In this document: positions 1 through 33,995 of the stretch, piece after piece
How the letters are laid out: every line of letters starts with the position of its first letter
Numbering within the stretch: the stretch's first letter is position 1
NCBI GenBank assembly: GCA_013361705.1
Contig: JABFXN010000144.1
Coordinates: forward strand, 1-33,995
Origin: Acidobacteriaceae bacterium
GTDB taxonomy: Bacteria > Acidobacteriota > Terriglobia > Terriglobales > Acidobacteriaceae
DNA length: 33,995 nucleotides
Direction: 5' to 3'
The notes under the pieces: generated by a model
Databases searched by the model: none
Seen by the model: only the letters and a program-made list of their open reading frames with translations
Told to the model about the DNA's origin: nothing
Position numbers and translations under genes: made by a program

Positions 1-2859
1 GAGAGCGAAGTCCTGGACCGCGATACCCATCAGACCCGGAATATCGGTGCCTGTCGGTACCTGGTTTACCTTCGATGCCCATGCGTTCAGAATCTTCTTC
101 GCCCCCTCCGCATAAGTCGTATCGCCGGATATGCGCCAGCGCAGAGCATTCAGATACGCGGCATGGGCATCCAGGTCCGCGTTCTGACGGCTGCTGCCCA
201 TATTCGCCGTGGCGTGGTTTGCGTAGGTGCTCTGCGCCTGTGAATCGGTGACGAGCAGATTCCAGTCGTCGATCCAGGGATGTGCACCGGCTGCCACCTG
301 CGCCGCCATACGGTCGAAGTCGGCCTGCGTGTGCAGCCCGCCGGGATGCACAAAGGCGCGGCCTGAGACGGTCACGGTAATCGCCGGAGACGTACCGCTG
401 GTGTAGTTGCTGTCTCCGCTATAGGTTGCCGTCAGAACATCGGACCCATCGGGGAGTGCGGTTGTCGCAAGCGTCGCGATACCGCCGGTCAATGTTCCAG
501 TGCCAAGGACCGTGCTTCCGAAGTAGAAGGTCACCGTACCGGTTGGCGTAGCGCCCGCTCCTGATACTGTGGCTGTCAGCGTCTCTTTCACACCGAGATT
601 CAACGAAGCCGACGATGGCGTAAGAACTACGGTCGGTACTCCATATACCTGGACAGAGACAGTGGACGACGAGGCGGCATAAGTGGCATCGCCGGGATAG
701 CTTGCCCGAACGCTGTTGAGGCCGACCGGTACTGCCGTTGTGGATAGAACCGCCGTTCCGGAAGAGTTCAGTACAGCGCTGCTAAGCAGGGTGGTGCCGT
801 CGTAGAAAGCAACCGTTCCTGTCGGAACTGTTCCGCTACCCGATACGGTAGCGGTGAAGGTTACGTTCTGCCCTTGATTGATGCTTGCTGGGGAAGCCGC
901 AACCGAAGTCGTCGACGATGCACTGCCGGTGACGTTCACCGAAACCGTATTCGATGTAGAGCCTGCGTTCGATGTATTTCCGGGATAGGTTGCCGTAATG
1001 GACAGTGCGCCTGTCGCCGATGGAGTGTAAGTCAACGTCGCTACTCCAGACGAGTTCAACGTTGCTGTACCCAGCAGCGAGCTGCCGTTGTTGTAGAACG
1101 AAATGGTGCCGCTTGGGCTTGCGCCGCCCGTGACCGTCGCTGTCAGGGTCATGGCGGTACCCGTAACTACGCTGCTGACGGATGCCTGCAGGGTAGTGGT
1201 TGTCACTGGCAGAGCCGCGGCCTGCAGCAGGATCTGTTGTGGCGACAGCGCTCCATCGGTCACAAAGGAGAGAGCCGCCGAGCTCGCGTTATTGTCCTGC
1301 GGCGAATAGGTGATGGCGAGTGTGCAGGTTGATCCCGGAGCCAGCGAGGTGAAGTTGCAGGCATTCGAGGAAGAAGTCGAAGCGATCGCAAAGCTGCTCG
1401 CGTTTGTACCGCTAATGCTCGGAGCGCCACCGGTAAAGTTCAACGTGGTATTCCCCACATTGTTGAGCGCCACTGACTGTGCCGCACTGGTTGTATTCGC
1501 AGCCTGTCCGGCAAAGACCAGCAGCCCCTGCGGTCCTACCTGACGCACTTTGAGATTGCCGGAGTCCGTAATATAGACTCGCCCGGCTGCGTCGACAGCG
1601 ACACCGCGCGGCCCGCTTAACAGAGCGCTTGTGGCAACGCCGCCATCTCCGTTCGTCCCAGTCGCAGTTCCGGCCGTCCCATTGCCCGCAACCATGGAGA
1701 TAACTCCCGTCGCCGCGTTCACTTCAAGGATCTCGTTATATCCATTGACGGCGAGATAGATGTTGCCGGCCGGGTCGGTTGCCAACCCTGTCGTGCCATT
1801 CAATTTCGCCGTGGTCGCTCGCACTCCATAAGGACTGAGTGTGCCGCCGCCTCCGGCGATGGTGTACAGATCACCCTGGACGGGAGACGTGATCGTCGGA
1901 TTTTCGAGAGTGATAAGCGCAGCCGCAGCGCTACCGCCTACATAGATCATCCGGATGAGATTGTTGTTCTTATCCGAGATGTAGACGTTATTCGAGGCAT
2001 CCACCGCTACCGCGTAGGGCTGGTTTAGTAGTGATGAAGATGCAACCGTTCCGTTCGGACTATTGCCTGATGCGCCTGAGGCCGTTCCGCCGCCACCCGC
2101 AATAGTGCTGATGAACCCGGTGGCGGCACTCACTTCACGGATCGAGTTATTCCCCTGGTCCGCCAGGTACATATTGCCAACCCCGTCGAACTTGATGTCG
2201 TCGATGCCATGGAGCCCGACGACGCTGGAGGTCGCCAGGGTTCCATCGCCGCCGTTCGCGCCGGTGCGGCTGCCCGCCACGCGATAGATAGCGCCCAGTG
2301 TTGGGTTGGTGACGCTCGCTTCGAGAGAGATAAAGTTGGTGCCGGCTGTATTCGTTCCTCCGGCATAGACCACCCACACCGTCGAGGAGGTACCCGCGAC
2401 ATAAATGTCGCCGGCGGAGTCAATCCCGAGTCCGCCGGTATTCGGGGTAATCTTTGCGCTTGTAGCGAGGGTGCCGTTCGATGGCGTGCCGCACTGATTT
2501 TCCATGCCGGCGATCACGTAGATGTTGCCGACAACCGGAGAGGTAACGCCTGTCTCAGCGGCGATCAGCTGCGCTGCCGTTGCCCCACCTTCATAGATGA
2601 CGCGTACGGTGCAGTAGGTACCGTCGACAAAGAAGACATCGCCGGAAGCATCGGCAACAATCCCCTTAATACCGCCTGACATCAGAGCGCTGGTCGCGGG
2701 TCCGCCGTCCCCGGTATACCCGGCCGCTCCGGTACCCGCGATCGTCGTAATGATCTCGGGCTGAAAGGTCAGGGCCGGCTGCGCCAGCCCGGGCACCAGT
2801 GAAAGGGTAAAGAAGAACCACAGCCAGATCGCCAACCGTTTTTTCCCACTCATTGTCAC
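1..2859 (-). CDS. Exported NHL-repeat / Ig-like / alginate-lyase-like protein (C-terminus beyond window)
   Basis: The frame is open from 2859 to the window edge, so this is an N-terminal portion of about 951 residues. Residues 1-24 form a signal peptide (KKR, then a hydrophobic stretch ending GLA). Residues ~30-430 hold NHL-type repeats, each with a TIAGxG / G-I-A-V-D-x-x-G-N-I-Y pattern, expected to form a beta-propeller. Residues ~435-545 resemble the choice-of-anchor D domain. Three Ig-like repeats follow at ~550-640, 640-735 and 735-826. From ~831 the sequence (HPGGLHT..DFDRM.., then NALRW.ISGDT.YAEGAKKILNAW) matches the opening helices of the alginate-lyase/chondroitin-AC-lyase fold, so polyuronide cleavage or binding is inferred; catalytic residues lie outside the window. 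The ATG at 2853 has its GGAG 14 bases upstream, while an in-frame GTG at 2859 sits 8 bases from it, so I prefer GTG. No downstream neighbour is visible. Confidence 0.85.
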   Translation of the reverse strand, partial: MTMSGKKRLAIWLWFFFTLSLVPGLAQPALTFQPEIITTIAGTGAAGYTGDGGPATSALMSGGIKGIVADASGDVFFVDGTYCTVRVIYEGGATAAQLIAAETGVTSPVVGNIYVIAGMENQCGTPSNGTLATSAKITPNTGGLGIDSAGDIYVAGTSSTVWVVYAGGTNTAGTNFISLEASVTNPTLGAIYRVAGSRTGANGGDGTLATSSVVGLHGIDDIKFDGVGNMYLADQGNNSIREVSAATGFISTIAGGGGTASGASGNSPNGTVASSSLLNQPYAVAVDASNNVYISDKNNNLIRMIYVGGSAAAALITLENPTITSPVQGDLYTIAGGGGTLSPYGVRATTAKLNGTTGLATDPAGNIYLAVNGYNEILEVNAATGVISMVAGNGTAGTATGTNGDGGVATSALLSGPRGVAVDAAGRVYITDSGNLKVRQVGPQGLLVFAGQAANTTSAAQSVALNNVGNTTLNFTGGAPSISGTNASSFAIASTSSSNACNFTSLAPGSTCTLAITYSPQDNNASSAALSFVTDGALSPQQILLQAAALPVTTTTLQASVSSVVTGTAMTLTATVTGGASPSGTISFYNNGSSLLGTATLNSSGVATLTYTPSATGALSITATYPGNTSNAGSTSNTVSVNVTGSASSTTSVAASPASINQGQNVTFTATVSGSGTVPTGTVAFYDGTTLLSSAVLNSSGTAVLSTTAVPVGLNSVRASYPGDATYAASSSTVSVQVYGVPTVVLTPSSASLNLGVKETLTATVSGAGATPTGTVTFYFGSTVLGTGTLTGGIATLATTALPDGSDVLTATYSGDSNYTSGTSPAITVTVSGRAFVHPGGLHTQADFDRMAAQVAAGAHPWIDDWNLLVTDSQAQSTYANHATANMGSSRQNADLDAHAAYLNALRWRISGDTTYAEGAKKILNAWASKVNQVPTGTDIPGLMGIAVQDFAL

Positions 2860-3310
2860 GTTCGTCACTCCTTCATACGGTCCTACGTGTGCGCACAAAG
2901 ACCTTCACTCCTGGGCTTCACCATGGAGCGCTTCCTAAAACTGCAGTGATTACCGGGAAAGACGTCCCCTGTATTGCGTGACGAGTCTTCCGATGACTCT
3001 GCCGAATCGTCAACGTTCCAAACAGTTCAGCCGGTGTACGGGAAAACGATTTCCCTTTGATTTCAAGCACTTAAAATCGCGTGCGGCTTCGTAACAGGAC
3101 ACGTTATGGACAACGTTATGGGTTGTTAAATGGGCTTTGGGAGCGCGTCGGGGATTCTGTAACCTTCTTGAAGCAAATGCGCAACTTACGAGAGTAGAGC
3201 CCGCCAGAGGCTCTGACCAGATGCAGATTTGCCCGCACCCATCCAAATGTCCGGAAGGGTGCGGCCCTTTGGCCCCCCTCCTAAAACAGCTCCATGGAAC
3301 ATCAGTCAGG
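2860..3310. other. Intergenic leader of the NHL/lyase gene
   Basis: This 451-bp stretch separates the stop of the sensor kinase gene (3311) from the NHL/lyase start. It contains no convincing ORF; the short frames here lack ribosome sites and family resemblance. It holds one CG-centred palindrome (3040-3055) and, around 3098-3121, a short tandem repeat whose minus-strand unit begins CATAACGT. I could not place a confident -35/-10 pair. Confidence 0.5.
3040..3055. promoter_or_regulatory. LacI-type operator candidate
   Basis: The sequence GGGAAAACGATTTCCC has 6-bp arms (GGGAAA/TTTCCC) around a central CG, the geometry typical of LacI-family operators. It lies about 185 bp upstream of the NHL/lyase gene. 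Which regulator would bind is unknown; one LacI-family gene is encoded at 16631-17671. Confidence 0.4.
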
Positions 3311-6300
3311 TCAGATATCGTCGTTGGGTGAAGACTGGAAGAGCCGGCGGACGGCGTTGTTCAGCTTGCGGAACAGTGTCGGATGCTCGTAGCGGTAGAC
3401 CACCGTGCCCGGGACAACGAGCGTGACTTCGGTTCCGGCGGTCGTGGAACTTACGGTCAGTTTGCTGCGGATTCGCAAAGCACGCTCTCGCATCCCCTGC
3501 AAGCCAAAGTGTCCCTCACGGCCTTCGGTAAGAAGTTCCGGATCAATCCCCTCGCCGTTATCCTTGACGCGAAGGGAGAAATCGTTTGCATACCGGAGTT
3601 CGATCTCCAGCCGGCTTCCTCCGGAATGAGCCGCCGCATTGCGAATCGCTTCATCGCCAATACGGTAGATCTCGTCACGCACGATTGGATGCATATCTCT
3701 GGCATCGCCAACCGCAGAAAAGACAACATTCATCGAAGCCGGCTGATGATGTTCCTCGGCGGCTCGCTGTAATGCTTCGGAGAGATGGTTCTTCTCCGTG
3801 GTGCTTCCCCGCAGAGAGTGCACCGCCGCCCGCGCCTCATCGACTGCCCTCCCCAGCCATATCGACAGCTTTTCGAGGGCCTGCCGCCGGCGTTTTTCAT
3901 CCGTGTCGTCACGAAGGGCGTCCTCCGCAATCATCTTGCTGCTCTGCACTGTTTGCAGAAAGGTATCATGCAACTCGCGCGCGAGCCGTGTTCGTTCAGC
4001 CAGCCGATCGTCAAACCGGGCGCTCAAAGTTGCCGCAACCTGGCGCAAACGCCACCGGTAGAGCATCCAGACAATGAGGACGATCGCGAGTCCACATAGA
4101 ACTGCAAACCAGGCCGTCTGGTACCAGGCGGGCAGAATCCTGAAGGAAAACGATGCTCCCGTCTCGTTCCAAATGCCGTGATCGTTGCTTGCGATGACCC
4201 GGAAGGTATAGTTGCCGGGCCGAAGTTTGGTGTAGTAGGCCTGACGCCTGGTCCCCGCGTCCGACCACTCCGTATCGACGGGATCGAGCCTGTAGCGAAA
4301 CTGGACCCGCTCGGGAATTCTGAGGCTGAGCGCGGTATAACCGATCTCAATGTTTCCATTCCCTGGAGGAAGCGCGAGATTTTGAAAGCGCGAGTAGGTT
4401 TGTCCGGCGACAACCAGTGAGCTGATCAGAACGGTCGGAGGCACCAGGTTATAGGAACGCTCAAGCGACGCTGGATCGAGCCACGCGATGCCTTTGGTGG
4501 TAGCAAACCATAGACGGCCGTCCCCTGCCTCCACCATCGATGGTTCGGGAAACCGTTCGGCAGCAAGGCCGGGAAGGCCATCCAACGTATCGAAGCTCTC
4601 CGCGGATACAGAGTAGTCGGGATTAGCGAGCCACTTCGCCAGCTCGTCGGCTCTGACGTGGACGATGCCCGAAAATCCACTGATCCAAAGATCGCCTGTC
4701 TTGAGATCACCTGCTTGGGTCTCAACGATACCCGACACGCGTCCTGGCAGATTTGCATCTTTCCATCGCATGGTGCGGAATTCCCCGCGACTGAGCAGTT
4801 GCACGCCGGTCTCGGAGCCGAGCCAGACGTGTTCCCCTTTGACCGTAAGTGCATTTGGAAAACGGTTCTTCCCGGGGTAGGTGTACTTCTTGTAGCTGCT
4901 GCCGTCCCACTCAACAACATGATTGGAAAACGCGAACCAGACATTGCCTGCGGGATCGCTTTCCATAGTGCCCAGAATGCCCGGTTCCCGGCCGATAGCG
5001 ACGTTCTGATTTACCCAGGTCTGGCCGACGCGCCGGTAGACGTTTTGGCCGAACGTCAGAAGCCAGAGCTCGTTGTTCTTGTCGAGCGCGATCGAGGCGA
5101 CGACCTCGCGGTCATCATTCGGATAAGAGACCGGCTCAAGATGATCGGCGTAGACCTTCCAGAGCAGATGTTTCCCCAGGCCAGAAGACCAGATACCGCC
5201 TTTGAAATCACGGCGAATCGCAATAACCTGACCGGTCTCGGAGAGTGTCCTGTTTCTGCCATCGACGAAGACTTCGGTCAGCGGCATCGTCCGGCTACCA
5301 ATCCAGACGTTCTGGTTGTCGCCAATCGCGATGGCGAACTGGTGTTCACTGGCTGGGGGTGTTGCCAACTGCGAGATCAGGTTTCGCCGAAGCTGATCCA
5401 GTCCCGAGTTGGTTGCGATCCAAAGACTGCCTTCGCGATCCGCCAGGAGCCTCCAAACAACGTCGGAGCTTAGTCCCTGAGTGACGGCGAAGCGTTGGCC
5501 GCTTGCCGGATCGACAGGCACATCGATTGGGCTCTTCTCCGCATCTGGAATACGCAGGACTCCGTTGCCGCTTGCGGCCCAGAGCGTGCCATTGCTATCG
5601 AAGGTAAAGTTACCGAATCGAGGCCGCTTGAATAATTGCGAAGGGCGCTGGGAAAGTAGGTTTGAAGTGGAACTATCCTCTGATACTCGCCGCAACCCCA
5701 ACTCGTCAGAAAGCCACATGGAGCCGTTCGGCCCCTCATGAAGGTATGCAAAGTCTCCGACCGGCCCCTCTCCGTGCGGACTGATGATGAATTTGCTGCC
5801 TCGGCGCGGAAGATAAAAGACCTTCCCGGACGGCATCTTCAGCCAGATGGTACCGGCGCGGTCGATCGCGATGGCGGAAGGAAAGCCGCTTGGAAGACCA
5901 TAGCGGCTGCCAACCAGCTCACATCGTTTATCCCTGACAAGAAAGAGGCCGGCCGAGCCGGCGACCCATAGCGTGCCATCGCGGTCCTCAACGGTGGAAC
6001 CTGTCAGCAGTCCTGGCGTGCAGCCATTGCCGGGGAAAGCCGATAGCTTTCCATCTTTCCAAAGAAGAAGTCCAGGTGTGCGGGTCCTGAACCAGACATC
6101 GCCGGAAGAGCCTACGAACACCGAGTTTAATTCAGCGTTTTGCGCAGCTCCGGCGGTAATGGCATCGGCTGACTCAAAACGAACCCCGTCGAAACGAAAG
6201 ACCCCCTTGGAGGTCGTCAACCATAAATAGCCATCCCGGCTCTGCTGAATATCAAAGACCGCGCCTAAACCACTTTCAGAGGACCACGTCGTGTGATGAA

Positions 6301-6421
6301 AGTTCCTCAGCTCCTGGCTGGGGTTTCCTGAGTGCAGTTCGCGGAAAGGCTGCGCCTGCAACAGGCAAACCGGAGATATTGCCATGAGGAAGATCAAGGC
6401 AAAAACATCTCGCAGAGACAT
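3311..6421 (-). CDS. Propeller-domain sensor histidine kinase (Reg_prop / Y_Y_Y / HisKA_3 / HATPase)
   Basis: This is a one-piece transmembrane sensor kinase of 1036 residues. After a signal peptide (~1-24) come two-component-regulator propeller repeats to ~620 (recurring 'G.LW.ATS.G' units such as DGYLWLTTSKG, DGTLWVAGSAG, EGSLWIATNSG). A Y_Y_Y domain follows (~660-765), one membrane helix (~765-790), a HisKA_3 dimerisation segment with phospho-acceptor His818 in ARELHDTF, and an ATPase domain with N box (DEAIRNAAAHSG), DNGEGID and GHFGLQGMRERA. Family members sense polysaccharide breakdown products or other envelope ligands and phosphorylate LuxR-type regulators. No response regulator is next to it. 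The open frame runs to 6595, but the stretch above 6451 is an inverted-repeat element. An in-frame GTG at 6451 gives a more basic n-region and is an alternative to ATG 6421; neither has a strong ribosome site. Confidence 0.88.
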   Translation of the reverse strand: MSLRDVFALIFLMAISPVCLLQAQPFRELHSGNPSQELRNFHHTTWSSESGLGAVFDIQQSRDGYLWLTTSKGVFRFDGVRFESADAITAGAAQNAELNSVFVGSSGDVWFRTRTPGLLLWKDGKLSAFPGNGCTPGLLTGSTVEDRDGTLWVAGSAGLFLVRDKRCELVGSRYGLPSGFPSAIAIDRAGTIWLKMPSGKVFYLPRRGSKFIISPHGEGPVGDFAYLHEGPNGSMWLSDELGLRRVSEDSSTSNLLSQRPSQLFKRPRFGNFTFDSNGTLWAASGNGVLRIPDAEKSPIDVPVDPASGQRFAVTQGLSSDVVWRLLADREGSLWIATNSGLDQLRRNLISQLATPPASEHQFAIAIGDNQNVWIGSRTMPLTEVFVDGRNRTLSETGQVIAIRRDFKGGIWSSGLGKHLLWKVYADHLEPVSYPNDDREVVASIALDKNNELWLLTFGQNVYRRVGQTWVNQNVAIGREPGILGTMESDPAGNVWFAFSNHVVEWDGSSYKKYTYPGKNRFPNALTVKGEHVWLGSETGVQLLSRGEFRTMRWKDANLPGRVSGIVETQAGDLKTGDLWISGFSGIVHVRADELAKWLANPDYSVSAESFDTLDGLPGLAAERFPEPSMVEAGDGRLWFATTKGIAWLDPASLERSYNLVPPTVLISSLVVAGQTYSRFQNLALPPGNGNIEIGYTALSLRIPERVQFRYRLDPVDTEWSDAGTRRQAYYTKLRPGNYTFRVIASNDHGIWNETGASFSFRILPAWYQTAWFAVLCGLAIVLIVWMLYRWRLRQVAATLSARFDDRLAERTRLARELHDTFLQTVQSSKMIAEDALRDDTDEKRRRQALEKLSIWLGRAVDEARAAVHSLRGSTTEKNHLSEALQRAAEEHHQPASMNVVFSAVGDARDMHPIVRDEIYRIGDEAIRNAAAHSGGSRLEIELRYANDFSLRVKDNGEGIDPELLTEGREGHFGLQGMRERALRIRSKLTVSSTTAGTEVTLVVPGTVVYRYEHPTLFRKLNNAVRRLFQSSPNDDI

Positions 6422-6454
6422 CGGGAACGAACGACTATCTTTTCGTTTCACGGC

Positions 6455-6570
6455 TAGAGCATTTTTCCTGAGGGTGTGGTGCAGCGCTTGTGCATCTATG
6501 GGCGCTTTCCGTAATGAAAACGCCGCCGCACGCCCCTCACAGGATACCCAGCAACAGGAAAAATGCTCTA
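6455..6570. repeat. MITE-like element with 16-bp inverted ends
   Basis: The 16 bases at 6455-6470 (TAGAGCATTTTTCCTG) recur as an exact reverse complement at 6555-6570. If the outer TA at each end is a target duplication, the terminal repeats are 14 bp and the element is 112 bp, which fits TA-targeting MITEs (IS630/Tc1-like). The interior also shows imperfect complementarity (AGGGTGTGG near the left end, CGCACGCCCCT near the right). It encodes nothing. Confidence 0.55.
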
Positions 6571-6709
6571 CGCGACAGCGATCTGTTCTGGCCACAATCG
6601 CACTCTCGGTATTTCGAATTTGGTCTGTTGGGATTCGGGCGGCAACGCAGGATTAGACGGGTCAGGGGGTTCCACTTCTCAAATGATTTCAGACATGCAC
6701 AGACAACAC

Positions 6710-6723
6710 CACCATCGATGGTG
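6710..6723. promoter_or_regulatory. 14-bp perfect palindrome
   Basis: CACCATCGATGGTG is a perfect palindrome with a central CG, about 290 bp upstream of the sensor kinase start and 150 bp downstream of the VOC stop. It could be an operator; chance cannot be excluded. Confidence 0.25.
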
Positions 6724-6873
6724 ATATCACATTGCGTGACGTTTTCGAAATTTGATCGGGATTTGGGCGTAACTGTCGCCCTGATGGCCCAGCCGGACGG
6801 TGATCTGCCGTCGCTAAAGACGAGCACACCTACCTTCCGGCTGGTCAGGTTCTTTTCGAGGGATATAGACGTT

Positions 6874-7566
6874 TTACTCTGGCAGCGGTTCTCCAGACTG
6901 TTCGCGGACCATATACAGGGCGTACCAGTCATACCAGTTCGCATCTGCCTGCCCGGTCCGCTCCTCATGCTTTCCGTGCGCTGCAGCGGCGCGGCGTAAT
7001 GCACTGACCAGGTCAGCGACCGAGGCGTAGCTCGTGTCACCGGCGACGCGGCCTGGCAACCGCGTTGTTATCTCCTGGAAGAGCCATTCGTTCCCGTCCG
7101 GATCCTGGAACGAGGCGAAGGAACGGTAGCTGCTATGTGCTGGGTCTGGACCGGGGACTCGCTTGCTTCCAAAGAGATATGGCTCGTCGGATCCGGAGAA
7201 GCTATCTGACGCTCCGTGGAAGATCTCGCTGACCGTTACACCGCGAGCAAGCAGCTCGCTGCAGGCGGCCGCAACGTCGGAGACGATCAGGTACAGCCCC
7301 CTCGCCGACCCTGGCGCCGCGGCGGTCACGTTTTTACCAAAGATGATGGAGCAGCCAGACCCCGGCGGCGTGAATTGGATCACACGATAGTCGCTTCCCT
7401 TCGCGAAGTCAGCGTCGAGACGCCATCCGAGTTTGGTGTAGAACTCCTTTGCCCGACCGACGTCCGAGACCGGGATAACGACAATTTCGAACTTCATGTC
7501 GACCTGCTTGGCGCTCGCAGCGCTTATGGCCGCGCTGCTGGACACTTCCTGAACTGAGCTTGCCAT
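6874..7566 (-). CDS. VOC (glyoxalase/bleomycin-resistance-like) family protein
   Basis: A 230-residue protein with one vicinal-oxygen-chelate domain at ~24-145 (M-K-F-E-I-V-V-I-P-V-S-D-V-G-R-A-K-E-F-Y.KLGW opening, FASFQDPDGNEWLFQEIT closing), followed by a ~80-residue tail containing HGKHEERTG and DWYALYMVREQSG. I recall this tail from many VOC proteins of unknown function. VOC proteins bind metal and act on or sequester small electrophiles, antibiotics or aromatic compounds; the substrate here cannot be told. The start at 7566 is supported by AAGGAG six bases upstream. A longer frame to 7638 has no such site and overlaps the upstream gene. It follows the alpha/beta hydrolase by 58 bp on the same strand and probably shares its transcript. 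No signal peptide, so cytoplasmic. Confidence 0.85.
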   Translation of the reverse strand: MASSVQEVSSSAAISAASAKQVDMKFEIVVIPVSDVGRAKEFYTKLGWRLDADFAKGSDYRVIQFTPPGSGCSIIFGKNVTAAAPGSARGLYLIVSDVAAACSELLARGVTVSEIFHGASDSFSGSDEPYLFGSKRVPGPDPAHSSYRSFASFQDPDGNEWLFQEITTRLPGRVAGDTSYASVADLVSALRRAAAAHGKHEERTGQADANWYDWYALYMVREQSGEPLPE

Positions 7567-7624
7567 ATGCTTCTCCTTCAAAATCGGTGGATCATTACAG
7601 TGGCCCGGTGTTCGTACTTCCGTC

Positions 7625-8674
7625 TTACATCCGGTCAACGTCGATCACTGCCTGGGCAAAAGCCTGTGGGGCTTCCTGCGGAAGGTTGTGACCGATACCG
7701 CCCGTTATATTCCGGTGTTGATATTTCCCAGAGAATTTATGGGCATAGGCCGCAGGGTCCGGGTGCGGAGCTCCATTGGCGTCACCCTCCAACGTGATGG
7801 TTGGAACGCGAATCGAAGGGGCCTGTGCCAGTTGCTTTTCGGAATCATCGTACTTCTTTTCGCCTTCTGCAAGTCCAAGCCGCCAGCGGTAGTTATGGAT
7901 GACGATGGCGACATGGTCGGGATTGTCGAAGGAGGCTGCGCTACGGTCAAAGGTCTGATCGTCGAAGTTCCATTTCGGTGAGGCGAGCTTCCAGATGAGG
8001 TTTGCGAACTCTTTCCTATATCGCTCATACCCTGCTCGGCCGCGCTCTGTCGCGAAGTAGAACTGGTACCACCATTCGAGCTCTGCCTTCGGAGGCAGCG
8101 GCATCTTGCCGGCTTCCTGGCTACCGATGAGATAGCCGCTCACGGAGACGAGCGCCTTGCAGCGTTCCGGCCACAGCGCCGCGACGATATCAGCCGTACG
8201 GGCGCCCCAATCGAATCCCGCGAGAACCGCCCTATCCAGGTGAAGCGCGTCCATCAAGGCCACCACGTCAAGAGCAAGAGCGGAAGGCTGACCGTTGCGA
8301 ACCGTCTCCGCAGAGAGAAACCGCGTCGAACCATAGCCGCGCAGATACGGAACGATGACCCGATACCCTTCGGAGGCTAACCGCGGAGCAACATCCGCAA
8401 AACTGTGAATGTCATATGGCCAGCCGTGCAAAAGAAGGACCGGTTTTCCATTGGATGGCCCGGCTTCGGCATAACTCACGCGAAGAAGGCCTGCATCTAT
8501 TTCTTTCAGCGAGTCAAACGTTGCGCTCTGGGCGGCAGCCGCGGATGGACTTGGCGCCGGCGGCATCTCATTTTCTTTGGCGAAGAGAGGCAGTTCTCCC
8601 AGCAGCGCTGCCCCGGCAGAGAGTCCCACTCCCAACATGCGTCTGCGAGACAGCTTGTTTACTTCCTGTTGCAC
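7625..8674 (-). CDS. Tat-exported alpha/beta hydrolase, epoxide-hydrolase-like
   Basis: A 349-residue alpha/beta hydrolase. The N-terminus has a twin-arginine signal (LSRRRMLG at ~8-15, then a hydrophobic segment), so it is probably exported folded. The oxyanion motif HGWP is at 83-86. The nucleophile elbow is GFDWG with Asp155 in place of Ser, as in epoxide hydrolases and haloalkane dehalogenases. Asp298 and His329 (GIGHN) fit the remaining triad, and WWYQFYF (~201-207) lies in the lid region where epoxide hydrolases place the epoxide-polarising Tyr. The start is a GTG at 8674, fixed by AAAGGAG seven bases upstream; the longer frame to 8755 would add residues ahead of the Tat signal. Its substrate is unknown; cofactor-free dehalogenation is the main alternative to epoxide opening. 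Confidence 0.85.
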   Translation of the reverse strand: MQQEVNKLSRRRMLGVGLSAGAALLGELPLFAKENEMPPAPSPSAAAAQSATFDSLKEIDAGLLRVSYAEAGPSNGKPVLLLHGWPYDIHSFADVAPRLASEGYRVIVPYLRGYGSTRFLSAETVRNGQPSALALDVVALMDALHLDRAVLAGFDWGARTADIVAALWPERCKALVSVSGYLIGSQEAGKMPLPPKAELEWWYQFYFATERGRAGYERYRKEFANLIWKLASPKWNFDDQTFDRSAASFDNPDHVAIVIHNYRWRLGLAEGEKKYDDSEKQLAQAPSIRVPTITLEGDANGAPHPDPAAYAHKFSGKYQHRNITGGIGHNLPQEAPQAFAQAVIDVDRM

Positions 8675-8756
8675 GGTAAATCTCCTTTGATAAGCCTTGC
8701 AATATGGATGGATGCCGCCTGGAGCACTCCGTTGCAAGAGATTGTCGGCACGCACG

Positions 8757-8903
8757 GGCGGGAGACGCGGGCTTCAGCCCGCGTTTGTTGACGCTATAAG
8801 AAATGGGCTTTTAGCCCTGGGCCTCTTTTCCAGCACGAAAAGCCCAGGGCTTAAAGCCCATTTACTTTTACGCCGCTATCAGCGGGCTGGAGTCCGCTTC
8901 TCC
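8757..8903. repeat. Hairpin repeat family A, copy 1
   Basis: This ~147-bp unit starts with a GCGGGCTTCAGCCCGC hairpin. Its centre is a long stem of 22-base arms (8801-8822 and 8842-8863) with a single mismatch, and it ends in a GCGGGCTGGAGTCCGC segment. A second copy in the same orientation lies at 10445-10585. It is non-coding and separates the hydrolase gene from the PLP-enzyme gene. Confidence 0.75.
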
Positions 8904-8931
8904 CAAACAAAGCTGCGGTTCGAGGAAGCAA

Positions 8932-10230
8932 TCAAATTTGATCGAGTGCATCAAACAGGTCGCGTACAAGATCCTTTGAACTTTCCAATCCAACGGAGAG
9001 ACGAATCATGGAATTGGTTATTTTGCATCGTTCGAGGTCATCTTCGCTCATATCCGAGTGAGTCATGGTTCGCGGATGTTCTATCAGAGATTCCGTACCT
9101 CCAAGCGAGACGGCAAGATGACAGATTTTCACTGCATCCAGAAAACGCGAAGCTTCCTCGAAGCCCGCATCTTTAAGATAGAAAGTAATCATTGATCCAG
9201 GTCCCGTGCATTGCTTCTTGTACGTCGCGTAAGAAGGACCGTCGTTCTCGCTGAGCAATCCCGGGAACAGGACTCGCTCAACTTTGGGATGTTGCGTTAA
9301 GGCAGTCGCTACTTTGGTAGCCTTTTCCGCCTGTCGCTCCATTCGCAACCAGCATGTTTCCAAGGAACGAGTAAGCATCCATGCGGTGTCCGCGGCCAGA
9401 GTTCCGCCGAGAATTGTCCGGTAGTCGCGTATCGCTCCGATGAGATCTTTGCCACGCCCCTCGCCAGCCAGTACGATCCCTGCGATCAGATCGCTGTGTC
9501 CGCCAAGAAACTTGGTGGCCGAGTAAAAGACGAGATCAGCCCCTTGCAGAAATGGATGTTGAAACACGGGACCAAGAAAGGTATTGTCAACCGCGATCAG
9601 CGTCTTGTCGCCATTGCGGGCCCTAACCAATTCGACGATGGCTTGAATGTCAGTGATCGTCATACTCGGGTTAGAGGGAGTTTCGAGATAAACCAAATCG
9701 TACGGTTGGGGAGAGTTGTCTAATGCCGATTCGACGGCGGACAGGTCACTCGTGTCTACGGCCTGTGCCGAATAACCGAATCGCGCTCCAAAGTGTTCCA
9801 GGAAAAAATACGTCCCTCCATAGACCGGATCGGTATAGAGTATTCGCGCGCCGACAGGTAATAGCGCGAGCAGCGTTGTGCTGATGGCGCTCATGCCGGA
9901 AGGGAAGGCCGCGGCAAACGCAGCTCCATTCTCGATGGCAACCATCTTGTCCTCCCAAATCTCGACGTTAGGATTGTTGAGTCGCGAATAAATCAATCCG
10001 GGCTCTTTTCCATCGTCGTCGGGCAAATGGTAAGCACGTTGAAAAAACTGACGTCCCTCTTCAGCACTACTGAATTCAAAAGTCGAAGTTCTGAATAGCG
10101 GTGGCTTCACAGAGCGTTCAGAAAATTTAGAAGCGTATCCTGCCAGGATCGCGCGGGTGGACGGATGAAGTTCTCTCAGCCTGCTTTTGTAGGCTGGTTG
10201 TGGCTGATCATTACTTTCGGGCGAGCTCAT
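8932..10230 (-). CDS. Cys/Met-metabolism PLP-dependent enzyme (cystathionine gamma-synthase / methionine gamma-lyase family)
   Basis: A 432-residue fold-type I PLP enzyme covering the whole Cys_Met_Meta_PP family. Visible motifs are the phosphate-binding/dimer loop YSRLNNPN (81-88), SGMSAI (111-116), Asp215 in AVDNTF that pairs with the pyridine nitrogen, and Lys240 in YSATKFLGGHSD, which forms the Schiff base. The C-terminal SLGGTESLIEHP motif is also present. The family includes cystathionine gamma-synthase, cystathionine lyases, methionine gamma-lyase and O-acetylhomoserine sulfhydrylase; which reaction applies cannot be decided from sequence inspection. The N-terminus is about 30 residues longer than typical. 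ATG at 10230 has GAGG nine bases upstream. It appears monocistronic, flanked by repeat-family A copies on both sides. I looked for a SAM riboswitch in its leader and saw none. Confidence 0.9.
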   Translation of the reverse strand: MSSPESNDQPQPAYKSRLRELHPSTRAILAGYASKFSERSVKPPLFRTSTFEFSSAEEGRQFFQRAYHLPDDDGKEPGLIYSRLNNPNVEIWEDKMVAIENGAAFAAAFPSGMSAISTTLLALLPVGARILYTDPVYGGTYFFLEHFGARFGYSAQAVDTSDLSAVESALDNSPQPYDLVYLETPSNPSMTITDIQAIVELVRARNGDKTLIAVDNTFLGPVFQHPFLQGADLVFYSATKFLGGHSDLIAGIVLAGEGRGKDLIGAIRDYRTILGGTLAADTAWMLTRSLETCWLRMERQAEKATKVATALTQHPKVERVLFPGLLSENDGPSYATYKKQCTGPGSMITFYLKDAGFEEASRFLDAVKICHLAVSLGGTESLIEHPRTMTHSDMSEDDLERCKITNSMIRLSVGLESSKDLVRDLFDALDQI

Positions 10231-10423
10231 TTAGGTTTCCCTCTTTTTGCGAAAGCCTTCTCATGGCAACGAACATGTTACGAGCGCAGCCCGGAAATGA
10301 GAAATGTCTTCACCATCGGGATGGAGTCGGATACTACGGCTCGACAATTGGGGCGGTGGATGAGTCGCGCGGAACGCGATACCCAACGCTCGTGTCCTGA
10401 GTCATTAATTCGTTAGAGCAAAT

Positions 10424-10444
10424 GATTCGAGCAAAGCTCGAATC
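10424..10444. repeat. Perfect 9-bp hairpin
   Basis: GATTCGAGC, loop AAA, GCTCGAATC. It abuts family A copy 2 and lacks a T-tract, so it looks like part of the repeat cluster and not a standard intrinsic terminator. Confidence 0.5.
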
Positions 10445-10585
10445 GGGCGGGAGACGCGGGCTTCAGCCCCGTTTGTTGGCTCCATAAGGAACGGGCTTTG
10501 GCCCTGGTTTTTTCTCCATCAGGAAAAATCCCAGGGCTAAAGCCCATTTACTTTATGTCTTTATCAGCGGGCTGGAGCCCACTGA
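10445..10585. repeat. Hairpin repeat family A, copy 2
   Basis: It shares with copy 1 (8757-8903) the opening GGGCGGGAGACGCGGGCTTC, a central GGGCTTT..CCCTGG / CCAGGG..AAAGCCC stem (arms 10493-10507 and 10531-10545, one mismatch), CCCATTTACTTT, and the closing TATCAGCGGGCTGGAG. Same orientation as copy 1; loops differ. Confidence 0.75.
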
Positions 10586-10586
10586 G

Positions 10587-10617
10587 CACCCCAGCCAGCT
10601 AAGCTGGCCCGGGACCC
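10587..10617. repeat. Hairpin repeat family B, copy 1
   Basis: A GCCAGC-TAA-GCTGGC hairpin embedded in CACCCCA...GGGACCCC. The same arrangement with an AAAA loop occurs at 33428-33460, so this is a dispersed repeat and not a gene-specific terminator. Confidence 0.6.
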
Positions 10618-10676
10618 CGCTGCTCCCACCATTCAGTCATGCGCTGTTCCTTGCACCATTCGTCGCGGGATGAACT

Positions 10677-11735
10677 TTAGAAGTGGTGCGCGATTCCCAT
10701 GACAAGGGCGTAGTCCGCGAAGGCGGCGTCGCCGTGAGAATGAGTTGCAAGGTCAGGAACCGAGGCCCGGCGATTCCGCTGGATGGCCCAGGGCGCGTTG
10801 ACCATCAGGGTGCTTCGACGGTACTGGTAGGTGATGCCGGGATCGATCGAGATAATGTAACCCGGACGACGGAATCCATTGCTCTTGCCGAAGGCATCAC
10901 GAACGGGGATGCCTTCCATGCGTCCGCCAAAGGTGGCGGAGAGGCCGCGAACCTTTGGCACGTGGCGGCCAAGTCCAGCCCGGAAGAGATATTGGTCCGT
11001 GACCGACATGTACTTTTCCAACGGCTTGCTGCGGAAGGTCAGTACGTTGTTTGTGTCCCTCGGATTGAAGAGCCAGGATCCCTGGAAGTAGGCCGTGGTC
11101 TTGAAATACGTCTGCTTATACGCCTGCGACGACAACGTAAAACCCCAGCTACCGTCACCCGGCTGCATCGACTGATCGGCTACTGCCTTTCCATAAGTGC
11201 CGTTTGATAGCAGAGCTGTGCCTGTAGCATCACTTACGCCGGTCGGAAGCTTGAGGCCGAAGCCGATGGCGACGTTGCCTCCCCACTCGGTGGGTCCACG
11301 GAAGAGCCACGACTGCGCACCGACGATGATGTCACCCACACCCGCAATCTCATACACACCCTTGGGCGTATAGAGCTGATTGCGCGTTCCCTGCAGCACC
11401 GGCACGGAAACATTGAAGCTCCATCGGGGATTCAGGTCGTAGTTGACGGCGATGTTGTAGATGTTCTGGTGGTTCTTGATCTGGGTGCCGAGAACCGCGC
11501 GCTGCGTCTGCTCCACAGTGCCGACATAGTGCCGGAAGGAGCTGAAGCTGCGCCAGTCCACCTCTACTGAGACCTTATGCATAAAATCATGCGGACCGCC
11601 GTGCGTTTTGCTGCTACTTGTCTCTTCCTGCGGGCCCATTGCGCAGATTGACTGGTTGGTGTGCGCGGCGATACAACCTTGACCAAGCGCAAAAGTGGAT
11701 GACGCAATGAGTGCGAATAGGGTAAACGTTTTCAT
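10677..11735 (-). CDS. Outer-membrane beta-barrel protein (MetA/transporter-like)
   Basis: A 352-residue exported protein. Residues 1-19 are a signal peptide (MKTFTLFALIASSTFALGQ). The mature part has alternating amphipathic strands rich in aromatic residues (e.g. SVEVDWRSFSSFRHYVG, WSFNVSVPVLQGTR, WGGNVAIGFGLKLPTG) and ends in aromatic Phe, as outer-membrane barrels do. It resembles the loosely defined 'phenol-degradation MetA-like / transporter' barrel family, which has no fixed substrate. The His/Cys-containing stretch after the signal (CIAAHTNQSICAMGP..KTHGGPHDFMHK) could bind metal or be oxidised, which is inference. The gene diverges from the TlpA-like gene with overlapping start codons, so its promoter would lie inside that coding sequence; no Shine-Dalgarno is visible. 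Confidence 0.75.
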   Translation of the reverse strand: MKTFTLFALIASSTFALGQGCIAAHTNQSICAMGPQEETSSSKTHGGPHDFMHKVSVEVDWRSFSSFRHYVGTVEQTQRAVLGTQIKNHQNIYNIAVNYDLNPRWSFNVSVPVLQGTRNQLYTPKGVYEIAGVGDIIVGAQSWLFRGPTEWGGNVAIGFGLKLPTGVSDATGTALLSNGTYGKAVADQSMQPGDGSWGFTLSSQAYKQTYFKTTAYFQGSWLFNPRDTNNVLTFRSKPLEKYMSVTDQYLFRAGLGRHVPKVRGLSATFGGRMEGIPVRDAFGKSNGFRRPGYIISIDPGITYQYRRSTLMVNAPWAIQRNRRASVPDLATHSHGDAAFADYALVMGIAHHF

Positions 11736-12297
11736 GGAAGTTCTGAGAAAAGAGAATACGCGTTATTGGGCGGTTTTGAACATTGTTTTTGCGGTCCTTT
11801 TTCTGCTTGCTTCATCCGGCGCATTGGGACAGGGACAGACGTTGCGCGAGCCTTCTGCTGCACTTACCGACCTTCAGGGAAAACGTCATCTGATCAAGGA
11901 ACTTCATGGCATGCCGGTCGTCATCAACTTCTGGGCAACCTGGTGCGTGCCTTGCAAAGACGAGATGCCGCGGCTGGTAAAGCTCCAGGAACGCTATCCA
12001 AAGGTTCGCTTTGTCGCCATCTCCATCGATAATGCCGACACACGTGCAAAGATTCCTGCCCTGATCGCAAAACGCAAGTTTTCCCTCACGGTGTGGCAAG
12101 GGGCATCCGCGGATACCTTGAAAGAACTTGCACTCGGCGAACTGGTTCCAGCAACGGTGATCCTCGATGCGGACGGCATGCTGGTAGGTCGTATCGAGGG
12201 CGAGGCGAGCGAAAAAGACATTGCGTCCCGGCTGGACTGGCTGCTCAATGGCCGCCAGGGCAAGCAACCCAAACTGGTCCAGAAAAACGACTGGTGA
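11734..12297 (+). CDS. TlpA/ResA-like thiol-disulfide oxidoreductase
   Basis: A 187-residue membrane-anchored or exported thioredoxin-fold protein. Residues ~12-33 form a signal/anchor helix. The redox site is WATWCVPC (Cys71, Cys74) in the TlpA/ResA arrangement, followed by the conserved E-M-P of that family and the cis-Pro segment LVPATVILD. TlpA proteins reduce apocytochrome c or copper-centre cysteines in the periplasm, which could serve the c-type cytochromes encoded at 21728-24424, though distance makes this only a suggestion. ATG 11734 shares bases with the start of the divergent barrel gene. An upstream ATG at 11695 would run antisense into that gene, and a TTG at 11776 would give a shorter signal. 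None has a strong ribosome site, so the start is uncertain. Confidence 0.85.
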   Translation: MEVLRKENTRYWAVLNIVFAVLFLLASSGALGQGQTLREPSAALTDLQGKRHLIKELHGMPVVINFWATWCVPCKDEMPRLVKLQERYPKVRFVAISIDNADTRAKIPALIAKRKFSLTVWQGASADTLKELALGELVPATVILDADGMLVGRIEGEASEKDIASRLDWLLNGRQGKQPKLVQKNDW

Positions 12298-12431
12298 GAC
12301 GCTTCAGATAATCTTTTCCAAGTAACCGGCTTACGCCTGTCATTGCGCTACGTACGAGACCTGGTTCCGGGGGCGCGCAAGAGGCCTCTATACCCTTCCC
12401 AACTCTAAGTGCCTTTCACTACAATCCGCAG

Positions 12432-12444
12432 GTAAACGCTTTAC
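12432..12444. promoter_or_regulatory. Inverted repeat upstream of alpha-galactosidase
   Basis: GTAAA-CGC-TTTAC, about 130 bp upstream of the GH36 start. It resembles a LacI-type site (GTAAACGTTTAC) with one extra central base, so it is a possible but imperfect operator. Confidence 0.3.
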
Positions 12445-12506
12445 TCGAATTAGAGTCTCTGCGATCAGGATCCACTCCAACAACATCTCAGCGAAGTCCA
12501 GACATA

Positions 12507-12527
12507 CCCCGCCGAAACGATGCGGGG
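12507..12527 (+). promoter_or_regulatory. Hairpin in the alpha-galactosidase 5' leader
   Basis: CCCCGC at 12507-12512 pairs with GCGGGG at 12522-12527 across a 9-base loop, ~30 bases upstream of the AAGGAG ribosome site. It could influence mRNA stability or early termination; there is no T-tract. Confidence 0.3.
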
Positions 12528-12571
12528 AGCATCCCAACTACTGTATTTGGCGAATCAAGAAGGAGCACTGC

Positions 12572-14767
12572 ATGAAGCATGTCACCTGGGCCATTCTCTT
12601 CCTCACACCGGTAGCAATTGCATTGCAGGCCTCCGGCGGAGGAGCAAAAGACGGACAGCGGGTCTTTCGGCTGAACGGCGGTGACGTGAGCTATGTGGTT
12701 GGAGTCAACGAGAACGGCCAACTGCAGACGGTCTATTGGGGAAAGCGGCTCCCGGACTCACAGGAGTTCCAGGCGCCGAAGCCGGGCCGGGAAGCAGCTT
12801 CGTTCGATATGTCCGTGAATACAACTCCGCAGGAGTTCACAGGCTGGGGCGGCGGACTCTATGTAGAACCCGACCTGAAGATCACCTTTCCTGACGGGAA
12901 CCGCGATCTGGTTCTGAAATATGTCTCGCACACAGCGACGGCCGACGAATTGAACGTCGTAATGAAGGACATCTCACGTGAGGTCTACGTGAAGGTGCAA
13001 TATCACATGGATTCCGCTACGGGCGTCGTCCGCCGGTCTGCCGAGGTCTCAAACCGCACCGGCGCGCCGCTCACAATCGAACAGGTCGCAAGCGGAACCT
13101 ACAATCTGCCCCGCGGCACCGACTATCAACTGAACTACGTCACCGGCCGGTGGGCCGCGGAATGGAACCTGCAGCAGCAGCCGATCCATGGCGGGAAGAC
13201 GCTTCTGGAGAGCCGCCGGGGAACCACCGGCGCTCAGAATAATCCGTGGGTCATGATCGATCGCACCGGAGATCACGACCAGGATCACGGAGATGTATGG
13301 TTCGCGGCATTAGGCTGGAGCGGATCATGGCAGATTGCCGTGGAGCAGGATCCGACCAAAGGAACGCGCGTAACCGGTGGTCCGAATGCCTTTGACTCCT
13401 CTTACTACTTGAAAAATGGGGAGACATTCCTGACGCCATATTTTTATGGTGGCTTCTCAAGCAACGGCACCGGCGGCGCGTCGCGCCTGCTGCATCGTTT
13501 CGAAGTCGATTCCCTGCTGCCGCATGCGCCGCATCCGAAGCTACGCCCTGTTCTGTACAACTCCTGGGAGGCGACTACCTTCAACGTTGACGAGGCCGGC
13601 CAGATGGCGCTGGCTGAAAAAGCCGCCGGCATTGGGATAGAGCGCTTCGTCATGGACGATGGCTGGTTCGGGGAACGCGCCAACGATCATGCTGGACTGG
13701 GAGACTGGTACGTCAATTCGAAGAAGTTTCCTCACGGCCTGAAGCCGCTGATCGACAAGGTGCATTCGCTGAAGATGGACTTCGGCCTGTGGGTCGAACC
13801 GGAGATGGTGAATCCGGACAGCGATCTCTACCGGAAGCATCCAGACTGGGTGTTGAACTTTACTAATCGCCCCCGTACCGAGTGCCGCAATCAGCTTGTG
13901 CTAAACCTTGCCCGGCCCGACGTCCATGACTACGTCCTTGGCTTCCTGGACAAACTGCTTAACGAGAACGACATCGCGTTTCTCAAGTGGGACTATAACC
14001 GCAACTGGTCGGAGCCCGGCTGGCCGGCTGTTCCTGTCGAACAACAAAAAAATGTATACGTAGACTTTATTCGCAACTACTACGACATTTTGCAGAAGCT
14101 GCGGCAAAAACATCCTGAGGTTGAGATTGAAAGCTGCTCCGGCGGCGGCGGCCGTGTCGACCTTGGTGTGATGCACCTAACGGACGAGGTCTGGACCTCT
14201 GACAACACCGACGCGTATGACCGGCTCTTCCTGCAGGAGGGCTTCAGCTACGCCTATACACCTGCGGTGATGATGGCCTGGGTTACAGATTCGCCCACGT
14301 GGGTGAATCAACGTTCTCTTTCGCTGGAGTACCGTTTCCTCTCCTCCATGCAGGGTTCTCTTGGGATTGGAGCCAACCTTAACAAGTGGACTCCGGAGGA
14401 CTTTACAACGGCGCAAAAGATGGTTGCGGCCTATAAGACGGTTCGCCAGACCGTGCAACAGGGGGATCTGTATCGCCTTATGTCTCCTCGTGAGGGAGAG
14501 CAGACCGTGACCGAGAGCGTCTCACGTGATGGGAAGCAGGCGGTGGTCTTTGCATATCTGCATTCAAGTACGCAGATGTATCCCTTCCCTCGCTTGTATC
14601 TGCGGGGTCTCGATGAGAATGCTGTGTATGAGTTGCATTCCGTCGCGGGCAAGGTGAATGAAGGCACTCCGGCCAAAGCGACAGGAGCGTACTGGATGCA
14701 TCATGGCGTCGATCTTGCTCTTCGGGGTGATTTTCAGGCGGCGATGTTTACGCTTGAGCGGCAGTGA
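12572..14767 (+). CDS. Alpha-galactosidase, GH36
   Basis: A 731-residue exported GH36 enzyme that hydrolyses terminal alpha-1,6-galactosides. A signal peptide spans ~1-20. An N-terminal beta-supersandwich (~30-320) precedes the (beta/alpha)8 barrel (~325-660) with MDDGWFG (~361-367), GLWVEPEMVNPDSDLY (~405-420), the nucleophile Asp474 in FLKWDYNR, and acid/base Asp544 in WTSDNTDAYDR. The 70-residue spacing equals that known for GH36 enzymes. SCSGGGGRVD (~521-530) is the substrate-binding loop. A short C-terminal beta domain closes the protein. The ATG is fixed by AAGGAG six bases upstream. It is transcribed toward the convergent symporter gene, which together with the LacI gene suggests galactoside utilisation. 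Confidence 0.95.
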   Translation: MKHVTWAILFLTPVAIALQASGGGAKDGQRVFRLNGGDVSYVVGVNENGQLQTVYWGKRLPDSQEFQAPKPGREAASFDMSVNTTPQEFTGWGGGLYVEPDLKITFPDGNRDLVLKYVSHTATADELNVVMKDISREVYVKVQYHMDSATGVVRRSAEVSNRTGAPLTIEQVASGTYNLPRGTDYQLNYVTGRWAAEWNLQQQPIHGGKTLLESRRGTTGAQNNPWVMIDRTGDHDQDHGDVWFAALGWSGSWQIAVEQDPTKGTRVTGGPNAFDSSYYLKNGETFLTPYFYGGFSSNGTGGASRLLHRFEVDSLLPHAPHPKLRPVLYNSWEATTFNVDEAGQMALAEKAAGIGIERFVMDDGWFGERANDHAGLGDWYVNSKKFPHGLKPLIDKVHSLKMDFGLWVEPEMVNPDSDLYRKHPDWVLNFTNRPRTECRNQLVLNLARPDVHDYVLGFLDKLLNENDIAFLKWDYNRNWSEPGWPAVPVEQQKNVYVDFIRNYYDILQKLRQKHPEVEIESCSGGGGRVDLGVMHLTDEVWTSDNTDAYDRLFLQEGFSYAYTPAVMMAWVTDSPTWVNQRSLSLEYRFLSSMQGSLGIGANLNKWTPEDFTTAQKMVAAYKTVRQTVQQGDLYRLMSPREGEQTVTESVSRDGKQAVVFAYLHSSTQMYPFPRLYLRGLDENAVYELHSVAGKVNEGTPAKATGAYWMHHGVDLALRGDFQAAMFTLERQ

Positions 14768-14795
14768 GCGCCTGTGCAGCCCGGACTCTGGGTGC

Positions 14796-14822
14796 CCCAT
14801 CCATCGCATCGCGATGGGTGGG
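14796..14822. repeat. Hairpin after alpha-galactosidase
   Basis: Twelve-base arms (CCCATCCATCGC and GCGATGGGTGGG) with one mismatch and a 3-base loop begin 28 bases after the stop. The left flank CTGGGTGCCCCAT also occurs, inverted, near 33464-33476, so it is a member of a dispersed repeat that may double as a terminator. Confidence 0.5.
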
Positions 14823-14833
14823 ATATCTGAACG

Positions 14834-15030
14834 TACCTCAGCGGCTAAAGCCGCTTCACTTCTGACGTCTGGTACGGCACGGCTAAAAGCCGTGCCCTTA
14901 AGCAAGACATTCGCGCGTTGCGCGAACAAAGAAGCAAGCTCTTGGCTTGCTTCTCTGGTTTTGCTTAAGGGCATGGCTTTAGCCATGCCGTATCCGGGCT
15001 GGAAAACACGCGGCTTTAGCCGCTGAGGTA
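14834..15030. repeat. 197-bp nested inverted-repeat element
   Basis: The outer 21-base arms (14834-14854, 15010-15030) are exact reverse complements, and each is itself a GCGGCTAAAGCCGC-type hairpin. Inside, a second pair (14871-14905 and 14961-14995) is nearly perfect and ends in CCCTTAAGCAA. Innermost are two perfect hairpins, TTCGCGC-GTT-GCGCGAA (14910-14926) and GAAGCAAGC-TCTTG-GCTTGCTTC (14931-14953). It fills the gap between the convergent GH36 and symporter genes. No ORF. Confidence 0.8.
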
Positions 15031-15053
15031 AGGTGTTACCTACTTTGAAGCCT

Positions 15054-16628
15054 CTACCACCACAAAATGTTCATCAGGATAGTGGAGGCGAACAGGATGA
15101 CCGCGAGAACGCAGAGCATCCGGTTTCTCGGGATCAGGTCTTCACTCTGCCATCGGAGCGTTGCGTGCTGCTGCGCAGCGTCCGGCGTCGCAGGCGGGCT
15201 TGAGAGCCAGCCTACGACCATCGCAATCGTAAACGCATAAATGGAGGCATAGAAATTTGCGGACATCGTGCTTCCGTAGTGCAGCCATCCGCGCATGACA
15301 GCAATGGAATGCAGCGAGGAGAGGATGGACCCGGCGAAGAAACCGATCATGGCGCCGCGTTCCGAAGTTCTGCGGGAGAAGATACCCAGAAGAAATACTG
15401 CCCAGAACGGCGCCGCAAAGACGGAAAAGATCAGTTGCACGTGCTCCATCAGGTTGGCGAAGAGGAAGTTGAGATACGACGCAAACAGGCTGACGATAAC
15501 CGCAAAGAGCACGGCCACCCGTCCCATCGTCAGGTAGTGCTGGTCAGACTTTCCGGGCCGAAGCACCTGATGGTAGATATCTTCAGTCCACAGCGCGGCA
15601 AATGCCGAAACGTTCGATGCCAGCCCCGACATCAGACTGGCAGCGAGCGCCGTGATCCCCAGGTCAGTCAGCCACCGGCCGTAGAGCAAGGTCATCAGGG
15701 ATGGCAGCGCCCGGTCATAGCGATTCAGGTTCGGCACCAGACCGTAGGCCACCAGGCCGGGCACGATCACGATCATGGAGAAGATGTGTTTGCCGAAACC
15801 CGCCCACAGCGGCACCTGTCTCGCCTCAAGTTCCGTACGAGCGGTGAAGGCACGCTGCATGAGCACAAAGTCAGTGCACCAGTATCCGAAGCTGAGAACG
15901 AGGCCAAGGCCGACAGCAACACCGAGCACATCCATCGGAGCGTGCGGGGCAACCAGCGGTAGACCACGCCAGAGATGCACACGATTACCGAGGGCCCAGG
16001 CGGGAAGTGTTCCGAAGCGGCGTGCGCTGAGGATCGCCAACGGAAGCAGGCCGGCGACGATGACGGCAAGCTGAAAGATCTCGTTATAGATGGTGGCCCG
16101 AATGCCGCCGAGCAACACATAGATCGTCAGTGCGATAGAGCAAAGCGCGATACCGTATTCGAATGGAAGCGACATGGTCGCCGCCAGAACCTGCGCGACA
16201 GCGTATTGGCTGATGCCGGCCAGAAGCAGGAGCATGATCGCGGTGATGCATGCGTTGATAAGGCGCATCCGCGGGCCATAGCGGAGCAGAAGATATCCCG
16301 GCACGCTGGTGATGTTGTTTCGCCGGTAGATGGGCATCATCCAGAGCGCGAGAAAGATCATGGCCGGGATGGCGCCCACCCAGTAGAAATGAAGCGCCTG
16401 GGCTCCATATTGAGCAGCCATGGCGCTAAGTCCAACAATCTCAAGAGCGCCGCAGTTGGTCGCGATATAGGCAGTAACCACCGCCCACAGAGGCATGACG
16501 TGGGTTGCGTTCAGATACTCGTTGACAGAGACATTCCGCCGTTTCGAGAACCATCCGATGACCATCGTGGCGACGAGATAGGCGGCAAAGAAAGCGAGAT
16601 CGGCACCCAGAGGCCTTCCGGATTGCAT
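15054..16628 (-). CDS. Sodium:solute symporter (SSS family), probable sugar transporter
   Basis: A 524-residue multi-spanning inner-membrane protein with about 14 predicted helices and SSF hallmarks: an opening helix ending VIGWFSKRRN, SVPGYLLLRYGPRMR, and GGIRATIYNEIFQ (the 'GG..A..WTD..Q' region of sugar symporters, here with YNE). Family members couple Na+ to uptake of galactose, glucose, proline, pantothenate and others. Galactose or another hexose is the best guess from the adjacent LacI gene and the alpha-galactosidase. The ATG at 16628 lies two bases after the LacI stop codon. A TTG at 16632-16634 overlapping that stop (TTGA) would give two extra residues. Translation is therefore probably coupled to the regulator, and no independent ribosome site is seen. 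Confidence 0.88.
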   Translation of the reverse strand: MQSGRPLGADLAFFAAYLVATMVIGWFSKRRNVSVNEYLNATHVMPLWAVVTAYIATNCGALEIVGLSAMAAQYGAQALHFYWVGAIPAMIFLALWMMPIYRRNNITSVPGYLLLRYGPRMRLINACITAIMLLLLAGISQYAVAQVLAATMSLPFEYGIALCSIALTIYVLLGGIRATIYNEIFQLAVIVAGLLPLAILSARRFGTLPAWALGNRVHLWRGLPLVAPHAPMDVLGVAVGLGLVLSFGYWCTDFVLMQRAFTARTELEARQVPLWAGFGKHIFSMIVIVPGLVAYGLVPNLNRYDRALPSLMTLLYGRWLTDLGITALAASLMSGLASNVSAFAALWTEDIYHQVLRPGKSDQHYLTMGRVAVLFAVIVSLFASYLNFLFANLMEHVQLIFSVFAAPFWAVFLLGIFSRRTSERGAMIGFFAGSILSSLHSIAVMRGWLHYGSTMSANFYASIYAFTIAMVVGWLSSPPATPDAAQQHATLRWQSEDLIPRNRMLCVLAVILFASTILMNILWW

Positions 16629-16630
16629 GC

Positions 16631-17671
16631 TCAACGCTTGCTCTTTTTCTTCGGCGCACTCTTCGGTCTCGCGGTACTTTCGCGGACGATCAGTTGTGTG
16701 GGAACAGAGAACTCCGCACCGATTCGCTCGAGATTCTGTTTCGTATAGTTCATTGCCTGCAGACAGGCGGTCGCAAGCCGCTTGCGCGGAATGCGGATAG
16801 TGGTAAGCGGCGGCTGCACCACTTCACTCAGGAAAAGGTCATCGACACCGACGATCGAGAGGTCCCGCGGAACAACCAGGCCGAGCCGATGAATGCCGAG
16901 CGCAGCACCCAAGGCGGTAAGGTCGTTCGCGGTAATGATCGCGGTTGGGGGAGCAGAGGTCTTCATCAGCGACACAACCGCAGCTTCACCACCGGTGACC
17001 TGATAGTTCCCACGTCGTGTCAGCCCCGGATAGAAGGTCAAACCCGCGCCGCGTATTGCCTGTTCGAACGCATTGGCTCGCACTTCGGAGGTATGTGGGC
17101 CTTTGGTGCCGCCGATGTACCCGATCCGTTTATGCCCAAGCGTTTTCAGATGCTGCACGGCTTCGACGAAGCCGAGCTCGTAGTCAATGGAGACGTCGCT
17201 GCAGCCGATCTGTACCGTCCGGCGGTCCACGGTAACCAGCGGGATCTGGCGCAGAAGCAATGGTTCTACTGCACCGGTATCAAACTCGGAGGAGACCAGG
17301 ACGGCGCCATCAACCTGCCGCATCAGCATGCGCCGGACAGATTTCACCAGTTTGTCGGAGGTCTGCACGCTGATGGGCAGCACTTCGTGATCGATGTCGA
17401 TGAGCAGATCTTCGAAGGCGCCTACGAACTCGCCGAAGAACGGGTTTTGAAGATCCGGGAGGACTAATCCGTATGTTCGACTGCGGCCATACTTCAGCAT
17501 TGCCGCACTGGGGTTGGGAATGAATCCGGCTTCGCTGACGACGTCTCTGACCTTTTTAGCGGTGTCCTCGCGGACCAGGGAGGAACCGCTCAGGACACGC
17601 GAAACCGTGGCACAAGACACGCCTGCGCGCCGAGCGATCTCGCGCATATTCACAGGTCCCAAAATACCCAC
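16631..17671 (-). CDS. LacI-family transcriptional regulator
   Basis: A 346-residue repressor. The N-terminal LacI helix-turn-helix with hinge is at ~9-60 (MREIARRAGVSCATVSRVLSG.S.VRE.T...V), followed by a periplasmic-binding-protein-like effector domain (YGLVLPDLQNPFFGEFV, HKRIGYIGG, TAIITANDLTALG, LSIVGVDDLFLSE..QPPLTTIRIP). A basic tail ends the protein (PKKKSKR). Such proteins bind CG-centred palindromes and release on sugar binding. The reading frame begins at GTG 17671, with AGGA ten bases upstream; GTG 17653 or ATG 17647 would start nearer the helix-turn-helix and are real alternatives. It is the first gene of a two-gene unit with the symporter and is divergent from the Tat-protein gene at 17826, so it may control both plus the GH36 gene. 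Confidence 0.93.
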   Translation of the reverse strand: MGILGPVNMREIARRAGVSCATVSRVLSGSSLVREDTAKKVRDVVSEAGFIPNPSAAMLKYGRSRTYGLVLPDLQNPFFGEFVGAFEDLLIDIDHEVLPISVQTSDKLVKSVRRMLMRQVDGAVLVSSEFDTGAVEPLLLRQIPLVTVDRRTVQIGCSDVSIDYELGFVEAVQHLKTLGHKRIGYIGGTKGPHTSEVRANAFEQAIRGAGLTFYPGLTRRGNYQVTGGEAAVVSLMKTSAPPTAIITANDLTALGAALGIHRLGLVVPRDLSIVGVDDLFLSEVVQPPLTTIRIPRKRLATACLQAMNYTKQNLERIGAEFSVPTQLIVRESTARPKSAPKKKSKR

Positions 17672-17794
17672 CGTAACCCGTTCCTAGACAGGGCCCATCC
17701 TCTACATCCGAAACTTGTCGCACAGACACTTCTGGCGATCAATCAGGGCTTGTAAGAGCTAGTTTTTATACGATATCATCAGGCGCAAAGTTTC

Positions 17795-17810
17795 ATTTCA
17801 CAGTGGAAAT
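17795..17810. promoter_or_regulatory. Inverted repeat in the LacI / Tat-protein divergent region
   Basis: ATTTC-6 bases-GAAAT, ending 15 bases upstream of the 17826 ATG in the 154-bp divergent intergenic region. It is close enough to the start to act as a repressor site, but the arms are only 5 bp. Confidence 0.25.
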
Positions 17811-17825
17811 ATCTGTATTAATTCA

Positions 17826-18986
17826 ATGAAGTACGATGCTTCATTCCAGGCGGTTTCAGCTTCACGACGTGCTTTCCTACGCGGCGCTGTCGGGATGGTT
17901 TCGGCAACTTCGTTCAGCAGCAGCCTGGCATTGACCGGTTCCGCCATACGCCCAGCCGACAAGACGATCGTCGTAACCTTCGGCGGCGGCGCGCGCGATG
18001 AGGAGACCTTCGCGGAAGAGGGTCAGGCAAATATCCCTAACCTGCTGCATACGCTGCTGCCTCAGGGCACCTTCTTCACGCAGGTTCGGAACGCCGGCAT
18101 TCTTGGTCACTATGTCGCGACGGCGAGCATCGTCACCGGTGTTTATGAACGGTTCAACAATTTCATTGCTCAACCGCCGCCGAATCCTACCCTCTTTGAG
18201 TACTTCCGCCGGGAACTGCGGCGGCCGGAGACCGATGCATGGGTGATTGCCCCCAGCAACGGCTTCCAGAAGATCGGCAGCAGCAGTGCCCGAGGCTTCG
18301 GTCCTCAGTTCGGTGCAGGCGTCATTCTGCCGAAACGCCTGCTCAGCGCCGCTTCACGAAACACCCCCAATCTATTCGATAACGATCAGTTGCAGCATTT
18401 CCTGCAGGACAACTACGAGATGCCCTCGTACGACATCTCAGCGACCGCGCAGGATAACGAGATGCATCTGGATACGCTGGAATCGACCTTGCGGCTCTCG
18501 GTCCAGGACTTCGTACAGCACGCCAAAACTCTGGACAGCGCCGACGAGCTCTCCATCTTCATTGCCAGGCGGCTGATGGATCAGCAGGCTCCCTCGCTCA
18601 TGATGTTGACCCTGCACGACATGGACGTTGCCCACTCCGGAGCCTTCTCGCTGTATATTGACGCGATTCAGCGTGCTGACCGTCTCTGCGCTGAGCTTTG
18701 GAAGGCTGTACAGTCTCATCCGGAATATAAGGACCGTACGACCGTCTACATCATGCCGGACTTTGGCCGCGATGCCGATGATGATCCAGCCGGCAATGGA
18801 TTCCAGCATCACCGCACCGGGAGTGCAATGGCTCGCACCACCTGGCTGCTTGCTCTGGGACCTCATGTCCGTCAGAACACCGTCGTTGATCGCGCGATTG
18901 AGTCTATTGATCTGGTGCCGACCATCGGCTGCCATCTTGGCTTCAGCACCAACTCGCCGGGCCGGTGCATTGAGGAGCTGCGATGA
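17826..18986 (+). CDS. Tat-exported alkaline-phosphatase/sulfatase-superfamily-like protein
   Basis: A 386-residue protein with a twin-arginine signal (SASRRAFLRG, Arg14-Arg15, then a hydrophobic stretch to ~40). The layout follows the alkaline-phosphatase superfamily: a first strand TIVVTFGGGARDEETF (~47-62), then IPNLLHTLLPQGTFFTQVRNAGILGHYVATASIVTGVY, and a C-terminal metal-site region TVYIMPDFGRDAD..GNGFQHHRTG (~306-332). The first strand lacks the usual Asp-Gly metal ligand (Phe-Gly-Gly-Gly instead), and there is no C-x-P-S-R formylglycine motif, so it is not a standard type I sulfatase. It may be a divergent phosphoesterase or a DUF1501-like protein. The start has no Shine-Dalgarno. Its stop overlaps the next gene by four bases (ATGA), so the two are co-translated. 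Confidence 0.7.
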   Translation: MKYDASFQAVSASRRAFLRGAVGMVSATSFSSSLALTGSAIRPADKTIVVTFGGGARDEETFAEEGQANIPNLLHTLLPQGTFFTQVRNAGILGHYVATASIVTGVYERFNNFIAQPPPNPTLFEYFRRELRRPETDAWVIAPSNGFQKIGSSSARGFGPQFGAGVILPKRLLSAASRNTPNLFDNDQLQHFLQDNYEMPSYDISATAQDNEMHLDTLESTLRLSVQDFVQHAKTLDSADELSIFIARRLMDQQAPSLMMLTLHDMDVAHSGAFSLYIDAIQRADRLCAELWKAVQSHPEYKDRTTVYIMPDFGRDADDDPAGNGFQHHRTGSAMARTTWLLALGPHVRQNTVVDRAIESIDLVPTIGCHLGFSTNSPGRCIEELR

Positions 18987-20194
18987 CACCGGATCAATTG
19001 CAGCCGTCGTCGTTCGACCGCTATCCGCCGCTGGCGCGCAGCTTCGCGGTGGAACACCTGGCCCTGCTGCGGCAGTTGCCGCTTACGATCTGCCCGTCGT
19101 TCCTGGCGCAGATCTCCGATCTCGATACTCGTTTTCCCATTGAACGAAAGACTCTGGCATGGCAATGCGATTCCCTTGCGGCTCTTCCGCAGGAAAAGCG
19201 CGATGCCCTGCTTGCTCCACTACGCGCCATTGCAATGGCGCCGGAGTTGGAGAAGCTGGACTGGGTTAACTCTCCGGCAGCTTTCGTAGAGCGTCTGAGC
19301 GCGCATCTGTGGTCTACAGGGCAGATCAACGGTTTCCATGATGCATCGCGCGACCTTTTTGCCGCCATTCCGGATCAGCCGAATGAGGCCACACGGCTCG
19401 CACTGATCGTCGTCGGGCAGAGTGCGGATACGTCCCGCGCATCGATTCTCAGCAAGCTGGCGCGGAAGGGTATCCGATTGAACGGGGTAAACCCAGCGAC
19501 CGCGCAGCAGCAACTGCTGGAAGCATTTGCGAAACACGCGGCGAAAGGGCAAGAGGCCTACGCGCATTGGTATGTCGACGGCGGCCAGCCGTGGGTGCTG
19601 CCTGAGAGTGTGCGGGCTTCCGCCATCCAGGTCAGCTATCCCCAGCTCTCTCCTTTGCGGAAACGTGTGCTGGAGCGCATGCAATCGATCCTTAACACGA
19701 ACCAGGCCAATGCTGAGAAGATGCGCAGCGATCTTGCAGCGATTGCTCCGACTGAACTGCGCAGCGGACAGGTCGCATCCGATCCAATTCTGCAGCGCTT
19801 CTATACCGAGCTGTTCACATCGGGCTCGGGCACACAGATCTTCAGCACCTCGTTCGTGCAGTGGGCCGGACGCGAGCTTGCGCGCCGTGCACAACCGCAC
19901 ACCGTTTTGCTGCGGTATACACCGCGCCAGCGTCATCGCGGCTTCAACGAGATGGTGAGCGATCCGGAATCGAAGGCGCTGGATCCGGAAGGCTCATTGG
20001 TCGACGCCGAGATGAACGCGTACTACAACTGGATCGAGATGGGCCGTATTGCAGCACCTGGCAAACTGACCGTGCTGGCCTGGGTAGAGGGCAGTTCCAA
20101 GGCTGTGATGGTCAGCCCGAAGACAAAGCCCAATACGATCTCCAATCAGGCTGTCACGATCGAACAGGCCCTGGCGTCGTTTGCAGTGGTTTGA
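18983..20194 (+). CDS. Protein of unknown function, partner of the Tat protein
   Basis: A 403-residue protein I cannot assign. It has no signal peptide or membrane helix, so is probably cytoplasmic. The N-terminal third is Leu/Pro-rich and helical (EHLALLRQLPLTICPSFLAQ, LDTRFPIERKTLAWQ). The middle carries WYVDGGQPWVLP (~198-209). The C-terminal third contains the most distinctive segment, FSTSFVQWAGRELARRAQPHTVLLRYTPRQRHRGFNEMV (~285-323), with a Trp-Ala-Gly-Arg core and a basic R-Y-x-P-R-Q-R-H-R stretch that could bind phosphate or nucleic acid. It starts four bases before the end of the Tat-protein gene (ATGA), which implies a shared function. The gene ends toward the convergent GH43 gene. 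An Acidobacteria-restricted family is my guess. Confidence 0.75.
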   Translation: MTPDQLQPSSFDRYPPLARSFAVEHLALLRQLPLTICPSFLAQISDLDTRFPIERKTLAWQCDSLAALPQEKRDALLAPLRAIAMAPELEKLDWVNSPAAFVERLSAHLWSTGQINGFHDASRDLFAAIPDQPNEATRLALIVVGQSADTSRASILSKLARKGIRLNGVNPATAQQQLLEAFAKHAAKGQEAYAHWYVDGGQPWVLPESVRASAIQVSYPQLSPLRKRVLERMQSILNTNQANAEKMRSDLAAIAPTELRSGQVASDPILQRFYTELFTSGSGTQIFSTSFVQWAGRELARRAQPHTVLLRYTPRQRHRGFNEMVSDPESKALDPEGSLVDAEMNAYYNWIEMGRIAAPGKLTVLAWVEGSSKAVMVSPKTKPNTISNQAVTIEQALASFAVV

Positions 20195-20230
20195 GTTAGA
20201 TCAAGCCTTACGCTCGGTCTCTAATTTGTT

Positions 20231-20260
20231 TGTCATTTCGTAGCGAAGCGGAGAAATCTA
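20231..20260. repeat. Short dispersed-repeat-like motif
   Basis: TGTCATTTCG-TAGCGAAGCG-GAGAAATCTA resembles the widespread intergenic motif of the type 'GTCATTTCGAGCGAAGCGGAGAAATCT' that I recall from many bacterial genomes. It lies in the 136-bp gap between convergent genes. Only one copy is in the window. Confidence 0.3.
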
Positions 20261-20330
20261 CTTCTCTACCTATTCCTTCTCGGTGTCATCTCAGAACAAG
20301 TCTCTCCACCGCAAGCTATCTCGACACACC

Positions 20331-21731
20331 CTACTGACCGCGATAGACGCTCCACTCAAAGATCGCAAGATCGGATGCAGGCGTGCCTGCTGCAAAATTC
20401 AACCGTAGATAGCGCATACGCGGCAGGCGCAGAAACGCTGTCGGCGAGCCGCTGGTGCCTTCTCCTGTCTGATCAACGATCGGAAACCACTTCACCCCAT
20501 CAAGAGAACCTTCCAGACGATAGCGGTAGCGCGTCCATGCGTATTCGAAGCTCACCTTCGCCGTTGTTCCCGCAATCGGTCGACCGAGGTCCAGAACAAG
20601 CCACGGAGCTCTATCATCCGCACTCGGCTGCCAGCGCGTCGCGTAGTTGTCGTCCAGAACTGCAGCTGCAGCGAAGTCTTTACTTACGGTACTGGAGGCA
20701 GTCGCCGTTACAGGAAGGTGATCGGCATCGCGCGCGCTGGTATGCAGCAGTGCTGGTCCTGTATGTGTCGGCCTCACCTTGTGCAGTGTATGAGCTGCAT
20801 CATCGACAACCAGCTCATCCATGCAGAGCTGCCGCAGAACTGATGCCGTCTGGAATGGCAGGCTATGGCGGTGATAGACGATGTAAGTCTTTCCATTACG
20901 CTCGAAGACCGCATGGTGTCCAGGGCCAAGGATGTCATGCTCCTTATCGCTCACCAGAATCGGACTGGTAGCGCCTTCATGGAATGGGCCAAACGGATTG
21001 TCAGCGACGCTGTAACGCACGTTGTAGGTGTCATCCGTAGTCTTGCCCTCGGAGTACATCAGGTAGTACGCACTGCCGTGCTTGAACATGAACGGGCCTT
21101 CGAAGTAATGCCCGGGAGTTACATCCTTCGGTTCGCCGTCGAAGGTGACCATGTCGGCCTTCAGACGGACCACGAAGCAGTGTCCGTTCACCCAGTTCAA
21201 TCCTGATCCCCAATACAGATAAGCCTGACCGTCGGTATCGACAAAGACCTCCGCATCGATCATGTGATATCTGCGATCGAAATCTGCACGTATGAGAGGG
21301 CGGTCGCCCAAAGCATTGCTCCATGGCCCAAGCGGCCGGTCTGCAACACCAACCCACACTTCACTGCCCACTGAGACATACATGTAGTAACGGCCATTGG
21401 GCGCATGAATCACTGACGGCGCCCACACCATGCTGCTTTTGGAGGTAGGGCTTGTCGCCGCTTCCTTGGTAGGCCAGTTCAAAGAACATGAAGACCAATG
21501 CACGATGTCGGCGGACATCCAACAGCTCAGCGTGCGGCCTCCCCATGGATCTTCTGTCGCGAAGACATACGTAATTCCGTTGTCCTGCAGAACCGTCGCA
21601 TCAGCGTTGTATCCCGGAATGAATGGATTTCCGTTATGAGGCGTATTCCACTTCGTAGCCCCCGGCTGCTGGGCACTGGCGAATCCGGCAAGAGTGAGGC
21701 AGAACAAAAGGAGGGTTCGACGTATGCTCAA
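20331..21731 (-). CDS. GH43-family glycosidase with C-terminal discoidin (F5/8C) domain
   Basis: A 466-residue exported enzyme. Residues 1-20 are the signal peptide. The five-bladed GH43 propeller (~30-330) shows the expected catalytic set: Asp44 in GYNADATV (base), Asp159 in HMIDAEVFVD (pKa modulator) and Glu211 in YFEGPFMFKH (acid). Residues ~345-466 form an F5/8 type C / CBM32-like domain (TASSTVSKDFAAAAVLDDN, WLVLDLGRP, YLRLNF). Family activities include alpha-L-arabinofuranosidase, arabinanase, beta-xylosidase and exo-beta-1,3-galactanase. Arabinose or galactan removal fits the locus best but is inferred. The start is TTG at 21731, overlapping the cytochrome stop as TTGA, with AGGA eight bases upstream; no in-frame ATG is near. 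It is the last gene of the redox/glycosidase unit. Confidence 0.9.
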   Translation of the reverse strand: MSIRRTLLLFCLTLAGFASAQQPGATKWNTPHNGNPFIPGYNADATVLQDNGITYVFATEDPWGGRTLSCWMSADIVHWSSCSLNWPTKEAATSPTSKSSMVWAPSVIHAPNGRYYMYVSVGSEVWVGVADRPLGPWSNALGDRPLIRADFDRRYHMIDAEVFVDTDGQAYLYWGSGLNWVNGHCFVVRLKADMVTFDGEPKDVTPGHYFEGPFMFKHGSAYYLMYSEGKTTDDTYNVRYSVADNPFGPFHEGATSPILVSDKEHDILGPGHHAVFERNGKTYIVYHRHSLPFQTASVLRQLCMDELVVDDAAHTLHKVRPTHTGPALLHTSARDADHLPVTATASSTVSKDFAAAAVLDDNYATRWQPSADDRAPWLVLDLGRPIAGTTAKVSFEYAWTRYRYRLEGSLDGVKWFPIVDQTGEGTSGSPTAFLRLPRMRYLRLNFAAGTPASDLAIFEWSVYRGQ

Positions 21732-22141
21732 TGCTTCTTTCCTGGACGCTGTTTTGCGTCTGTGTTCGTCTTTGCCGGTGCTTCTTTCATTTGAGAAAGA
21801 TACTGCACCAGCATCTGAATCTCGTCGTTGGTCAAAGCCTCGCCAAAGGGCGGCATCGATTGGCCGCCGTTACGGATCTGACCTTCGATAAAAGTCTTAT
21901 CGCGACGCAGACCGACGCCCCGTAGCGAGGGAGCTTTCCCCTCGGTTCCTTCCAGGTGCTCACCGTGGCAATAGACGCAGCCTTTCTGTTTCGTTAACGC
22001 TGCTCCGTCGAGCGGCTGGTCTGGTTGTTTTTCCTGCTGTGCTTCCTGAGCCCGGACACGGCATGCATCCGTGAGCCCCCAAAAGAGTCCCAAGAACAGC
22101 ACGATGCAGCGAAGGCCCGTCAGCGAAAGACGTCTGTACAC
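21728..22141 (-). CDS. Monoheme c-type cytochrome
   Basis: A 137-residue exported cytochrome. A signal peptide covers ~1-31 (to VRAQ). One heme motif CVYCH (Cys55, Cys58, His59) and the sixth ligand Met96 in SMPPFGE define a class I cytochrome c of the cytochrome_CBB3/C-like type, with a typical closing helix DEIQMLVQYLSQM. It should carry one electron in the periplasm, plausibly from the five-heme protein encoded just upstream. The start is a GTG at 22141 with GAGG six bases upstream. That ribosome site lies immediately after the stop of the five-heme gene, nine bases away, and the cytochrome's own stop overlaps the GH43 start (TTGA). The three genes are therefore tightly linked. The tail is basic (KQRPGKKH). 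Confidence 0.92.
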   Translation of the reverse strand: MYRRLSLTGLRCIVLFLGLFWGLTDACRVRAQEAQQEKQPDQPLDGAALTKQKGCVYCHGEHLEGTEGKAPSLRGVGLRRDKTFIEGQIRNGGQSMPPFGEALTNDEIQMLVQYLSQMKEAPAKTNTDAKQRPGKKH

Positions 22142-22150
22142 GCGTGTCCT

Positions 22151-24424
22151 CTAGTTCTGCGTCGCCGTAAAGTTCGTTGGAAGTGGGCCCTGGATATGAT
22201 CCTGGTTCGAATCGAGCTCATGCGCGTGCCAGAACACGCTTTCATTTGCAATTTCAGGGTGCTGGTTAAGGAAGTTCAGAGCGAAGCTGTTGGCGGAGGG
22301 ATCATCCTTCTGATCATTGAAGGTCGCCGACTCCTTTGCCGCCATCTCCTTATCGCCGAGCCTGCGGTAGAGGATCGAAAGGATATAGTGCGCTGCCAGA
22401 TCATCGGGATCGATGCCCTGCACTTTCAGATACTCCTCCTTCGCCTCATCGTAGCGGTGCAGTTGGTAGAGCGAGAAGCCCAGTTCGCGATGCGCATCCC
22501 GCGAGCGCGGGAAGGTGACGATCACCTGCCGAAGAAGAGCAATCGCCTCTTCCAGGTCTCCAGTATTCCGTTGGACCAGCGCGAGATAATACTGCGCCCG
22601 CGCATTTCCGGGTGAGAGCTTCAGAGCTTCATGCAAGTGGTTGGCGGCTTCGCTGTAGCGCTGCCAGAAGAATTCCGCGATGGCCTGGTTCGTGTAGGCA
22701 TCGGCATAGGTGGGCCGCAGCGCCGCAACATGTTTGAAGGCGTCGAGCGAGGCGGCGTACTGCTGCGCATCCAGTAGCGCGATCCCGTAGTTATTCCAAC
22801 GCATCCAGTCTGGGTTCTCATTCGGAACCGGCTCCGTGCGGCCGTTCTTGCCGACCTGGATCGTGCGCGACGTAGACACCACCTCAACCACCGGCTGCGG
22901 ATAATGATCGTTGCCGGTCTTCTTCATGCCGAAGTCCATGAAGTGTTGATTGAAGCGGCGATACCGCACGGTCGCTGTCAGCGTTACCGGCCCAGTGCTT
23001 GCAGCCGGCATATGGAAGGCGTAACGCACCAGTTGCGAGCGGCCTGACTGAATGGTGTTGTTGTAGGCAACGATCCTTGTGTTCCATACCTGATGCTCAC
23101 GGTTCTGGACTGTATCCGGATCGATCAGGCGATTTGTGAACGAATGCGCCCGCGGATCAAGATCACCGTTCGGCTGCAGGAAACCGCTCTCGAACAGCAC
23201 CTTGCCGGCCTTATCCTTGACCGTAAAGTCGACCCACGACTCATAGAAGTCGCGCTGCTCCGGGACCAGGGCATGCGCAATGCCCTTGTTCTGCAACACC
23301 ACATCCGCCGTAATCAGTTCGCCGGGCTTCACTTCGAAGCTCTGCATTCCCAGCGGAGCAGAGACATCTTTCCCGTCACTGCCATGCTCCAGCGCAAAAA
23401 GATCGACATTGAGGTAGTTGCTGCGCAGGAACTCGACGATCTTCTTCGCCTGCTCGTCGTAGCCGTAGTACTGCGGAATGATGGTGTTTGCTCCCAACCA
23501 GCGATGTGAGGCCAGTTCCCCATTCTTCGCTCCGGGATCGGGAAGGCTGATCTTTTCGCGCACCATGTGGCAGGTCACGCAGGTGGAGACAGAGTCCTTG
23601 ACATAAAACGGCAGCGGAGACTGCTTCGCAAACGAGGAGTTCTGCCACTCGTCGTACAACGAGATCGCACGCTGCCACTTATAGTCATTCAGGGATCGGG
23701 GAAGAGCCGCCTTGTGGCATGCAGCACAGAACTCCGATGTTTTATAGAGAGGCTGCATGACCGCTGCCTTATGACGGTCGAGATGCGTCAGGATCTCGAG
23801 ATCCGAGACCTGGCGTGTAATACGGGCGCCGTTCTCATCCACAAGCACGGCCGGCACTGCAAGCACATACGAGCCGGTGCCGCGCGTGTCGGTCTTCTGG
23901 ATGGAATGACACACAGAACACGTGACGCCATCGGCATCAAACGGGCGGCGCTTGTCAGCACCCTGGGTGAGGGTACCGGCTACCGTAGCCACGGGATCAT
24001 GACAGCCTTCGCAGTGGCGCGTGTATTCCACGCCTTTTGAGTCTTTCAACAGGTCCACGTTGCGCAGATACCATGGCGCTCGATTGGAGTTGGAATGTGC
24101 CGACTCACGCCACTGATGCTGAGCTTCTTTATGGCAGCGTCCACAGTACTGTGCGGTTGGGAAGTCCTTGGGGTCGATAAACTGGCCCGTGTCCGTCGTC
24201 ATCAGTGAAGGCAGGAAGTGCTTTTCCGGGCTGAAACGGTCGTTGTAGTTCGCGTTGACCTTCTCGTTGTACGCCGCTCGCTTTGCGGCAGCGGTCTCCG
24301 CCTCGGTCGCAGCGGAAACCTTGCCGCTGCTGCCGCGCAACGCGACCGCAATTCCCAACGGGAGAACGGCTGCCGCGGTCAGCAGCAGGCCAATACCTTG
24401 CGAGGAGAAAAGGCGCTGCTTCAT
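22151..24424 (-). CDS. Five-heme cytochrome c with TPR domain
   Basis: A 757-residue protein. Residues ~8-32 are a membrane anchor or signal. Five CXXCH sites lie at Cys94 (CGRCH), Cys138 (CEGCH), Cys169 (CSVCH), Cys233 (CAACH) and Cys282 (CVTCH), in an arrangement like cytochrome c554-type multiheme proteins. A beta-rich middle region (~330-520) without heme sites follows. Then come at least four TPR units (~535-700; NNYGIALLDAQQYAASLDAFKHVAALRP, AQYYLALVQRNTGDLEEAIALLRQV), suggesting a protein-binding surface. The ATG at 24424 has AAAGGTGG about eight bases upstream; the upstream GTGs at 24436 and 24433 fall within that site. It begins a three-gene unit with the monoheme cytochrome and GH43. 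The substrate is unknown; electron transfer linked to periplasmic sugar oxidation is a guess. Confidence 0.92.
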   Translation of the reverse strand: MKQRLFSSQGIGLLLTAAAVLPLGIAVALRGSSGKVSAATEAETAAAKRAAYNEKVNANYNDRFSPEKHFLPSLMTTDTGQFIDPKDFPTAQYCGRCHKEAQHQWRESAHSNSNRAPWYLRNVDLLKDSKGVEYTRHCEGCHDPVATVAGTLTQGADKRRPFDADGVTCSVCHSIQKTDTRGTGSYVLAVPAVLVDENGARITRQVSDLEILTHLDRHKAAVMQPLYKTSEFCAACHKAALPRSLNDYKWQRAISLYDEWQNSSFAKQSPLPFYVKDSVSTCVTCHMVREKISLPDPGAKNGELASHRWLGANTIIPQYYGYDEQAKKIVEFLRSNYLNVDLFALEHGSDGKDVSAPLGMQSFEVKPGELITADVVLQNKGIAHALVPEQRDFYESWVDFTVKDKAGKVLFESGFLQPNGDLDPRAHSFTNRLIDPDTVQNREHQVWNTRIVAYNNTIQSGRSQLVRYAFHMPAASTGPVTLTATVRYRRFNQHFMDFGMKKTGNDHYPQPVVEVVSTSRTIQVGKNGRTEPVPNENPDWMRWNNYGIALLDAQQYAASLDAFKHVAALRPTYADAYTNQAIAEFFWQRYSEAANHLHEALKLSPGNARAQYYLALVQRNTGDLEEAIALLRQVIVTFPRSRDAHRELGFSLYQLHRYDEAKEEYLKVQGIDPDDLAAHYILSILYRRLGDKEMAAKESATFNDQKDDPSANSFALNFLNQHPEIANESVFWHAHELDSNQDHIQGPLPTNFTATQN

Positions 24425-24536
24425 GCTAGCCACCACCTTTCAGAGGCTGTCATACGCGTACTTGTCCAGTGTGTTATCAAAACCGGGATACCTGTGTCGA
24501 GATCAATTCCAAAATCTCCGAAGTAATTGTTTCCAT

Positions 24537-24557
24537 TGGGCATTCAGAAGGTGCCCA
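24537..24557. terminator. Weak hairpin after the GH35 gene
   Basis: TGGGCA at 24537-24542 pairs with TGCCCA at 24552-24557, just beyond the GH35 stop on the minus strand. There is no T-tract, so partial termination or mRNA end protection is the most that can be claimed. Confidence 0.25.
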
Positions 24558-24559
24558 TT

Positions 24560-26179
24560 TCAAAACGTGCTTAGACGAATTCGGACTACGGTGTTCTGGC
24601 TGCGGTGGAAGTTCAGGCCACGATCGGTCTGATCGCCGTTCCACAACCGTTTCGCCTTCCAGGTGCCATTAACGTACTCGCCTTCTTCGGCACTGAGTAT
24701 CTGCATCCGGAGCCCCGGAAGCCGATCGGGAACGTGGAACGCAACGCTGGACTCGACGCCCGTTACCAGGAATTCGTTGGGACCAAGTTGTGCGACGAGC
24801 GCTCGGCCGGAGTGATCAGGAGTGCCAGGTGCATGGCGGCCGTCCTGCTGCGGGAATCCAAAGCGGACGGAGGCCTTCCAGGGACCGAAATCGAGCTCCT
24901 GCTCAGCCTGTCCTGGAAGTTCCACCGAGGTCTTCAGCTTTCCTTCAAAGTTGAGTTTGGCGAGTTCATCCGCCATCGGTCCCAGCAGAGCATAGTTCCG
25001 GGTGTGAGCCTTCGGTCCGTCATCTTTGCCGAAGGTCCAGCCGGTCTCGTCCACACCGAACGGCGAGAAACCGATAGCTCCATGGCCTAAAGCCTGGAAC
25101 AGATAAGGCGCGTAGCTGTCGCCATTGCCAGTCTCAGGAATCCACAGTGCATTGTCCGGGCGAGCATAGGCGTCGAGCACACTTTTGTAGAAACCAGGAT
25201 CGTCGGAGTAGATGTCCGGACCGATGACATCGATCGACGGTGCAAGAGCCTTCCAGAGTGGAAGCATCGCTACGGTTGGCCCGCCGGAGGGATAACCGAT
25301 GCCTGGATTGCGTACCTGGCGTTCGGGAAGCTCTCCGATGGGATAGGCCAGCCAGACATTGCAGTACATGGGAATGTTGAACTCGTGCTTCCCGGCTGCG
25401 GCGATCTCATTGACGTAACGAGCCTGGTAGTAGGCCTGGAAGGTTTCGTCCGCATCACCGCCGAATACTTCAAACCAGGTGCCGGGCTGTTTGTGCAGCG
25501 CGTTGACGAGATCCGTGGGAACAGCGCCGGCGAACTCGCGGTTCGACGCTTCGGAGAAGTCGCGTGGCGTGCCGATGTTCCCGGACTCGTTTTCGACCTG
25601 CACAAAGATCACGGTGTGATCCTTGCTGTCGATCTCTGCCAGATGATGCATCATCGCCGCAAAGGCTCGCTTGTCAGCCTCGAGGTTGGTGCGGGACTGC
25701 GCGGAAAGGACATCCAGAGGTTCACCCGACCGATTGATCACCCGTGCGTACTTCTTCGGATCTTCCTTCACCCACTGCGGCACATAGTGCATGTTGCCGT
25801 TCTTCCAGGTGCCGAACCAGAGGATGACCAGATGCATGTTATGCTCGCGGCTTTGGCGCACCAGCATGTCTACAGAGGAGAAATCGAACTTGCCGGGGGT
25901 TGGCTCCATCTGCTCCCAATAGATCGGAGCTTCGATGGTATTGGTATGCATGCGCTCCAGAGCAGGCCAGACCTGCGGCATGGTGTCAGGCCATGTGCTG
26001 GAGTTATTGATCTGCGCTCCCAGTACCAGAAACGGTTTGCCGTTTACCAGAAGGGCGTGACGTCCGTCCTGCTCAACGACCTTCGGCGCTGGGACTGCCT
26101 GGGCCTGCGGTGCGGCCTGCGGGACAAATACCAGCGTGGCTGCAAGCGCGAGGGTCAAGCAAGTGGCAGAGATAGGCAT
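24560..26179 (-). CDS. GH35-type beta-galactosidase with DUF5597-like C-terminus
   Basis: A 539-residue exported glycoside hydrolase. A signal peptide spans ~1-27. The clan-A barrel (~40-370) has the GH35/GH42-like opening LVNGKPFLVLGAQINNSSTWP, acid/base Glu198 in FVQVENESG (the last Glu of the GH35 E-N-E motif) and nucleophile Glu349 in LWIPETGNG. The remainder (~395-539) is a beta domain resembling DUF5597, usual for this bacterial subgroup of GH35. Expected action is release of terminal beta-galactose from oligosaccharides in the periplasm. GGAG seven bases upstream fixes ATG 26179. It starts 29 bases after the TPR gene and is probably co-transcribed with it. With GH36 and GH43 in the same window it points to a galactose/arabinose-rich substrate. 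Confidence 0.9.
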   Translation of the reverse strand: MPISATCLTLALAATLVFVPQAAPQAQAVPAPKVVEQDGRHALLVNGKPFLVLGAQINNSSTWPDTMPQVWPALERMHTNTIEAPIYWEQMEPTPGKFDFSSVDMLVRQSREHNMHLVILWFGTWKNGNMHYVPQWVKEDPKKYARVINRSGEPLDVLSAQSRTNLEADKRAFAAMMHHLAEIDSKDHTVIFVQVENESGNIGTPRDFSEASNREFAGAVPTDLVNALHKQPGTWFEVFGGDADETFQAYYQARYVNEIAAAGKHEFNIPMYCNVWLAYPIGELPERQVRNPGIGYPSGGPTVAMLPLWKALAPSIDVIGPDIYSDDPGFYKSVLDAYARPDNALWIPETGNGDSYAPYLFQALGHGAIGFSPFGVDETGWTFGKDDGPKAHTRNYALLGPMADELAKLNFEGKLKTSVELPGQAEQELDFGPWKASVRFGFPQQDGRHAPGTPDHSGRALVAQLGPNEFLVTGVESSVAFHVPDRLPGLRMQILSAEEGEYVNGTWKAKRLWNGDQTDRGLNFHRSQNTVVRIRLSTF

Positions 26180-26208
26180 GCGATAGCTCCTGTCAGAGAA
26201 AGATGGAT

Positions 26209-27642
26209 TTAGTTCTTTGCAGTCAGGAAAGTAATCACTTCCTGCATGCGCCGGTTGTTTTCGTCTTTGGATTGCTGGGCGTACTTCTGCTGTAATGCGA
26301 TCTCCGCCTGTGCCTTGTCCCCTTTTCCGAGACGTACATAGGCGCGTGAGAGACGGTAGTGCGCTTCAGGAAATGCGGGACGCTGTTCGACAGCGTGCTC
26401 CAGGGATGCCGCACTTTCATCCCACTGATTTCTGCTCTGCTGCAGCACACCCAGCTCATACCAGGCATCGGCAAGCCTTGGGTCCGCCTTCAGGGAGTGC
26501 TGTAACAGGGATTCCGCTCTTGCGGTATCGCGCGTATCGGTTGCTTGATGAAGAATACTGCTTGCAGCGTAGAGTGATGCCATTGCATTCTCAGGGTGGG
26601 CATCGGCAAAGGCCTGCAATGTATCGCAACCGGTAACAGAGGTACTGGTTGCGGCCTCGCAGCTTCTGCCAAGTAGCTCCGCGGCGGTGGCGTTTTGCGG
26701 AGAGCGCTGCAGCACCGCCTGAAAGGGCTGAGCAGCCAGATCGTAACTGTGGTTGCCAAAGTATGCGATGCCGAGCCCCATCTGCAGTAGCTCGCTTGAT
26801 GGATACTTCGAAACTCCATACTTGAAGATTTCGATCGCTGAATCAAAGGCCCAGTGCTGCAACATCTCATTGCCAAAGCCGAAGATCATGGGCTCGGAGG
26901 GATCCAGCTGCGCGGCGAGCCGAAAGTGCTTCACCGCCTCGGTATAGTTCCCTGTCTTCTCTTCCGACTCGGCAAGAATCTCTTGCGCGGGCGCGGACTT
27001 GAGAGCTTCAGGGGACGATGCAAGCAGGTCCTTTGCCTTGGCCGGCTGGCCGCTCTTCAGCAGGGCTGTTGCCCAATCGATCCGCATGTCTAAATTTGCC
27101 GCAGCATTGCTCGCTCGCAACACCGCATTCGCCTTTTCGAAAGATGCGGCGGCGGCGGCGAACTCGTCCCGCTGCATCTGCACGGCGGCAAGCGCCAGGT
27201 GATAGTCAGACTTTGCGGGAGCGCGCTTTACGAGGTCGCTAAAGATCTCTTCGGCGCGTTTCGTGTTGACGGACTTCATCGCAGCAACGCCGAGATTGAA
27301 AGCAATGGCAGCATCGTTTCTGTTCTGAGTATGCGCACGCTCCAGGAACGGCACTGCAGCGATGTTATCGCCGGAGTCTGCCAATGCCATACCGGCGGCC
27401 GCCTGAAGTTCCGTTTGACACGGATAGGTCTGCGCAAGCTTTACCAGCTGGGGTTTTGCCTGTTCGAGATCGCCCTTGTTATAGCTTTCAAGCGCATTGC
27501 GAGCCAAAGCGACATCCGCCGGCGAAAGAGCGTTCCCGGAACAGGTAGCAGGATGCACCGTACGCTTCGCCGTCGTCTGTCCATACAACGTCAGAGGCAC
27601 ACTACACAGCAGAAGCACGGCGGCTTTTGAAACAGATCTCAC
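26209..27642 (-). CDS. Exported TPR-repeat protein
   Basis: A 477-residue protein with a signal peptide (~1-21, ending LYGQ) followed by a nearly continuous array of tetratricopeptide-type helices. Recognisable units include ALESYNKGDLEQAKPQLVKLAQTYP, AIAFNLGVAAMKSVNTKRAEEIFSDLVKRAP, AWYELGVLQQSRNQWDESAASLEHAVEQRP and AHYRLSRAYVRLGKGDKAQAEI. It has no catalytic motif and is probably a periplasmic scaffold. TPR proteins of this kind commonly sit next to TonB receptors and CRTAC1 proteins in Acidobacteriota. The start is a GTG at 27642 with only a weak GGAC upstream. It follows the receptor gene by 87 bp, across a strong stem-loop. Confidence 0.87.
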   Translation of the reverse strand: MRSVSKAAVLLLCSVPLTLYGQTTAKRTVHPATCSGNALSPADVALARNALESYNKGDLEQAKPQLVKLAQTYPCQTELQAAAGMALADSGDNIAAVPFLERAHTQNRNDAAIAFNLGVAAMKSVNTKRAEEIFSDLVKRAPAKSDYHLALAAVQMQRDEFAAAAASFEKANAVLRASNAAANLDMRIDWATALLKSGQPAKAKDLLASSPEALKSAPAQEILAESEEKTGNYTEAVKHFRLAAQLDPSEPMIFGFGNEMLQHWAFDSAIEIFKYGVSKYPSSELLQMGLGIAYFGNHSYDLAAQPFQAVLQRSPQNATAAELLGRSCEAATSTSVTGCDTLQAFADAHPENAMASLYAASSILHQATDTRDTARAESLLQHSLKADPRLADAWYELGVLQQSRNQWDESAASLEHAVEQRPAFPEAHYRLSRAYVRLGKGDKAQAEIALQQKYAQQSKDENNRRMQEVITFLTAKN

Positions 27643-27676
27643 AGGGTCCGGGAATAATTAGATGGCTTAAGACTGC

Positions 27677-27711
27677 GATGTGCAGCCGGACTGTTCATCC
27701 GGCTGCACATC
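27677..27711 (-). terminator. 14-bp stem-loop after the TonB receptor gene
   Basis: Arms 27677-27690 and 27698-27711 are exact reverse complements of 14 bases (GATGTGCAGCCGGA) with a 7-base loop, 19 bases beyond the receptor stop. The minus-strand downstream flank is GCAGTCTT, so the T-tract is poor. It may act as an attenuator or 3'-end stabiliser that lowers expression of the downstream TPR/GH35 genes relative to the receptor. Confidence 0.55.
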
Positions 27712-27729
27712 ATTGTATGAAACCGCAGG

Positions 27730-30700
27730 TTAGAAGTTGATCTTGCCCGCGAACTGCCAGAACCGCGAGTCTGGGTAGAACTGACCCAAGCTGCGGGCGG
27801 AGGTAATCTGTCCGCCACCGGATCCGATGTTGGCATCGGGGTTGCCGTAGGCAGGCGTGTTCAACAGGTTGAAGTAGTCAGCACGAAGCTGGAGGTTCGT
27901 CCCCTCGCGCCAGATGTTGAAGGTCTTGAAGAGTGAGCCATTGATGCGCTGGTATCCCGGGCCGTAGACCGAGTTACGTGGCGAACCAAGATAGGGCAGT
28001 GCCGCGGATCCGGTGATGACAGAACCAGAAGCAACTGCAGGAGGATTGATGAAGGAGCAGGGGTTATACCAGTGCGTGGGCGTCCGTACCTGAGCCGCAC
28101 ACGCTACGGTATCGGTACGGCGCGAATCCGCCGAGCCACCAGCAGCGAACGGATCGCGAACCGCAATCGGATGCGCCGTTCCACCGGCCTGGGTGCTCAC
28201 GTTGGTGTTCATGCTGAATGGATTACCCGTCTGCGCGATGAACGTCAAACTGTTCGTCCATCCCCCGAAGACAACGTCCATCAGACCATGATGATTGCCA
28301 TACTTCTTGCCGACGCCGTACGGGAAAGCATACGAGCCGTTGAGCGCAAAGCGCTGGCGCACATCGAAGGGTGAGTTGCTCCAGTCCGGACCCAGGCCGA
28401 TCAGGTTCGGATTCCGGAAGCCGGCGTCGCCGCGGCTGCCCAGCGGAGTCGGAGCATTATCAAGAGCATGCGACCAGGTATAGCTCGCCAGGAAGCTAAG
28501 GCCGTTGTGCATGTGCTGATCGAGTTTTGCCTGCAGCGAGTTGTAGCTGGAACCTCCAGCGTACGAGCTGTAGGCGGTACCGTTGATTCCCGGGAAGGGC
28601 TTGTAGTTGGTTGTGTTCTGGCCGGATGCGAGCAGCGCTGTCGATCCGTTCTTATCCGGGAAAACAATGAGGTGACGTGAGTTGGAGCCCACATACGCCA
28701 ATCCCGCAGAGAGCGTGGGAGAGATCGCATACTCGGTTGAGAGGTTGAACTGCTGGCTGTACGGCGTCTTCACCTGAGCATCCGATCCGCGCAGACTCGG
28801 GTTAGAAACCGAATTCTGCAAACCGGCGGCGATAGCGGCAGAGAAGCCATTTTCCAACGTAATACCGTTGTTACGGCAGCTTGTCGTGCTGCAGGATCCA
28901 TACAGTGTTGTGGAGTTATATCCCGACTCGAACATGAACGGATAGTTCAGGCCGAGGTTGGGATAGTATCCCGCGCTCTCGAGACCGCCGTAGAAGAGAC
29001 CATAGCCCGCCCGCAATACCAGCTTCTCCGACGCCTTGTAGGCGATGCCGAAGCGGGGTGCGAAGTTGGTCTTCTGCGGTTGAATCAGGAAGCGGTTATC
29101 GGAGTAGGCGATGTTGATGCGGTTGGCCGCCATCGTGTTCGTGAAGCTGCTTGCCAGTGATACATTCCGCTTGGAGCTCGGAAGATAGTAGGTGCCCGTT
29201 CCTGAGTTGGGACCAATTGTGTTCACGACAAAAGCCGCCTGGTTATCGTGACGTTCCATGTAAGGCTGCGCATACTCGTAGCGCAGGCCAAGGTTCAGAG
29301 TAACCCGCTGTGAAATCTTCCAGTCATCCTGGAAGTACGCCGCACGAATCCACCGGACATCATCCGTGGTGGCGATGTTGGTAAGTGCTGCGGTGTCCAT
29401 GTTGTTGGTAAGGAAGTCCGCAACGCCGGAACCCGTGTATGCGATTCCGCCGGTCGTGGGCGAACCCGCTCCCGCCGTAAACTTACCGCTGTAGCTGTAG
29501 GTACCGCGGGGTTCGATGGGCTGAAGCGTCGAGAAACGAATGCGCTGGAAGTTAATGCCGGTGCGGAAGCTGTGGTTGCCGACAATCTTGGTGACATTGT
29601 CCAGAATCTGATAGACGTTCTGATGCTCGTCGGTTGGCGTCCAGGTCGGTGTGCCAAATCCGGTGATACCACTTATCCCAACATTAGGCAGACCGCCATT
29701 CGTGGAGCCTCCCGGAATACCGCCAAGTCCAATGCTGGCCGCAAGATTCGCGTTCGACGCGTTCGGCTGCGTGAACCCGAAGTTACCGTAGTTGTAGCCG
29801 AAGCGCGCTTCATTGACGAAGCTCGAGTTGAAGACGTGCGTCCAGCTTGCTGCCAGAGCTTCTGAGAGGTTGACAATGTTGCCAGTGTCGCCGAAACCAC
29901 CGCCATCCAGAACTGGTCCCAGGAGTGGCGCACGGGTGCCCGGAGTATCGGAGTAGCTGACACGAATGAACGCCTGGTCGCTCTTGGTAGCGTTGTAATC
30001 AGCACGGATATCGAACTGGGTTGTGTTATCGATCGCGTTTCGGTTGCTGAAATAGTTGTTCGAGATCCGGCCGTTCAGACTCTGATTTGCTACCGGATAC
30101 ATATTCAGAATCTTCAGCGCAGTGGCATTGATCTGGCTTGCGCAGAGGACATTGTTCTGGCCATTGCAGCTCATCGGCGTGGCGATGTTGCCTGAGTTCG
30201 GCTGCACCAATTGGACGGGGTTACTATTTCCGGTTTTGGTGGTGTCCAGAAGCTCTGAGAAGTTGCCCTGGCGCATCAGCGTCGTCGGTACGGAGACGTT
30301 GCTGCTCTCGCCGAAGATGATGCGATTCGCTTCCACGTCGCCAAAGAGGAAGAGCTTGTCTTTGAGGATCGGGAAGCCCAGCGTGCCGCCGAACTGATTC
30401 TGACGGTACTTGGGAACTACACGATTGCCAAACGACGACCACTCATGGATATCGAAGGCATCGTTACGGATATATTCCCAGGCCGAACCGTGAATCTTGT
30501 TGGTACCGGACTTCACCGATACGTTGACGACTGCGCCGGCCGAGTGGCCGTATTCCGCGCTGTAGGCGCCGGTCTGCACCTTGAACTCAGCCAGTGCCTC
30601 CGGTGGAGGCTTCACGCTGTACGAAGCTCCGTTGAAGAAGTCCACAACGTTCACGTTGTTATCGACACCGTCCAGAAGGAAGTTGTTCTGCTCGGACCGC

Positions 30701-31278
30701 ATGCCGTTGGCGGAGAAGTCGCCCTTACCCGAACCGCGCGAACCATTACCGGGAGCAATGCCGGCTGCGAGCTGCGCGATGAAGACGTAGTTACGTCCGT
30801 TCAGCGGTGTGTCGACGATGGTCTGCGCTTCAATAACCTGTCCCGTCGAACCGTCACCGGTCTGCAGGAGAGGCGCTTCCGTCGTTACAACGACCGTCTC
30901 TTCCGCTCCGACCTGAAGTGCGATGTCCACGGTCGCGCGTTCAGCGACGTGGAGCTGAATGTTTTCCTGTTGCTTGGTGGAAAAACCGGAGGCCGTAACT
31001 TTCACGGAGTATTTGCCGATTTTGATGGGAGAGAAGGTGTAGGTTCCTCTGGAGTCCGTTCTGTCCGTCAGGACGAATCCCGTATCCACGTTCGTTACAG
31101 TCACCGTCGCATTCGGGACTGCAGCGCCTGAAGGATCCGAGACGGTGCCTGTGATGGCACCCTGGTCGACCTGAGCGTACAGAGGATGAGTTGCCAGAGA
31201 AACAAGTGCGAGAAGCATGGATAGTACCCATGCCATACCTCGCCGCGTGCAGAGTTGGTTAACTGCGCGTGCGTTCAT
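27730..31278 (-). CDS. TonB-dependent receptor with carboxypeptidase-regulatory-like N-domain
   Basis: An 1182-residue outer-membrane protein of the large acidobacterial TonB-receptor type. The signal peptide is 1-35 (ending PLYA). A carboxypeptidase-regulatory-like Ig domain covers ~38-125 (GAITGTVSDPSGAAVPNATVTVTN..T.SRGTYTFS). A plug domain follows at ~140-260 (TPLNGRNY, QNNFLLDGVDNNVN, EYGHSAGAVVNVSVKSGTN), then a long beta-barrel with many aromatic-rich strands and terminal Phe (FAGKINF). Such receptors import oligosaccharides, functioning as SusC analogues without an obvious SusD partner; none is seen here. ATG 31278 has GAGGGG eight bases upstream. Its 229-bp leader holds five CG-centred palindromes, so it is probably the main regulated promoter of the locus. 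Confidence 0.94.
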   Translation of the reverse strand: MNARAVNQLCTRRGMAWVLSMLLALVSLATHPLYAQVDQGAITGTVSDPSGAAVPNATVTVTNVDTGFVLTDRTDSRGTYTFSPIKIGKYSVKVTASGFSTKQQENIQLHVAERATVDIALQVGAEETVVVTTEAPLLQTGDGSTGQVIEAQTIVDTPLNGRNYVFIAQLAAGIAPGNGSRGSGKGDFSANGMRSEQNNFLLDGVDNNVNVVDFFNGASYSVKPPPEALAEFKVQTGAYSAEYGHSAGAVVNVSVKSGTNKIHGSAWEYIRNDAFDIHEWSSFGNRVVPKYRQNQFGGTLGFPILKDKLFLFGDVEANRIIFGESSNVSVPTTLMRQGNFSELLDTTKTGNSNPVQLVQPNSGNIATPMSCNGQNNVLCASQINATALKILNMYPVANQSLNGRISNNYFSNRNAIDNTTQFDIRADYNATKSDQAFIRVSYSDTPGTRAPLLGPVLDGGGFGDTGNIVNLSEALAASWTHVFNSSFVNEARFGYNYGNFGFTQPNASNANLAASIGLGGIPGGSTNGGLPNVGISGITGFGTPTWTPTDEHQNVYQILDNVTKIVGNHSFRTGINFQRIRFSTLQPIEPRGTYSYSGKFTAGAGSPTTGGIAYTGSGVADFLTNNMDTAALTNIATTDDVRWIRAAYFQDDWKISQRVTLNLGLRYEYAQPYMERHDNQAAFVVNTIGPNSGTGTYYLPSSKRNVSLASSFTNTMAANRINIAYSDNRFLIQPQKTNFAPRFGIAYKASEKLVLRAGYGLFYGGLESAGYYPNLGLNYPFMFESGYNSTTLYGSCSTTSCRNNGITLENGFSAAIAAGLQNSVSNPSLRGSDAQVKTPYSQQFNLSTEYAISPTLSAGLAYVGSNSRHLIVFPDKNGSTALLASGQNTTNYKPFPGINGTAYSSYAGGSSYNSLQAKLDQHMHNGLSFLASYTWSHALDNAPTPLGSRGDAGFRNPNLIGLGPDWSNSPFDVRQRFALNGSYAFPYGVGKKYGNHHGLMDVVFGGWTNSLTFIAQTGNPFSMNTNVSTQAGGTAHPIAVRDPFAAGGSADSRRTDTVACAAQVRTPTHWYNPCSFINPPAVASGSVITGSAALPYLGSPRNSVYGPGYQRINGSLFKTFNIWREGTNLQLRADYFNLLNTPAYGNPDANIGSGGGQITSARSLGQFYPDSRFWQFAGKINF

Positions 31279-31313
31279 GCGTTTTGCCCCTCGAATGGAA
31301 AAGCTGCTGCTTT

Positions 31314-31354
31314 GTTTGAATCCGGATTCATAGAGTGTTTGAATCCGGATTCAT
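31314..31354. promoter_or_regulatory. Tandem palindromic operators, TonB receptor leader
   Basis: The 18 bases GTTTGAATCCGGATTCAT occur exactly at 31314-31331 and 31337-31354, a 23-bp period. Each contains the perfect 14-bp palindrome TGAATCCGGATTCA with a central CG. Located 36-76 bp upstream of the receptor ATG, they are well placed for repressor binding over the promoter or early transcript. Confidence 0.7.
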
Positions 31355-31364
31355 CTAATAGCGA

Positions 31365-31376
31365 GAAAACGTTATC
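31365..31376. promoter_or_regulatory. LacI-type operator candidate
   Basis: GAAAACGTTATC is a CG-centred near-palindrome with one mismatched pair, of the AAAACGTTTT class typical of LacI-family sites. It lies ~90 bp upstream of the TonB receptor start. Confidence 0.4.
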
Positions 31377-31409
31377 CGCGTTGCTAAACCTATGTCAAGA
31401 AATCTTTTA

Positions 31410-31421
31410 TGAGACGTTTCA
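31410..31421. promoter_or_regulatory. LacI-type operator candidate
   Basis: TGAGACGTTTCA differs at one base from the perfect palindrome TGAAACGTTTCA. Its reverse complement TGAAACGTCTCA shares the ACGTCTC half with the palindrome at 31458-31467. Confidence 0.45.
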
Positions 31422-31457
31422 AACGATCGAATTAGTTCACGGATCGAAGTTAGACAG

Positions 31458-31467
31458 GAGACGTCTC
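31458..31467. promoter_or_regulatory. Palindrome, TonB receptor leader
   Basis: GAGACGTCTC is a perfect 10-bp palindrome about 47 bp from the related site at 31410-31421. It lies ~180 bp upstream of the receptor ATG and 41 bp after the CRTAC1 stop. Confidence 0.4.
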
Positions 31468-31507
31468 AACAAAACGGTGCGTTTAACGACATAAACAAAA
31501 AAGTGCG

Positions 31508-33238
31508 CTATTTCGCGGGTTCTTCGACGCGAAGCACCTGATCCGCACTTACATGCTGTAGGTGTTGCCGGATGCCGCTCGGCCAAAGAATCTCTACGTC
31601 TGCTTCCGTACTTTCGCCCAGACCGAAATGAACCCGCTTGTCGCTGCTGGAGAGATACGAGCCCGCAGTAGTCACCGTGGCGTACTGCGATTGGCCGTGA
31701 CATATCACGTGCACATTGGCCCCGATTGCGTCGCGATTCGAGGTATGACCTACGAGAAGCAGCCTCAGCCAGTGATTGCCGGACTCTGTCCGATTCAAGA
31801 TGAGATGCGCAGGCCCGTCGTTGGTCGAGACCACCGCATCGAGACGGCCGTCATTATCGAAGTCTCCGAGCGCCAGTCCCCTTCCCACCCACGGTTCACG
31901 AAAGACTGCTCCAGCTTCGGACGAAACATCAACGAACTTTCCTGCGCCAACATTATGGGCAAGCAGCATCGGCTCACGGTAGTGAAGCTGCGGGAAGTTC
32001 AGCTCCACATTGTCCAGGTCATGTCCCTGGGCCACGATCAGGTCTTTGCGGCCATCGTTGTCGTAATCAAAGAAGCGCAGACCCCAGCCGGAGCGCAGTA
32101 ACGTCATCTTCGCGATGCCGGAGCTGTAGGTGTCGTAGTTGAAGGAACCATCGCCGTTGTTGCGATAGAGCGCATACTTCTGCATCGCGAGGTTCGTGAT
32201 AACCAGGTCCGGAAGACCGTCGTTGTCATAGTCTTCGAAGTCGATCCCCATGCCCGCGTAGGTCTTCCCTTCACTGTCTACGGCAATCTCCGCCGTGAGA
32301 CCGATCTCGCTGAACTTGTCCCCGTCATTCCGGTAGAGGAACTCAAACATGGAGTCGTTCGCAATCGCCAGATCGACCTTGCCATCACGATTGAAATCCG
32401 CAAGCGCAATCCCCAGGCCTTTCGCCGGCTTGTCGAGGCCGAAAGCAACGGCCTTCTCTGTAAACGTCCCATCCCCGTTGTTGCGATAGACCAATGGGCG
32501 AATCGCCGGGAAGATATCGGGATGGCAGTAGGCGCGATAGCCCTCGCGATGCTCTCCACACCAGACGTCCTCAAAGTCCCAATGCACATATCGCAGCGCG
32601 ACCAGGTCGAGCTTGCCATCGTTATCGAGGTCGACCCACGCTGCAGCGGTATACCAGGTATCACCCTGCGCAGCCGCACCGCCCGTGCCGGACTTTTCCG
32701 TCACATCCGTAAAAGTGCCATCGCCATTGTTGCGGTAGAGGCGATTGCCCCCATACGCCGTCACATAGAGATCTTCAAACCCATCGTTGTCGAAGTCTCC
32801 GACGGCAACCCCCATGCCATAGCCAATGCCTTTCAAGCCGGCGCGCTCGGTCACGTCTTCAAAGCTGCCGTCGCTTTTCTGGTGATAGAGGCGATTCCAG
32901 TCCTCCGGCCCCTTCTTTTGCGGTATGGTCCCCTTCGGCGCGGGGTTCGGCACGGATGCACCGTTCACGAAGAAGATATCGAGACGGCCATCGTTGTCAT
33001 AGTCAAAAGCTGCGACACCGGAGCCTATCGTTTCCAGAATGTACTTGTGAGATGAGTGGTAAGCACGCGCCTGAAAATTGGGCTTGAGCCGGTCAGTGGC
33101 GTCGATAAAGTTCGCATGTTCCGCGGGAGTCTTAGTTTTGGAGCCTGCTCCAGGAGCTTGTCCTGCAAGATTCGTCGTTCCACAACTCAGAGAGAGAAGC
33201 AATCCAAACACAGCGAAATTCGGCGGAAGTACCCGCAT
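31508..33238 (-). CDS. CRTAC1-type protein: FG-GAP/VCBS repeats with ASPIC/UnbV domain
   Basis: A 576-residue exported protein. After a signal peptide (~1-27) there are seven calcium-binding D-x-D-x-D-G type repeats (DYDNDGRLDIFFVNG, DFDNDGFEDLYVT, DLDNDGKLDLVAL, DFNRDGKVDLAIA, DYDNDGLPDLVIT, DYDNDGRKDLIVA, DFDNDGRLDAVVS), expected to form an integrin-like seven-bladed propeller. The C-terminus (~485-575) is an ASPIC/UnbV domain (NHWLRLLLVGHTSNRDAIGANV, GSYLSSSDKRVHFGLGE, VEILWPSG). These proteins are extracellular or periplasmic and of unsettled function, probably binding carbohydrate or protein. AGGG ten bases upstream supports ATG 33238. It precedes the TonB receptor gene in the same direction but across 229 bp of operator-rich DNA, so each probably has its own promoter. 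Confidence 0.92.
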   Translation of the reverse strand: MRVLPPNFAVFGLLLSLSCGTTNLAGQAPGAGSKTKTPAEHANFIDATDRLKPNFQARAYHSSHKYILETIGSGVAAFDYDNDGRLDIFFVNGASVPNPAPKGTIPQKKGPEDWNRLYHQKSDGSFEDVTERAGLKGIGYGMGVAVGDFDNDGFEDLYVTAYGGNRLYRNNGDGTFTDVTEKSGTGGAAAQGDTWYTAAAWVDLDNDGKLDLVALRYVHWDFEDVWCGEHREGYRAYCHPDIFPAIRPLVYRNNGDGTFTEKAVAFGLDKPAKGLGIALADFNRDGKVDLAIANDSMFEFLYRNDGDKFSEIGLTAEIAVDSEGKTYAGMGIDFEDYDNDGLPDLVITNLAMQKYALYRNNGDGSFNYDTYSSGIAKMTLLRSGWGLRFFDYDNDGRKDLIVAQGHDLDNVELNFPQLHYREPMLLAHNVGAGKFVDVSSEAGAVFREPWVGRGLALGDFDNDGRLDAVVSTNDGPAHLILNRTESGNHWLRLLLVGHTSNRDAIGANVHVICHGQSQYATVTTAGSYLSSSDKRVHFGLGESTEADVEILWPSGIRQHLQHVSADQVLRVEEPAK

Positions 33239-33408
33239 AGACGATCAGCCCTTATCGATAGAGATTTCATTGAGGCGGGAAGCTTCCCAGCCTCACGCAG
33301 AGTCATGGCTCTGAGGGTGAATCTGCGCAGCTATCGTAGCAGGATGCGGTCGATGCGGGTAAACGGTGTACGCTTCCTAAGCCAGATGCTTGGGACAAGA
33401 GAGCCGGG

Positions 33409-33480
33409 CCCATGTCCCCGAGGGACACCACCCCAGCCAGCAAAAGCTGGCCGGGGACCCCGGACATGGGGCACCCAGTG
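33409..33480. repeat. Hairpin repeat family B, copy 2
   Basis: Outer arms CCCATGTCC (33409-33417) and GGACATGGG (33462-33470) enclose GCCAGC-AAAA-GCTGGC (33436-33451). The inner part matches 10587-10617. The right end GGGGCACCCAG is the inverse of the CTGGGTGCCCC found after the GH36 gene. Non-coding, between the CRTAC1 promoter side and the next gene's end. Confidence 0.6.
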
Positions 33481-33491
33481 TATGGCCGCCC

Positions 33492-33995
33492 CTACTGACG
33501 GACATCGACGGCTACGATGCGGGCCGGACCTGCGATGCCGTTATCAACGTCGGTCGTAAGCACTGCTTCAAAGTCACGATCACTGTCTGAACCGATGCGG
33601 CGTTCAAGCTCGGCAACCTGGTTCGGATTCGATAGAAACTCGCCTGCGGCGGCTGTTCCGCTCATACCGATGCCGGCGACAATCACGATCACCTGCCCGA
33701 GTACCTGGCTGTGAATGCGGGCAATGATGGCGTAATCGCGGTTAACCGTGGCCATCTTGTCCTGCAGATGCAAGCTCCACTGGCGATTCCCCGGATCTTT
33801 ACTGTCGCGGATATAAAAGGAGTCCACATCGCTTCCACCGAACTGGTACCGCAGCGGTTCGATCAGCTTGAGTGTCCACTGATTATCGAGACCACCAAGA
33901 AAGACCGTTGGACCCTCGCGGAGCTCATTGAGGTTGGTTCCGAGATTCAGGCGAACGCGAACCGGCCGGTTCTGATGTCCTACGACGGATTCCAG
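33492..33995 (-). CDS. C-terminal 167 residues of an unrecognised protein (N-terminus beyond window)
   Basis: The frame is open from the window edge to a stop at 33492-33494. The visible part begins NRPVRVRLNLGTNLNELREGPTVFLGG and contains DNQWTLKLIEPLRYQF, WSLHLQDK, DYAIIARIHSQVLGQVIVIVAGIGMSGTAAAGEFLSNP and a closing FEAVLTTDV. The alternation of short beta-strands with a hydrophobic VIVIVAGIG core and G-T-A-A-A suggests an alpha/beta sensory or binding domain. I recall similar C-termini in acidobacterial proteins of unknown function, some with an N-terminal DNA-binding domain, but cannot confirm that here. A GTG at 33827 is in frame, but the coding-like sequence continues upstream of it, so it is not the start. 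Confidence 0.65.
   Translation of the reverse strand: MESVVGHQNRPVRVRLNLGTNLNELREGPTVFLGGLDNQWTLKLIEPLRYQFGGSDVDSFYIRDSKDPGNRQWSLHLQDKMATVNRDYAIIARIHSQVLGQVIVIVAGIGMSGTAAAGEFLSNPNQVAELERRIGSDSDRDFEAVLTTDVDNGIAGPARIVAVDVRQ

Follow-up and report, generated by a model that had tools for sequence, protein, structure and literature searches.

The closest described systems include the LPMO-reducing c-type cytochromes of the Cbp2D type, which have been described with carbohydrate binding. Reduction of LPMOs by c-type cytochromes, Cbp2D among them (PMC8981238, PMC12542752, PMC10916295), is the work of secreted electron carriers linked to polysaccharide breakdown, as we propose for the cytochromes described below. 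The Cbp2D type has a CBM and an LPMO; among the proteins scanned in the window (the whole stretch of 33,995 nucleotides analysed here) neither was found, no LPMO being recognised and neither the five-heme nor the monoheme cytochrome having a CBM match. In Verrucomicrobia, the PSCyt-CBM proteins contain cytochrome domains thought to be active in carbohydrate breakdown; these differ from the domains in the window, and PSCyt-CBM abundance is inverse to GH gene abundance (r = -0.62; PMC5615132). Given these two systems, the premise of an earlier sequence-only reading of this DNA, that polysaccharide loci are not normally described with dedicated electron carriers of their own, is not quite right.

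The closest counterpart of the five-heme protein is 5ze8, which we take to be the pentaheme cytochrome c552 of Thermochromatium tepidum and presumably an electron-transfer protein. The title of a work cited in PMC11976967 calls this cytochrome low-potential, and PMC11976967 itself, a paper on cable bacteria, ties the c552 structure to ExtKL-type proteins (PHC) and to AvECN, an archaeal cytochrome nanowire. The window protein resembles them in having five hemes, of which hemes 1-3 align in order with those of 5ze8, but the similarity to 5ze8 is weak (E 2e-6) and, unlike 5ze8, it carries a C-terminal TPR part. FG-GAP/CRTAC1 genes accompany hydrazine-synthase-like genes (PMC12758564), in clusters likened to ours by description, where they stand beside genes for heme-protein subunits, as here. 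A literature search found no description of a module made of a pentaheme-TPR protein, a monoheme cytochrome and an FG-GAP/UnbV protein. Acidobacteriota are common soil degraders of plant polymers and, to our knowledge, little is known of the ties between their sugar loci and respiration; a multiheme cytochrome family that is repeatedly glycosidase-linked, with named strains carrying it, is a testable handle on those ties.

Gene Organization of the Locus

The gene row belongs to a Terriglobus-like soil acidobacterium and runs on the minus strand from a five-heme cytochrome and TPR gene (22151..24424; 757 aa from ATG, with an alternative upstream GTG start at 24436), across a gap of 9 bases (22142-22150), to a monoheme class I cytochrome c gene (21728..22141; 137 aa from GTG, with CVYCH and M96) and on to a GH43 glycosidase gene (20331..21731; 466 aa from TTG), whose TTG start overlaps the cytochrome stop in the TTGA at 21731-21728. 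The three genes, the gap and the overlap are thus as the sequence-only reading had them. The GH43 protein matches Glyco_hydro_43 (E 4e-49) and a C-terminal F5/8 type C domain in Pfam, has 5msx as its closest solved relative (E 5e-45) and carries an apparent signal peptide, signal peptides being judged by eye only. The 4-base cytochrome/GH43 overlap is retained in all four loci of the window's lineage (the window, L035, L036 and L115), which, with the five CXXCH motifs kept in 144/144 copies of the multiheme family, places the gene row beyond chance. A scan of 20100-24700 gave no promoter-like site (2.0 expected from shuffling) and eight terminator-like sites (4.3 expected), of which the two on the coding strand both fall within the multiheme gene; neither result is used as evidence.

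Upstream of the multiheme gene, at 123 bp (GTG start) or 135 bp (ATG start), lies a GH35 beta-galactosidase gene with DUF5597 (24560..26179, minus strand; NF051902 over cut-off, DUF5597 match), the product of which is close to the solved beta-galactosidases 8faa and 3u7v and to Bgl35A (4d1i). It is followed upstream, also on the minus strand, by genes for a TPR protein (26209..27642; domain matches), a TonB-dependent receptor type (27730..31278; CarboxypepD_reg, Plug, OMP_b-brl_4) and an FG-GAP/UnbV_ASPIC (CRTAC1-like) protein (31508..33238); these four same-strand genes fell outside the interval covered by the sequence-only reading. On the other side are genes for a LacI-family regulator (16631..17671, minus), a sodium:solute symporter (15054..16634, minus) and a GH36 alpha-galactosidase (12572..14767, plus). 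Since a TPR protein and not SusD stands behind the receptor, and none of the window proteins scanned matches SusD, the locus is not a polysaccharide utilization locus of the SusCD type. Among the same proteins (ORF 1-2898 and small ORFs lay outside the scan) no sugar dehydrogenase of the PQQ, GMC or Gfo/Idh kind was recognised, nor a catalytic flavo- or quinoprotein subunit of a cytochrome-linked sugar dehydrogenase (GMC/PQQ type), so that the oxidation of released sugars proposed by the sequence-only reading is conjectural.

Distribution of the Cytochrome Pair and Its Glycosidase Neighbors

The multiheme family was present in 118 of 396 genomes of the phylum and in 62 of 200 genomes of the taxonomic family. 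Among its carriers are named Terriglobus, Edaphobacter and Bryocella strains; cultured Terriglobus albidus DSM 26559 has the same locus as the window (L116/L035). From 161 stretches, of which four lacked the anchor and 13 were removed as duplicates, 144 non-redundant copies remained, the window's included. A monoheme cytochrome lies directly downstream in 50/144 copies, and in 17 of the 50 the two genes overlap by 4 bases (by longest-ORF starts, the ORFs of the census being longest-ORF picks and not gene calls), and 22/144 copies stand opposite nuoA of complex I, which fits a part in respiration. Neighbors within 7.7 kb were counted in a census that leaves out the window lineage (4 copies) and the 43/144 copies with short flanks, 8 of them paired, and that uses 40 control loci drawn from 20 of the genomes. 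The steadiest partner is the FG-GAP/UnbV protein, present at 31/38 paired and 12/24 unpaired loci of subfamily A and at 32/35 loci of subfamily B, against 1/40 controls. Further neighbors are LacI regulators (16/38, 8/24 and 7/35; 2/40), TPR proteins (18/38, 3/24 and 16/35; 2/40) and sensor kinases of the Reg_prop/Y_Y_Y type, their domains taken from the window's member (16/38, 7/24 and 2/35; 2/40). TonB receptors are common everywhere and only weakly enriched (18/38 paired A vs 10/40 controls, p 0.03), and were not used as evidence. With 8.3-kb flanks and the window lineage counted in, GH43 was present at 6 of 29 paired loci vs 0/40 controls, but so few loci qualified that the 7.7-kb census took the place of this one.

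The sequence-only reading had proposed a glycan-linked respiratory module with dedicated carriers, its coupling implying a joint task. The two cytochromes do recur as a pair, but as a dedicated glycan partner the pair does not hold up: 29/38 other paired loci are without GH43, GH51 and GH13 within 7.7 kb and 9/38 have at least one of them, each of these families being found in 0/40 controls (counts at all loci cover the named GH families only). GH43, one of the three glycosidase families named in the sequence-only reading, does recur: with the window's lineage set aside, it lies within 5 kb of a multiheme gene in 6 of 74 other genomes against 0.57 expected (Poisson P 3e-5), roughly ten times the expected number, and the GH43 types involved are unrelated; expected counts assume uniform gene placement, the loci share descent and so are not independent, and 5-kb proximities were taken from tables by eye. 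Two further families, picked after being seen, gave at least four of 74 other genomes against 0.44 expected (GH51) and at least five against 0.72 (GH13, one at 4,999 bp), while 61/74 had none of the three within 5 kb among the matches listed. The proposed link to GH35 and GH36 did not extend beyond the window's relatives, GH35 being found in 0/97 other loci by local profile (one 25%-identical BLAST match lies near L107) and GH36 by BLAST in the window's lineage only. Gene order across Acidobacteriota therefore upholds the cytochrome pair and GH43 as recurrent, and a strictly dedicated glycan module is rejected because most pairs are without the tested GH families and GH35 and GH36 do not recur. 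Combined tests for any GH were set aside and not relied on since the very loci under test had supplied the seeds of their local profiles.

In the unrelated L041 the order multiheme-cytochrome-GH43 is found again with overlapping genes, its GH43 being 25% identical to that of the window, and the GH genes at position +2 of the multiheme gene are of differing types: GH43 (window, L041, L173, L186), GH13 (L125) and GH77 (L282, L283). Outside the family, L282 and L283 have the order multiheme-cytochrome-GH77, and GH13-multiheme-GH13 stands behind TonB-TPR-TPR in L280 (Pfam) and L281 (local profile); in a set of 20 distant loci the local profile picked out the multiheme gene at 14, among them L290 with four CXXCH, and the GH genes were checked with Pfam in three (L280, L282 and L283). 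In a tree of 72 copies the GH label must have been gained or lost at least 12 times, and well supported branches force 9 of these changes. An old joint unit of the window's GH43 and the cytochromes was rejected, as the nearest GH43 outside the group (G066, 65% identical) sits with TonB-type genes, and its surrounding 18 kb hold no CXXCH ORF of 100 aa or more.

Our leading interpretation, held tentatively and at somewhat less than even chances, is that the cytochrome pair is an extracytoplasmic electron-transfer module that has been placed several times inside or beside sugar loci of Acidobacteriota. Beyond the gene content, gene coupling, recurrence and GH43 enrichment observed, we infer a location, a direction of electron flow, a control by sugars and a substrate for this module. 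The five-heme-TPR protein would act as the larger relay and the monoheme cytochrome as its mobile partner, usually accompanied by the FG-GAP/UnbV propeller protein; the module would not be glycan-specific as such, though repeatedly set inside or beside TonB/TPR/LacI sugar loci, and would most likely allow the cell to adjust the flow of electrons outside the inner membrane to how much sugar is supplied. In the window, with GH35, GH43 and GH36, the target would probably be a galactose- or arabinose-containing plant polymer. Because carriers usually lack such enzymes and are yet paired with GH43 above chance, sugar breakdown may plausibly be linked to electron transport. A version in which the pentaheme-TPR, monoheme and FG-GAP/UnbV module is wired repeatedly into sugar loci with the five-heme protein as the missing oxidoreductase, so that, outside the inner membrane, it performs or drains a redox step in the use of glycans, we regard as unlikely.

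A doubtful alternative is that extracytoplasmic respiration in general is the task of the cytochrome/FG-GAP unit and that glycosidases are incidental neighbors in genomes rich in such genes. The many paired loci without GH43, GH51 or GH13 and the copies facing nuoA are consistent with this, as are the absence of GH43 from all fully flanked loci of the unpaired A (24) and subfamily B (35) sets and the confinement of the window's own GH43 and GH35 types to four near-identical loci. The tenfold excess of GH43, however, argues against mere coincidence, as do the differing GH types at +2, the enrichment of LacI near the cytochromes, and two more GH43 genes, one at +2 of L181 (unpaired, short flank) and one 2.6 kb from the G204 subfamily B copy; for a control family, the M28 peptidases, a comparison by eye of the matches listed showed none that came as close as 5 kb to any subfamily A copy.

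Domain Structure of the Two Cytochromes

The five-heme protein comprises a heme part (residues ~55-325, first Cys of the CXXCH motifs at 94, 138, 169, 233 and 282 in ATG numbering), a conserved middle domain (~325-530) with no sequence relative in PDB or Pfam, and a TPR part (~540-690), and it belongs to Cytochrome_C554 (36.8 bits against a Pfam cut-off of 20.8). In the c552/ExtKL (PHC) family it is an immunoglobulin-like domain that comes behind the hemes, the position taken here by the middle domain. Its heme part finds its best match in 5ze8, in an alignment that covers hemes 1-3 collinearly and includes a W-x-x-S-x-H stretch, the last heme aligning without a significant score. MccSep (E 7e-4) and MccA (0.036) are weak profile matches.

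The protein might instead be catalytic itself, acting as a NrfA/HAO/MccA/c554-like reductase or oxidase to which the monoheme protein gives electrons or from which it takes them, and its invariant middle-domain His, Glu, Arg and Asp would then help to bind substrate. We consider this rather improbable, although the Mcc matches and the company that FG-GAP/CRTAC1 genes keep with hydrazine-synthase-like genes (PMC12758564) point in its direction. Only three non-CXXCH His of the heme part are invariant (H110, H218 and H307; H137 is found in 75/79 rows), so a five-coordinate heme is possible, and H384, E389, R391, D392 and H444 of the middle domain are invariant in 79 rows. On the other hand, M223 (78/79 rows) and M287 (79/79) could serve as heme ligands, and the best match is to a cytochrome that is low-potential by title and presumably an electron-transfer protein. 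That the pentaheme domain, as a putative member of the c552/ExtKL family, forms an extracellular conduit through which electrons from sugar oxidation inside the cell reach an external acceptor is very improbable: the collinear hemes 1-3 and the c552-ExtKL-AvECN tie are set against a modest E-value, the lack of any recognised porin-cytochrome partner in the window and the fact that the cable-bacteria paper (PMC11976967) nowhere mentions TPR.

In L180 a cytochrome of 469 aa looks "fused", but we do not accept it as a fusion, its extension having no Pfam match and matching no other ORF of the set. The monoheme protein, which under the electron-transfer interpretation would be the mobile partner, has one CXXCH and scores over the cut-offs of Cytochrome_CBB3 and Cytochrom_C, which makes it a class I cytochrome c; at least 90% of 71 rows keep its distal Met (M96), which presumably binds the heme.

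Conservation of the cytochrome pair

The five-heme/TPR cytochrome (multiheme gene; window 22151-24424, minus strand) and the class I monoheme cytochrome c that adjoins it (21728-22141, minus strand) form a real and conserved pair, whose role appears broader than that of the glycan-linked redox module proposed in a sequence-only reading; its link to sugar loci is repeated and statistically supported, and concerns a minority of loci. The three minus-strand genes were found as claimed, 9-base gap and TTGA overlap included, and Pfam bore out their domains (Cytochrome_C554 plus TPRs; class I cytochrome; GH43 plus F5/8 type C). The minus strand upstream of the multiheme gene carries GH35, 123-135 bp distant, then TPR, TonB-type receptor and FG-GAP/UnbV genes; LacI and SSF genes and a plus-strand GH36 gene lie downstream of the trio, beyond two plus-strand genes. 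Solved beta-galactosidases including Bgl35A are close to the GH35, and the closest solved relative of the GH43 is 5msx. Two plus-strand genes with a 4-base overlap occupy 17826-20194; the first has a Tat-like start (by eye) and phosphodiesterase/DUF1501 matches below threshold, and the second is without a Pfam match.

The multiheme protein is matched most closely in MAG SH_60_12 (98%) and Terriglobus albidus DSM 26559 (97%), suggesting a Terriglobus-like acidobacterium as host. Relatives occur in 62/200 family genomes at E 1e-60 or better and, by profile search, in 118/396 phylum genomes, the latter including longer relatives of ~950-1000 aa; in four loci (L295-L298) such longer relatives (~950-980 aa) are flanked by FG-GAP genes or followed by two of them. 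Our census comprised 161 stretches (80 from family genomes, 80 named loci and the window), 157 of which held the anchor; removal of 13 duplicates left 144 non-redundant copies, all with exactly five CXXCH motifs. Subfamily A was defined as the copies sharing 56% or more identity with the window protein, and subfamily B as the remainder. The multiheme genes of two records titled Rhodanobacteraceae (L173, L130) share 61 and 64% identity, respectively, with that of the window; the label of L173 looks wrong, since the tree places it together with a row from Granulicella.

Glycosidases near the cytochromes

The controlled count covered 97 loci with full 7.7-kb flanks, excluding the window's lineage (38 subfamily A with the adjacent cytochrome, 24 without, and 35 subfamily B), and 40 offset stretches, drawn from 20 of the genomes, served as controls. 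Within 7.7 kb, in that order, GH43 was found in 5/38, 0/24, 0/35 and 0/40, GH51 in 3/38, 1/24, 0/35 and 0/40, GH13 in 3/38, 1/24, 3/35 and 0/40, and GH35 in none (0/38, 0/24, 0/35, 0/40). In the same-strand runs around the 144 copies, the GH43 and GH35 clusters to which the window belongs were each found in four loci, all of its lineage (the window, L035, L036 and L115). Of the glycosidases named in the sequence-only reading (GH43, GH35 and GH36), GH43 recurs near the multiheme gene; GH35 and GH36 do not beyond the lineage. GH43, GH51 and GH13 are all absent within 7.7 kb from 29 of the 38 other paired loci.

Pfam's own model gave 187 GH43 genes in 78 genomes holding 84 subfamily A copies. GH43 lies within 5 kb of such a copy in 10 genomes, 6 of them outside the window's lineage vs 0.57 expected (P 3e-5, uniform placement assumed). 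GH51 (at least 4 genomes vs 0.44 expected) and GH13 (at least 5 vs 0.72), two families chosen after being seen, were over-represented as well. Any of the three lies within 5 kb in at least 13 of the 74 other genomes, and 61 have none among the matches listed; the control family, M28 peptidase, showed none there among the matches listed, by eye. In subfamily B, one copy (G204) lies 2.6 kb from a GH43.

In L041 the order is GH51-multiheme-cytochrome-GH43, with overlaps of 4 bases (multiheme/cytochrome) and 1 base (cytochrome/GH43), and this GH43 is 25% identical to that of the window. L280 and L281 come from two genomes of a different family that lies outside the class; there GH13s, assigned by Pfam and by a local profile respectively, flank the multiheme gene, and TonB and TPR genes precede the group. 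In L282 and L283, from two genomes of yet another family, GH77 follows the multiheme-cytochrome pair. On a quick tree of 72 multiheme copies, with seven GH-bearing rows added by hand, the GH label required no fewer than 12 gains or losses, of which well supported branches forced 9, vs a mean of 17.0 for shuffled labels (3/500 shuffles as low as 12), so that the label is partly clustered, yet with several origins or losses.

Conserved neighbours and respiratory context

Among same-strand genes around the multiheme gene (gaps of at most 150 bp, 144 loci), FG-GAP/UnbV occurred in 68 runs, a small protein lacking any Pfam match in 26 and TPR in 15. The monoheme cytochrome was part of 50 runs, at +1 in every one of them; some loci have it instead a few genes distant or on the opposite strand. 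Within 7.7 kb (paired A, unpaired A, B, controls), FG-GAP/UnbV was present in 31/38, 12/24, 32/35 and 1/40, LacI in 16/38, 8/24, 7/35 and 2/40, and the TonB receptor in 18/38, 6/24, 12/35 and 10/40; these counts, and the glycosidase counts within 7.7 kb, are not independent, as census loci share descent, and because the profiles were seeded from the loci themselves, they tilt the comparison in favour of the loci wherever a family had not been named in advance.

In 22/144 copies (twelve named loci plus L043, L049-L051, L055-L059 and L085) the complex I gene nuoA lies within three genes of the multiheme gene, one or two genes upstream of it and on the opposite strand, a position consistent with a general respiratory duty. 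We counted this against a sugar role, together with the majority of paired loci that lack GH43, GH51 and GH13 and the window proteins scanned, among which no sugar dehydrogenase was recognised.

A small protein of ~170 aa (L079:7825-8343 and 26 further loci) is encoded by the first or second gene past the multiheme gene in 27/79 loci, those listed being subfamily B; one member scanned was without a Pfam match, and the protein may stand in for the monoheme cytochrome. A sensor kinase (window 3311-6595; Reg_prop/Y_Y_Y plus HisKA_3) lies ~15.6 kb from the multiheme gene and has relatives near it in 16/38 paired loci.

Titles and abstract openings among the matches listed describe no such module, either in literature on UnbV/CRTAC1, FG-GAP, multiheme cytochromes and TPR or in that on Acidobacteriota/Terriglobus cytochromes and glycoside hydrolases, nor do the passages on relevant terms in two Acidobacteria genome papers (PMC3174227, PMC5900883). 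CRTAC1/FG-GAP genes have been reported to accompany hydrazine-synthase-like clusters (2025; PMC12758564). Other systems too have cytochromes associated with the breakdown of carbohydrates (PMC5615132), with LPMO-cytochrome systems a further case.

Heme part and middle domain

Over hemes 1-3 the heme part aligns with pentaheme cytochrome c552 (5ze8; E 2e-6), the last heme being collinear at a non-significant score; MccSep and MccA match more weakly. A cable-bacteria paper connects the structure of T. tepidum c552 with proteins of the ExtKL type and with a nanowire from an archaeon (PMC11976967). For the middle domain (~325-530), neither PDB nor Pfam gave a relative at the thresholds applied, and its H384, E389, R391, D392 and H444 are invariant in 79/79 rows. 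Three non-CXXCH histidines of the heme part (H110, H218, H307) and M287 are likewise invariant, and H137 nearly so (75/79). Near other multiheme genes we observed ORFs with seven CXXCH motifs (L087:3675-5303, L102:12507-14162, L120:4086-5756, L142:310-1401), the first three of ~550 aa and those of L087 and L102 adjoined by FG-GAP/UnbV genes, and one ORF with ten (L110:2779-3768).
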